In this document: one piece after another, positions 1 to 64,000 of the stretch
Numbering within the stretch: the stretch's first letter is position 1
Layout: each line of letters opens with the position of its first letter
Assembly (NCBI GenBank): GCA_002049455.2
Contig: KV918799.1
Span: forward strand, 40,020 to 104,019
Length of the DNA: 64,000 nucleotides
Reading direction: 5' to 3'
Source of the DNA: Porphyra umbilicalis
Lineage: Eukaryota > Rhodophyta > Bangiophyceae > Bangiales > Bangiaceae
Notes under the pieces: model-generated
The model's input: only the letters and a program-made list of their open reading frames with translations
Databases searched by the model: none
Told to the model about the DNA's origin: nothing
Translations under genes and position numbers: made by a program

Positions 1-138
1 GTGAGGGGGCGGGGACACTCGCGAAACGGGCGTGAAAAACTGAGAACGCGAGAATTTGGGAGAGGACGAGCCTGCACAGGGAACGCGAACAGAAACAAAA
101 GCTATGAGAACTCCAAGTTAATGGAGGGAGGTTGAAGA

Positions 139-855
139 GAACGTCCAACCAATAGGGTGAGCCCCGAAAGAACGTCCTAGTCAAAAAGAGTGGATGAGGA
201 GAACGTCCAGCTAATAAGATGAGGCGTGGGGAAACGACCGCCCAACTGGTTTGGCGGTGGGCCTGCGTGCATCTGCATCGGCTGCACGATCACGCGATCG
301 TGGAGGGCCAGGACAGGTGACCGCCGCGGATCGCGGATCGGACGATCCCTGGGCAATACTTAGAAAGATCAGGAAGCGGGATGATATGTCAGCCAAGAAC
401 GGTCGGGCAAGGGGGGGACACCCGCCTCGGATCGGCCTCGCACTGGCCGGTACGTAAATCAATAGATCCGCGGCATGACATGGACCAGGAAACGGTCAAA
501 GCGAGGGGGGGGAAAGCTGGCAAAATATAGGCAGACAGTGCGGCGCGATGTCGTATCAGTGGGCGGCAGGCGGGCACAGCGCATGCGCGAGCAGACAGCG
601 CAAGGAGAACGTCCAGCCAATGGGCAACGCTGGAAATGAACGTCCAGCCAATTGAATTGAAGGTGCGGCTGTCTGCATAGGCCTGCGCAGAGTGATCGGG
701 CATGTGCCGGATCGCGGAGCGGGGGGTCAGCTGACCTTGACAGGGCGGCACGCAAAGCGATCCGCGAGCGGATTACGAGCACGCGGGGCTGTGCGGCACG
801 CACGTAGAGATCGTCCAGCCAATGGCGAGATGATGAGGAAGAACGACCAGCCAAT
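139..855 (+). repeat. Six dispersed copies of a CCAAT-containing 15-mer
   Basis: GAACGTCCAGCCAAT or a close variant starts at 139, 201, 607, 638, 809 and 841, always in the same orientation. Two pairs are spaced 31-32 bp apart (607/638 and 809/841). The CCAAT core is a common eukaryotic promoter element, so this could be an upstream control region for a gene to the left, or merely remains of a short tandem repeat. No start codon with convincing coding sequence follows on the plus strand. Confidence 0.6.
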
Positions 856-1062
856 GGAAATGCCGATGGGACTATGTGCATGCACAGGGGCGGGATGACC
901 TGATATCGGTAACAGACGGGGCGCCCGTTGACAGACGCCAAAACTCGGGCGGGCCCTCAGACACGCACTGGGCTCCTTGGATCTCGGCGGATCTCAACGC
1001 CGGCATACAGTACATCTTCGAGGGCTACAAGATGGCACGAATTTAAGACCAGCCGCTTGAAA

Positions 1063-1227
1063 TCAAGAACCGGCCAGATCCACGTCCAGGGGAGGGTGCC
1101 TCACAGGGGCGGTGAAGGCTAACCTTGCTTTTACGTCCGGTCTCGATTTGACGTGCGAAATCCGAGTCCAGTGGGGGGGCCTCGATTCCGACGTCTCAAG
1201 GCCGGTTCTTGATTTCAAGAACCGGCC
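1063..1227. repeat. 13-bp inverted repeat and a dispersed half copy
   Basis: Positions 1200-1212 and 1215-1227 are perfect inverse complements (arm GGCCGGTTCTTGA) separated by two bases, so the DNA or RNA can fold into a stable hairpin. The right arm occurs again alone at 1063-1075, and the flanking GTCCAG-plus-G-run is also shared, which points to a duplicated segment of about 40 bp. Function unknown. Confidence 0.7.
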
Positions 1228-1560
1228 AAATTCAAGTCCAGTGGGGGGGGTGGACGTTCTCTGGCGCGATTCTTATGTCAGGGTGGGCAGAAACACTGAG
1301 TAGTCTTTCCCCCTCTTTTGCCGGGGCGTGAGCAATGATCCCAATTGTTGCGCCACTTGGGGGGGGGGGACAGCAGCGCGGCGAAGACGAAGACGACAAC
1401 GCTCGAGCAGCAACGGACAGCCAATCAGCGACCGAATTAAATGTGTAAGGATCTTGCGTCCCAGCCAATCAGCAGGTGTGGAGCTGTAAAGAGGGTCCCC
1501 TTCCGACAGTCGGCGTGTGCTGCGGCCCGACCCAGGTCATTCGGGCCCCCTCGCAGTCCC

Positions 1561-1600
1561 GTCGTTTCCCTTCGTTTCTCGTCGTTTCTCGTCGTTTCTC
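1561..1600. repeat. 10-bp minisatellite, four copies
   Basis: Four tandem copies of a 10-mer close to GTCGTTTCTC; the last two are identical and the first two are degenerate. This is simple slippage-type repeat sequence. Confidence 0.75.
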
Positions 1601-2768
1601 GGGCGTTCCGCCTCGGATCCGCATCAGATGCGGGCTCCGGGGCCCCGAAGCTCGCAAGACAGGCCAGATCCAGGCAGAATCGCCTGAGAGACGTGCACTG
1701 CGACAATAGTGCGGTACACCTTGTGCGACCTTCAGATCTTTTCGAGTCATGTTCGGACCAAATCACCCGTAGAAGGGGAGCCAGGGCAGCCCCCCGTTCA
1801 TCAATTCTCTGACAGCTCTATTCTCACTCAGATGTTTCCAAAAATAGAGCCTGAGATGTACTGTGATTTGGTCCTTAAAGGCTGTCAGTCCGTACTTCGC
1901 ACTCTTGTCCTCGTCCCCCTTGTGCTTGTGTTCCTGTTCGGATCGGCCAAAATTGGGCGGTCTGCAATAGTTTATCGCAATGCATTATTGATTGAGTCAT
2001 GATCGTGGTACGTGCACAAACGGTATGATGTGCTACTGTGGTGTCCACGTCCCCACTTTCTTGGGGCTACAGGTGAAGTGGCGTACCTCACATGTAATAA
2101 AACAGACAGTGCCTACAGTGAGGGACGGACCGCTGCAAAGAATCGATCGCTCGACGACAAAAATCTGGATAATGAATGCCCGCAGTGGTCTCTTTCCAGT
2201 GTGCCCAATATCTCCTGTTCTGCGTTACGATTACGGGACTGAAACTCGACAAGTTTTTGACAATCTGATCCGGCAGGTACGATGCAGAGCATTGACCATG
2301 AGACGTTGTCCATCTCGCAGTTGTTCTCATCCAAGTGGCTATATCCGGCACACTACAAATGTTGTTATACCTGTCCGGCTGCATCGCTCTCTTTGGTTTT
2401 GGTTTTTTACAGTAGAATATGACTGCCCTGCCCGTGCATAGTCTTGTGACAGCTGGCGTCTTATTTGGCATGGTGGAGACGTCTGGTTGGGTACCACGAA
2501 CGTCACCAAGGACTGATGACATCGTAGCACTTTCAAGTGTACTGTAGGGACCGGCCCTGCTGACAACATGTCAAGGACAAAAATTTACGTTGCTCGAGTG
2601 GACCGCTGTACGTGGCCGATGAACGATCGGCGGCAAACAATAGAGGTCTGCGATGTTTTGACAGTTGAGACAAGCGTCATGCACTAACAACTGATGATTA
2701 CGTACTTATATTGAAGCACATGTCGTTGGGTGCGCTGACAGTCATTTGCCGAGGGGCCTGCAAACGAC

Positions 2769-3240
2769 GCTTGGCCTACCAACACGTGGCTGAACGAGCG
2801 TGTCCTGCAGCTGCGTACAGTGACATAGCGGGTCAAGAAACCATGGTGCTGGCGGCAGAAAAGACCCATTTTACAACGCAGAGAACCCAAATGCCGGGAT
2901 CCAAAAATGCTGTCCATCAGATATTTTGTATGTCAGACATAAGCCGGCAGCCCTGTACGTGACACTTGGCCCGAGCACACGTGACTCAACGACGAGCTTA
3001 TGACGCTTGGCTGCACACACGTGACTCCACAATCATGATTATGACGCTTGGCCTGAGCACACGTGACTGAACGAACGTGTCCTCCCCTCGCCGCGTACAG
3101 TGTGATGAGGGACATGTACACCACAGTGGTCGGGAGAAAAAAGACGCACTCCACATTACTAGATCCTCACGGGGAAGGCCGATGGGCCAAGAAAAGAGAA
3201 ATGCTGTGCATCAGATGTTTTGTGTTGGAATATGCTGGGA
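2769..3240. repeat. Decayed direct duplication with CACGTG motifs
   Basis: Two related blocks, roughly 2769-2950 and 3035-3240, share an ordered series of short matches: GACGCTTGGCCT, AACACGTG or ACACGTGACT, the CGTGTCCT stretch, GCGTACAGTG and AAATGCTGT.CATCAGAT. Two more CACGTG-bearing partial copies lie between them at about 2962 and 3003. CACGTG is the palindromic E-box/G-box core. The arrangement looks like an old tandem duplication. Confidence 0.55.
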
Positions 3241-4469
3241 AGCTTATGTGGCGCTGGGGTGATCAACAATGACCTCCACGTTACAGTATGAAACGCACGT
3301 CTCTACCAATCCGCCGGATGTATATCGAGAAACAGCCCCCCCTCTCCCCTCCTCCATTACTTAGATAAACCATGAGAGTAGCACGACAGGTATACATCAC
3401 CACCTCTAGGGTGAGAACCACCCACCCGCGGAGTGATGCGAGTGAGAACCAAACGCTTCCTCACCGCCTTGCTTAATGGTTCTGACGACGACCTGCCGCG
3501 GAATTTCAGACACCCCGCGTCATGCGCACTCTGGAGAAAAGGATACGACGTCAGAGTGATCTTCGTATCGGACATTTTGTAAGTAGCCCCCATATGTTCA
3601 AAGTAGCACCACTCATGTATACAACGAGATTCGGACAGACCGCCCGTGTCTCTCAGTGGCACAAGCCGGTTCTGCATGATGAGTGCAGGGTATTGACTGC
3701 CATAATTGAGCGGCGTCAGTTCGACGTTGATGACCAACTACCGCTTGCTAATCTGGCCACCGCGTGTCGCTCGCCCGACTCACGACATGGCCGCATTGTG
3801 GGGGTTGGAGATTTCATCGTGCGCCACCGCTCTGCATGCACTATGTCCGACCTCCGTGTCTGCTGTTCTTCCAGGACACCGCCCGAGTCGGGAGTCCCTT
3901 CTGCCACAGCGAAGGAAATCATGTTCGGCGGTCTGAATCAATGCCATCAACCGCACGTCCACGTCCTGTAAGAAATTAGTGCAGAGGATGCAGGCGCCGA
4001 CACTGATCTGACTGCCGCCTCGGTGCACTCATCGCTTGCCTGCGATGCAGTGATAGCGAGACACACACGCACGCATCGCATCGGTGTATTTCTGCCCCCC
4101 TCCAGTGCAGACAACAAGAGGTCGTTTCACGATTTGACTGTCTCAGGGACGCACATGATTCCGCGTCACAGAGGGCCAGGCAATCGTGCTCGACTGAAAT
4201 CCAAATTGAGCCACCTGGGCCCACTTTTCGTTGATGTACGCCAACGTGCCTCCAGTGCTCTGGTCCACACGAACTACTGCACGCAAAGAATCAAGGCAAA
4301 TGCGTGTGCCTCGTCAACAGCGTGACGAAGCCATCGGAAACGGCCCTTTTCAAGCCTGGGGGCACAGGCTGCGCGAGACACAAAAACTGGGCCGCAGTAA
4401 TCGACGGCGCACAGCAGAGAAAAACAAAACACGACAACGACGCACAAGACATATGGTATAAGAGTCTGT

Positions 4470-6575
4470 CTACTGACGCAATGGAAAAAACGTATGCGGC
4501 GTGCTGCGTGTGCCGCGCTCTCGCTCTTTCCTGTCCCGGGAGGAATCGTACTGACTCCCATAATCGACCAGGACCTTCTCCTCTACACGGATGTCCTTGA
4601 TCGCCGAAATGTGAAGCGCGTCAAAGTCCAACAGCTCGGTCAACTTGGTGCGGCCAAACATGTCCGTGACTCACAGTTTCGCGTTGGGTGTGCGAGCACC
4701 AGCGGCTGTTGTCGACGACGACGACGCCGCCGCCCGCACCTCATCAGCTGGTGACGATGCACGAGGGTCGTTGACGTAACCCCCCACGCAGTAGGGAGCG
4801 GGAACAACCCAAATAGAGCGGCTACGCATACCCGCTTCGTCGTTGCCCGATGCCGCTGCCCGCTCCGGCCGCCGCGCACGTAACCGGACGGCTCTTAAAT
4901 GCGCAATTGGAGGTTCTGTCGGCACCGAGCGCGGCTCGCACGATGTAGATGGCCCATCGGCGTGCCGATGGTCGACCCGATCATCTAGGCCACCGCCGTC
5001 GCATGGTGGCACCAGAACCTCTACCTCCACAGCACGCGACGCAATGTCACGTGTGGTCGGTCCGTGCTGACCAAGCACGTCAATCGCGTACCGCCCCGAC
5101 TTGACCGTCTGCGTGCTTGGGTTGGCGTACACAATGGTGCCAAAAAATGGAGCTACGCGCTCTCCCGCACAAATGAAGCGACCGGAAAAGACACCAAGAC
5201 CGCTTGTTCCGCCGCCTTGCCCGGACAGCGCCGTGTACAGCTCCAACTGAGATGCACAAGCGTCCCTCAACGTCACAGCATCCTCCACAGCCAGGCGGCG
5301 GTGGAACTCCACAGGCCACCTCCCAACGCCAACGCCTTTGAGCGCCAGGACATGGGTGGCCAACTCTGCTCCCGACGTCGACGACAGAGGGTTGCCTTCT
5401 TCATACAACGCCCGAGATGCGTCGGCATCGCCAGCCCAGCAGCACGCAAGAAACGCGACGAGCTCTGGAGGCAACGCGGAATTACAAGGAAGTCTCGACT
5501 CCACCGCGGGAGGCGCCCAGCCCAGCTCAGCTGCCGTCGCCAGCCGGTGTCCCAGACATGGTGGGCCGACGGAGGATGAGCCAGCTTGGTGCTCCTTCTT
5601 CAGCGCGTCCTCCTGTCGGCGCAGATCCTGACAAGCTTGCACCACGTCGTCACTGCGGCCGCAACTCGCAAACCACCCGAACGTAACTGCGTCCACAAAC
5701 TCAGCACGTAGCCGCGAAATAGCGAGCTCAACGACACGGGGGTCCCGCTCACCGCAAAACACCAACCGATGTTGCCCCACGGGCATTGACACACACGCCA
5801 TGGCGGTAGAAAGGGTTCCCGCAAAAAAGTCGACGAAAGTGTCGCCAGGTTGGCTGTTGCGAAGGATGAGCTCTTGGAGAAGCCCGCGACCCATTTGCTC
5901 GGGCCGCAACCACTTGCCTGCGCCCCCTCCACATTCAGGGGCGTCACGTACGGCCTCTTGAAAGGTGGGTCCGCGCACGTTGTCGATGACGTTCTCGTGT
6001 GCGCGGAAGCGGGAAGGCACCATGCTGAAGTTGCGGTAGTTGACCATGTCGTACTCGTCTTGGCGTCTGCGCCCACACCTCGTGGCCCGCACAACCTTTT
6101 CGACCTTATTTTTCAGCGCAGTAAAACCGCCTCGGAGCGACGTGAAAGACCGCGGGTCCCTGACGAGGTACAATGGCGCGCTGTCGACGTGTAACACTGC
6201 CGCCCCGGGTGAGGACCGCACGGCGGGCGCCTTGCGCTTGCCCAACGCGCCAAGCGCACTTCTTACGCTCGTGCTGCCACTGCCGCCACGGCCGCCTCGA
6301 CCGCCAGCGCCGCCTCCACCACCAGCACTATCGCCGGGATGGGAAGGCGTACCGCTCAACGACCTGCTGCCACCTTCGACTGCCAAACGCAGCTTGTCAA
6401 TCCACGGCTGGAGTTGTGCAGGCGCACAGAAGACATGAATGTTTCCGCCAGGCCGCAACATCTTGACAGCCTCCTCTACAACGACGTCCATGTCGCGTTC
6501 GCTCAGCTCATCGAGCGCCGACATCGTCATGTTGTTCAACCGACGGTTGCTGTACGGCGGGTCGATGAGAATCAT
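4470..6575 (-). CDS. DNA methyltransferase (N4/N6 type) fused to SET domain, 3' exon
   Basis: The exon opens right after a 3' splice site and encodes motif IV DPPY (6552-6563) within eleven residues, then a Gly/Ser-rich insert, then motif I as DFFAGT (5814-5831) followed by an E-x-D...A-x-x-RL stretch. Catalytic motif before the cofactor motif is the order of beta-class DNA amino-methyltransferases, which methylate adenine N6 or cytosine N4. The C-terminal third is a SET domain: GLGVF start (about 5157-5206), GYVNDPR (4761-4781), PNAKL, and a final VLVDYGSQY (about 4548-4574). SET domains transfer methyl groups to lysines, usually of histones. A TGA at 4671-4673 interrupts the frame between PNAKL and the DYG end, with SET-like sequence continuing in frame to a stop at 4470. 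Either the SET end is lost, the stop is read through, or there is a splice or sequence problem. Substrates are inferred from the families only. Confidence 0.8.
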
Positions 6576-6779
6576 CTGAACAGTACGCAGCAGCGTCCGA
6601 GGAAGCGTGTGGCCCGCCGCTGCCCGTCCGCGGTCGCCGCCAGCGCCATCAAGCTTCCTGCCTGCGCTGCTGCCACCAGCGTCAATCGCATGGTGCTTGG
6701 GCTTCGTCCCGTCCGCCAGACCAGCTGCACTGCCCGACCGGGAAGCTTGGCCAAGTTCGTCACAAAGTCACTCACTAAC
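6576..6779 (-). other. Spliceosomal intron in the methyltransferase-SET gene
   Basis: Reading the minus strand, a GTTAGT donor (6779-6774) and a pyrimidine-rich TACTGTTCAG acceptor ending at 6576 bound 204 bases. Removing them joins the upstream frame (6780-8033) in phase to the codons that lead straight into the DPPY catalytic motif. Without removal the upstream frame stops at 6768. An overlapping GTGAGT donor four bases further in would break the frame, so the outer donor is preferred. Confidence 0.75.
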
Positions 6780-7900
6780 GGAGAAGTGCTCCACGCCGCC
6801 GCCATTCGCCATCCCGTACGTGGACCAAAGCTGCTCAAACGAGCACACGTGAGCTTGTGCGACCAGGCACATTGCGCGGTCCACTAATGTGAGCGCATCG
6901 CCAGGGCGGCCACCGCCACGGCCACCGACATATTGACTAGCGCCTTGCGTGTCTTCGACGACGGAAGACCCTCTACCACCACCACCACCATAATGGCGAT
7001 TTGCGCGTGCGGAGGATCCACGGAAGGCAGTAGCAGCATCAACAACCCACACTTTGGTGGCACTCAACATTCCAAACTGGGTCCGACGCTCAAAAGCAGA
7101 AATCTCTGCGCGCGTGTACGGCCTCAAGTGCTCGCTTGGCGGCTGCCACGACGATTCGTACGCCGAAGTCATGTCGCTGCGGGTCTCGTCACTGGCACCG
7201 TCCGACAGATTGTTGTCCTTGCCAGAAGATTGGCCTGTAGTAGTCTCGCCGACAGAGCCAGAACGCCTGCTGCTGCTGCTGCTGCTGCTGCTCTCGTCCC
7301 GACAGGTTCTCCGCCCCACGCGCTCATCCCCGACAGGCTGTCCATGCGAGCGTGAATGCCGGCCGCCACGACGACGGGCATTGCGGCGTTGAGCATCAGC
7401 AACGCCCGCAACATCCATCAATGGAAAAGCTGTCGAGCCACGCGCGACCGTCCTTAGAAGGCGCGGGGGTGCATCAAACCAGCGACCACTCCAAATCGGA
7501 GGGCGATAATCGAGCCCCGTCACAGTGGAAGACGACGTCGGCGTGCAGCCCAAACGACGTTGGCGTTCGGTTGTGCTACAGGCACCCACAACCGCATCAC
7601 CGCTTCCCGACGAGACAGCGGGCGGCGCACTACATGGAGCAGGCAGTGGATCTGCCACGCGAGCCCATGAAACAAGCAACTGGATGGCTTCAGGCGACGT
7701 GCAGCGGAGCGCGTGGTCTAGAAAGTGTGCCCCACACGTGCGAAGCTGCAAGCTTCCATAGGCCGTCTCTTCCGCCGTCGCAGCAGCCCCAGGACAACAA
7801 CCAGGTTTGTCAGCTTCCTCCGCGCGCGCTGCTGTCGCATCCCCAGGAACACCCCGGGCGGCTGCTGGCATGCCGTGAAACAGGCAGACGTCTTGCAGTC
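6780..7900 (-). CDS. Methyltransferase-SET gene, central segment
   Basis: This frame runs into the intron at 6779 and is continuous with the methyltransferase exon after splicing. It encodes a Cys/His-containing part, a segment with aromatic and Pro residues (around YRPPIWSGRWFDAP), an Arg/Ser-rich low-complexity stretch and a Gly-rich linker just before the catalytic domain. I do not recognise a named domain. The stretch may be a target-recognition or regulatory region, but that is inference. Its 5' limit is uncertain: the frame changes somewhere between about 8030 and 7780, by an intron or a frameshift I could not place. Confidence 0.55.
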
Positions 7901-9273
7901 CCAGCGCGCACGTGAAGACATCGGACGGGCGGCACAGGTCAGCCCAACAAGGCAACTCGTCGCAAAAAGGATGTACCTGCCCAACATGGCCTCTACATCC
8001 ACAAAGCCGACCGTCAACGCCAAAGCGTCCCACCCGGTCACATTATCGCAAACAACGCCGCGGGCAACGGCTGCGCAATCTGCCGCGTCTCGCCACTGCT
8101 GCTGCGCAAATGGTCGTGCACTTGACGACGCGTTTGCTCCGCGTCCACTTCGCCATCGAGGGAGAAGCACACTTTGGCGGACGACGCCGAGCCACAACAC
8201 AACTTGAAAAGGCGTCAGTGAAGGAAGCGACGCCGCGAAACGGGACCCTCGTGCTGCATCAGCGACCAACTCGTCGCCCAGCCAGTAGAGGAGGGCACCA
8301 ACCAGCTGAGAGCCGTCGCGATCAAACCATCTTTGGCGCCCGTCCCGTCCGTGACCGGCGCGTACAGCTCCAGCCTGTGCGGAAGGCGACGCATGGGAGC
8401 CTGCATCACCTCTCGCTGCCGCCGTGACGTCTGCATGCGCCCGCTCGACATGGACATCAATGCCAGGCCCCTCAAACTCCAAGACAAGACTCAGCACAAG
8501 CTGCCACACGCGCACATCAGCGGCAAACGTCGGTGGCACGTCCAGCACAAACACATCTCGTACACAGAGGACATCATCGTCGACAACAAGGCGTCGCAGC
8601 GCCGTGCCAAATGTCGGCCCGCCAGGGGCCACGAGACCCGACCGAACTTCGCCCGAGCAAAGCAGCATCCGCCGCCAGACGCCTGCATCCCCTCGAGCTG
8701 GCTCCACGTCGGCTCGGTCCCCTTAACGTTGTTTCCACCACCACCACCACGAGCAGCGGCTGCCACCAAACGTGGACCCATAACGATCCGTTTGAGCTGC
8801 CACACCGCGGCGTACACGGGTGCATAAGCCGGGTCGTCCAACCAGGCCGTGTTGCTCGTCAATTGCGTCTGCACGCCGTCGTACGCCGCCCCGCCGACGA
8901 GCGGTCCGACCAAATGACCGGCCCGACTGATGCTCAGCCGGAGCGGTCGTGTGTGTCGTGCAGCCCAGGCCTTGACAGCCGCCCATGACCCATCTGGGAG
9001 TTGGAAGCGCCTCCCGACCCCGTTGTGGGACTCCAAGGGTACCAAGCAGCGCCCGTCAGCAGAGGAAAAGACTTAAAGAACGTAGAGGTCGCACAACGTG
9101 GCCAACACGACGACCAGGGCACCGACGGGAAGATGACCTGCCGCCGGGCCACACGATGCGCTTGGCGCCTTCCCGGACGGTGACGTACCACTTTTGGCAA
9201 GGGCGACCACGGTGGCCCCCGCCAGAGCAGCACGCGTACCGTGAGTGAAGACGTCGGATGCTGACGACGACAT
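7900..9273 (-). pseudogene. Methyltransferase-SET gene, 5' part with broken frame
   Basis: Two frames together give a plausible N-terminal region. The first runs from a possible ATG at 9273 to a TAA at 9073-9075 and continues in the same frame after it to about 8690. The second runs from about 8707 to 7900. Residues on both sides of the TAA look coding (hydrophobic stretch ending DLYVL before; LPDGSW after). I recognise no domain. Breaks are one in-frame stop and one frame change near 8690. The start could lie further upstream, because an open frame extends to 9477 without a convincing ATG. Confidence 0.4.
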
Positions 9274-10015
9274 GTCTCGGAGGACAGCAGGAGCTGTAGA
9301 TTGCAACGCCGCCCTGCTGTGCACAGGGCATGGACGACCGACTCGGATAGGGTGGGTCTCCAACAAGCCCCAGAGCCCCAACCAGAGCACAAATGATGCG
9401 CCCGTGCCAGGGATCGCATTGCTGTGCGGGCGTGTACAGGCAGCACTAGAGCAGCCCACACCGCCTTGCCGCCGCACAATGCCGCCAAAGTGGGCGCTTG
9501 AGAATGCCGATCGTAACGGGTGACTCGAAATTTGCTGCTCGTCTCAATTTGGGGATCCATTTTCATCCACAGGATTGAGACAAGTCCAGTCCGCCTGCTC
9601 ACAACACGGATCGTTGGCAGCCTCATGGAACAGGTGGTTCAGCCCGTCTTGGCAAAGGCGGGCCACGTGCTTCTCGACGGAAAGAGGCAGGGTTGAGACA
9701 CCCAACCCACGCCACGCGCAAGACACCAGTGCTTTTGCGGCACACAACAAAGGGACGACAACTGAGTGCACCGATCTTCAATGCATAGATGACGTGACAG
9801 CTGCACGACATCCTGCGGCGTCCATTCCTTCCCGCGCCGTTTGGAGACCCAGAAGTCACTTGCTGATTTGTTTTGTACCATATATCGGCCTGTCTACGAT
9901 CGGTATTGGCCAGTGGCCGATGCCGCCCGAGTGCTTTGTGGTTTTTCCGAGACGGCGCACGCATAGTATCAGAGACAAAACGAACCCCAGCCCATGTCCC
10001 CCTCGTGCGTACTTG

Positions 10016-10264
10016 AGTGGTACGGTGACCGCAGGGTCCCGGCCCATGTGCCACGGCGAGGTCGATTGACCCCATTGATTTGGCGAAAATCAGAGACATG
10101 TGGTGAAGCAGTACGCCTACTGCTCCCTAACTACAAGTCGACAGAGTAATCCTCAAACCAGAGCGGACTGTAACAAAACAACCTAACTCCATATGTATCG
10201 TGCAGGCAACCCCTCGGCCACTCGATCTCGAGTGGTGGTACGGTGACTGCAGGGTCCCGGCCCG
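10016..10264 (+). repeat. Duplicated ~30-bp block
   Basis: GAGTGGTACGGTGACCGCAG plus the following GGTCCCGGCCC occurs near 10016-10045 and, with few changes, near 10231-10264; a partial third copy follows at about 10268. Function unknown. Confidence 0.6.
10053..10140. repeat. Hairpin repeat family member 1
   Basis: The block contains CCACGGCGAGGTCGATTGA, CTTGGCGAAAATC-like sequence (TTTGGCGAAAATC) and an imperfect palindrome at 10105-10126 around AGCAGTACGCCTACTGCT. The same ordered parts recur at 21310, 21900 and 30727. It sits about 560 bp beyond the 3' end of the ankyrin gene, so a role in 3'-end formation is possible but unproven; a miniature transposon is the alternative. Confidence 0.7.
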
Positions 10265-10696
10265 ATCTCGAGTGGTCCGTCCGGTGACGGGACCTGACAA
10301 GCAAGACACACAAAACAGACACAGGCATCAGCTCACACATAGGATGGATGATGGGAGCAGCCCCGATATCAGGCTCTCGCTGCCAATGCAGAAGCGCACC
10401 CCACTCCCACCCACTGATAAAACTCTGCTCGAATGGATGGCGACGGAACTGTTTGAAACACGGTTTGACTCGTTTACAGAACAATCCCCCATGCTCACAG
10501 AACCGCCGTCCCCCCCAACACAGAGCATGCATGCGATCGACGCAAACAACGCAATACGATCGAGCAAACGATTCCAAAAGCACGACAGCATCAATCTGAC
10601 AGCATACGAACCGGCTGAAGTCGCTAATATCTCTCTCACACAGAGCACGCACCTCGGTCTCTCCATTCAGGACTTCCCATCAGTCTCGCATCACCG

Positions 10697-12316
10697 TTAC
10701 GTTGCGCACACCCCCGACCCGCCCCCCGCCTCAATGTCGGCCGCAGTGCACCGAAACACGACATGCGTCGCGTCAGCGTCTGAAAGCGACGCATGCTGCT
10801 GCCCACGACGCCTGCGGCGGTAGCGTACGGAGTCGCGCCGCCTGACTGCAAGCTGCAAGGTCGTGTGCCCGGCACCGTCCCGCTTGCGCACATCGGCGCC
10901 TGCGCCAATAAGCAGCCCGCAAATTTCAGGCCTCATACCTACAGCAGCCCAATGTAGAACTGTCCTCTGCTCCAGCCCACCGACTGCGTGGACGTCCGCC
11001 TGGTGCTCGAGAAGCTTCTTGACCATGGCCGCATTCCGCCCTACAAACGCCGCATTCTCGAGCGGCGTGAAAGAGTGATGCATCGGGACCTTGTCGCGAT
11101 AATTCGCGTCCGCCCCGGCCGCAAGCAGGATGGTCATTGTAGGAAGATCCTTGTCACGCCCCCGGCGCGCAAGAGCGTTGAGCGGCGCGTCAGCGCGGTC
11201 GTCCGGCTTTGGAAGCGGAGGAAAAGGCCCAACGCTGCAGCCACCCACCGGCACAAGGGTATCGACGATTCCCGTCGGATCCGACCCAAACACTGCGGCC
11301 TCGATTGCACTGACTTCCTCCTCCACGACATCAACGTCGTGCCGGGCACCAGCGTGAATCAGGGCGCGCACCCACCCAACTCGACCACATCATGTCGCTT
11401 GCACCAAAGCATGTGCCAGCACCCTGCAGCTCGTGTGGGCATGCCCCATGACACGCTTGGCGACCGTCTGACCCATCACAGAAGAAAGCGGGCCTGCGAG
11501 CGTCATCGGCGACACCGCGTAATTGTTGGAAAGCACCGCGCTCGCGCCGCACGCCCAGAGGAGCGACACATCGCCCGTTCGGCCGTTTCGCACGGCCACG
11601 TGAAGCGGTCCATCCCCAAACAAATTGGGGACACCCAGCAGCGCCCCATCCGCGTCCACCAGCACTCGTACGACGGGCTGATGCCCCGCTCGAGCCGCAA
11701 GGTGCAACGGCGTGTGGCCGTAGATGTCACCGCCGGCGTTTTCGTGAATCCCATAGCGCATTAAAGTGGCAACAGTCGCGACGGATCCTCGGCGCGCCGC
11801 CAAGTGCATCACCCCTCGACGACGCCACGTCCGGCCCCAGCCGCAGCACCCTCTCGAGAGCAGCGTGGCGACGTGCGTCGCAATTCCGTCTCGTGCTGCA
11901 CCCAACACCGGATGCGGTGTGGTCGACGGCTCCATAACGTCGTAAAACTCCCTCTCCTCGTCCGTGTGCTGGTCAAAGTAGCCCGGCGAGCGCTTCTGCA
12001 CGTCCTGTGTCAGGGTCACGACGCGATCGTGTGTCGCTACAGCGCCGGCGTCAGAGCCGCTGCTGCTGCTGGCCATCATGCCGGCCATCGTGGTGTACCG
12101 CGCAGACTTCAATCCGCCGCTACCGCTGTCGCTGCTGCTGGCGGTCATGCCGGCCATGGTGGTGTACCGCGCAGACGTCGATCCGTCGCTACCGCCGTCG
12201 TTGTACGACTCGTCGTCCGACTCACTCGTGCGCCCTCCGTCGACGGCAATGTAGGCCCTGCAGCGCGCTTCGTTCTCAGCGGCAGCGTGAGCAGCAGCCC
12301 CAGATGCATCCGCCAT
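10697..12316 (-). pseudogene. Ankyrin-repeat protein, one in-frame TGA
   Basis: From the ATG at 12316 the frame encodes a Ser/Asp-rich N-terminus with a 23-residue duplication (period 69 bp near 12078 and 12147), then ankyrin repeats: HLAARRGSVATVATLM, GHTPLHLAARAGHQPVVRVL and GDGPLHVAVRNG. A TGA at 11390-11392 follows, but the same frame goes on at once with repeat-like sequence (GRVGWVRALIHAGA) and further repeats (TPLENAAFVGRN, TVLHWAAVGMRPEICGLLI) to a stop at 10697. There is no frameshift in about 540 codons. Ankyrin repeats bind other proteins; the partner is unknown. The locus is either a gene recently hit by one stop, or one translated through it. Alternative start codons lie slightly upstream of 12316. 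Confidence 0.8.
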
Positions 12317-12364
12317 AACACGAACCTTCCCTGACGTTTGGGAAGGCGTTGACACACGCCACAC

Positions 12365-12834
12365 ACGTCAAGGAAGAAGGAAAACGCAAGGGTGGTTGCG
12401 CAAAGGTGGTCGCGCAACGCCCAGCTCAATCGTGCGCCCGCTGCTGGGTTGAAGGGCCGGGCAAGGCACGACCAACGGGAGGCACGGCACAAAGGAGCTA
12501 CTCGAGCTCTTTTACGCGTGCGCCCCTGTGCTCAAGGCCCTGTTTCTCGGCGAGAAAACAGCTGTCCGTCCAATTACAGAAAATCTCATCGTTAACATTA
12601 CATATTATCAAAACTTTTATAGGGCAGTCCCTGAGCGTTTTACATCTGGGTTCGGACACGATTCCTTTTATCACAACTGGATGCTGACCGGCCTCTCACG
12701 GCCTTATACCAGGCCAGCACAGCACAATGATAGAGTCAAAATGAAGGAGAGGAGGCTGCGCGCTTCAAACTGTGCGCCTGCACTGTGCGTGCACAGCTCT
12801 TGTGTGAGGCGCCAGAAGAAGAGTGCCCCGGCGC
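12365..12834. other. Intergenic region upstream of ankyrin gene
   Basis: No gene recognised. This is the presumed promoter side of the ankyrin gene on the minus strand. It includes an AT-rich patch at about 12590-12625 but no clear TATA element that I can assign. Confidence 0.4.
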
Positions 12835-13150
12835 ATTGTCCGCATTGTCCACGGCAGAGTCGATTTCCCAAATCGACTGTGTACACAACAGACATCCGGG
12901 AGGGAGCAGTAGGCCTACTGCTCCCAATTGAAAACTGCTTTGCCCGCATTGTCCACGGCAGAGTCGATTTTCCAAATCGACTTCGCACACAACAAACATC
13001 CGGGAGGGAGTAGGAGGCCAACTGCTCCCAATTGAAAACTGCTTTGCCCGCATTGTCCACGGCAGAGTCGAGTTTTCTTAAATCGACTCAGGACACAACA
13101 GACATCCGGGAGGAAGCAGTAGGCCTACTGCTCCCAAATCAGAATTGCAG
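12835..13150. repeat. Three tandem 104-bp units, each with two hairpins
   Basis: The string CATTGTCCACGGCAGAGTCG starts at about 12843, 12947 and 13051, giving a 104-bp period. Each unit contains an inverted repeat built on GTCGATTT / AAATCGAC (degenerate in the third) and the family palindrome around GAGCAGTAGGCCTACTGCTC. The palindrome is perfect over 24 bp at 12902-12925, degenerate at 13006-13029, and nearly perfect at 13112-13135. The cluster lies just beyond the 3' end of the dioxygenase/ParB locus. This is the hairpin family in tandem form. Confidence 0.85.
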
Positions 13151-13470
13151 AGTCCTCGGGACAACAAACAAACCAATTTCCTCATCAAAGATCACCACCC
13201 AACATTCTCATGCCTGCCCCAAGTGCGGCAGGCGCCCGGTCGCAAGTGCGTCCGCACCATAGAGCAGCAACAACAAGCAGTGCAATACAAACAAAACAAA
13301 CATGAAACAAGCGCCCGTACGAGTAGCAAACACGCACATCATGGGCACCCACTGGGTTCAGGTGACAAACAGACCCAGGTGCCACAGGGCGCTCCCCCAG
13401 CGTCATCCCTTAACTCTCATACAGTGTCCTCGCACTACTTCCTTCAACGACCCGACCGATGTCGGCGCCG

Positions 13471-15645
13471 CTAGCGCGGCTCATAGCGCGACGGTGTGCG
13501 CGAGCGCGAGCGGCGCACCGGCGCCCGCCCCCGCGGCGTACGCGCATGTCGATCTGACCGAGGCGGGGACAACGATCGGAAAGGCGTCTCCGACGAGTAG
13601 TCAGAGGACGGTGACTGGGACGGGCTGCGACCACGACGCCCCTGATCTTTGGAGCGCTCGTTGGACGCACTTTAACGTCGCGGCGCTCTCCCGCTGCCAG
13701 CGCCAAGGCGCCCACTTGGCGATGGCGACGGCCGCGAACGCGAGCACAAGCGCCGCGGAGACTTCGTCCGACCCCGACGGCGACTGCCGTCACTTGGCAA
13801 CGCATGACGGCGGTCGTCCCTACCGGCGATGCGACGCGCCTGACTCTGACGGCGGCTCCGAGCACCGTCTGAGGATGCCGGCCGCAAACTGTCAGAGCGA
13901 GAAGACTGCCGCCGCTTGCGGACGCGCCGACTAGTGGTACCTCCGCGGCTGCGCGACCGCTCAGAATTTCTATCGTCACCACCAACAGAGCGCGACCGAG
14001 GTCGACCACGACGCACTTGGCTGAGCGGCGCACGCCGCAGCGCCGTCGAGGCCCCCGGCCCGCGATCCTCGCCACCTCGAAATGAGGCCACGCCAACGCC
14101 GTCAGAGCTCCGATTGCTGCTGCTGCTCGAGCTGCGACTGCGGCTGAGGCCGTGGCCACTGCTGTTCTTGCTCGGCTCGCCGCCGCTGCCCTTGTTGCGG
14201 CGGCTGCTGCTGTCGCTGGTGGACCGGCCGTGGCCAACTTTGTGCTCGCGGCCGGGCGTGCCAGAGGTCGGATTCTTGTTGCCAGCTTTGGGCCCCCCGC
14301 CAGCTAGGGCCACCTCATCGTTCCTGCCGTCGTTGTCCGACAAGATGTCTACTTCGTCTTCGTCCAAAAGGATGAGCGCCGAGTTGATAAAGACCTTGCG
14401 ATCGACCAGCAAGATGGCGTCCTCCAGCTTGTCTTTCTTGTGTTGCAGGTACATGTGGAAACGCGTCAAGCCAGAGTACTTGAGCTCCGCCGGCGCCTTG
14501 CCGTAGCGAGCCGCGACATCCGCCGCCCACGCGCCGGCGTGAACCAGATCGCTGCGCACAAGCGCCATGCTGTTGCGCGGGACGGTCACCGTCTCCGGAT
14601 AGATGGACCGAAGGACGTCGTCCCCCATTTAATGCCGCGCCAGCGCGAGCACGCTTCCGGGCCACGTCACAACGACAAATCAGTCCTTGCCCGCCGCCAT
14701 CATGAAGCAGTTGCGACACTGCGGCATCTTGTACGAAGAAAGCCGCATGGTGGACGGGTCGGTCATGTCTATGGGACCGTCGTCCTCCTCGGGAACCGCC
14801 CCTTTCCAGCTTCCGCGCAGCATCCGGCTCGGACGCGAGTCGACGTGCGGCACCTGACGCACCGCATCCTTTGTGGTTGCCAAAATCCGTGCTCCAGTTC
14901 GGGGCACAGAGGCACACAACTGGTTGTCTTGATCGCGCTCCGCGTCTGTCATTTGAAGAACTTCGTACGCTACAGCAGCAAGCAGCATGTCCGCGCGAAG
15001 CTTGTGGAGAAAACATTGATGCTCGGCTGCTTTTTCAGACGCGCGAACGGCCGACTGTCGCACAGTAAAGCGCTCTTGCCCCGCAGTCAGCGCCTTGGCG
15101 TCCGCAGCCCCTTGGTCAGCGTTGTGGATGGGCCCCCACACGAAGTGAAGCGCAAAGGACGAATCCGCGGTCGCAGCGGCCTTTGCAATGTTCTCCTCGG
15201 ACGGCAGCTCGTGCAAAAAGGCCTTGAGCGTCGGTTCGACGATGTTGACGTTGTCTTCATCTGCTGCATCACCACCCCCAGCATCAGGCCCACCGCGATT
15301 GGTTGCCGGCCGCGAGCTCAGGGCCTCTGACGGCGCGGCCGCCCCGCTCGCTCCGCCAAGACCATTGAGCGTCGACAGAGGAACGGGAAGGGGCCGGCCG
15401 CCAAACCGGCCACGGCCGCGGACGCGTTCAACTCGAGGGGGGGGTGCACGTCCCGACATGCGCATCGGGATGAGGGACGCGTCTAGCAGGATGCACCACC
15501 CGCGCTCAACAAGCTGCGAGCCAAACTTGACCGCCGCAAGGCCCGCTTGCAAGGCAGAGACAGGGTCAGACAGGATCGACGCCCCAGCGTCACCAGCTGG
15601 CCCTTAATGCTGTCCGAGCGGCAAGCGACTGCTGATGCCACCACC
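13471..15645 (-). pseudogene. 2OG-Fe(II) dioxygenase with Arg/Ser-rich tail (3' part of locus)
   Basis: The frame shows the double-stranded beta-helix dioxygenase signature: QVPHVDS with the H-x-D metal pair (HVD at 14839-14847), a WPGS stretch, VPRNSMALVRSDLVHAGAW with the distal His (14539-14541), and TRFHMYL with the 2-oxoglutarate-binding type Arg. Members of this superfamily oxidise substrates including methylated DNA bases, proteins and small molecules; the substrate here is unknown. A long Ser/Arg-rich tail follows and ends at TAG 13471. In-frame stops sit at 15604 (TAA, upstream limit), 14680 (TGA), 14629 (TAA) and 13672 (TAA). The two middle ones fall between the metal ligands, and the codons between them still read like the domain (VVVTWPGS). 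No GT-AG pair fits in that 50-base gap. I call it a pseudogene, with stop readthrough as the alternative. Confidence 0.7.
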
Positions 15646-17640
15646 GCCAATGGCACGCACACGCGATGCGGCCATTGCTGCAGCCCCGAGCATCTTCACC
15701 TTGCCAATGCACGACATGTAGTGCCGCACGCTCTCCTCCAGCGCCTTCCAATCCTCGGCAGGGATGAAGTCGCGCGCTTGATGCTTCTCGGGCAGAAGGG
15801 ACGCGAAGCCGGGAAGGTCCACCGTCCCAGCATGCTGCCGCGTGGTCGACGCCGGCGCCTGCAAAGACCGGGGAATGTTCTTCGGGTGGTCTGGGTAAGG
15901 GCGGCTCACCGCCCCTCCCGCATGGTTCGGCACCTGCCCTACGCAACGGCCCGCCTGCGGTTGACTGCCCGCAACCTGTGCACTACCCTGCGACAGTCGC
16001 CCTTGTTGGGCGCCTCGCCCCTCGTCACCGGCGCGTCCGACATTACGCAAGGCGACGCGCTTGGGCGTCGTCGGCGCCGAAGGCGCCGGCTCCTTCTGTG
16101 GCGGCGACGGCCAGCGGCCACTGCCGTATCGCCCGTCCTTGCCACCGGCGGAGAGCGAGCGGCGACGGCGACGCTCACGATCGGCGGCGGACGCCATCAG
16201 CGCCACCTTTGCGCCGCGACGCGTCCGGTCGCGGACATCGTCACCGTCAGACTGCCGCCGGCCCGGCTTCGCAGACCGTCCTCGACGCCCGTTGGTGTCG
16301 CCACGACGGTCGCCGGCGTGGTCGCTGTCTTGTTTGTCTTGGCGCTCGTCGACAGCCCGTCCTGCGCGACGGCGCCCACGCCGGCTCTTGTCGCCTGCAG
16401 TTGATGACGACCACCGAGCGCCGTAGAGACGACGGCTTTTGACGGGTGGCGGGTCTTCCCCACTCGGATGCGCCTCGTCGTCTGCCTCGGACGAGGAGCT
16501 CGACGGCTCGTGTACTGCTTGCGGCGCTTCAGGCGACGCCCAGCGGCACCAGCGGCCCTCACGATGCGGGGTGCCGACGGACGGGTCCTTTTGCGCTGCC
16601 CGCCACCCGCGGGCCTCGCGCCAGATTCCGGGCCGACGTCATCTCCTGTCCCTTTGTCGCCGTCACCGCCAGAGCCGTCCTTGTCGGCACCGTTCTTGTC
16701 GCCTTTGTTGTCGTCGCCGCCATCCTTGTCCTTATCGACCACCCTACCGACCTGGTTGTCTCCGTCGTTGTCGTCGCCATCCTTGTCGACGCCACCGTCC
16801 TGGTCGTCACCGGGATCCTTGTCAGCGTGCGTTGCCGCGCAGTCACTGCCACCGCCTGCTGCCGCTGCTGCGCCACCATCGCTCACAACGATGGGATTGA
16901 CGAACGACTTGACCAACGAAATCCAATCAGGCAGGTGCTCTTCTGCAAAAGGATCCGCCTGGCCAATCTCCAAAGCAGAGCGCCCCCGCGCACCGCCAGA
17001 CGCCTTCTTAAATTCATGGCTCCGTTCAATGTCGATCTTGTTGATAAACAGGTCGGCAAGATGAAAAGCCAAGCACGTGACCACGCCGGGGTTGGTAGAC
17101 GGGATGCGCATCATCAGCACTTGCCACATTGTCGTGTCTTGTGTGAGCCGAGCGCGGATGTCGGGCCCCACGACTGGGGTGCCGACTCCGATCGGCTCGT
17201 CGTGACGTAAATGGCCGGCGCGTGTCCAGCTACCAACACCGCCGGCCCTGCCGTTGCCGCCGCCGACGCCGCCAACGCCACCTTCTCCGCGGCCTCCTGT
17301 GTTACTACCTGCGCCATCACGCGCCCCTGTGTCGACGCCAACTAGAACAGGGACGGCAGCAGCTAAAGCGGCAGGAGGAGCAGCGCCACCGGATGCATTG
17401 CGGCCTGAACCGTCGGCAAGCCTGGCGTCGTCGTGCCGGCCGACCACATTCGACGACGGCGGCACGGAAGAAGGATGTTCCCCATGCTGGGCCGCCCGCC
17501 GCGCTTCTGCTGCAGCGAGGAGGTTGTCCAAGAAGATGCGGTGAGTGGCCGCCTTGGTCTCGTCCTGCACGACCGTCATAAAAGCCCAAAGGCAGGAAAA
17601 GAAGGTCACGTCACCGCCCCGCGTCAGCTGCCGCGCCTTG
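15604..17640 (-). pseudogene. Linker region between ParB-like and dioxygenase parts
   Basis: Two open frames, 17609-16197 and 16206-15604, lie between the recognisable domains. They differ by a frame shift near 16200. The first continues in the same frame as the ParB-like part across a TAG at 17643; the second runs in frame into the dioxygenase part across a TAA at 15604. The sequence holds a helical segment (FFSCLWAFMTVVQDET), a folded-looking stretch near 17000 (TCLAFHLADLFINKIDIER), an Asp/Gly/Lys-rich low-complexity run, then an Arg-rich basic region. No named domain recognised. The in-frame links on both sides suggest that it belongs to one long protein. Confidence 0.5.
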
Positions 17641-17642
17641 CA

Positions 17643-18720
17643 CTACGTGTTGCGCTTCTTCCTCTGCTCTCGCTCCATCGGCGACCCGGCCGTCCACTTC
17701 CACGCCATCTGCAGCATCAGATTGCGAACGTGGTCGTTTTCCTCATACGTGCCCACGTTGACGTTGAGAAGCCCGTTGGAGACAAGAGTCTCGACCGACA
17801 AACGCGGACCAGCGCGCTCTGATGCTTGGCTATCCGCCAGGTATTTGAGCATACACTCGACCGTCAGGGGCGAGACGGCGTTGAGCAGCGCAATCTTGAT
17901 GATGCGTGCCAGGGAGTCGTCACCGAGCGTCTGACCTTCCTTGTTCAGCGGCACGAGCCCAGCGTCGTACGCCCGATTGCCGAGGACGGTAACGGCCTGC
18001 GGCCGTGTCTTGCCTGGCACATACCGAAGACGTTCGTACGCGGGCTTGAGCTGGTTGTACGTCACGACCGAGTTGACTGCCCACACGAAGTGGTCCAGAT
18101 GCGTCATGGAAATGGAGATGGCCGGCAAGTTGTTGGACGCGGCTCCGAGGTTGAGCGTGACCCAGTGCGACATCGGCTTCAGGTCGCGACGGCCGCTCCA
18201 AGCGACGAGGATCCACTCCACAGCCATCTCATGCTGCTCATCCAGCAGCCGCTTCATCGCAGCGAGGCGATGCGCGCCGTCGATGAGAACAACCGGGTCA
18301 TCGACGTTAGCGTCCACATTGTTGATCCCCTGCTTTCTGGCGACCGTTACCGCGTTCAACCACAGCTGCTTCTTTTCGGGGTCAAGCGCCTCGGCGTCAG
18401 TCCGAGTAAACGGCACGAGGTTGGTGACTTATGAGGCAATGCGCCGTTCCCGGGTCTGCCGGCCCCAGCCGCACGCGCGACGGAAGCGGACGCGACCCCA
18501 TCGCCACTCGTCAAGTCGTCATGGACGGTAGACCCACTCTGGATCCAGTCTTGGCAACCAACATAGAGCAAAACGCCCATTCGTACCCCGATCTTTGTTA
18601 AGCATTGTAGTGATGAAGAACGGTGTCTTTCGACAAATTCCGTGTCGTGACGTCGGCAACGCGGATGTCCTTAATGTGCACCACACGGGGCGACTTGACT
18701 CACGTCCCCGTCGGACCTCA
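17643..18720 (-). pseudogene. ParB/sulfiredoxin-like domain
   Basis: VVLIDGAHRLAAMKRL (key DGAHR at 18267-18281) matches the D-G-x-H-R box of the ParB/sulfiredoxin fold. Upstream, in another frame, VVHIKDIRVADVTTRNLS resembles the opening strand of such domains. ParB-fold proteins bind DNA and CTP in chromosome partition, or act as nucleases or modification-system partners; the activity here is unknown. The downstream part is helical (TVLGNRAYDAGLVPLN; LMLQMAWKW). Stops lie at 18718 (TGA), 18598 (TAA), 18511 (TGA), just before 18416 (TAA) and at 17643 (TAG), plus one frame change near 18450. An intron near 18700-18450 could explain several of these, but I could not fix its borders. Confidence 0.65.
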
Positions 18721-20097
18721 CAGGATCGCCTCCATCTTTTCAACGTCGCCGCCGACATCATCGCTCTCCGACTCGTCGTTCTTGTTGCTGCCGTCGCTGG
18801 CCATCCCATCGTCCTCGACCTCCCCAGACGCATCGGCAACATCGCCGAGTAGACCACAACCGGAGATGCGGCGCCCGCCGGGACTGTCGCCTTGGGCGTG
18901 CTGGACGCCCCCATTGCCTGGCAGCCGGCCAGAAGCTGATGACGGCCGTGCAGAGGCAGTAACACCCGCAGCCTGATCTGCCGCCTGCACCTCCTCCCCC
19001 TCTTTTTCTTTCTCGTCCTCCTCCTCGTCCTCGTCCTCCTCCTTCTCTTCATCCACCTCCGCGTCCTCCTCGTCCTCCTGCCCCTCCTCCTCCTCGTCGA
19101 CCCCCGCACCAAACCCATTCGCGGGGACCCCCCCATCAGTTTTCGTGCGGCGGGCGGTAGACTGTCGACCGGTGGCAGGCCCGGCGTCATCTTCTGCCGC
19201 GGCTGCGGCTCAAGCCTGACGAGAGGGTGCCTGCGTCAGCACCGACGGGATTTCGTCCCCACCAGTCGATGGCCCCCCGGCGGAGCCCGCAGCACGGGCA
19301 ACTGCTTCCACGGCGCCAGAAGCCGAAAGAGGGCCACCAGACGTAGTCGGAGCAGCAGCAGCGGCGCCCGTGCGGGCCGGTGACGGGACGTGGCAAGACC
19401 CAAGCTGGAGCGTCGGCACCAGGAGCAGAGGGCCCCGGCGCACAACAGCAGCAGTGCCACCCGCCGACGGCACTGCAGCGGCCACCAGAGGCGGCGCGCT
19501 CGCAGCTGTCCTCGCCGCCGGCCCCGCCGACGCGGACGGACCACTGCCGGCGCGAGATGAGGGCGGCGCCGCAGCGGCCCGCGCCGATGCACCCGCCGTC
19601 GCCCGCGCCGATGCACCCGCCGTCCCAGCGGCCATCAGTGGCGGCGCGCTCGCAGCTGTCCTCGCCGTCGGCCCCGCCGACGCGGACGGACGACAACCGG
19701 CGCGAGACAAAGACGGCGCCGCAGCGGCCCGCGCCGATGCACCCACCGTCGCCCGCGCCGATGCACTAGCCGTCGCCCGCGCCGCCGGCACCGCCGGCGC
19801 CGATGTAGCATGAGGCCGCCCAGACGCCAACGCAGGCGGGGAATTGGCATTGGCCACCCCAGCCGGCGTCGGCAGCGCAGCAGCAGCCCGCGCCGATGCA
19901 CCCGCCGTCGCCCACGCCGCCGGCGCTGCTCTCCGAGCTGATGACGCATGAGCACGCCCAGACCCCGCAGGCGCAGGCCGCGCAGAGGACGCCGCCTCGC
20001 CGTCCTCAGCGGCAGATCCGCCCGAAGCAACCCCGCTGCGAAGGCCCGGACCGTCGGCGGCCCTACCCCCCGTGGGTTTGGATCGAAGATTTACCAT
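18718..20097 (-). pseudogene. Ala-rich and acidic N-terminal part of the ParB/dioxygenase locus
   Basis: From an ATG at 20097 the frame encodes an Ala/Ser/Pro-rich low-complexity protein with a tandem 50-residue duplication (150-bp period, near 19491 and 19641). A TGA at 19210 stops it, but the frame continues directly into a strongly acidic run of Glu and Asp (about 19000-19110) and a Gly/Asp-rich segment ending at 18718. Long acidic and Ala-rich tails are typical of chromatin proteins. No catalytic domain is visible. This looks like the N-terminus of the gene whose ParB-like and dioxygenase parts follow downstream. Confidence 0.5.
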
Positions 20098-20453
20098 CCT
20101 GCCCGGAGGGAGAAACGGCAGACTGAAATCGGCACCAGACACAAAAACAGGCAACCAACGAGTCACACACACGACAAAGCGAACTCAAAGCTCGACAAAG
20201 AGCACACGACGTGCCAACAACCGTCACACAGCCAGATCCACCCCGCCCCGCTCGCCCGACAGGGCCGCCAGCTCTCTCAACGCGTACGACTCACCCCCAC
20301 GCGCCCTCGTACCCTTGTGCGCACGGAGAGAATGACGACACACACGCACGATGGCTTGCACAACGACAAAACCAGCAGGTAACGACCAGCGACGATGACT
20401 GACGAAGGCGTCGTCATACCCTTTCGAGAGCCCTCCTTTGAAGGGGCGCGTCC

Positions 20454-20560
20454 GCACGCATGCATGCATGCATGCGTGCCGATTACGCGCCCCCTTATAT
20501 AGGGGCCAACCACGCACGCTCGCGCCAGCTCACGCACCCTGAGACATTGACCAATAGCAA
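20454..20560 (-). promoter_or_regulatory. Candidate promoter: TATA box, CCAAT and a 26-bp palindrome
   Basis: On the minus strand TATATAAG (complement of 20494-20501) is followed 15 bp downstream by a perfect 26-bp palindrome at 20454-20479, built on repeated CATG. A CCAAT pentamer lies upstream at about 20552. The order fits a promoter for the gene starting at 20097, with a 5' leader of roughly 370 bp. The palindrome could bind a dimeric factor or be a microsatellite. Confidence 0.55.
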
Positions 20561-21305
20561 ATCAGAATCAAAACTGGTCAACAAACGTTGACCATTTTCG
20601 ACGGAACGAGCTGCCCCCATCGCCTCGCGTTCCCGTTGACGCCTGTACGCGGCAACGACAAGCAACTGAGCCTCCAGATCATACTACCTCTACGTGTCGC
20701 CAAACGCGTTGGTGGAGTCACATTGACGTGCCGGATTGGATGTCAACTAATCGTTCATCGTCTGGATCTGGAAACAGCAGCACCCAAAGGAACAAAGCAC
20801 AACTGAGAGCGACGCGACTGAAGAAACAGGACGATCAAAGCGGCACGCGACTACCAGAGTCCAAATGGAAAAGGCCTCCTCAGACCCGAACCGTCCATCC
20901 TTACGCCCCCGTTTCACGAGAAATGCCATGGTGACGCTGACGGGAACAGTAAGAAGGGGCCGTTGCAGATTGTATGACACGTGACGCTTCCAAAGCACCA
21001 CGGCCGCCACTGTGGTGGTGGTCTTTGTTCCGTTACGGCCGCGATGCACCGCGACAGAGGCGATGCGGGACTTGAACGCACGACACCGATGCGACCGCGA
21101 GCACGAAAGCGGTGCTGGCGCCGCAGCATTCGGCTGCAACCTGCAGCGCACAAGAACCTACCCCGCTCACAGTCGCTATCACACGACGCAAGTTGCCATT
21201 TAGAGACAAGCGCGCTGTGGTGGGTACATTGGATGCAGTTCCTGCAGTTCCGGTCGGTCGTCTGCAACTGAGCGTGCATGGCGCACTAAAAGCTGCCTCG
21301 ACAAG

Positions 21306-21430
21306 GCGCTCCACGGCAGAATCGATTGGCAGTCTTAATTTGGCGCAAATGGAGGTTAGGGTGAGGGAGCAGTAGGCCTACAGCTCCCCAACTACAATTT
21401 CCCTTGGCCAACCACCACCAACAAACGGAC
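21306..21430. repeat. Hairpin repeat family member
   Basis: Contains CCACGGCAGAATCGATTG, TTTGGCGCAAAT and a palindrome at 21365-21388 with a single mismatch in the 24-bp core, then CAACTACAATTTCCCTTGG as in the copy at 30727. It lies in the same orientation as the other copies. Confidence 0.75.
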
Positions 21431-21899
21431 TTGTGAAAATCACTCTTCAAATATAATGTGAGGCATGCCCCCCAAACACACAATAGGACAGCCCGTGACG
21501 GCGCAAAGGGAAACGCGCGGTGTCCGGGTCAACAACAGGCAATGGACAAACTTGGAGAGCGACCCGCCACACTGAAGCCGCAATTGACAGACAGTTCATG
21601 TCGATACTGCGTCGAGAGAGAGGCTACGGTGGCTGGACACCATACCAAGAGTCACGCTCGACGGCATCGACACGGCACACCGATTCGAGACCAGTCGGCT
21701 TGATATGGCTGCTGCCACTCCACCAGCTGCTGGAGGTACAACTCTGTCCTGCCTGCGGGCAATTTGACATGGCCTATGTATGTCCTGTTCCTCGGGACGC
21801 TCCCTCTGCCTTGAACAAAGCAGCACTCATTTTCTGCGACATCATGTGCAGGTGAACGCTCATGGCATGGTGGAGCAAGCATTGCTCGGAGAGCGAGCT

Positions 21900-22020
21900 T
21901 CACGGCAAAGACAATTTCCTACATTGACTTGGCGAGAATCGGAAGCCAGTTTAGGAGCAGTAGGCCTACTGCTCCCATTTGACAATTGACTTGGCTTGGC
22001 CATCAACAACCAACAAGGGG
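21900..22020. repeat. Hairpin repeat family member
   Basis: Contains ACGGCAAAG, GACTTGGCGAGAATCGG and a perfect 22-bp palindrome at 21954-21975 around AGCAGTAGGCCTACTGCT. It lies about 120 bp beyond the 3' end of the gene at 22098-22916. Confidence 0.8.
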
Positions 22021-22097
22021 ACTTGTGAACATCTCTGATTGAATGGAATGTCAAGGTGGCCCCCCAAGCTGCCTACGAAACGATTTCAGGGTGGATT

Positions 22098-22916
22098 TCA
22101 CGCATTCAAACCTTTGTCGGGTTTGAAGTGCATGAGATATACCTTTGGACGCGCGATGTGCAGGATGACGGCAGCCAGCGCACAATGACAAAAGAGCCAC
22201 CGCACGCACCACATCAAGCGATAAATGGTTGCTACAACGGACGGACGACAAGAACACAAAGGTCTCCCTGTCAACGCCACAATTTTGGGGAGCCAGCCCC
22301 TACGTGCCAACTGCCGCGCCCATTTTCCAAACACCCGACTCCCGATACGCAACTCCCGATTGCGTCGTGACCAGTCTTCCAATGCACCCGCCCCAAACTG
22401 GGTCCCATCTGCCCCCTGCCAAAACGCGTACACATAGCGCCAATAATACTCGCAGTGCGACTCCTCAATCAACTCATAATGATCACACGCAGCCATGTAT
22501 TCTCCCTCTTCCGTCAGCGCATACGCCGAGCGCCACGCGTCCCGCCGCCCAGCGACGACCGCATCGTCGTTTTGCCGCCCGTTGCGAACGTCAGACGCTG
22601 CAGCTGCGATTGCCTGCTGCTCCGCATCCGATGCCACCGGCAGCACCGCCTTGACCGACGAGCTGGCGGAAGGCGGTGGGGTCGGGTAGTAGGCAGCAAG
22701 CAGCTCCTCTCGCGGCCGCACAACGGTGTCGTATTAGTGTGCCTCTGCGGCTGCGAGACGGGCGACCGCACTGTCCGTAGACGCCTGCGACTGGTCATCA
22801 CCCGACTCGATGCCGGGATCGATGGTGCGACGGGAGGGCTTCTCTTGAGGGTCCCACCACTTTTGGGCAGCGTCAAAGTCGTCGTCACTCTGCCGGTCGT
22901 CGCGCTCCATCACCAT
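22098..22916 (-). pseudogene. Unrecognised protein gene with one in-frame TAA
   Basis: An ATG at 22916 opens a frame with a charged N-terminus (Asp/Gln/Ser-rich), stops at TAA 22734-22736, and goes on in the same frame with a protein-like sequence rich in Tyr, Trp and acidic residues (GEYMAACDHYELIEESHCEY; YWRYVYAFWQGADGTQ), then a basic stretch with repeated Arg and Trp. It ends at 22098. I do not recognise a family. Even composition, aromatic clusters and the flanking hairpin at 21954 support a genuine former or present gene of about 270 codons. Confidence 0.5.
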
Positions 22917-23333
22917 ATCAGATGGATCAGACAGAAAGCCAAATGGGAATGGAATGATGATGAGGAGGAGGATGCTGCCTGCGGAGGAACAGCCGGCCGA
23001 GATTGAGGACGGATGCTGGCCTGAAAAAAGAGGGAGGAAGACAGTCGAGGGCCAGGTCGAAACACGCTTGACGCGGTGCGCGCGATCTTTGGTGGGAGCG
23101 TTGCGTCCGTGAGCTGATCATGTGAGGTCGACAAGGCTGTCTGATGCTGACCTCACATCCTCTGGAGATTGCCCACGAGGTCGGCTGGGTGATCCGGAGA
23201 TCGGCACGTCGAGATCCATAGAAGAACGACCAATCAAAAAGCTGCACGTATGCAGTTAACGTGTCATCAACCAGGACAGGAGGGGGAGAGGCGCTTCACG
23301 TTGACGTTCAAGCTGTACAGAAGGCCCCCGGCG
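22917..23333. other. Intergenic region
   Basis: No gene or repeat recognised. A CCAAT pentamer near 23230 could belong to a promoter of the minus-strand gene ending at 22916. Confidence 0.4.
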
Positions 23334-24058
23334 CAGTGGGGCTTAGACCGTGTACCTTACGGATCTGCTGATTCCGTGTTGCAGGCTGTTGCAGGATCTC
23401 CACAGTCTGCCAAATGGCTGCAGGTCGGGCCATTTTGTGCTGGCAGCCTGCTGGCTCAACAGATATCTGGCAGATCGGCACGCATGTTTTCTGCTCTTTC
23501 GCTGCTTGTCTGCAACATCCAAATGCTGAGACTATGCTCAGCTCGTGCTGTTCTTCTGCTGTACGCTAGTATAACTCCTAGCAGGCGCGGAGTTATCTCG
23601 CTTCTACCAATAGGAAGCCGTTATCGTCATTCAGCAGCAGACTTGATGCTGAAGACATGCGCTGCAAGTGCAGCCCAGTTGCAGGTTTCCACAGACCCGG
23701 CACAGAAAATGTGCGCTGCAACAGGGGTCCGGCGGCGACCTGCAACATTATACCAGCAGATTACCTGCAGGTCAAAAACAATAAAGGCTTATCGGGGGCA
23801 GAAAAAAACGGGGGATCACGCTGGAACTTTTTGGCACAAGATCCTCGCACCGTCACGGTGCGTTCCATGAAAGAAAAGCACCGGTCCTCCGTTTTTTTTG
23901 CATAAATGCACGACAATGAGCTGCTCCGCAGATCTCTGCTGCAGGAAATCATGCTGCTCGTGGCTCACGCGGCCACTTTTTCAGACCTGCAAGCAGTCTG
24001 CAACACGCCATTGCAGAGGATTCGCAGATCTGTAAGGTATACGGTCTAAGCCCCACTG
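23334..24058. mobile_element. Non-autonomous hAT-like element (MITE) with ~43-bp terminal inverted repeats
   Basis: The left end begins CAGTGGGGCTTAGACCGT (23334 on) and the right end is its inverse complement, ending CACTG at 24058. The match continues with a few differences for about 43 bp at each end. Ends of the form CAGTG...CACTG are common in hAT transposons. The 725-bp interior is less GC-rich, codes for nothing I recognise, and has many TGCAG motifs near the ends. The 8-bp flanks (23326-23333 and 24059-24066) do not match each other, so no target duplication survives or the superfamily call is wrong. Confidence 0.75.
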
Positions 24059-24091
24059 CGCGACGGTGAGGTGAGAGGGGGAGAGGGGGCG

Positions 24092-24249
24092 GGGGCTGAA
24101 ACATTGGATACCAGCCACTTTTGGCGTGGAATCTCAGTCAAACAGAATTTTGGGCGGCGACGGCGGGGGGGGGGCTGAAACATTGGACACCAGTCACGCT
24201 TGGCGTGGAATCGCAGTCAAACAGAATGGTGGGCGGCGACGGCGGATAC
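24092..24249. repeat. 79-bp tandem duplication
   Basis: GGGGCTGAAACATTGGA starts at 24092 and again at 24171; both copies run through TTGGCGTGGAATC, CAGTCAAACAGAAT and GGGCGGCGACGGCGG with few changes. It lies directly beside the MITE but has no sequence relation to its ends. Confidence 0.8.
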
Positions 24250-24774
24250 CGAAAACCGTCTGCGTCCGCCCCGGTGTCCCCCGGCGATACAAAGTGAACA
24301 CAGTCAGAGCGCGCGTGAGGACAGGGCAATTCTCAGCTACGCAGTCGGACAGACATCACCGTTCATATCGAATGTGGATTTGATGGCAAACACAGCCCCT
24401 CTTCAAAACGAAAACCATGGTACAGTCGCCTGCCCTGCCTGCCTGCCTGTAACCCTGCCGCTGGTTCTGAAATGCTGCATGCATGCGGCTGGTCGCAAAC
24501 GTACTTTTCCACTTCTCCCCATGCCACCGCTTCCAGAACGGGCAACGGTGAGGCACCGTCAGAATGAAAAGTGGAAGCATCTTCCTCAGCCCATGACGTG
24601 CGATGGCTTCAACCACCACTGGCTGCGGCGGTCCCCCATCGTCGCATAGTATGACGACTGGCCTTGCAGACAGACAGCACTGCTACCATATAGGGGCGCT
24701 CATAATTGATCGACATCACCATGGGGGAACCGTGTGCCGTGCAAGGGAGCGCTCTTGGGAAAGAAAAAGGTTTG
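24250..24774. other. Intergenic region left of Copia insertion
   Basis: No gene recognised. It contains a short CCTG run at about 24430-24450. The right end is the original insertion site of the Copia element. Confidence 0.4.
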
Positions 24775-24779
24775 CCGCG
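24775..24779. repeat. Target site duplication of Copia element (left copy)
   Basis: CCGCG immediately precedes the 5' LTR and is repeated at 30715-30719 immediately after the 3' LTR. Five base pairs is the usual staggered cut made by Copia-type integrases. Confidence 0.9.
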
Positions 24780-25252
24780 TGTTGAGCATGGCTCAGCAGC
24801 TCCACATGGCGAGGTGCATTGGCAGCGACAAGTCCGGCGGTATTTCCGGGTAAGTAGCAATGTATTGCATGCAAGCCATATGTATTTCGGGACAAGTCCG
24901 AAGTATGATGGGACTTTGTGACACCTACTGTCATGTATTTGTGGTGTGTATTTTGGCATGTATTTGATTGTATTTGTGTTTTTTGGCGACCCATTAGGGG
25001 CTTAGCTCCGGGAGATTAGCGTGTTGAGCTCGGCGGGATGGTCCGGACTTGTGGGGTGGTTAGAGGCTGTGCCCTCTGGGTGTGAGCTCCCCCTCGGGAG
25101 GTGCGCCGTGCGCTCTGCGACGGCGTGAGAGTGGGGATGTTCCTGGAGGGCGCTGGGAGCGGGTCGTCTGGGGGTCAAGAGGCTGCTGGCCTTGTGCCGC
25201 AGACCCGCCCCGAGTAAACCAACGCATCCACCCAACTACCGCTCACTTCACA
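24780..25252 (+). repeat. Copia 5' LTR
   Basis: Starts TGTTGAGCATGG and ends CGCTCACTTCACA, with the canonical TG...CA ends. It is 473 bp and identical to the 3' LTR except for two substitutions. It presumably carries the element's promoter and polyadenylation signals, but I cannot point to a definite TATA box. Confidence 0.95.
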
Positions 25253-25267
25253 GGTTATGGGCCCAGC
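25253..25267 (+). other. Copia primer binding site (initiator tRNA-Met anticodon arm)
   Basis: GGTTATGGGCCCAGC directly follows the 5' LTR. It is the exact complement of the conserved anticodon stem-loop of eukaryotic initiator tRNA-Met (GCTGGGCCCATAACC). This implies priming by a cleaved half-tRNA, as known for Drosophila copia, rather than by the tRNA 3' end. Confidence 0.85.
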
Positions 25268-28200
25268 TGTCGCTGGTGGTAATCGTCGTCTTCCCTGCGG
25301 TCGCTGGCGAGACGACGTTGCTGGGGTCGCAGTGTGTTCCGGCGTGGGGCGGGCGTTCTCTGCTCCCTACGTCGTTAGTGCGGCGCTGTGCGGCGCCGAG
25401 GTCGTCAACATGTCAGACCACGGCCGCTTTGGCGGCCTGCGGTTCGCGCAGCTGGACGACGACTACAAGGTGTGGGCGGCGTACCAGCGAGCGCAGCTCA
25501 AGAAGGAGAAGCTATGGGCGGCGGTCGTGACGGACCGCCCGGCTTCTGCGTCCGACGACAAGAAGTCCGACCCGGTGGTCGAAGCGTGGGACGCCATGAA
25601 CGAGGCGGCGCTGGCGACCATCCAGATGTCGGTCAAGCCCGTGCATCTCAACACGGTCACGTCGGTGGACACGGCCAAGGAGGCCTGGGACGCGCTCAAG
25701 GTCATGCTCGAGGCGCGGGACAACGCGCAGCTGCTGCGGCTCATGGACGAGCTGAGCAGCCTGAAGAAGGGCGGCGACGAGAACATCATCAAGTTCACGT
25801 CGCGAGCCAAGATGATCCGGGACGAGCTCGCCATGCTCGGTAACCCTGTGGACGACAACACGCTCGCGCTGCGTGTCTTATCGGGGCTGCCTGCAGAGTA
25901 CGGGATGCTCAGGACGGTCTTGGAGAACAAGGACACCAAGCTCGTCATGTCGGACGTGACGGCTAAGCTGCTTCAAGTCGAGCAGCGGAGCATTTTTGTC
26001 GGCGCTTCCAAGCCTTCTGGCAGTGTCAAGTCACAAGCCTTTGCGGCAGCGGCGCCTAAGAAGCCGTTTGACAAGAAGTCGGTCGTGTGCTTCTACTGCA
26101 ACAAGAAGGGACACATGCAGCGCGACTGCTACAAGAAGAAGGCGGACGAGGCCAAGGGCAAGGGCAAGCCCGGCGGTGGTGGTCGTGAAGGCGGCCACGG
26201 CGGCGGGCCCCACGCGGAGGCCGCTCTGGCCTACACTGCTTCTACTGGCAATGCCGGGAGCAGTAAGGCTCACGGGAGCACACGGGGGTCATCAACTTGG
26301 GTGCTCGACTCTGGTGCAACCAACCACATGGCCGCCGGGGATAAGGGCTTCACCGTCCGGACGGCGGGAAGCGGGGCCGAGGTCACCTTGGCCAACGGCG
26401 ATAAGGTGCCCATCAAGGGGCACGGCCACGTCTCCATGGACGTTGGCAAGGGCAAAACCAAGACGCGCATGGTGCTAGGGGAGGCCATGCTCGTTCCGAA
26501 CCTGACCAGCAACCTGCTGTCGGTTCGAGCGGTCGACCGCAATCGCGGTGCTGTGGTGTTTGTCAACAACGCCTGTTACATCCTCAGCGACGGGGATGCT
26601 GTTCGCTTGAGCGGGGTGCTCGACAAGGCGACGGTGGTCGGCAAGGTGAACGACCTGGAGCAGTATGTGCTCAAGGTAACGCCGGTCCAGGCGTCGGCTA
26701 ACGCGGCATCAACGCGCATAGCTGGGGAGGCGGAGCTGTGGCACCGTCGGTTCAACCACTTGGGGTTGGAGAACCTCAAGCGGGCGGCCACAATGGTCGA
26801 CGGCATGCCGTCGTCAGTGGCAGACGCTAAGCGCGTCATTGGCACTGTGTGTGTGCCGTGTGTGGACGGCAAGATGGTTCAGTCGCCGAGCCCCCGCTCG
26901 TCGACAGCGACAACCAAGTGCGAACTGGTGCACACCGACATTGGTGGCCCACTCACTGAGTCGCTGGGTGGCTCCCTCTACTTTATGACGGCACTGGAGG
27001 ACTCAACGGGGTTCATCACGGCTACGCCTATCAAGACAAAAGGGATGGCCCCGGACGTGCTCAGGACGCGTATTAAGCAGCTCGAGACGCTCCCGGGGGT
27101 CAAGGTCAAGCGCGTCCGTCATGATGGTGCCAAGGAGTACGTCACTAACGACCTCAAGGCATGGTACGAGGACAAGGGCATCACGTCGGAGATGACGGCG
27201 CCGTACAAGTCACAGCAGAACGGCAAAGCGGAGCGGGTGAACCGCACGCTGATGGAGCGCGTGCGTGCTGCTCTGCTCGATGCGGGAGCGGAGGAAGAGC
27301 TGTGGGCTGAGGCGTTGGCCTCCGTCGTTCATGTTCTGAACAGATCCCCCAAGGCGGGGCTGGACGTGACGCCGCTGGAGGCTCTAACGGGTCGACGCCC
27401 CAACGTCGCGGGATTCCGCGTTTGGGGGAGTCGGGCGTGGGCGCTCAAACCCAAGAAGCAGCAGCGTAAGCTGGAGCCAAGGACCGACGTCGGCCGCTTT
27501 GTCGGCTACACGGTCGGTGGCAAGGCCTACCGCATCCTCGAAGACGAGACGAACCAAGTCTTTGAGCGTCGAGACGTGCTGATGGAGGAGAACCCGGCTA
27601 AGGTCGAGACGTCGGCGGTCGGGCCAAGCGCTGGTCCCCGGCTAACTGCGGAGGCTGACGCCGACAGCGTCGACGGCACGGAAGGGGAAATGGACATGCT
27701 CGACGCTGAAGGCGGGCGTGGGGACGAGTACACCCCCGACGAAACTTCCACAAGCGACGAAGATGGCAGTCCTCCTTCCCTCGCTGAAGAGAGCGAGAAA
27801 GAGGACGATGACGGCGACGGTGACTCGACACCCTGGGTCGGTCAAGCACCTGCGGCCAGTGACAGCGTCGCACCGGGGCCTCGTCGCTCGAAGCGCAAGC
27901 CAGCGCCCAAGGTAACATGGTGGGAGAAGGAACCCAAGGCGTACCTGGCCAGCGGTACCGCGTCCGCGGCTGAGGCGGGCTGGGACTTGCACAAACCGCC
28001 TGCAAACGAGAAGGAGGCGCGCGCTCGTCCTGACTGGCCGCTGTGGAAGCAGGCCATTAAGGAGGAGGTGGCGGCACACAAGAACCTTGGCACCTGGTCC
28101 AAGACCAACGGTAACAACAAGAAGCACAAGGCCGTCAAGACGCGATTCGTGTTTGACATCAAGCACGACGCGGAGGGCAAGATGACGCGCTACAAGGCCC

Positions 28201-29588
28201 GACTCGTGGCCCAAGGTTTCAACCAAGTGCCGGGGCGCGACTTTGATGAGACATGGGCGCCGGTGCCCAACGCGGCTACGACACGGTCTCTCTTTGCTGT
28301 GGCTGCAGCTACGGGCTGGGAGGTTCATCATGTCGATGTCAAGACAGCCTTCCTCAACGCCAAGATGGAAAAGGAGATGTACATCAAACTCCCCGACGGT
28401 GTCGATCCGAAGGGGCTGGAGGAGATATGTCGGCTAAATCTGGCACTCTACGGGACAAAGCAGGCGGGGCGGCTGTGGGGCATCAAGCTCGACAAAGAGC
28501 TCAAGGAGATGGGGGCGGTCCGGTCCAAGGTGGACCCGTGCCTCTATGAGTGGCACCACCCCGTGCACGGGTGTATCTTTATCCTCGTGTACGTCGACGA
28601 CCTTATCGTGGCGGGCGAGAAGCTGGCTGGGGTCAAGGCCGTCAAGCACTCCGTGTCTGCCAAGTTTGAGGTGCGCGACATGGGGGAGGTCAAGGACTTT
28701 ATCGGCATGAAGGTCATGCGCAACCGGGCGGCCAAGACTCTGACGTTGAGCAACCCGGGGCACACCGCGACGCTGCTGGAGGCGTTCGGGATGGACAAGG
28801 CGACGCCAAACAAGACACCGATGGCGTCGGGGGTCAAGCTGACCAAGACAGGGGAGGGCCTTCTGCCGGAAGGCAACCGTTACGCCGAGTTGGTTGGCTC
28901 CCTCCTCTACCTGTCTACCACGACGAGGCCAGACATCGCCTTTGCCGTGGGGGTGCTGTCGCGCTTCATGTCCTGCCCTGAGGAGGACCACATGCGCGCG
29001 GCCAAGGGGGTTTTGCGCTACCTGCGCGGGACGACTCGCCTGGGGGTGGTCTACGGCGGCAGCGAGCCGCTGCAAGGGTTTGTCGACGCCGAATGGGCCG
29101 GCGACATCGACGGTCGTCGGTCGACAACCGGTTTCGTCTTTACCTGCAATGGCGGGCCGATTGCGTGGGCAAGCAAGCGCCAGTCGACCGTGGCCACCTC
29201 AACGGCCGAGGCGGAGTACGTGGCCGCCGCGATGGCGACCAAGGAGGCGCTGTGGCTACGCAAGCTGCTGTCGGTGCTGGGCGTCGACGGCGGAGCCGTG
29301 CCAATGGGGGAGGACAACCAGTCCTGCCTGGCGCTTGTCAACAACCCGGAAGCGACGGGGCGGACTAAGCACGTGGATGTGGCTTTCCACATGGTGCGAG
29401 ACTACCAGGCCCGCGGGGAGGTGGCATTCTACTTCCTCCCGAGCGCGGAGATGCCGGCGGACGGGCTCACTAAGCCGCTGCCGTTGCCGGCGTTTATGGC
29501 TTTCCGGAACGCCATCGGGACTGGCGGGGACCTGGGCGAGGTGGTGCGCGACGCTGGCCTCGGCGGCCCCCCGTTGGGGAAGTGCTGA
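25257..29588 (+). CDS. Copia gag-pol polyprotein
   Basis: One frame of 1,443 codons ending TGA. The first ATG (25257) lies inside the primer site; the likelier start is the ATG at 25410, where Gag-like sequence begins (residue 52). Domains in order: Gag helices (about 60-240); CCHC zinc knuckle CFYCNKKGHMQRDC (from residue 278); aspartic protease WVLDSGATNH (DSG at 351-353); HHCC pre-integrase zinc finger (about 496-545); integrase core with D561, D623 and E659, giving DD35E spacing; reverse transcriptase with YVDD at 1112-1115; RNase H with STAEAEY and DNQS. All catalytic residues are present, so the element may be autonomous. Gag and Pol share one frame with no shift or stop, so Gag excess must come from splicing or processing. 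Confidence 0.97.
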   Translation: MGPAVAGGNRRLPCGRWRDDVAGVAVCSGVGRAFSAPYVVSAALCGAEVVNMSDHGRFGGLRFAQLDDDYKVWAAYQRAQLKKEKLWAAVVTDRPASASDDKKSDPVVEAWDAMNEAALATIQMSVKPVHLNTVTSVDTAKEAWDALKVMLEARDNAQLLRLMDELSSLKKGGDENIIKFTSRAKMIRDELAMLGNPVDDNTLALRVLSGLPAEYGMLRTVLENKDTKLVMSDVTAKLLQVEQRSIFVGASKPSGSVKSQAFAAAAPKKPFDKKSVVCFYCNKKGHMQRDCYKKKADEAKGKGKPGGGGREGGHGGGPHAEAALAYTASTGNAGSSKAHGSTRGSSTWVLDSGATNHMAAGDKGFTVRTAGSGAEVTLANGDKVPIKGHGHVSMDVGKGKTKTRMVLGEAMLVPNLTSNLLSVRAVDRNRGAVVFVNNACYILSDGDAVRLSGVLDKATVVGKVNDLEQYVLKVTPVQASANAASTRIAGEAELWHRRFNHLGLENLKRAATMVDGMPSSVADAKRVIGTVCVPCVDGKMVQSPSPRSSTATTKCELVHTDIGGPLTESLGGSLYFMTALEDSTGFITATPIKTKGMAPDVLRTRIKQLETLPGVKVKRVRHDGAKEYVTNDLKAWYEDKGITSEMTAPYKSQQNGKAERVNRTLMERVRAALLDAGAEEELWAEALASVVHVLNRSPKAGLDVTPLEALTGRRPNVAGFRVWGSRAWALKPKKQQRKLEPRTDVGRFVGYTVGGKAYRILEDETNQVFERRDVLMEENPAKVETSAVGPSAGPRLTAEADADSVDGTEGEMDMLDAEGGRGDEYTPDETSTSDEDGSPPSLAEESEKEDDDGDGDSTPWVGQAPAASDSVAPGPRRSKRKPAPKVTWWEKEPKAYLASGTASAAEAGWDLHKPPANEKEARARPDWPLWKQAIKEEVAAHKNLGTWSKTNGNNKKHKAVKTRFVFDIKHDAEGKMTRYKARLVAQGFNQVPGRDFDETWAPVPNAATTRSLFAVAAATGWEVHHVDVKTAFLNAKMEKEMYIKLPDGVDPKGLEEICRLNLALYGTKQAGRLWGIKLDKELKEMGAVRSKVDPCLYEWHHPVHGCIFILVYVDDLIVAGEKLAGVKAVKHSVSAKFEVRDMGEVKDFIGMKVMRNRAAKTLTLSNPGHTATLLEAFGMDKATPNKTPMASGVKLTKTGEGLLPEGNRYAELVGSLLYLSTTTRPDIAFAVGVLSRFMSCPEEDHMRAAKGVLRYLRGTTRLGVVYGGSEPLQGFVDAEWAGDIDGRRSTTGFVFTCNGGPIAWASKRQSTVATSTAEAEYVAAAMATKEALWLRKLLSVLGVDGGAVPMGEDNQSCLALVNNPEATGRTKHVDVAFHMVRDYQARGEVAFYFLPSAEMPADGLTKPLPLPAFMAFRNAIGTGGDLGEVVRDAGLGGPPLGKC

Positions 29589-30233
29589 GCGGCTGCGGTG
29601 CTACTGGGGACGGCCAGTGGCACAACCGCGGGGTCGCGGTTATCGGCCGAGTCGATCTGGTCCGGAGTCGATTTGCGGCGTTTTGGCCGACATGGGTAGT
29701 AGCGCTCCTGTCCACGTCGGGCCCGGTGGTCCATTTCGGCCAAGTCGCAGAAGGGAAGGTTAGTAGCGCTACTACCCAACCTCTGGCGGTCGGATCGAGT
29801 TGCAACAAGTGGAGTGCCACGCGTCTGCGGATCAAGTTGTAACACGTGGCTGTCCACGTGTCGCATTGTAACACGTGGCTGTCCACGTGTCGAGTTGTAA
29901 CACGTGGTCGGCCACGTGTAGCGACCCGGAGCTGGCGATGGATAGTAGCGCTACTGTTCTTCGCGGCCGGGCCGGGCGGCGGGTCGTATCTCCGCCGTCT
30001 GATGGACTCTGACGGAGCTGTCCAATCATTTTGGTCAGCTCGACGTCCTCTTTCACATGGGCCTTCGTACGGGGGCATCTGTTGTGGTTGATTTTTTGGT
30101 TGGTATCGATACCAACTGCACCTGGGTTTCCTGCCTGTGAGGCAGGCACCCGGAGTTCGACTCTTGCCGCGGTCACGTTTTCCCGATGGCGACATCGGGA
30201 CGTGGCCCGCACACCCAGCGCCCATGTGGACCT
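29589..30233 (+). other. Copia 3' noncoding region with palindromes
   Basis: 645 bp between the pol stop and the polypurine tract, unusually long for Copia. It holds three tandem hairpins built on CACGTGG...CCACGTG (about 29840-29922, period about 29 bp), three copies of a TAGTAGCGCT(AC) palindrome (about 29696, 29762, 29943) and a tRNA-like segment at 30129-30176. These may be RNA structural or regulatory signals. Confidence 0.7.
30129..30176 (+). other. tRNA-like anticodon and T-arm remnant
   Basis: CCTGCCTGTGAGGCAGG forms a 5-bp stem with a 7-base loop having T at position 33 and GTG at the anticodon place. It is followed by a variable-like CACCC and AGTTCGACTC, which matches most of the Pol III B-box. 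The acceptor and D arms do not pair, so it is not a functional tRNA gene. It may be a captured tRNA fragment in the Copia 3' region. Confidence 0.35.
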
Positions 30234-30241
30234 GGGGGGAG
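30234..30241 (+). other. Copia polypurine tract
   Basis: GGGGGGAG lies immediately before the 3' LTR, the position of the RNase H-resistant primer for plus-strand synthesis. Confidence 0.85.
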
Positions 30242-30714
30242 TGTTGAGCATGGCTCAGCAGCTCCACATGGCGAGGTGCATTGGCAGCGACAAGTCCGGC
30301 GGTATTTCCGGGTAAGTAGCAATGTATTGCATGCAAGCCATATGTATTTCGGGACAAGTCCGAAGTATGATGGGACTTTGTGACACCTACTGTCATGTAT
30401 TTGTGGTGTGTATTTTGGCATGTATTTGATTGTATTTGTGTTTTTGGGCGACCCATTAGGGGCTTAGCTCCGGGAGATTAGCGGGTTGAGCTCGGCGGGA
30501 TGGTCCGGACTTGTGGGGTGGTTAGAGGCTGTGCCCTCTGGGTGTGAGCTCCCCCTCGGGAGGTGCGCCGTGCGCTCTGCGACGGCGTGAGAGTGGGGAT
30601 GTTCCTGGAGGGCGCTGGGAGCGGGTCGTCTGGGGGTCAAGAGGCTGCTGGCCTTGTGCCGCAGACCCGCCCCGAGTAAACCAACGCATCCACCCAACTA
30701 CCGCTCACTTCACA
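30242..30714 (+). repeat. Copia 3' LTR
   Basis: 473 bp, same ends as the 5' LTR, two substitutions between the copies. Followed by the CCGCG target duplication at 30715-30719. Confidence 0.95.
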
Positions 30715-30726
30715 CCGCGAAAGAGC

Positions 30727-30840
30727 GCTGCACGGCCAAGTCGACTGAACCCAATGACTTGGCGAAAATCGGATTCGTGTGGGGGAGCAGTAGGCCTACT
30801 GCTCGCCAACCACCAATTCCCTTGGTCGTCCTCAGTCAGC
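30727..30840. repeat. Hairpin repeat family member
   Basis: Contains CTGCACGGCCAAGTCGACTG, GACTTGGCGAAAATCGG, a perfect 20-bp palindrome GAGCAGTAGGCCTACTGCTC at 30785-30804, then CCAACCACCAATTCCCTTGG. It lies about 290 bp beyond the 3' end of the helicase gene (31091). The Copia insertion is right at its left edge. Confidence 0.85.
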
Positions 30841-31090
30841 CAATCGAAAGACTTGAAAACTACATTCGCTTGAAATCTTTCCTGCGCCATGTGCTTGCTG
30901 CCCCACGGGCACACACACACACACCGACGCACAGACACGCCAGCGCGGCCTTGGTCACAGACACACACGCACTCAAGAACACAAGGAAATAAAAAGACAA
31001 GAAAAGAGAGACCATGATAGAAAAAAACTAGAATGAGACGCCCAGAGCTTCTGCTAGGACGGGAGCAAACAAGGCAATGTTGGGTACCCC

Positions 31091-34000
31091 CTATGTTGAG
31101 CTTGTCAACCACTCCGCCACCCGGTCGGCCGACGCGGGCGCCTGCATCGGGCCCCAGTCCAACAGCAACGTCGGGGGCACCGGGCCAGCCACCCCATCCC
31201 GCGCCGACCTCGTCCGCCACGCCACGCCGCACGCGTCCTGCAGTCCCGGTCCAAACCCGGGCCGCCGCTGTGACATGCGCCGCCGCGCCAACTGCACCTG
31301 GGTGAGTGTCACTCGGATGCAAAACAGCCACGAGCACGCCTTGGGTCCATACCGCAAAACAGCGTGGCTTGATACCGCACTGGCCGTCTGCTGCGGCTTG
31401 TAAAAAATGTGCAGCGTACACCCGAGACAGCGTTGCCCTTGAACGCCAGTGTCCCACGCTTGACGGCGCGACTTGCAGTCAACCCACCCGTCGTTGCACC
31501 GCTCCGTGTGTGCCGAGACGGCTTTGAGGTCTGCGCCTCCACACCAACCGTTGGTCTGCTTGAGGCAGCTGCAACAAGTGCCCAGAAAGCACGTTGCCGT
31601 CGAGGGATCCCCAGACGGCTGCTGCTGCAGACCACGCGCGCAGCACCTTGCGCAGGGCAGTGGGACGTCGTCCGCATGCCGCTGCCGGGGCGCCCCCGCC
31701 GCAAGACCGCCAGACCGCATCACATCCATCATGTGCTGCGTAAAGACGAGCGTCCGCTCGTCAGGGACCAACGTGGCGGCAGGAAGTTGACTGGCGGCCG
31801 ACGCCGCCGCACCCCCCGCCACCGACCCTCGTCCTCCTCCTTCTGCTGCTCCTTCACCGCAACAACCACCACCAGCGGCCGTCGCGGGCAACGCGGCAGC
31901 AGCAGCGGCGGCGGCAGCGCCACGCTCAGACGCCGACCGGCCATCCTCGTCAGAGCCGGCCGCCACCGACGGCAAACCTAACCCGTCCAGTCGTGCTGCC
32001 GCGGCCGCGTTGGCGGGCGCCACAGGAATGCCCGCGGCCAACGCGGGGGAAGACACAGAGCTCCCCACAAACCCCCGCCCCAGGACCCAACCTTCGTTAC
32101 TGCTGCGACGCTGGTTGCCAATCGCTCCGTCGGCTGCAGACGGCCGCGTTCGAGCAGGCGGCGACACGCCACTGCCGGCACCGGCGCCTGAGACAGCAGC
32201 AGTGGCAGCAGCAGCAGCAGCAGCACCCTCGACAGCGCGGTCGCCTGTGGTTGCGTCCTCCCCCGCGCCAAAAAGACGCCAACTGGCACGCAGATGGCCT
32301 CCTGGCATCTCCTGAGACACAAAGCCAGAAGAAGAGCCGCCGACGCTAGACGGCCCTGGCCCGCCAGGCCGCGACCTTACCTGCTGTTGCCGCTGACGAA
32401 GGTGGCCTCTCACAGCGCGCCCGCCGCCGCCTCCCACCGAAAGTGCTCCCAGCGGGCGGACGCCCGGCGCGACATTGCCGCGGCGAACAGACGCCGTCAC
32501 TGCGGCGGCTCTTGATGAGGCTGCCGCGGGCGCCGCCGCCGCCGCCGCCGCCGCAGGCGTCGCCGCCCGGCTCAGGCACAGGTCGCACTGTGCAGACCCG
32601 GCTTGGAGGCAGGTCTTGAACTCCGACTCGGGGACACCGTCGAGAACCGAATCGAGTTCCCATCGGCGGCACAATTGAGCCAAGCCGCGCAGCGACCCGC
32701 CGGCGGACGTGGACGACGACAAGCTGCCGTCGACCCACGCGTCAAAGTCGCCAAGACCCGCGATGTTGACAACTGGGCTGCCGTTGCGATCCACCAGAGT
32801 AGCAGAATAGGAGAGCGGATTTCACACCGCCGCAATCGCCACCTTGAGAGCCTGCTCCCCCGCCCCCAAAGCCCGCTCCCTCGCCGCCGGCTGTGGATCG
32901 TCCCGCTCAAGACGGCCGGCCGCTTGCGCAAACGTAACTATGTTGCGACCACCGAGGAAAAAGCCCCACCCCATGTTGCGAAAGTCCGACCCCGTCGTGA
33001 CGGCGGGGGACCCGATCATGTAAGCCTCACCGACGCCGTCAGCCGCTGCCTCGGCAGCAACTACAGCGGGCGCGGACGCCGACGGCCGGCCCGACCGAAT
33101 GCCTGGGACCGGCACACTTGAGCCCGCGGGCCTCGGGCCGGATGCGGCATCGGCGTCGCCGCCGCCGTCGTCGCCGCCGCCGCCGCCACCACCGCCGACG
33201 CACAGTAACTGCCCTTTGGCATATACGCGGACGCACTGGGCGACAATTGGGTCCATGTTGCCCCCTGTGGCGGCAGCAGCAGCAGCACCACCACCACCAC
33301 CACCACCACCACCACCGCCACTCCTCCTGCTTGACATACCGCCGCCGCCACCACCACGCGAGGAGGTGGAAGATGTAGACGGTAGAGGAGCCAGTTCTGC
33401 CGAGTCCAGCTTCGAGTGAAACTTGAGAATGACCTTGTCCAGCGACGCTTAAGCAGCGACAGCTACTCCCTCGTCACCCCCACAACCAGGAGCGTCCGCC
33501 ATGCCGGCAGTAACGTGAAGCTCCAACAGGGCGCCGATGCCAGCTGCAATGCCGTCCACCTCTGCTGTCGTCTCACAGCACACGGCCACGGACGTGGAGC
33601 GGCCCGCAATGGAGCCGCTCCCTGAACGCATCTGGTGCACTTGCCGTGAGGTCGCGCCACACCTCGCGGAGCTCCAGTAGGAGATAAAAAAGCCAGACCA
33701 TAGCGGCACCAAACGCACCTCGTCAATAGCGACACGCGCGACGCGACCTACCGCGCCCTAGGCTGCCACTAATTGCGAAAAGCCGGCCTTGTTCACCACC
33801 ACCGTGCACATGGTGACAATGACAACACCGACCGACCTCCGATGTTGGCCACATGGCCGCCACAGGACCAGCCTCTGCCGCCTCGCGCGCATTCGCCGCC
33901 ACCGCAACCGTCGGTGTGAGGACCACCGTCACCGGCGGACCCCAGGATAGGGGGGATCCTGACCCCCCCGGCGGCGCAGCAGCTCCTCCACCACCACCAC

Positions 34001-34892
34001 CAGTAGCAGCAAAACGGGCGGTGCCGTCCCGACGGTTTTCACTGTTAACATCGGCTCATGCCGACGCCAAAGCCGCCGCATCAGGTGCGTGACGCTCGGC
34101 AGCGCACGGCAAAAGCCACACGTTAGTCTTTCCACCCCCCGTGCGCAGCACCGTCAGCACCGTCTGCGGGTCCCGTGCATGGAGCACCGCATACACGGCT
34201 TGCTGCTGCTGCACCGACTTGTACTTGGCGTTGACGCCGTAGAGGCGCCGTAGCTCGGCGCCGGCAAGAACCTCTGGGGCCATACGGTCGACACGGTGGG
34301 TGCGGGCGAGCTGCAGCTGCGGCAAAAGCGCAGCCGACTGAGGCCGACTGGCCGCACCGGGCAGAAGAGGGGGCCGCCGAGGCCCAAGCGTTGTTGACAC
34401 GCCGCGTCCACTACCACCACAAACATAGGCACCACCACCACCACCGCCGTTGGGGTGCACGGGGGTTGTCGCTTGCCGATAGGGCGGCACCGAGGACGGC
34501 GCCACCACCGCCGCTGCGGCCTTCATTGAATTGGGCTCCAACGGGTGCCGCATCCCGTGGCTGCCACCTGGGTGCCCAGAGTGGAGCCCTATGGCCCCAT
34601 GCCAGCGCATCGACGCGCCCCGGAACAAAAAGACGCTCGCCGTGTTGACTCGGTTGATGGGTAGATTCGGGTCCCCCGCGTACTTGGACGCCGCCGTCAG
34701 CGCGCTGTGACCGCTCTGGTGCTCTAGGATGCCCCAAAAGTTGACCCTAACGTCGACGTGCCCAATGCTTAGCAAGCCCGCGAAGGCTGGCGCCGCCATG
34801 TTGCCGCCACCGCAGCCAAAAGCTGCTTCCAAACCGTCCATCGTGGTGACTTGCTTGGCCACCCCGGCAGCCCACTGTCGCCACGGCTGCAC
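31091..34892 (-). pseudogene. RecQ-like superfamily 2 helicase core and C-terminus
   Basis: Helicase motifs appear in order on the minus strand: a Q-type region and Walker A LRTGGGKTN (34125-34139), motif Ia-like TVVLTPTVAVAAN, the DExH box as DEVR (33713-33724; Arg replaces the usual His), a motif IV-like SVAVCCETTAEVDGIA, motif V-like AVTTGSD and motif VI-like QAAGRLERDD. The space between motifs II and IV is short, so motif III may be missing. Before the core, HSALTAASKYAG resembles the segment preceding the helicase in fungal RecQ-like proteins. The C-terminus has Cys-rich clusters and poly-Ala. In-frame stops at 34056 (TGA), 33449 (TAA) and 32822 (TGA) lie in spacer positions, and one frame change sits at about 33725. 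Such proteins unwind DNA with ATP. The gene looks inactivated or uses readthrough. Confidence 0.75.
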
Positions 34893-36561
34893 ACAAACGG
34901 CCCAGGAGCTTGTTTTGCAACGCCCAGTTGAGGCGGCTCACAGGCAGAGCCTTGCCAGCCCGGTCACGAAACAGGAGAGACCGGTCGATGACCGCCGGGG
35001 GTGCAGTTCCTCGCACGCCCGCACGCGACACCCTCGTCGATGCCGTCGTCGCGTTGGTCGTGTCCCCGCTCCCTCCTCCCCCCCGCCGAGCTTCAGCAAC
35101 AGCACGCGCAAAGTACGCGTCAAGCGGCTCGACAAACACGAGGTGGACGAGGAGCAGAGACGACGACTTGGCGTCTAGCCACCGCGATATGTGCCGCCCG
35201 ACAACCTCAAACACGCTTTGCGTCTTGTTGTAAACGAAGACCGTGAAGATGAGGCCCTCGTGGATGTGTAGGGACCGCAATGGCCGCGCCGTGGACGCAC
35301 AGAGCGTTGTCTCGGCGCTCTCCGTCTGGCGTGATGGAGCACCAGAGACAATGTATATGAGCGCCCAAAAGAGGGCACGCAGCTCCTCACAGCCGAGGCG
35401 GTGAGCCGCAAGGGCGGCCGCGTCGCACACTGTCAGCGGCTGCACCGGATCAACCCCACGAGCGCCCTCCACCCCCCCCCCCCCCCCCCCCCCCCCCCCG
35501 CAGCCCTGCTGCCCTCGTCATCGGCCTTGTACGACGGTCGCACCGGGACGGCGTCGCCGTCGAGCGCGCCGCTGCTCAAAAAGTGGCTCAACCACTGACG
35601 CACACACTGCTCGTTGTCTACACTTTGCAGGAGCGGCACGCTCGCGTCGGCGTTGCTCACGCGGTCGACCAGCAACAGCGCGTCGGGCCCGAGCACCCCA
35701 GATGAAGCCGGGTCATACCCAAACAGTAGGTCCGTCATGCGATGAAGCATCTCCTTCTGCATGGCCGCCACACGCTGCCGGACGGCAATGGTGGTGAGGT
35801 GGACGCTCCGGCCGAGCAGCGAGCCGCAGTGGCCAACACCAAGCGCCGGAGGGATGCCAGCGACGTGCGACGCCTCATCGCGCGGAAGATAGACCGGTGT
35901 CCTGGCCTCGACGGCCGCCATCTTGGCCGACCGCTCGTACAGCATGACAACCGACGACGCCGCGGTCGTCTGGCTCGGGTCGCTGAGATATCCGATCTCG
36001 GCAAACAAGTCCTCCACCGGCGGCAGCTGCTGGTGCATAAACTGCACCTTGTTGGCAATGCGCACGGTCAACAGCAAGGATGCCGCCAGGTGCTGAGCCC
36101 CCGTCGCGTCCATGATCCACACGCCGCTAGCGCGCGCCGCGGAAGATGGGCCCCCGCCTCCGCCCCCTCCTCCTGCGGCACCGCCAGCACCGCCCGCCGA
36201 CAACGTAGCAGGCGACCGACACGAGTGGTGCGCATACAGCACAGAGAGAAACGGGAGCAGCATGGTCACGTCAGACTGGAACTTGCCGGACCCCGCATCG
36301 GCGACGCTCCGGGGGTCAAACTGCTCGTGGCAGAGGGCCACGAGAGCAACTGCGGTCGGCTCAAAGAGACGGCCCTTGCCAATCTCCTTGGCAAGCGCCG
36401 CGACAACAGCACGGGGGGTCATATGGGCTCGGCGCGGTTGCCGACCGCCGCCGCCACCGGCCTCCTCTTCATCTTCTTGCACCGCCTCTTGCTGCTCGTT
36501 TGTCGCAGCAGCAGCACCACCACCAGCAGCAGCAGCAGCAGAACCCGCGGCGGAACCAGCA

Positions 36562-36601
<40 letters not shown>

Positions 36602-36965
36602 GATACGCCGCGCAAATGACAGCAAGGGATTCAAAGACTGGAGTGCTGAAGTCGGGCACAACAGTGCCCTCCTCCAGAGCTACAGCCTCCGAACGGCTTG
36701 CATCTAGACCCACAATGATGGCCGCGTACAGGACCAACGCCGCGTCTTGCTTGTACCGCTCCACTGTGCGTGGCTGCACCCGGATGTTGAACGTCGGGTA
36801 GTGGCCGACCAGCAGCGCCTTCACGACCGTCCTCGCCGTCGGGGGGTCGGCAACGACCCAATGGCCAGCTTGCCCAGCACTGTCGGGTCGCACGTGCGTA
36901 AATTCGCAAGCGCCTTGGCAAACAGCTTGGAAACTGCGGCGCGGATGCACAGGAAGAACAGGCAC
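34747..36965 (-). pseudogene. RecQ-like helicase gene, middle region
   Basis: Two frames make up the middle of the protein: 36965-35433 and 35472-34747. The first contains poly-Pro, poly-Gly and poly-Ala inserts between folded-looking segments (VVKALLVGHYPTFNIRVQPR; VQFMHQQLPPVEDLFAEIG). The second begins right after a run of 28 C on the plus strand (G on the coding strand), so the frame change is explained by the length of that homopolymer. It holds LGCEELRALFWALIYIVSG and HIHEGLIFTVFVYNKTQS, similar in character to the domain before the helicase in fungal RecQ-like proteins. The change into the helicase frame near 34888 looks like a one-base shift. Confidence 0.6.
35472..35499. repeat. Run of 28 C residues
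   Basis: A C28 homopolymer inside the helicase gene encodes poly-Gly on the minus strand and coincides exactly with a change of reading frame. The true length is hard to sequence and may vary between alleles. Confidence 0.95.
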
Positions 36966-38341
36966 CCGCGCGGCTCAGAGGGAGCCGCGTCCGTCGGGTT
37001 GTCGTACACGCCAAAGCGCTCTAATATACTGGACGGCGTCCAGTTCCCCTCGCGCAACCGCCCCAGCCAGTCGTACGTGTGAAGCAAGCCGCCGCACGTA
37101 GCTTTCAGCGACTCGAGCTCAGACGTCGGCGGCGTCGCCCAGGCACTGTTGCGGCGACGACCGCCAAGCGACGCCGGCGACGCGCTCACTCCGAAAAAAG
37201 CGTCGAAAGAAAGCACCGCAGACGGCGGCGCGGGCGCCGGCGGCGACGGCACACTGGCACTGGACCGAGCCCCGCCAATGCCGTGGCCGCCGCTGCCGCC
37301 ACCGCCACGGCCAGACTACACAGCGCCGCCAGCAGCGGTGCCGTTGTGCCAATCGAGGCCGCCAGCGGCGGCAGTGACAGCTTACGCGGCACGTCCGGGG
37401 ACCCGCGTGAGGGCGACAGGAAAGTACGCCGTCTTGTTCCCGCGCAACAGTGTTCGTACTGACACGTGGTAGAACTCAGTGTTGACGCACACTGCCGGGA
37501 CAGAGGCTGGCGGCGGCGCCGCCGCCGCCTCTGACTCCCCGTCGCCCCCGTCTTGGCCACCGCCCCCCCCATCATCTCCCCCCCCACCCGCGCCGGTATC
37601 CAACGGCTTGTGCACGCCCTTGGGCGTCAACGACGCCGACTGGCACGAGTAGCACGCGTAGGAAGCCTGAGTGTCCAATCCGACGACAGCGTCAAGATGG
37701 CGCGCTTCAGGGGCACACGGCCACACCATGACCGCCGCGTACGCAGAGCGCGTGAGAAGCGCAGACGCGGGCGGAGCAGCGACCAAGAGGTTTTTGCACG
37801 CCTCTGCTGTCGCCAATGCGGCGGCGACGTGCGTGGGCAGTAGTTTGCCGGCCTCGTTCATGCCAGAAACCAGAGACGACATCGCCGACACACCCCGCTT
37901 GTGGCTAGTGACGCAGGTGTGGCGCGAAAACGCTTACGCGCGCGGCAGAGTCGCCTGACACGGCAGACAAACAACGCTGGCTGCGGCAGGCCAGAGCGCA
38001 AAGCCAGTGTACGCCGGGGAGTCGGTTGCGGCACGGAGGCAGCCCGACGCCGGTGCGGACGCCGCAGGCGACCAGTGCGCTGTAGCTGCCGACGCCGCCG
38101 ACGCGGCCGGCTATCCGGCCAGGAGTGAGCCCGAGGACGGGGGGGCGGCAGAGGCGGCCGGCTCCCCGGCCAGGAGTGAGCCCGAGGACAGTGTGACGGC
38201 CGCTGGCCCGGGCGCCGCAGCCGCTGGTACGGAGGCGGCCTGCGCCCCAGGCGGAGAGGAGCCCGACGACGATGCAACTTCAGCTGTCCCTGGGGCTGCT
38301 GCGGCCGCCGCAGAGGCACCCTGGTCCACAGCCAACGCCAT
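36821..38341 (-). pseudogene. RecQ-like helicase gene, N-terminus with zinc-finger-like region
   Basis: An ATG at 38341 opens an Ala/Gly/Ser-rich leader with a short duplication. In the same frame follow CLPC, then HTCVTSH, which together suggest a C2H2-like finger of the kind found at the N-terminus of fungal RecQ-like helicases (OrsD-type), then YACYSCQSASLTPKGVH. In-frame stops lie at 38111 (TAG), about 37953 (TAA), 37382 (TAA) and about 37311 (TAG). The last two could be removed together by an intron of 93 bases with a GTAAGC donor at 37385 and a GGCAG acceptor near 37293, which keeps the frame. The frame changes at about 36845 in a run of six G/C. No catalytic domain here. Confidence 0.55.
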
Positions 38342-40034
38342 GATGATCGACTCGGCTCCGGAGATAGACGACAGAGACGCTTTGGCGAAAGCAGGAGAAG
38401 GTCGCGTCGCGTTCTCTGGGTGGGAAGGAGAACCACCGGGGTGGCGGTGGTGGGGGAGAACACGGCTGACGACAGCGACTCGGGTGGGGGAGAGTGACTG
38501 CAGAGGGGGTTTAAGGGCTCGCCACGCGGGAGCGGGGGGTGGGGAGACTGACCGCAGTGGGGCTTGCGACGTGCGCGCGCCCGGGCATACCGTGCCGCTG
38601 AAACGCCGTTGCGCGCGCGCTGTGTGCGAGCGAGGCTGTAACGATGCGCGCTGCTGGCTTCAGTGGCGCGGCGAGAGAGCCTCGTGACGACAGCTGACGA
38701 CAAAAAAGGCGCCATTAAAATGGACGCTTCGTAGCAGCTCGATATGGCAGAGCAGGGAGAAGGTCGTCGAGCCCCCTGCAACGGCGGTTTCGAGCGCAGG
38801 CAAGGGACAGACTATGTGGGACGCTTGGCAAAGGGAGGACATGCCGGTCCGCGCGCGCCTGCCTGTAGGGATGTGCTGCACGATGTCCAGTTGGCAGGCG
38901 TCCGCGCGCGCGCACTGCGCCGTTGCCAAGAGACCTAGACGGTCGGCCGGGACAAAGAGTGTCGGCGCGCGGCGTAACCGCCTGCGGGGGTTAGGCAATG
39001 CTGGGAAACCTCTGTGCACAGGGGCCAACGTCATCTAACATGAGCGCTCAACGAGCAAAGGGGGGTGCGCGAGAGGGCCCGCGACGTGGCGCGAAACTGG
39101 GAGGAAACGGACAACTGGGGGGGATGAGATACTGGGTCCGGCACGAGAGCGTCGCGGCGCGAGGGAGCGCCTCGTGCGATGCGACAGCGTGCCGCACGGT
39201 GAGGCACAGGGGAAACGGATCAGCGGGGCCGCGTTACACCCAAAACGCGAGTGGGGTGGTGGCACCTGACACTGGGAACGATCTGATGACGGACACTGCA
39301 GCAAGCGGGGTGGCGGGAAAGGCAATCGATAACGGCGGGAGGTAGGCATGTGGGTTTGAGCAGGCCCAATCGACAGGGGGGGGCGCCTGGGAGCAGAGAT
39401 TGTGATTGCAAAGGGCGATGGAGCTCCCGCCAAATCGACTAATCGTCTATGTGCACGCACGCGCTATCAGGAAAAAGGCAAACGAACAGGGGAGGGAAAG
39501 AGGGCGGGGACTGTACGCGGCAACGGGGAGGGGACGGGAGGACTCAAGAAGCCTTCAAACATTGCGAAATCGAATGTATAGAGGGGGGGGGGGGAAGGCG
39601 GCCTGGAAGCGCGCAAACAGTACGAAATTGAATGGATAAAGAGGGGGGGGGAAGGGCGGCCAGGGAGCCCGCAAACACTGCGAAATTGAATGGATAGGGG
39701 GGTGGGGGGGACCTGCGTTATTGAATGGACAGGGCTGTCCCTTAAAAACCGGCCTTGATGAGTGGATACGCCAGGTGGGCAACAGAATTAAAATCGCTGT
39801 CATTCGAAAGATTTGATTGGCTGAGAACTGCAGTCAGCAAAGATCTCGGACTCCGATTGGCACCCGACTGGTGTCCACTCGATTTCGCTTCCGAAATCGA
39901 AGGACAATTCTGTGCGCATGCCCTGGAAGCCCCCCATCCAGATCGCTGGAATCGATGCCCATTCGATTGAGTTAACAGCGATTCCGGATCATGAGAGGGG
40001 GTTGCCCCTTCAATTCGAGTTGCCCTGATTTTAA
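38342..40034. other. Noncoding region upstream of helicase gene
   Basis: No gene recognised on either strand. It is GC- and purine-rich with several G runs. It includes a 58-bp tandem repeat (39550-39705) and adjoins the left end of the 2,763-bp tandem array. Confidence 0.5.
39550..39705. repeat. 58-bp tandem repeat, about three copies
   Basis: CAAACA..GCGAAATTGAATG-type units start at 39556, 39614 and 39672; each is followed by a G run and AAGGCGGCC or a variant. Confidence 0.8.
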
Positions 40035-40955
40035 GCACCCCACGGGGTGCCCCGGCAGCTGGGAAAGGTCGTGAAGAGCAGGCGGAACGAGCTCCCCCCC
40101 TCTGGGGGTGCGCACGCCGCTTTTGGAGGACGCGTGCAGTTTGACCACCCCTTGCAAATGACCCATATGGGGCACTTTGGGGACTTGGTCGCAGCACCAT
40201 GCCACCAAGTCAGAATCGTGACGGAAACCCCTTTCCTCCATGATATTGTTCCTTGCGTAGAGAACGTTTGTGCCATGATTGCCTGTCATGGCAGACCGTT
40301 CCCCAGGTCGGGGTCAGAATCGTGCAGGAAAGACTTTCTCACAGCGATTCTCGTCACAGTCCGGAGCCCTTCCGGGCCGTCCCAGGCATCCTTCGGGGGC
40401 GTGTCGCGACAGTCTGTGCGAGCTCATTCGGAGTTGACGTGGAAGATCTGCTTACGGGGCCGCTTATGGTGTTTGTGCGGAAGGGTGTGCTTTTGCCACC
40501 TTTTGCGAGCGAACCACATGCCTGCTCCTCAGAGATGTTTGGCCCCCACCCCTCCGTGAAGTCAGATACGTCGGAAAATGCCATTCCAGGGTGGTCCTGC
40601 TCCTTTACGGAAGGACGCTTTTGCGGCGATGTCCGCCGCGGAAGACGTTCTTCGTCGCAGTCGACAGACGCGCCGGGATGCTAATTATGTTGCGCTAAGC
40701 GTTTTCGGCGTGTCGGTGACCCATAGAAGCCAACGGCATATTTTCTGCCTGAGGACTCTGAACCCGTCTCTCTCTCAAAGGTGTCGATTCCACTCCACGT
40801 TGGGGGAAGGTGTACGAAGAACGAGCCCAGAAGAGTTTGACACCACCAGGCGCGCGAGGGAGGGGCGATCAGAGGAGGGCGGGCTGTAGGTAAGGTGCTG
40901 AGTGGAGTGAGCGGGCGCCATCTCAGACGGTGTTTAAGGAACGCGCCTAGAGGGC

Positions 40956-42302
40956 TTGTTCCGGAAGCGGGGTGAATGGGACGCGGTTTTTCATCCCTGT
41001 CGAGTTGCCATGGCGCCATCCTCCACCCCCTTGGCCGCATTCTTCTCGACTTTCGGTCGAATTGGTCCTGTAAATGGTGTTCGTGCGGGCTTCTCCCCTT
41101 CCCTGTGTCTCAGTAAGACCAGTCCTTGGTTTGTCTCGTGGGTCTTGACTCTGGGTGGGGCGTTTGTTGGCCGCTGGAGGACACTCCACCTCGTGTTCTG
41201 GGTCTTGACGACGGCGTGCGGCAACACCCCCGACGACCAAAGAGCACGCAACTTGGCGGTCGCGGTCGCGGCGGCGCCAGCGGGCGGTGCGCACCTGCTG
41301 CAGAGCCAAGAGCTGGTGCAGCTACGCGCTTCGACACGGCGGCGGCTCAAGAACCAGGCGCCGCCGTGGTCGTGGGTCGCGGTCGGTCAAGGCAAGGGTG
41401 TCGACCCGCTCGTCCCTCGTGCTCGCACTCCTCCGGCTCTGCGTGCAACACGGCTGCACCCGCTGCCCCTCCTTTCGGTTGGCGCTCGCGGCGGAGCGCC
41501 CCGCCGACGCCGTGGTGCGGTCGGGTCCGCCAGGCCCCACGAGCGCGCGGCGGCGCTAGACGGGACGGCCTCTCAAGTGGGCGAGCCGCCGACGGCGGTG
41601 GCGTGTCTGCAGGACGGGCGGGACACGGCGGAGCGCGTGTCCGCCAAGTAGGTCGTTACGGAGGCGGCGGTCGCCGCTGTCGTCGCACGCCTTGACGCCG
41701 CGGTGGCGGAACTACGAGCCTCCGTCGACCGAGGGACCGTGCTTTTGTCCGAGACTGACGCCCTGTGGGCGGAGGAGGCGGCCGAGGTGTGGACGTTCGC
41801 GAGCGCCATCTTCGTGCCGACGGCTGACGTGGCGCTGCACGGCGAGGCGGCTGCCGCCGCATCGGTGGCGGCCGACGACTTGGCCGCGACCATCCGCGCC
41901 GAGATCGTCGAGGCCAAGGCTGACTTGGCGCTGACAACCTCCTTTATTGAGCACGAGCGCGGGGTGCACCGCGCTCGACAAGAAGAGCTGCAGCGGCTGC
42001 AGATAGAGGCCGACGAGTTGCGTAGCAACAATCGGAACTCTCGGCGCGGTCGCGCGTCTGACAAGGCTCGCGCGGCTGGGTCCGCCGTGCCCGCACACTC
42101 AGCGGCACGGGCGGCCGAACGGGTGCGGCAGGGCTCGAGCAGCTCGGCGCCGGCGCTGCGGATTGCGGGGGGGTTGGTGGACCGGGCGGGGGGTGGCAGC
42201 TCCGGCGCGCGGGCGCCAAGCGCGGGTACGGGGCCGTCTGGGGTGCCTGTGGCACGTCCTGGCGCCCAGTCGAGTGAGAGTGCCGGCCACCGGGTCGTCT
42301 GA
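40956..42302 (+). pseudogene. Coding-like frame in repeat unit 1 (coiled-coil-like), in-frame TAG
   Basis: A frame of 231 codons ends at TAG 41649-41651 and continues in the same frame for a further 216 codons to TGA 42300-42302. The second part is Ala/Glu/Arg-rich and heptad-like (AELRASVDRGTVLLSETDAL; RARQEELQRLQIEADELRS), suggesting a coiled coil, and ends in a Gly/Ser/Pro-rich tail. A candidate ATG in good context is at 41010. I do not recognise a family, and competing frames are open over 41126-41695, so the first half is uncertain. Confidence 0.4.
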
Positions 42303-42359
42303 GGGCGACGGCCGAAGTTGTCAAATGACAAGTTTCTTGTATTCTTACGGAAAGGTGTC

Positions 42360-42388
42360 TCCTGCATGATTCTGAGAATCATGCAGGA
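42360..42388. repeat. Hairpin in repeat unit 1
   Basis: CCTGCATGATTCT and AGAATCATGCAGG are perfect inverse complements around one base (42361-42387), about 60 bp after the coding-like frame. Half copies of the motif occur at about 40313, 42727 and 43079. Confidence 0.9.
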
Positions 42389-43718
42389 AACACGTTTCCG
42401 CCATGGTTTTGGCGATCCGTCTCGACCGGACCCTGGCCGACCCAGGCACCCCACGAGGTGCCCCGGCAGCTGGGCAAGGTCGTGAAGAGCAGGCGAAACG
42501 AGCCCCCTCCCTCTGGGGGTGCGCATGCCGCTTTTGGAGGACGCGTGCAGTTTGACCACCCCTTGCAAATGACCCATATGGGGCACTTTGGGGACTTGGT
42601 CGCAGCACCATGCCACCAAGTCAGAATCGTGACGGAAACCCCTTTCCTCCATGATATTGTTCCTTGCCTAGAGAACGTTTCTGCCATGATTTCCTTGCAT
42701 GGCAGACCGATCCCTAGGTCGGGGTCAGAATCATGCAGGAAACACGTTTCCGTCATGGTTTTGGCGATCCGTCTCGACCGGACCCTGGCCGACCCAGGCA
42801 CCCCACGGGGTGCCCCGGCAGCTGGGAAAGGTTGTGAAGAGCAGACGAAACGAGCCCCCCCCCTCTGGGGGTGCGCACGCCGCTTTTGGAGGACGCGTGC
42901 AGTTTGACCACACCTTGCAAATGACCCATACGGGGCACTTTGGGGACTCGGTCGCAGCACCATCCCACCAAGTCAGAATCGTGACGGAAACCCCTTTCGT
43001 CCATGATATTGTTCCTCGCCTAGAGAACGTTTGTGCCATGATTTCCTGTCATGGCAGACCGTTCCCGAGGTCGGGGTCAGAATCGTGCAGGAAAGACTTT
43101 CTCACAGCGATTCTCGTCACAGTCCAAAGCCCTCCCGGGCCGTCCCAGGCATCCTTCGGGTGCGTGTCGCGACGGTCTGTGCGAGTTCATTCGGAGTTGA
43201 CGTGGACGATCTGCTTACGGGGCCGCTTATGGTGTTTGTGCGTAAGGGTGTGCTTTTGCCACCTTTTGCGAGCGAACCACATGCCTGCTCCTCAGAGATG
43301 TTTGGCCCCCACCCCTCCGTGAAGTCAGATACGTCGGAAAATGCCATTCCAGGGTGGTCCTGCTCCTTTACGGAAGGACGCTTTTGCGGCGATGTCCGCC
43401 GCGGAAGACGTTCTTCGTCGCAGTCGACAGACGCGCCGGGATGCTAATTATGTTGCGCTAAGCGTTTTCGGCGTGTCGGTGACCCATAGAAGCCAACGGC
43501 ATATTTTCTGCCTGAGGACTCTGAACCCGTCTCTCTCTCAAAGGTGTCGATTCCACTCCACGTTGGGGGAAGGTGTACGAAGAACGAGCCCAGAAGAGTT
43601 TGACACCACCAGGCGCGCGAGGGAGGGGCGATCAGAGGAGGGCGGGCTGTAGGTAAGGTGCTGAGTGGAGTGAGCGGGCGCCATCTCAGACGGTGTTTAA
43701 GGAACGCGCCTAGAGGGC

Positions 43719-45065
43719 TTGTTCCGGAAGCGGGGTGAATGGGACGCGGTTTTTCATCCCTGTCGAGTTGCCATGGCGCCATCCTCCACCCCCTTGGCCG
43801 CATTCTTCTCGACTTTCGGTCGAATTGGTCCTGTAAATGGTGTTCGTGCGGGCTTCTCCCCTTCCCTGTGTCTCAGTAAGACCAGTCCTTGGTTTGTCTC
43901 GTGGGTCTTGACTCTGGGTGGGGCGTTTGTTGGCCGCTGGAGGACACTCCACCTCGTGTTCTGGGTCTTGACGACGGCGTGCGGCAACACCCCCGACGAC
44001 CAAAGAGCACGCAACTTGGCGGTCGCGGTCGCGGCGGCGCCAGCGGGCGGTGCGCACCTGCTGCAGAGCCAAGAGCTGGTGCAGCTACGCGCTTCGACAC
44101 GGCGGCGGCTCAAGAACCAGGCGCCGCCGTGGTCGTGGGTCGCGGTCGGTCAAGGCAAGGGTGTCGACCCGCTCGTCCCTCGTGCTCGCACTCCTCCGGC
44201 TCTGCGTGCAACACGGCTGCACCCGCTGCCCCTCCTTTCGGTTGGCGCTCGCGGCGGAGCGCCCCGCCGACGCCGTGGTGCGGTCGGGTCCGCCAGGCCC
44301 CACGAGCGCGCGGCGGCGCTAGACGGGACGGCCTCTCAAGTGGGCGAGCCGCCGACGGCGGTGGCGTGTCTGCAGGACGGGCGGGACACGGCGGAGCGCG
44401 TGTCCGCCAAGTAGGTCGTTACGGAGGCGGCGGTCGCCGCTGTCGTCGCACGCCTTGACGCCGCGGTGGCGGAACTACGAGCCTCCGTCGACCGAGGGAC
44501 CGTGCTTTTGTCCGAGACTGACGCCCTGTGGGCGGAGGAGGCGGCCGAGGTGTGGACGTTCGCGAGCGCCATCTTCGTGCCGACGGCTGACGTGGCGCTG
44601 CACGGCGAGGCGGCTGCCGCCGCATCGGTGGCGGCCAACGACTTGGCCGCGGCCATCCGCGCCGAGATCGTCAAGGCCAAGGCTGACTTGGCGCTGACAA
44701 CCTCCTTTATTGAGCACGAGCGCGGGGTGCACCGCGCTCGACAAGAAGAGCTGCAGCGGCTGCAGATAGAGGCCGACGAGTTGCGTAGCAACAATCGGAA
44801 CTCTCGGCGCGGTCGCGCGTCTGACAAGGCTCGCGCGGCTGGGTCCGCCGTGCCCGCACACTCAGCGGCACGGGCGGCCGAACGGGTGCGGCAGGGCTCG
44901 AGCAGCTCGGCGCCGGCGCTGCGGATTGCGGGGGGGTTGGTGGACCGGGCGGGGGGTGGCAGCTCCGGCGCGCGGGCGCCAAGCGCGGGTACGGGGCCGT
45001 CTGGGGTGCCTGTGGCACGTCCTGGCGCCCAGTCGAGTGAGAGTGCCGGCCACCGGGTCGTCTGA
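43719..45065 (+). pseudogene. Coding-like frame in repeat unit 2
   Basis: Second copy of the frame at 40956-42302, with the same in-frame TAG (44412-44414) and only a few amino-acid changes in the coiled-coil part (for example D to N and E to K near 44638-44675). The shared TAG predates the tandem amplification. Confidence 0.4.
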
Positions 45066-45122
45066 GGGCGACGGCCGAAGTTGTCAAATGACAAGTTTCT
45101 TGTATTCTTACGGAAAGGTGTC

Positions 45123-45151
45123 TCCTGCATGATTCTGAGAATCATGCAGGA
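45123..45151. repeat. Hairpin in repeat unit 2
   Basis: Same inverted repeat as at 42360-42388, one unit (2,763 bp) further on. Confidence 0.9.
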
Positions 45152-46481
45152 AACACGTTTCCGCCATGGTTTTGGCGATCCGTCTCGACCGGACCCTGGC
45201 CGACCCAGGCACCCCACGAGGTGCCCCGGCAGCTGGGCAAGGTCGTGAAGAGCAGGCGAAACGAGCCCCCTCCCTCTGGGGGTGCGCATGCCGCTTTTGG
45301 AGGACGCGTGCAGTTTGACCACCCCTTGCAAATGACCCATATGGGGCACTTTGGGGACTTGGTCGCAGCACCATGCCACCAAGTCAGAATCGTGACGGAA
45401 ACCCCTTTCCTCCATGATATTGTTCCTTGCCTAGAGAACGTTTCTGCCATGATTTCCTTGCATGGCAGACCGATCCCTAGGTCGGGGTCAGAATCATGCA
45501 GGAAACACGTTTCCGTCATGGTTTTGGCGATCCGTCTCGACCGGACCCTGGCCGACCCAGGCACCCCACGGGGTGCCCCGGCAGCTGGGAAAGGTTGTGA
45601 AGAGCAGACGAAACGAGCCCCCCCCCTCTGGGGGTGCGCACGCCGCTTTTGGAGGACGCGTGCAGTTTGACCACACCTTGCAAATGACCCATACGGGGCA
45701 CTTTGGGGACTCGGTCGCAGCACCATCCCACCAAGTCAGAATCGTGACGGAAACCCCTTTCGTCCATGATATTGTTCCTCGCCTAGAGAACGTTTGTGCC
45801 ATGATTTCCTGTCATGGCAGACCGTTCCCGAGGTCGGGGTCAGAATCGTGCAGGAAAGACTTTCTCACAGCGATTCTCGTCACAGTCCAAAGCCCTCCCG
45901 GGCCGTCCCAGGCATCCTTCGGGGGCGTGTCGCGACGGTCTGTGCGAGTTCATTCGGAGTTGACGTGGACGATCTGCTTACGGGGCCGCTTATGGTGTTT
46001 GTGCGTAAGGGTGTGCTTTTGCCACCTTTTGCGAGCGAACCACATGCCTGCTCCTCAGAGATGTTTGGCCCCCACCCCTCCGTGAAGTCAGATACGTCGG
46101 AAAATGCCATTCCAGCGTGGTCCTGCTCCTTTACGGAAGGACGCTTTTGCGGCGATGTCCGCCGCGGAAGACGTTCTTCGTCGCAGTCGACAGACGGGCC
46201 GGGATGCTAATTATGTTGCGCTAAGCGTTTTCGGCGTGTCGGTGACCCATAGAAGCCAACGGCATATTTTCTGCCTGAGGACTCTGAACCCGTCTCTCTC
46301 TCAAAGGTGTCGATTCCACTCCACGTTGGGGGAAGGTGTACGAAGAACGAGCCCAGAAGAGTTTGACACCACCAGGCGCGCGAGGGAGGGGCGATCAGAG
46401 GAGGGCGGGCTGTAGGTAAGGTGCTGAGTGGAGTGAGCGGGCGCCATCTCAGACGGTGTTTAAGGAACGCGCCTAGAGGGC

Positions 46482-47130
46482 TTGTTCCGGAAGCGGGGTG
46501 AATGGGACGCGGTTTTTCATCCCTGTCGAGTTGCCATGGCGCCATCCTCCACCCCCTTGGCCGCATTCTTCTCGACTTTCGGTCGAATTGGTCCTGTAAA
46601 TGGTGTTCGTGCGGGCTTCTCCCCTTCCCTGTGTCTCAGTAAGACCAGTCCTTGGTTTGTCTCGTGGGTCTTGACTCTGGGTGGGGCGTTTGTTGGCCGC
46701 TGGAGGACACTCCACCTCGTGTTCTGGGTCTTGACGACGGCGTGCGGCAACACCCCCGACGACCAAAGAGCACGCAACTTGGCGGTCGCGGTCGCGGCGG
46801 CGCCAGCGGGCGGTGCGCACCTGCTGCAGAGCCAAGAGCTGGTGCAGCTACGCGCTTCGACACGGCGGCGGCTCAAGAACCAGGCGCCGCCGTGGTCGTG
46901 GGTCGCGGTCGGTCAAGGCAAGGGTGTCGACCCGCTCGTCCCTCGTGCTCGCACTCCTCCGGCTCTGCGTGCAACACGGCTGCACCCGCTGCCCCTCCTT
47001 TCGGTTGGCGCTCGCGGCGGAGCGCCCCGCCGACGCCGTGGTGCGGTCGGGTCCGCCAGGCCCCACGAGCGCGCGGCGGCGCTAGACGGGACGGCCTCTC
47101 AAGTGGGCGAGCCGCCGACGGCGGTGGCGT
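46482..47130 (+). pseudogene. Truncated coding-like frame in partial repeat unit 3
   Basis: Third copy of the frame at 40956. It is identical in character up to about 47130, where the array ends before the TAG and the coiled-coil part. The frame then reads by chance into the neighbouring minus-strand gene. Confidence 0.5.
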
Positions 47131-48734
47131 GCTTGCATCACGACGATGTGTGCAAGGCGAATGTCGGTCTTGACCTTGTCTATTGGGCAGAAGAAGCATG
47201 GTAACAACACCTTCGTCGGACGTTCGAAAACGTCCACCCGCGTGCGGTTGTCCGCCTTCTTGCGCATCTCGTACGACAGCTGGATACGCAGCGACCAGAC
47301 CTCCATGTCGGTCTTGCTCGGCCACCATTCGAGCCGTGTACTGGCGATAGGCTTGCTCAAACGAAGGGCATCGGCAATGGCATTGCCCAGCACGGGCATG
47401 AGGTTGCGCAGGTGCGTCCTCACGTTGCCCATGTCAGGAAGCTTTTTCTCCGTATTGAGGGTGTCTTGCGATGGCGCGATTTTCGCCGGCTGGCGCGCGA
47501 CGATGGGCGCCTTGTTTGGCTTTCACCGCCATGAACAAGGCCCACCGACAAGCCATGAGGAGACCGCCGCTCGGCGGAGAGCCTCCTTCTGCCTGCCCGC
47601 CTCCGCACCTGCTGCCAGGGAATAGGCACGGTCGGCAGCAGCAAACGCAGCAGCGGAGGAAGATCCGTTGTCGGTAGAAGGAGCACCTCCGCCTGCCTGC
47701 TCTCTAGTTGCTGCTAGAGCGGCAGCGGCCGTGGCGGCAGCGGCCGCGCCGGCAGCGACCATCCCGTTCGCGGCAACAGAAATGAACGTGCGGCCGGCTA
47801 CAGCGTCACGGATGAGGGCGTCGGCCAATTTGTCATCGGTGTCAATCTCATCTTCCATAGCGTTGTCGACAATTGCAGCAGCAGCGGCCGCGGCGCGGGC
47901 CTCCGCGTCCTCATCCCCATCCTCATGACCTTGGTCTGCCGTCGGTGGCAGAGCGGTGCTCGGAGCTCCTCGCTGCACCGCCGACCCACTGGCGGATCTC
48001 ACGAAGCTCCCTCCCCGGCAATCGGAAGCAGTTCTCGGACCGTGAATGCTCCGAAGTCGTTCCTCGCCGACCAAAGACCGTGCGCGTCTTGAGCCGCCCG
48101 CACTCTCTTCCCCATCGTCCAAGCCCCCACACGGAGCAACCATTGCCGCGCGTCGACCCCGAGCGCCGTGGGAGCCCGAAAGCTCGAATGCGGCGTCGGA
48201 GAGCATGGCACTTTCCGACTCCACAAAGCGGTACACCTTGTCTAGCACCCGCTTTGCCGAGCTCTCGAGCACCTGCCTGTCCTCAAACACTGAAAGCCAT
48301 AACACGTCGCCCTTGGTGTCGTGGCCCGACACGTGCACGTGCCAGCTGAAGTTCGGGTAGTCCGCCGTCAACGCCTGAAGCAGCGTCACGATCTGACCGA
48401 TGCGCCGTACGCCTGCCGGCGTGATGGGCCGCCGCCGAGTAGATCTGGCGTGCAGCTTGGAGGCCAGGTCCACAGCCAACTGTGGAATGGCTGGTGGCTT
48501 AGTGGAGGGTTTGGTGGGGGCACGTGGGTCCAATAAGGGTCGGTCGGAGTCAGATCGGGTGAAGGCGGGTCGGGCGCAGGCGGGGGTGCCAGCCGCCGGT
48601 CGGGTGGGGGCGGGAGTGGGGGCAGCTCTTCGGTCGCGGGCGGGAGTGGCGGCGGTGGACGAGAAGGGGGCGGGAGTTGCGTGGAGCGGTCGAGCACTAG
48701 TGGTGGGTGGGGGTTCGGCGGACGGGTCTGCCAT
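47131..48734 (-). pseudogene. Unrecognised gene truncated by the tandem array, one in-frame TGA
   Basis: From an ATG at 48734 the frame encodes a Pro/Thr/Ala-rich N-terminus, then a folded-looking segment (LVALLQ-like helix; DYPNFSWHVHVSGHDTKGD; VLWLSVFEDRQVLESSAKRV), an Ala-rich part, and a TGA at 47523. The frame continues past the TGA with clear coding sequence (VRTHLRNLMPVLGNAIADAL; MEVWSLRIQLSYEMRKKADN; VLLPCFFCPIDKVKTDIRL) and is cut at about 47131, where the 2,763-bp repeat begins. The segment around 48300 and that around 47300 resemble each other in having a beta-strand-rich pattern. I do not recognise the family. The 3' end is lost. Confidence 0.6.
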
Positions 48735-49727
48735 GATGAAGAAAGTCCGGTTCCCGCCCGATGTGGAGAATAGGGGGGGGGTGATGGCCGTGAGGAGAGC
48801 GAAACAAGCAGCAGCAGCAAGCAGCCCTTGCACGGCAGGAAAGGGGGGGCCGGGCGGGGGCGGGTCCGAGGAGAGCGGGTTTCTGAACACTAGAAGGGTC
48901 AAACAGACGCTATCAACCACTGCATCGATGACACGCATACGTGCGGCCGACCAACGACTGTGGTGCACGCACTATTTCGGGGCCAGTGCTCCACGGGCCA
49001 ACGTCCGTGGTGATCGGCAGAGCGTGGCCGGTCTGTCGCCAGGGCGGCGCCCGCGTTGGGGCTGTGGCGGTGCCGCGGGTGGCCCGCTTTCATTGCCCCT
49101 GCAGCTGTTGACCGAGCCACGCCGACAGCGCGGCCTCGACTGCTAGATCACGCTTGACCTCGCACCAGGTTGCAGTGCGCGCGCGCGCGCGCGCCGACAA
49201 GCAATCGCGTGAGCCTGGCAATTGGCCGACGTGGCAGGACTTGAATATCGGGCCAGGGTCGAGTCTCGCCCGTTAGGTCCCATAGAATTGATGGCGGCCA
49301 GTGGAGAATCCATGTTCATGCCCGCGAATGAATTGTCAAGAAAACAGAGCATCTGGCGTTGAATAGCCAATCAGAGCCATAGGTAGCTGTCACACAGCAG
49401 CTGGAACAGCTGGAAACAGAGGAATGGTGGCCACTCATTTTTGGCACGCTGCGGAGCACATTTTGGCAAATGGAGGTGACAAATAGTGGGTACCAGTGAT
49501 GGGCTGCCCACGTGACCGAGCAGGAATCGTGAGCCCCAACCGGGCCGCAGAAGAAGCAGACAGGGGGGATATACCGGCCTGTCATTGGTGGATACAATTG
49601 GCACGACGAAAAAGGCACGACAAAGCGCGTGCCAAACGGCATTTGTAGGCCGCACGGGCGTCCACTGCCGATCCTGGAGGCCACTGCACCTGCAAGGCCA
49701 GTGCATCCACTGAGTTCCTGGGCCCGG
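48735..49727. other. Intergenic region left of the satellite
   Basis: No gene recognised. It contains a (GC)9 run at 49177-49194 that could adopt Z-DNA. The right edge grades into the satellite: 49700-49740 already resembles part of a monomer. Confidence 0.5.
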
Positions 49728-52700
49728 ACGCAAGCACTACCCGGTGTGTGGACTTCTATGGCCACATACTTCTATGGCCACCCAAGTACGCGCACGAATG
49801 GCCAGTGCACGCGGCCCGGTTGGGATGCAGAAGTGTTGAGGGGACCCCCGACATTGGTTCGCAACCACCACACCTGCTGTTCGCGTCGTGGACGCACGCA
49901 CTACCGGGTGTGTGGACTTCTATGGCCACATACGTCAATGGCCACCAAAATACGCGCACGAATGGCCCGTGCACGCGGACCAGTTGCGATGCAGAAATGT
50001 TGAGGGGACCAACGACATTGGTCTGCACTCATCACACCCGCTGGTCGCGTCGTGGACGCACGCACTACCCCGTGTGTGGACCTCTATGGCCACATACTTC
50101 TAGGGCCACCCAAAAATGCGCACAAATAGCAAGTGCACGCGGCCCGGTTGGGATGCAGAAATGTTGAGGGGACCCCCGATATTGGTTTGCACCCACCACA
50201 CCCGCTGGTCGCGTCGTGGACGCACGCACTACCCGGTGTGTGGACTTCTATGGCCACATACTTCTATGGCCACCCAATACGCGCACGAATGGCCAGTGCA
50301 CGCGTCCCGGTTGGGATGCAGAAATGTTGGGGGGACCCCGGACACTCGTTTGCACCCACCACACCCGCTGGTCGCGTCGTGGACGCACGCACTACCCGGT
50401 GTGTGGACTTCTATGGCCACATACTTCTATGGCCACCCAAGTACGCGGACGAATGGCCAGTGCACGCGGCCCGGTTGGGATGCAGAAGTGTTGAGGGGAC
50501 CCCCGACATTGGTTCGCAACCACCACACCTGCTGTTCGCGTCGTGGACGCACGCACTACCGGGTGTGTGGACTTCTATGGCCACATACGTCAATGGCCAC
50601 CCAAATACGCGCAAGAATGGCCCGTGCACTCGGACCAGTTGCGATGCAGAAATGTTGGGGGGACCCCCAACATTGGTTTGCACCCACCACTCCCGCTGGT
50701 CGCGTCGTGGACGCACGCACTACCCGGTGTGTGGACTTCTATGGCCACATACTTCTATGGCCACCCAAGTACGCCCACGAATGGCCAGTGCACGCGGCCC
50801 GGTTGGGATGCAGAAATGTCGGGGGGACCCCCGACATTGGTTTGCACCCACCACACCCGCTGGTCGCGTCGTGGACGCACGCACTACCCGGTGTGTGGAC
50901 TTCTATGGCCACATACTTCTATGGCCACCCAAGTACGCCCACGAATGGCCAGTGCACGCGGCCCGGTTGGGATGAAGAAATGTTGGGGGGACCCCCGACA
51001 TTGGTTTGCACCCACCACACCCGCTGGTCGCGTCGTGGACGCACGCACTACCCGGTGTGTGGACTTCTATGGCCATATACTTCTTTGGCCACCCAAGTAC
51101 GCGCACGAATGGCCAGTGCACGCGGCCCGGTTGGGATGCAGAAATGTTGGGGGGACCCCGACATTGGTTTCCACCCACCACACCCGCTGGTCGCGTCGTG
51201 GACGCACGCACTACCCGGTGTGTGGACTTCTATGGCCACATACTTCTATGGCCACCCAAGAACGCGCACGAATGGCCAGTGCACGCGGCCCGGTTGGGAT
51301 GAAGAAATGTTGGGGGGACCCCCGACATTGGTTTGCACCCACCACACCCGCTGGTCGCGTCGTGGACGCACGCACTACCCGGTGTGTGGACTTCTATGGC
51401 CATATACTTCTTTGGCCACCCAAGTACGCGCACGAATGGCCAGTGCACGCGGCCCGGTTGGGATGCAGAAATGTTGGGGGGACCCCCGACATTGGTTTCC
51501 ACCCACCACACCCGCTGGTCGCGTCGTGGACGCACGCACTACCCGGTGTGTGGACTTCTATGGCCACATACTTCTTTGGCCACCCAAGTACGCCCACGAA
51601 TGGCCAGTGCACGCGGCCCGGTTGGGATGAAGAAGTGTTGAAGGGACCCCGACATTGGTTTGCACCCACCACACCCGCTGGTCGCGTCGTGGACGCACGC
51701 ACTACCCGGTGTGTGGACTTCTATGGCCACATACTTCTAGGGCCACCCAAAAATGCGCACAAATAGCAAGTGCACGCGGCCCGGTTGGGATGCAGAAATG
51801 TTGGGGGGACCCCCGATATTAGTTTGCACACACCACACCCGCTGGTCGCGTCGTGGACGCACGCACTACCCGGTGTGTGGACTTCTGTTGCAACATACTT
51901 CTATGGCCACCCAAGTACGCGCACGAATGGCCAGTGCACGCGGCCCGGTTGGGATGCAGAAATGTTGGGGGGACCCCCGACACTGGTTTGCATCCATCAC
52001 ACCCGCTGGTCGCGTCGTGGACGCACGCACTACCCGGTGTGTGGACTTCTATGGCCACATGCTTCTATGGCCACCCAAGTACGCACACGAATGGCCAGTG
52101 CACGCGGCCCGGTTGGGATGCAGAAATGTTGAGGGGACCCCCAATATTGGTTTGCACCCACCACACCCGCTGGTCGCGTCGTGGACGCACGCACAACCCG
52201 GTGTGTGGACTTCTATGGCCACATACTTCTATGGCCACCCAAGTACGCGCACGAAGGGCCAGTGCACGCGGCCCGGTTGGGATGCAGAAATGTTGGGGGG
52301 ACCCCGACATTGGTTTGAACCCACCACACCCGCTGGTCGCGTCGTGGACGCACGCACTACCCGGTGTGTGGACTTCTATGGCCACATACTTCTATGGCCA
52401 CCCAAGAACGCGCACGAATGGCCAGTGCACGCGGCCCGGTTGGGATGCAGAAATGTTGGGGGGACCCCGGACATTGGTTTGCACCGACAACATCCGCTGG
52501 TCGCGTCGTGGACGCACGCACTACCCGGTGTGTGGACTTCTATGGCCACATACTTCTTTGGCCACCCAAGTACGCCCACGAATGGCCAGTGCACGCGGCC
52601 CGGTTGGGATGAAGAAGTGTTGAAGGGACCCCCGACATTGGTTTGCACCCACCACACCCGCTGGTCGCGTCGTGGACGCACGCACTACCCGGTGTGTGGA

Positions 52701-55700
52701 CTTCTATGGCCACATACTTCTAGGGCCACCCAAAAATGCGCACAAATAGCAAGTGCACGCGGCCCGGTTGGGATGCAGAAATGTTGGGGGGACCCCCGAT
52801 ATTAGTTTGCACCCACCACACCCGCTGGTCGCGTCGTGGACGCACGCACAACCCGGTGTGTGGACTTCTATGGCCACATACTTCTATGGCCACCCAAGAA
52901 CGCGCACGAATGGCCAGTGCACGCGGCCCGGTTGGGATGAAGAAATGTTGGGGGGACCCCCGACATTGGTTTGCACCCACCACACCCGCTGGTCGCGTCG
53001 TGGACGCACGCACTACCCGGTGTGTGGACTTCTATGGCCATATACTTCTTTGGCCACCCAAGTACGCGCACGAATGGCCAGTGCACGCGGCCCGGTTGGG
53101 ATGCAGAAATGTTGGGGGGACCCCCGACATTGGTTTCCACCCACCACACCCGCTGGTCGCGTCGTGGACGCACGCACTACCCGGTGTGTGGACTTCTATG
53201 GCCACATACTTCTTTGGCCACCCAAGTACGCCCACGAATGGCCAGTGCACGCGGCCCGGTTGGGATGAAGAAGTGTTGAAGGGACCCCCGACATTGGTTT
53301 GCACCCACCACACCCGCTGGTCGCGTCGTGGACGCACGCACTACCCGGTGTGTGGACTTCTATGGCCACATACTTCTAGGGCCACCCAAAAATGCGCACA
53401 AATAGCAAGTGCACGCGGCCCGGTTGGGATGCAGAAATGTTGGGGAGACCCCCGATATTAGTTTGCACACACCACACCCGCTGGTCGCGTCGTGGACGCA
53501 CGCACTACCCGGTGTGTGGACTTCTGTTGCAACATACTTCTATGGCCACCCAAGTACGCGCACGAATGGCCAGTGCACGCGGCCCGGTTGGGATGCAGAA
53601 ATGTTGGGGGGACCCCCGACACTGGTTTGCATCCATCACACCCGCTGGTCGCGTCGTGGACGCACGCACTACCCGGTGTGTGGACTTCTATGGCCACATG
53701 CTTCTATGGCCACCCAAGTACGCGCACGAATGGCCAGTGCACGCGGCCCGGTTGGGATGCAGAAATGTTGAGGGGACCCCCAATATTGGTTTGCACCCAC
53801 CACACCCGCTGGTCGCGTCGTGGACGCACGCACAACCCGGTATGTGGACTTCTATGGCCACATACTTCTATGGCCACCCAAGTACGCGCACGAAGGGCCA
53901 GTGCACGCGGCCCGGTTGGGATGCAGAAATGTTGGGGTGACCCCGGACATTGGTTTGCACCCACCACACCCGCTGGTCGCGTCGTGGACGCACGCACTAC
54001 CCGGTGTGTGGACTTCTATGGCCACATACGTCAATGGCCACCCAAATACGCGCACGAATGGCCCGTGCACTCGGACCAGTTGCGATGCAGAAATGTTGGG
54101 GGGACCCCTGACATTGGTTTGCACCCACCACACCCGCTGGTCGCGTCGTGGACGCACGCACTACCCGGTGTGTGGACTTCTATGGCCACATACTTCTATG
54201 GCCACCCAAGTACGCGCACGAATGGCCAGTGCACGCGGCCCGGTTGGGATGCAGAAATGTTGGGGGGACCCCGGACATTGGTTTGAACCCACCACACCCG
54301 CTGGTCGCGTCGTGGACGCACGCACTACCCGGTGTGTGGACTTCTATGGCCACATACTTCTATGGCCACCCAAGAACGCGCACGAATGGCCAGTGCACGC
54401 GGCCCGGTTGGGATGCAGAAATGTTGGGGGACCCCGGACATTGGTTTGCACCGACAACATCCGCTGGTCGCGTCGTGGACGCACGCACTACCCGGTGTGT
54501 GGACTTCTATGGCCACATACTTCTTTGGCCACCCAAGTACGCCCACGAATGGCCAGTGCACGCGGCCCGGTTGGGATGAAGAAGTGTTGAAGGGACCCCC
54601 GACATTGGTTTGCACCCACCACACCCGCTGGTCGCGTCGTGGACGCACGCACTACCCGGTGTGTGGACTTCTATGGCCACATACTTCTAGGGCCACCCAA
54701 AAATGCGCACAAATAGCTAGTGCACGCGGCCCGGTTGGGATGCAGAAATGTTGGGGGACCCCCGATATTAGTTTGCACCCACCACACCCGCTGGTCGCGT
54801 CGTGGACGCACGCACTACCCGGTGTGTGGACTTCTGTTGCAACATACTTCTATGGCCACCCAAGTACGCGCACGAATGGCCAGTGCACGCGGCCCGGTTG
54901 GGATGCAGAAATGTTGGGGGACCCCCGACACTGGTTTGCATCCATCACACCCGCTGGTCGCGTCGTGGACGCACGCACTACCCGGTGTGTGGACTTCTAT
55001 GGCCACATGCTTCTATGGCCACCCAAGTACGCGCACGAATGGCCAGTGCACGCGGCCCGGTTGGGATGCAGAAATGTTGAGGGGACCCCCAATATTGGTT
55101 TGCACCCACCACACCCGCTGGTCGCGTCGTGGACGCACGCACAACCCGGTATGTGGACTTCTATGGCCACATACTTCTATGGCCACCCAAGTACGCGCAC
55201 GAAGGGCCAGTGCACGCGGCCCGGTTGGGATGCAGAAATGTTGGGGGACCCCGGACATTGGTTTGCACCCACCACACCCGCTGGTCGCGTCGTGGACGCA
55301 CGCACTACCCGGTGTGTGGACTTCTATGGCCACATACGTCAATGGCCACCCAAATACGCGCACGAATGGCCCGTGCACTCGGACCAGTTGCGATGCAGAA
55401 ATGTTGGGGGACCCCTGACATTGGTTTGCACCCACCACACCCGCTGGTCGCGTCGTGGACGCACGCACTACCCGGTGTGTGGACTTCTATGGCCACATAC
55501 TTCTATGGCCACCCAAGTACGCGCACGAATGGCCAGTGCACGCGGCCTGGTTGCGATGCAGAAATGTTGGGGGACCCCGGACATTCGTTTGCACCCACCA
55601 CACCCGCTGGTCGCGTCGTGGACGCACGCACTACCCGGTGTGTGGACTTCTATGGCCACATACTTCTATGGCCACCCAAGTACGCGCACGAATGGCCAGT

Positions 55701-57784
55701 GCACGCGGCCCGGTTGGGATGCAGAAATGTCGGGGGGACCCCCGACATTGGTTTGCACCCACCACACCCGCTGGTCGCGTCGTGGACGCACGCACTACCC
55801 GGTGTGTGGACTTCTATGGCCACATACTTCTTTGGCCACCCAAGAACGCCCACGATTGGCCAGTGCACGCGGCCCCGTTGGGATGCAGAAGTGTTGGGGG
55901 ACCCCCGACATTGGTTTGCACCCACCACACCCGCTGGTCGCGTCGTGGACGCACGCACTACCCGGTGTGTGGACTTCTATGGCCACATACTTCTATGGCC
56001 ACCCAAGTACGCGCACGAATGGCCAGTGCACGCGGCCCGGTTGGGATGCAGAAATGTTGGGGGACCCCGGACATTGGTTTGCACGCACCACACCCGCTGG
56101 TCGCGTCGTGGACGCACGCACTACCCGGTGTGTGGACTTCCATTGCCACATACTTCTATGGCCACCCAAGTACGCCCACGAATGGCCAGTGCACGCGGCC
56201 CGGTTGGGATGCAGAAGTGTTGCGGGGACCCCCGACATTGGTTTGCACCCACCACACCCGCTGGTCGCGTCGTGGACGCACGCACTACCCGGTGTGTGGA
56301 CTTCTATTGCCACATACTTCTATGGCCACCCAAGGACGCGCACGAATGGCCAGTGCACGCGGCCCGGTTGGGATGCAGAAGTGTTGGGGGGACCCCCGAC
56401 ATTGGTTTGCACCCACCACACCCGCTGGTCGCGTCGTGGACGCACGCACTACCCGGTGTGTGGACTTCTATGGCCACATACTTCTATGGCCACCCAAGTA
56501 CGCGCACGAATGGCCAGTGCACGCGGCCCGGCTGGGATGCAGAAATGTTGAGGGGACCCCCGATATTGGTTTGCACCCACCACACCCGCTTGTCGCGTCG
56601 TGGACGCACGCACAACGCGGTGTGTGGACTTCTATGGCCACATACTTCTATGGCCACCCAAGTACGCGCACGAAGGGCCAGTGCACGCGGCCCGGTTGGG
56701 ATGCAGAAATGTTTGGGGGACCCCGGACATTGGTTTGCACCCACCACACCCGCTGGTCGCGTCGTGGACGCACGCACTACCCGGTGTGTGGACTTCTATG
56801 GCCACATACGTCAATGGCCACCCAAATACGCGCACGAAAGGCCCGTGCACTCGCACCAGTTGCGATGCAGAAATGTTGGGGGGACCCCGGACATTGGTTT
56901 GCACCCACCACACCCGCTGGTCGCGTCGTGGACGCACGCCCTACCCGGTGTGTGGACTTCTATGGCCACATACTTCTATGGCCACCCAAGTACGCGCACG
57001 AATGGCCAGTGCACGCGGCCCGGTTGGGATGCAGAAATGTTGGGGGGACCCCCGACATTGGTTTGCACTGACAACATCCGCTGGTCGCGTCGTGGACGCA
57101 CGCACTACCCGGTGTGTGGACTTCTATGGCCACATACTTCTAGGGCCACCCAAGTACGCGCTCGAATGGCCAGTGCACGCGGCCCGGTTGGGATGCAGAA
57201 ATGTTGGGGGGACCCCCGACATTGGTTTGCACCCACCACACCCGCTGGTCGCGTCGTCGACACACGCACTACCCGGTGTGTGGACTTCTATGGCCACATA
57301 CTTCTATGGCCACCCAAGTACGCGCACGAATGGCCAGTGCACGCGGCCCGGTTGGGATGAAGAAATGTCGGGGGGACCCCCGACATTGGTTTGCACCCAC
57401 CACACCCGCTGGTCGCGTCGTGGACGCACGCACTACCCGGTGTGTGGACTTCTATTGCCACATACTTCTATGCCCACCCAAGTATGCGCACGAATGGCCA
57501 GTGCACGCGGCCCGGTTGGGATGCAGAAGTGTTGCGGGGACCCCCGACATTGGTTTGCACCCACCACACCCGCTGGTCGCGTCGTGGACGCACGCACTAC
57601 CCGGTGTGTGGACTTCTATTGCCACATACTTCTATGGCCACCCAAGTACGCGCACGAATGGCCAGTGCACGCGGCCCGGTTGGGATGCAGAAATGTTGGG
57701 GGGACCCCCGACATTGGTTTGCACCCACCACACCCGCTGGTCGCGTCGTCGACACACGCACTACCCGGTGTGTGGACTTCTATG
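49728..57784. repeat. 164-bp satellite array, about 49 monomers with higher-order structure
   Basis: GGTGTGTGGACTTCTATGG recurs every 163-164 bp from 49743 to 57765. Each monomer contains a short internal direct repeat (CTTCTATGGCCAC twice), a GGGGG/CCCCC hairpin and a CACCCACCACACCCGCTGG box. Rare variants mark a higher-order pattern. CTTCTGTTGCAACATAC occurs at about 51884, 53523 and 54834. CTTCTAGGGCCACCCAAAAA occurs at about 50099, 51737, 52720, 53376 and 54687. These spacings correspond to 4, 6, 8 or 10 monomers. All three frames stay open for long stretches because the period is not a multiple of three; these are not genes. The size is typical of centromeric or heterochromatic satellites. 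Confidence 0.97.
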
Positions 57785-58478
57785 TGTGACGGTCCGTCAC
57801 ATGGCCCCCACACTCCGGGATCCAGATGTCCCGGAAATATGCCCCACTAACGCATATTTCAAATTGTTCCGTTGGCGACCCACTTGTGATCATCTCGTGG
57901 CCCACCAACCACAATCGCAATCCCAATACTTCCCTGGGATTCATAACCCCCTCGAGCGGGCCCCTACTTAAGGGCCTAATTTTGTGTAAACCCCACTTGG
58001 ATTATTGACTTATGTTACTTTGTGCCCCTGACTCCGGAGCGCCGCGAGGGTGTCACGTAGCACCCTTCCCCCCGCCTCTACTCAAGGCGGTATTCGAAGC
58101 TTCGGCCGTCCTTCGGGTTGTGAGCCCAGTGGGCCCTGAGGAGAGGGCTTTCCGTGGGTCCCATGAGGGTGTCTGAGAAGGGTTTTCCGAGGGTCCGTTG
58201 GGAGAGTCTGGGGAGGGTTTTCCGAGGGTCCGAGGGGAACGGATGGGATAAGAGGGTGAGGCGTGAGTGTCGCCTCGAGGCCTTCGACGCGGGCAAGTAA
58301 ACTTCCGGTCACACAACTCGTGTTTGTCGCTCGGGGCGCCTTCCCCCGGTCGACGCCGTGCGTGTGTGCTCTTCGGGGTTTCCTTCCGGGGCGGGTATTC
58401 CCCGACAGGACGACCCGGCGACACGGTTTGGCTCGCCCTCCCCCCAACTGGGTGGGGTGGGCTGAGCGTGTTGTCACA
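57785..58478 (+). repeat. Gypsy left LTR
   Basis: Begins TGTGACGG and ends GTTGTCACA, so the outer six bases form inverted ends (TGTGAC / GTCACA). 694 bp. The first 17 bases form a palindrome of their own around one central base. The boundary is supported on the left by the satellite junction and on the right by the primer site. Confidence 0.8.
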
Positions 58479-58480
58479 TT

Positions 58481-58492
58481 TGGTGGAGCAGC
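58481..58492 (+). other. Gypsy primer binding site candidate
   Basis: TGGTGGAGCAGC starts two bases after the LTR; TGG is complementary to the CCA end of a tRNA, as expected for 3'-end priming. I cannot name the tRNA. Confidence 0.55.
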
Positions 58493-58640
58493 AAGGGAGG
58501 AAGACAACTCAACCTTCCTCGGGGTGGTGGCGGTGCGCCAACCCGCCTCGGGGGGAGCCTAGTTCGTCCTCCTCCCCTTGGTGCCTAGCGCTGCGGGCGG
58601 TGCCCCGCAACGCCAGGTTTGGCTGAGTCCGGCCGGGTCG

Positions 58641-60896
58641 ATGGCCGATGGGGGGGGGAATGGAGACCCCCCTGGTGTCGAGGTGCCTGGTGCCGGGGCG
58701 GATGAGATTACCCCCCCCGGAGGTGGATCGTCGGTTAACGATCGCCACACCAGTGCCGGCACCACGGATGCGGGTGCCCGCGGGGCGCGGACTTTGTTCC
58801 AACCCTTGCCCCCGGGCCTCGATCCGACTGGGACTCGCCCCCCGGCAGGCGTTCCCTCGGGTAGTACTCACCTCGAGGCGGTCCTGTCAAGTGCTGGCAC
58901 TCATTTCGGCGTAGGACAGCTGCCCGACGTTACTACGTGGGGCGGTGGGTCTGTGCCACCACCGGCACGGGAACCTGTGGGTGGGAGCTGTAGTCGTGCT
59001 CCCCCAGGTTCACGGAGTGCCAAGGGTGCCCCGGCGCTTGAGCACGGCGCCGGGACCCACGGTATCGGTCCCCCGGCCCTCGGGCCCTGTGAGAGATCCC
59101 CTCTCGGTGCTTGGAAGGGGGGGGCGATGCCAGGATCGGCATGGGAGCCTGCAGGCGGGAGCTCTAGTCGTGCTCCCCCAGGCTCACGGGGTGCCAGGGA
59201 TGGCCCGGGTCTCGAGTGGCGATACGCCGTGGCCGAGGTCGTTCGGTCCGAAGTTACCCGATCGCTAATTACGATGTTGAGGGGCTCTACGCCCAGGCCC
59301 GCTGAGCGGCGGGGCCGAGCCCGACGCTCTGCTCGTCGGCGCCGACGCGACAACTCGTCGTCGTCGTCGACCACTGACGTCTCCCGCTCGGGGGACGAGT
59401 CAGCAGTTGCGGCCTCACTTGGTGCGTTCCGTGCTACCCCCCCGCCGTCGACGGTGAGGGAGGGCACTCGGGGTATTGACTCGAGGGCCCAACCGACTCC
59501 TGACTCGGAGGAGGGTGTGCAAGGCGGGGGAGCGGCGCGAGAGCTACCCGGGGGTATTGACCCGGGGTTCCCGACGCACTTCTCCTCCGCGACCGGTCCA
59601 GAGGCTGGGGGGTGGCCTACTCAAACCACCCCGACACCCCCAACTCGGGTGGTGCCGCCCAAGATTGTGGTGAACCACCCGTACTACCGGGTGATGTTCG
59701 ATTGTAAGACTTACGCGCTAGACAACAAGTCGGTTGCCTACACGCGGCGCCAGGCCCGTTCTCTGGCCCGGCGCAAGAAGAAGGTGGCTCAGTCCTTCGG
59801 GGTGAACGACGAGTGGGATGGTTCCCCCCCGGCCAAGGTCTTCCAGTTCTTGCGCAAGTTTGCCAAGGCCTGTGAGGACAACAACCTCTCCGAAGGCGAA
59901 GCCTTCTACATCCTTCAAGAATTTTCGAAGGAACCTCTCAAGTCAGAGGTGATGATGGTTATGCCAACTCGCCGGGCGGGTAACCCTGGCGAGGTCACTT
60001 CATACTTGGAGCTCATCAACTGGATGATTCGGCGTCACGTCAACGAGGCCTCGGTGGCTACTCTAGTCGAGACCCTGAACGTCGCGGTCTAACGGGACGA
60101 CGAGGACGAGTTGTCCTTCGCCGAGCGCCTCCGCCGCCTCAACACCGAGTGCGGGTTCATGTACGGGGAGGGCGCCCTCAAGGGGCGCATTGTGGAAGGT
60201 GTCCACCGCGCGGCGCGCGCCACGGTGCGCGAGCGCAACACCCCCGGCATGTCCATGGCGGAGCTGGCTCGCGTCGCCCAGACTAAGGGCGACGAACACC
60301 ACTGGCTACGACTTGAGCAGCACAAGGAGCGGACCAAGGAGCGAGAAGCGCTCGAGGAGGAGGCCCGTCTCCGGCGGCAAGCTCGTGCGGCCGCCCTTCC
60401 CCGGATCACTAGGGAAACGCGGCGTTATCAGCCGCGGGACGCCCCTGCCCGGACCGTCGGGTCCGTGGGTGCCCCCACTCCGGGCCCCCAGTACGATGGG
60501 TCCCGACCCAAGACTCCGGGCGGCTCGACTCCCGGGGGCCACGACAACTCGCGCTACCGCTCCCGACCGAGGGATGGGCATTCCCGACCCAAATCCCGGT
60601 CGGAAGAGTACCCTTGCTGGCAGTGTGGCAAGGTGGGCCATTGGGCTGAGGTGTGCCCCGACTTGGACGCACGCCTACGCGACCGATTGGCCATAGCCAG
60701 TCGGTGGTCTCCTCTCGGGACGTCCTCGGGCTCCTGCGATACCCCGCGAGCGGGCCGACGAGTAGCGGTTGCCACGCCCCACGAGGACTCCAGCTCAAGT
60801 GGCGAGGAAACGACGCCGCTTGAGAAGGGGGAACCGCAGACCGAGCCCGAGTGCGGACCCACCACCACCTCTGAGTCCGAGGAGGGAAACGAGTAA
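58641..60896 (+). pseudogene. Gypsy gag with one in-frame TAA
   Basis: From the ATG at 58641 the frame encodes a long Gly/Pro/Ser-rich N-terminus, a capsid-like segment (VFQFLRKFAKACEDNNLSEG; EAFYILQEFSKEPLKSEVMM), a TAA at 60090-60092, then in the same frame FAERLRRLNTECGFMYGEGA and a CCHC zinc knuckle CWQCGKVGHWAEVC (from 60616) before the stop at 60894. The zinc knuckle binds the RNA genome. The Gag homology on both sides of the TAA shows that it is an interruption, not a natural end. Confidence 0.85.
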
Positions 60897-60898
60897 CG

Positions 60899-63800
60899 AC
60901 CGGTGTTGGGCCCTCCCCGCGGCAACCGGTGGACCCAACCCGGGACGTGGATAAGATGCCAGTACGCATCCTATCCCGACCGAAGGGGATCCGCCCCCGG
61001 GACGCATCCCTCCCGAAGGGGGTAAGCGGCCAGAACGTGGTGGCCATCCTGACGAGGTCCAACTACCAGGTGGCCAGTCGCGTCTGGCTGGACGCGGGGC
61101 GTGAGCTAGCCCTCCGCGTCATAGTCGACACGGGGTCGTGTGTCTTCCTAGTACGGGAAGCGCTACTCCCCCCGGGATGGAGGTGGCGCCCTTAGACGCG
61201 GCGACCGCCCAGTTGTTTGACGTGAATGGGGGAATCCTCCCCATCACGGGCACCGTGACTTTTACTGTGCGAGTCGGCACTTACTCCACCCCAGTCACGT
61301 TTGGGGTAGTGCCGGGCATGTCGGTCCCCCTACTCCTAGGGACCGACTGCACGGACGTCCATGTCCCCAACATCTGCAGGCCCAAGGGGTACATCCGGTT
61401 ACTAAACGGATGTAGGGTCCCCATCCTCCGTCGGGGTAAGACGGTGTCGTATGCCCGGGCGGACCAACCCCAGTCGGGGACCGCTAGTGAGGCGGACACC
61501 AACGTGCACCTAGCACGCAAGGTGGTTATACCCCCGAGGTCCCGGGAATACGTCCCAGTACAGACGTCATTCCAAGGGAATGGGGTCATCACCCAGCGCC
61601 ATCGGGTGTATGAACGCCACCGCGTGCATGTTGCAACTGGCACCATGGACTGCACAGCCAACCAGACGTGGTGGGTGGAGGTAACCCATACGGGGAACAC
61701 GAGTAAGCGACTCCCCAAGGGCATGGTCATGCGGCATATGTCTGCCTACTCCGGTACGGTAGCCGCCATATCCCGAGAGGACTGGGCTGCACTCAGCCCC
61801 AGTCCGACCACCGCGCCCGACGCAACGGACCCCGTGGACGAGCCCCACGTTCATACTTCGAACGTGCCCGAGGGGCTGCGGCCTCAAGTGCTCGCCCTAC
61901 TGGAGAAGCACCGAGCCCTCTGGAGTGGGCACTTGGGCTCCATCAAGGCCACGGAGCACCGGATCGAGTTGAAGCCGGGCTCCAAGCCCGTCTGGCTCAA
62001 CCCCTACCGGATGGGTCCCCGAACTAGGGAACTCATCAAGGCCCAAGTCGACCGAATGCTCAAGCTCTAAGTTGTAGAGCCCAGCCAGAGTGAATGGGCT
62101 AGCCCGGTGGTACTCATCCCGAAGCCCGACGGGAGTCCCCGGTTCTGCATCGACTATCGGCAGTTGAACGAGCGCACATTACGCGACTCGTATCCGCTAC
62201 CCCGGATGGACGACTGCCTCGACTCCTTAGGGGATGCACAGTTCTTCTCCACGTTGGACTGCAACGCGGGGTACTGGCAGATCCCCCTAGCCGAGGAGAA
62301 TACGCCGAAGACGGCATCCACTTGCCACTGTGGGACGTACCAGTGTACGCGTCTTCCGTTTGGCCTGTGCAATGCCCCTGCCACTTTCCAGCGGGCTATT
62401 GACATGATCCTATCCGGAGTCAAGTGGCAGAATGTGCTCGTCTACTGAGACGACCTCATCATCTTCTCCGCCGATGCCGAGTCGCACCTGTCCCACTTGG
62501 ACACGGTGCTCACCTTACTCGGGAAGCACGGGATCACACTCAAGGCACAGAAGTGCCACCTCTTTACTAATGAGGTGGAGTACCTGGGCCATGTAGTACG
62601 GCCAGGACGCTTGAGTGTTAACGAGAAGAACCTCAAGGCCATCAAGAAGGCCAGCTTCCCCCAGACCCAAACCCAACTTAGGAGCTTCCTGGGGATGTGC
62701 ATCGTCTACCGTCGGTTCACGGTAGACTTCGCTAAGACCGCGAAGCCGCTGAACAACTTGAACAGCATAAAGCTTCCGAAGCGGTTGAGTCCCCCTACTT
62801 CAGAGGAACAGAACGCGTTCGACAAACTACGCGAACAGCTATGCCACCCGCCCATCCTTGCGATACCGCGCAAGGAGGGGAAGTACATCATCGATGTGGA
62901 CGCTAGCTACGACCAGCTAGGGTGCTGCCTTCTACAGCAGCAACCCGATGGCAAGTACCTGCCCGTAGGCTACTTCAGTAAGGGCCTACTACCGGCGGAG
63001 AAGAAGTACACCGTCACCGAGATTGAGACTCTACGTGTGGTGTGGGCGGTCGGTTTACTACGAACGTACATCGAAGGCACCAAGGTCCTCATCCGGTGTG
63101 ACCACAAGGCACTGAAGTGGATACTAACCACGACGGCCTGCACCAACAATCGACTCAATCGTTGGCGCATCCTCCTCTCGGAGTTCGACTATGATGTGGA
63201 GTACAAGCCCGGCCCCCAACACGCGGTGGCCGGCGCTCTGTCCCGCATCCCGACTGAGGGGCTGGACACGGGACCCATCTCCCAGGAGATCCCCACAGTC
63301 GGGGTGACCACTCGATCGGGGGCGGTACTCGACCCCCGACTCCCCGAGAACAGGGAGACTGCCCGCATACCCCTGGGCGAACTAGTCCAGAAGCAGGCGA
63401 CAGACGAGTTCTGTCAGGGGGTCAAGAAGTTACTTGATACCCCCACCCCCACGCGCTTCTACGAGAACGCAGACGGGTTGTTGTGCCGTCGCGGACAACG
63501 CGAGGGGACCCAGCAGGTACTGGTCCCCCAGTCCCTAGTCAAGGACGTATTACGGGCGGAGCACTCCTCCCCCTTGGCCGCGCATCCAGGTGGGACGCGC
63601 ATGTACCAGACTCTGCTGGACCAATACTACTGGCCCTCGCTGGCGATGGATGTGTTCGGGTGGGTGGCAGCTTGCCGCACCTGTGCTAAGAACCGGCTCA
63701 TGGGTACGCAGAGTAAAGCGTTCATGAGGTTGTTCCCCGCGACGGAACCCTTCGCAGCGCTGGCCATTGACTTACTAGGCCCCTGCCCAGGACCCCCGAA

Positions 63801-64000
63801 GGATATGAGTATATCCTGGTGAGTTGTGACCGCTTTACGAAGGTCACTCGGGCGGTCCCGCTTCGAGACATCACGGCTCTGGATGTTCTGAGCGCATTCC
63901 TCGACACGTGGGTTGCTAGCTATGGGATCCCCGATTCAGTTCTATCGGATAACGGACCCCAATTTGCTGCCGTACTTTGGCAAGGGGTGCTCAAGACCCT
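60899..64000 (+). pseudogene. Gypsy pol: protease, reverse transcriptase, RNase H, integrase (partial)
   Basis: Protease active site DTGS at 61127-61138 lies in a frame shifted from gag. The frame shifts again in a run of six C at 61168-61173, after which LLLGTD and the reverse transcriptase follow. TAA 62068-62070 and TGA 62446-62448 interrupt the frame; the TGA sits at the variable position of the catalytic Y-x-D-D box (62443-62454). The RNase H region (IIDVDASYDQLGCCLLQQ; TEIETLRVVWAV; CDHKALKWIL) and integrase zinc finger (H...H...C-x-x-C near 63560-63690) are well preserved. The integrase core begins at LAIDLLGP, shifts frame near 63785, and shows the second catalytic Asp in SDNGPQF (about 63949) before the window ends. 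Confidence 0.93.

Follow-up and report, generated by a model that had tools for sequence, protein, structure and literature searches.

Among the described systems closest to the gene family reported here is that of bdelloid rotifers, in which, according to the sections of PMC8885841 that deal with it, N4CMT, a captured bacterial-type amino-methyltransferase, has a chromodomain joined to it, and SETDB1, which is amplified, is a protein of its own. The family in the Porphyra umbilicalis genome is similar in that a bacterial-type amino-methyltransferase is found in a eukaryote and, by its predicted domains, would be coupled to histone lysine methylation; it differs in that the methyltransferase itself bears a SET-like domain, and in that the unit is multicopy and has ATAD2-like neighbours (with these it forms what we call the cassette). 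DNA methyltransferases on amplified elements, as in our family, are also known from retrotransposons of Symbiodinium and charophytes, which bear a DNMT, and from Dam-like DIRS elements, as outlined in parts of PMC5890265. There, however, the elements are retrotransposons whose machinery is known and the domains are C5-DNMT or Dam-like; the term "SET domain" does not occur in the main text of PMC5890265.

VANDAL transposons encode anti-silencing proteins (VANC), whose targets are tandem repeats in the element (PMC10398659, in the portions used here). The cassette would resemble them in combining an element-encoded chromatin factor with tandem repeats as targets, but VANC induces a loss of DNA methylation, and those portions of PMC10398659 describe no methyl writer. 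Finally, homologues of Yta7 have been described as conserved anti-silencing factors (excerpts of PMC4899616), and the two-AAA architecture of Yta7, ATAD2, LEX-1 and BRAT1 is also that of the cassette ATPases.

The gene in the window

The window is the whole 64-kb stretch of DNA analysed here. The earlier note had read on its minus strand, between 4470 and 9273, a beta-class DNA methyltransferase followed in the same frame by a SET domain. The features that we recognise are the following.

7721..8722, minus strand: upstream ORF ahead of the methyltransferase, with the conserved block GWDALALTVGFVDVEAMLGRYILFA inside 8041-7904 (tblastn, shuffles)
6771..8033, minus strand: upstream region continued in another frame, PSDVF...LFHGMP (shuffle test)
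6576..6775, minus strand: possible intron between upstream region and methyltransferase, GTTAGT...TTCAG, about 200 bases (by eye)
5694..6593, minus strand: amino-methyltransferase domain in beta-class order, DPPY first and motif I last (PF01555, tblastn)
6552..6563, minus strand: DPPY, catalytic motif IV (translation)
5814..5831, minus strand: DFFAGT, motif I, AdoMet binding (translation; aligns with DLFMGT and DLFAGS of relatives)
4674..5315, minus strand: N-terminal part of the SET-like domain, with GLGVF, WVVP, GYVNDPR and PNAKL (alignment with relatives)
4671..4673, minus strand: in-frame TGA stop within the SET half (sequence; family A homology crosses it)
4473..4670, minus strand: C-terminal part of the SET-like domain, with AIKDI and VDYG (4557-4568), and tail; the methyltransferase frame is resumed past the TGA

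Translation confirmed the positions and strand claimed for DPPY and DFFAGT, and the window matches PF01555 (N6_N4_Mtase, beta-class DNA amino-methyltransferases) just above the curated cut-off (27.6 versus 26.7 bits, E 3.5e-6). The methyltransferase and SET-like halves lie in one frame and the four motifs noted for the SET half are all found there, but the TGA falls between PNAKL and VDYG. Homology to the SET region of family A, one of two subfamilies of relatives, spans this stop (tblastn match 4814-4491, E 3.8e-6). An intron that would excise the TGA was considered and rejected by eye: GTGAGT overlaps the TGA, but inspection revealed no acceptor that preserves the frame together with the SET motifs.

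The first ATG of the methyltransferase ORF is at 6575, and we find no support for a gene start at 9273. In the upstream region, the block at 8041-7904 matches family B (tblastn, E 0.018), and none of 500 shuffles was as good against A, or likewise against B; for PSDVF...LFHGMP, an equally good score came from 1 of 500 shuffles with A and from 20 of 500 with B. Two other upstream blocks are weaker (39/500 shuffles; 2/500 and 7/500). The first two blocks are about one base out of frame with each other, and thus a one-base frameshift near 7950 apparently breaks the upstream part of the gene. Further upstream in the window we cannot recognise the family's N-terminal region (shuffles as good in 18/200 and 64/200), and a protein search of the genome with 6771..8033 returned only itself. 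The sequence at 6576..6775 may be an intron; introns of the GT...CAG form are seen by eye in two LHC genes of the host. Because of the TGA and the apparent frameshift, an intact fusion is not supported from the window gene itself, which is probably a lone, decayed member of its family, barring an error of assembly.

A family of methyltransferase-SET genes

The same genome contains 21 relatives outside the window, in two subfamilies, A and B; within each they are multiple, dispersed and near-identical copies (about 80-100% DNA identity), a pattern by which transposable elements are recognised. The family A protein matches the window with 31.7% identity over 306 amino acids (tblastn, E 3e-21), and 20 of the 21 relatives show a match to the SET-like tail. 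A stop-free single frame over methyltransferase motif I and the DYG of SET exists in at least 5 of them (C82, C265, C60, C272, C94), most copies being broken by this test; the motif patterns behind the count are our own, so that counts are lower bounds, and they returned nothing for C40, C33, C31 and C22. A and B can be joined in one gapped alignment through the methyltransferase-SET joint, with 286 of 815 columns identical (35%). That the domain order recurs at 21 other places in the genome argues for more than chance.

The motifs that define PF01555 are D/S-PPY (motif IV) and FxGxG (motif I). C82 has both (DPPY, DLFMGTGTT) and C88 has DIPW and FAGSFS; the window has DPPY, and its motif I reads FAGTLS, so that the second glycine of FxGxG is missing from both the window and C88. 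C82 (51.1 bits) and C88 (48.0 bits) score above the PF01555 cut-off, and DNA-methyltransferase models of PHROG and NCBIfam match in relatives. The best PDB and NCBIfam matches of this half are the adenine methyltransferases RsrI, DpnA, MboIIA, CcrM and YhdJ, with scores far under the NCBIfam cut-offs and models that cover only the methyltransferase end of the protein. While DPPY and DLFMGT are kept in the family A copies C82, C265, C5 (two) and C8, DIPW replaces DPPY in the 6 of 12 subfamily B copies in which our pattern detected motif IV, and given this replacement the subfamily B enzyme may be inactive or altered. DPPY points to 6mA rather than 4mC; with the matches to adenine-methyltransferase models, it makes 6mA the more likely predicted product.

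The marks of a SET domain are, in order, the N-SET GxG, NH and ExLxxDYG. The A and B rows of our SET alignment (A3, without L024 and L021, which have stops in the SET reading) retain GLGxF, NH and GEELxxDYG in this order; the window has GLGVF, ND in place of NH, and EKVLVDYG. (Alignment A5 is without the L019 and L050 pieces, owing to stops.) The SET assignment of the earlier note agrees with the motif order in the family but not with the profile: of the two family models proposed as a check, PF01555 is reached and PF00856 is not (14 bits for the first member, against a cut-off of 22.4). At E up to 10, seven of eight members have a PF00856 match, the best of them with E 0.042, and whole proteins gave no PF00856 match in the Pfam search. 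A profile of the family SET region retrieved 22 PDB matches. SET enzymes make up 20 of these and belong to four kinds (KMT5A, PBCV-1 vSET, EZH2, PRDM12), but they stay below significance, the best with E 0.13; the top match is an Ala-rich stretch of a ribosomal protein (E 0.0087). Alignment by hhalign to the host's E(z)-like SET domains gave E 4.2e-5 and a probability of 70% over 39 columns, or E 1.2e-4 and 55% with the window row removed. Single-sequence folding of the window stretch yielded no usable structure (mean pLDDT 35.5). We infer that the fusion would tie DNA to histone marks, through a SET half that is divergent.

Two pairs of copies are the clearest, and in both the reading frame shows purifying selection: C82/C62 (dN/dS 0.43, bootstrap 95% 0.34-0.55) and C88/C22 (0.41, 0.25-0.63). 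In the eight other pairs the signal is weak (0.61-0.77, with an interval that includes 1 in six of the eight). For C82/C62 the methyltransferase region by itself (tblastn pairs) gives 0.465, in agreement with the whole frame. For C82/C62 and C88/C22 a low dN/dS is obtained in the antisense control frame anti2 as well (0.51 and 0.59). This is expected wherever anti2 and the coding frame share synonymous positions, and therefore these controls are not independent.

The stop-free frames, the alignment of A with B through the joint, and the dN/dS values of 0.43 and 0.41 support a predicted polypeptide in which a bacterial-type amino-methyltransferase is joined to a SET-like domain: the fusion claimed from the window stands for the genome-wide family, and not for the window gene with its stop and apparent frameshift. 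In the best explanation, some 900 N-terminal residues of the family protein precede a bacterial-type beta-class amino-methyltransferase and a divergent SET domain. A literature search aimed at methyltransferase-SET fusions listed none, and pattern-based scans of IMG/VR and of GTDB, which has no eukaryotes and is silent on other algae, confirmed no relative.

ATPase neighbours and repeats

Of the 21 copies, 18 have an ATAD2/Yta7-like AAA+ gene no more than 20 kb downstream and in the same orientation, and 11 have a second such gene beyond the first; by chance about 0.004 ATAD2-like neighbours would be expected per copy. The count covers 22 loci and 59 of 78 ATAD2-like rows, divided by identity into 30 first and 29 second ATPase genes. 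The 19 rows omitted are extra fragments of listed loci, except for three of C213, which is absent from the list of first ATPase genes through their omission. The cassette ATPase matches PF00004 (E 1.5e-29) and has an AAA1 as well as an ATAD2-type AAA2, which in the first gene has only ATAD2 (2.8e-12) and YTA7 (3.4e-4) as PDB matches at E up to 0.01. In contrast to Yta7 and ATAD2, the cassette ATPases are multicopy, no bromodomain is found in the L063 and L064 ORFs (Pfam, E up to 0.01), and the AAA1 of the first gene has FFDA instead of the expected FFDE at C88, where the gene is split over frames, and at C445.

The N-terminal region of the family protein has a ParB-like GHxR motif in both multicopy subfamilies; this region has no ParB match in Pfam, PDB or plasmids, and its phage matches are at chance level (best E 2). 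Tandem arrays of repeats of about 220 bp are found in the examined parts of C88 and C272, and repeat units at C7; there are none in the examined piece of C82 and none at C445. In the 64-kb window, arrays are absent (there is a single match of 29 bases) and ATPase matches do not rise above chance (best E 0.09), and C39, its contig, has no row in the genome-wide ATAD2-like search. No transposase, integrase or RT gene was found in the cassette ORFs scanned with Pfam, which are selected ORFs rather than whole cassettes, and nine further ORFs around the cassettes match no Pfam family. No element end was found at the single left junction examined, which is made by another repeat. Comparison of the C445 and C53 flanks identifies the left flank of C445 as another repeat. 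Amplification could have occurred by segmental duplication.

A proposed self-marking cassette and its alternatives

Our preferred reading, to which we give a probability of roughly 0.4, is that the cassette is amplified, selfish or semi-selfish and possibly mobile DNA that sets marks on its own chromatin. Cassette DNA, perhaps the tandem arrays, would be recognised by the N-terminal region and given an amino-methyl mark by the methyltransferase; the SET half would methylate a lysine close by, and Yta7-like ATPases would protect expression of the region from silencing by the host. Distinctly less likely is a silencing system owned by the host, in which the fusion puts a repressive DNA and histone mark on repeats and the family has grown by segmental duplication. 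Bdelloid rotifers do silence transposons with an amino-methyltransferase-chromodomain fusion and amplified SETDB1 (relevant sections of PMC8885841), arrays and other repeats adjoin some copies, and the scanned cassette ORFs have no transposition gene; yet the linkage is to Yta7-type genes, which elsewhere are anti-silencing factors (excerpts of PMC4899616), and the many broken copies and differing left flanks are more what one would expect of a proliferating element than of a gene family maintained by the host.

We consider it improbable that most copies have lost the enzymatic function of the methyltransferase half, leaving a family of DNA-binding and SET proteins or of decaying repeats. The DIPW of family B, the incomplete motif I of the window and C88, the stops and frameshifts of many copies and the higher dN/dS of 8 of 10 pairs agree with such a loss, but the motifs retained in the five family A copies and the dN/dS of the C82/C62 methyltransferase region do not. 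That the cassette began as an endogenised virus or as a large DNA transposon, with a methyltransferase brought from phage or bacterium, seems about equally improbable: the unit is multigene with many copies, the methyltransferase half is similar to phage and bacterial methyltransferases, and the C82 protein is matched by 54 phage records at E up to 1e-4 and the window ORF by 2 at E up to 0.01, but among the 25 rows listed no phage match extends over more than 16% of the C82 protein, and all lie in the methyltransferase half, the IMG/VR and GTDB scans confirmed no relative, and the selected ORFs scanned with Pfam include no viral or transposon gene. That the fusion arises falsely from assembly, or from two genes being read as one, as the TGA and apparent frameshift of the window might suggest, is hardly credible and was rejected, because the domain order is present in both diverged subfamilies and recurs in one open frame on several independent contigs.

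The self-marking reading has a stronger and doubtful form, in which a single element-encoded protein would mark its own arrays twice, on a DNA base and on a histone or other lysine, and the element's Yta7-like ATPases would convert these marks into protection from silencing. To our knowledge, no transposon has such a self-contained system of epigenetic identity. In favour of our preferred reading, 6mA lies in active chromatin of AMT1-encoding protists (abstract of PMC12695648); against it, the enzymes there belong to another family, MT-A70/AMT1, and robust 6mA is reported in species with AMT1 only, an argument against enzymes of other kinds as 6mA writers. In the systems compared here, DNA and histone methylation are linked by separate proteins, each of which reads the mark set by the other. 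If the proposal is true, the presence of both writers in one polypeptide, in many recent copies next to Yta7-type genes, would directly test whether mobile DNA can carry its own chromatin-state machinery, and would provide a natural tool to put two marks at one place.

The gene copy in the window

The copy of the gene carried by the window has the following features:

4671-6575, minus strand: ORF of 634 aa (protein P0001), starting with the DPPY motif
5814-5831, minus strand: motif I of the DNA amino-methyltransferase (MTase) half, inside the P0001 ORF
4673-4671, minus strand: in-frame TGA inside the SET-like stretch, ending the P0001 frame
beyond the TGA to 4473, minus strand: remaining SET motifs AIKDI and VDYG, in the same frame

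The earlier note had read here one minus-strand gene (4470..9273) coding for an MTase and then a SET domain in the same frame: the shared frame stands, while the SET half is interrupted by the TGA. The SET region of family A, one of two multicopy groups outside the window, matches positions 4814-4491 straight over this TGA (tblastn, E 3.8e-6). Upstream lie two family-conserved blocks with frames one base apart near 7950; in sets of 500 shuffles, none scored as well as the first block, while the second was equalled by 1 in the comparison with A and by 20 in that with B. On the simplest reading of the sequence the window gene appears decayed, by the upstream frame change and the TGA; the same frame breaks may instead reflect sequencing or assembly error, and an intron may occupy the roughly 200 bases ahead of 6576. 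The window copy is solitary, without cassette partners; ATPase matches in the window are at chance level (best E 0.09), and there is a single array match, of 29 bases. The upstream ORF at 6768-8033 has itself as its sole match in the genome.

Elsewhere in the window we observed a tandem array of a 164-bp unit (49726-57784, about 49 copies, 93% matches), a Copia-like polyprotein ORF of 1443 aa (25257-29588, plus strand) and gypsy-like retrotransposon ORFs (58578-63822, plus strand), the latter two named by eye, and an ankyrin-repeat ORF (11390-12364, minus strand; Ank_2 E 2.2e-23). Two near-identical ORFs of 359 aa, 2763 bases apart (41573-42652 and 44336-45415, minus strand), form a direct duplication; they overlap two copies of a 352-bp tandem repeat that are equally spaced.

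The MTase-SET family in the host genome

The host is probably a red alga, judging by its best light-harvesting protein: this scored highest against 9vfj_11, a long chain in which no single stretch passed, next against 7y5e_42 (Porphyridium), and after that against ACP/CAC chains (cryptophyte). A search of the genome (83.8 Mb, 665 contigs) with P0001 yielded 30 matches, which fall in the window and at 21 other loci. These 21 copies were split by DNA similarity into two subfamilies, within which identity is about 80-100% (C-numbers are host contigs):

Subfamily A: C82, C265, C5 (two), C113, C62, C40, C8, C33
Subfamily B: C25 (two), C60, C88, C272, C94, C31, C22, C48, C363, C445, C7

The A and B proteins form a single gapped alignment from before the MTase into the SET half (35% of 815 columns), and the SET-like tail was matched at 20 of the 21 non-window loci, the piece examined at C48 excluding the tail region. 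One stop-free frame of 1495 codons at C82 holds DPPY, motif I and EELFLDYG; motif IV, motif I and DYG share a single frame at C265 and C60, as do motif I and DYG at C272 and C94. This test used our own motif patterns, the remaining copies being broken or missed by them. At the level of the family, the alignment through the joint and these open frames uphold the claim of both halves in one polypeptide.

Codon comparisons in the reading frame gave dN/dS values (bootstrap 95% intervals) of 0.43 (0.34-0.55) for C82 versus C62 and 0.41 (0.25-0.63) for C88 versus C22; eight further pairs lie at 0.61-0.77, with intervals that include 1 in 6 of the 8. This pattern, weak for most pairs, fits selection in active lineages and then decay of single copies.

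Judged by sequence, the MTase half is solid. Its expected profile (PF01555, N6_N4_Mtase) matched the window ORF just above the curated cut-off; PDB matches include RsrI, DpnA, MboIIA and CcrM, PHROG gave DNA methyltransferases or entries without a name, and the leading NCBIfam matches are models of DNA methyltransferases and of adenine-specific DNA methyltransferases, every NCBIfam score being far under its cut-off. Motif IV is DIPW in 6 of the 12 family B copies, those where it was found.

The SET half is divergent: 7 of 8 members matched Pfam SET (PF00856), all under the cut-off. Of the 22 PDB matches to a family SET profile, 20 are SET enzymes, which fall into four kinds (best SET E 0.13); the highest score went to an Ala-rich segment in a ribosomal protein chain (E 0.0087). 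Profile-profile comparison with six host E(z)-like SET domains gave E 4.2e-5 and a probability of 70% over 39 N-SET columns, and E 1.2e-4 and 55% without the window row. Single-sequence fold prediction of the window SET stretch gave no usable structure. SET matches number 85 in the host genome, and many of them lie in frames of around 1000 codons free of stops. Of eight such loci inspected, six (L051-L053, L055-L057) carry long ORFs of E(z)/EZH type in which a CXC-like pre-SET was recognised by eye; the two ORFs checked with Pfam matched preSET_CXC at E 9.7e-5 (just under cut-off) and 2.9e-7. This suggests an expanded host E(z)-like family.

Both subfamilies carry a ParB-like GHxR..AA motif in the N-terminal region, a likeness that searches of Pfam, the PDB, plasmids and phages did not support. 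An ORF at 17643-18416 (minus strand) with a DGAHRLAA motif and a weak DndB match (E 0.015, under cut-off) resembles the GHxR stretch (hhalign E 0.009, probability 4.5%).

ATPase neighbours and repeat arrays

At 18 of the 21 non-window copies an ATAD2-like gene follows within 20 kb on the same strand, against a chance expectation of about 0.004 per copy; 11 of those 18 have a second ATAD2-like paralogue, about 33% identical to the first, within a further 15 kb. In the PDB, ATAD2 and YTA7 are the sole matches to the first gene's second AAA domain at E ≤0.01; the second gene has general AAA ATPase matches, with ATAD2 and YTA7 among the best 60 listed. Pfam scans of two ATPase ORFs showed no bromodomain. 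The first gene is split over frames at C88, while at C272 and C7 its position holds uninterrupted frames (820 and 811 codons). The ATPase module is common to A and B cassettes (about 80-86% DNA identity). At C445 it bears a ~930-bp insertion (piece L049, about 8397-9330), parts of which recur elsewhere in the genome; at C25 the flanks overlap by 8 bases, like a target-site duplication.

Tandem arrays of ~220-bp units flank the B gene at C88. The left array has about 5 units and the one on the second-ATPase side at least 35; the two are related (66-80%) and run in opposite orientation. Units also occur at C7 and C272, and were not seen in the C82 piece examined; the left flank at C445 is a different repeat, ending at a TATA-like sequence before the gene. 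Pfam scans of selected cassette ORFs found no transposase, integrase or viral gene.

A proposed self-marking cassette

These results can be considered in the light of known systems. Among the records listed by literature searches for the fusion or its parts (titles and abstract starts, mostly non-subscription papers), none joins a DNA amino-MTase to a SET domain; the nearest known cases are retrotransposons with DNMT or Dam-like domains and the rotifer N4CMT-chromodomain fusion. PMC4899616 describes Yta7 homologues as conserved anti-silencing factors and reports that plant BRAT1 has another ATPase, BRP1, as its partner at methylated regions, and PMC10398659 describes VANDAL transposons with their own anti-silencing proteins, whose targets are tandem repeats. 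The family may, on the opposite reading, be a silencing system, by analogy with bdelloid rotifers (PMC8885841). PMC12695648 ties 6mA to active chromatin and reports it as robust only in species with AMT1, a different enzyme; this weighs against a 6mA writer of the MTase-SET kind. By analogy with the Yta7/BRAT1 and VANDAL anti-silencing systems, we propose, as the bolder reading of the family, a self-marking cassette: the MTase-SET protein would place marks on the arrays as well as on the cassette itself, which the Yta7-like ATPases would keep expressible.
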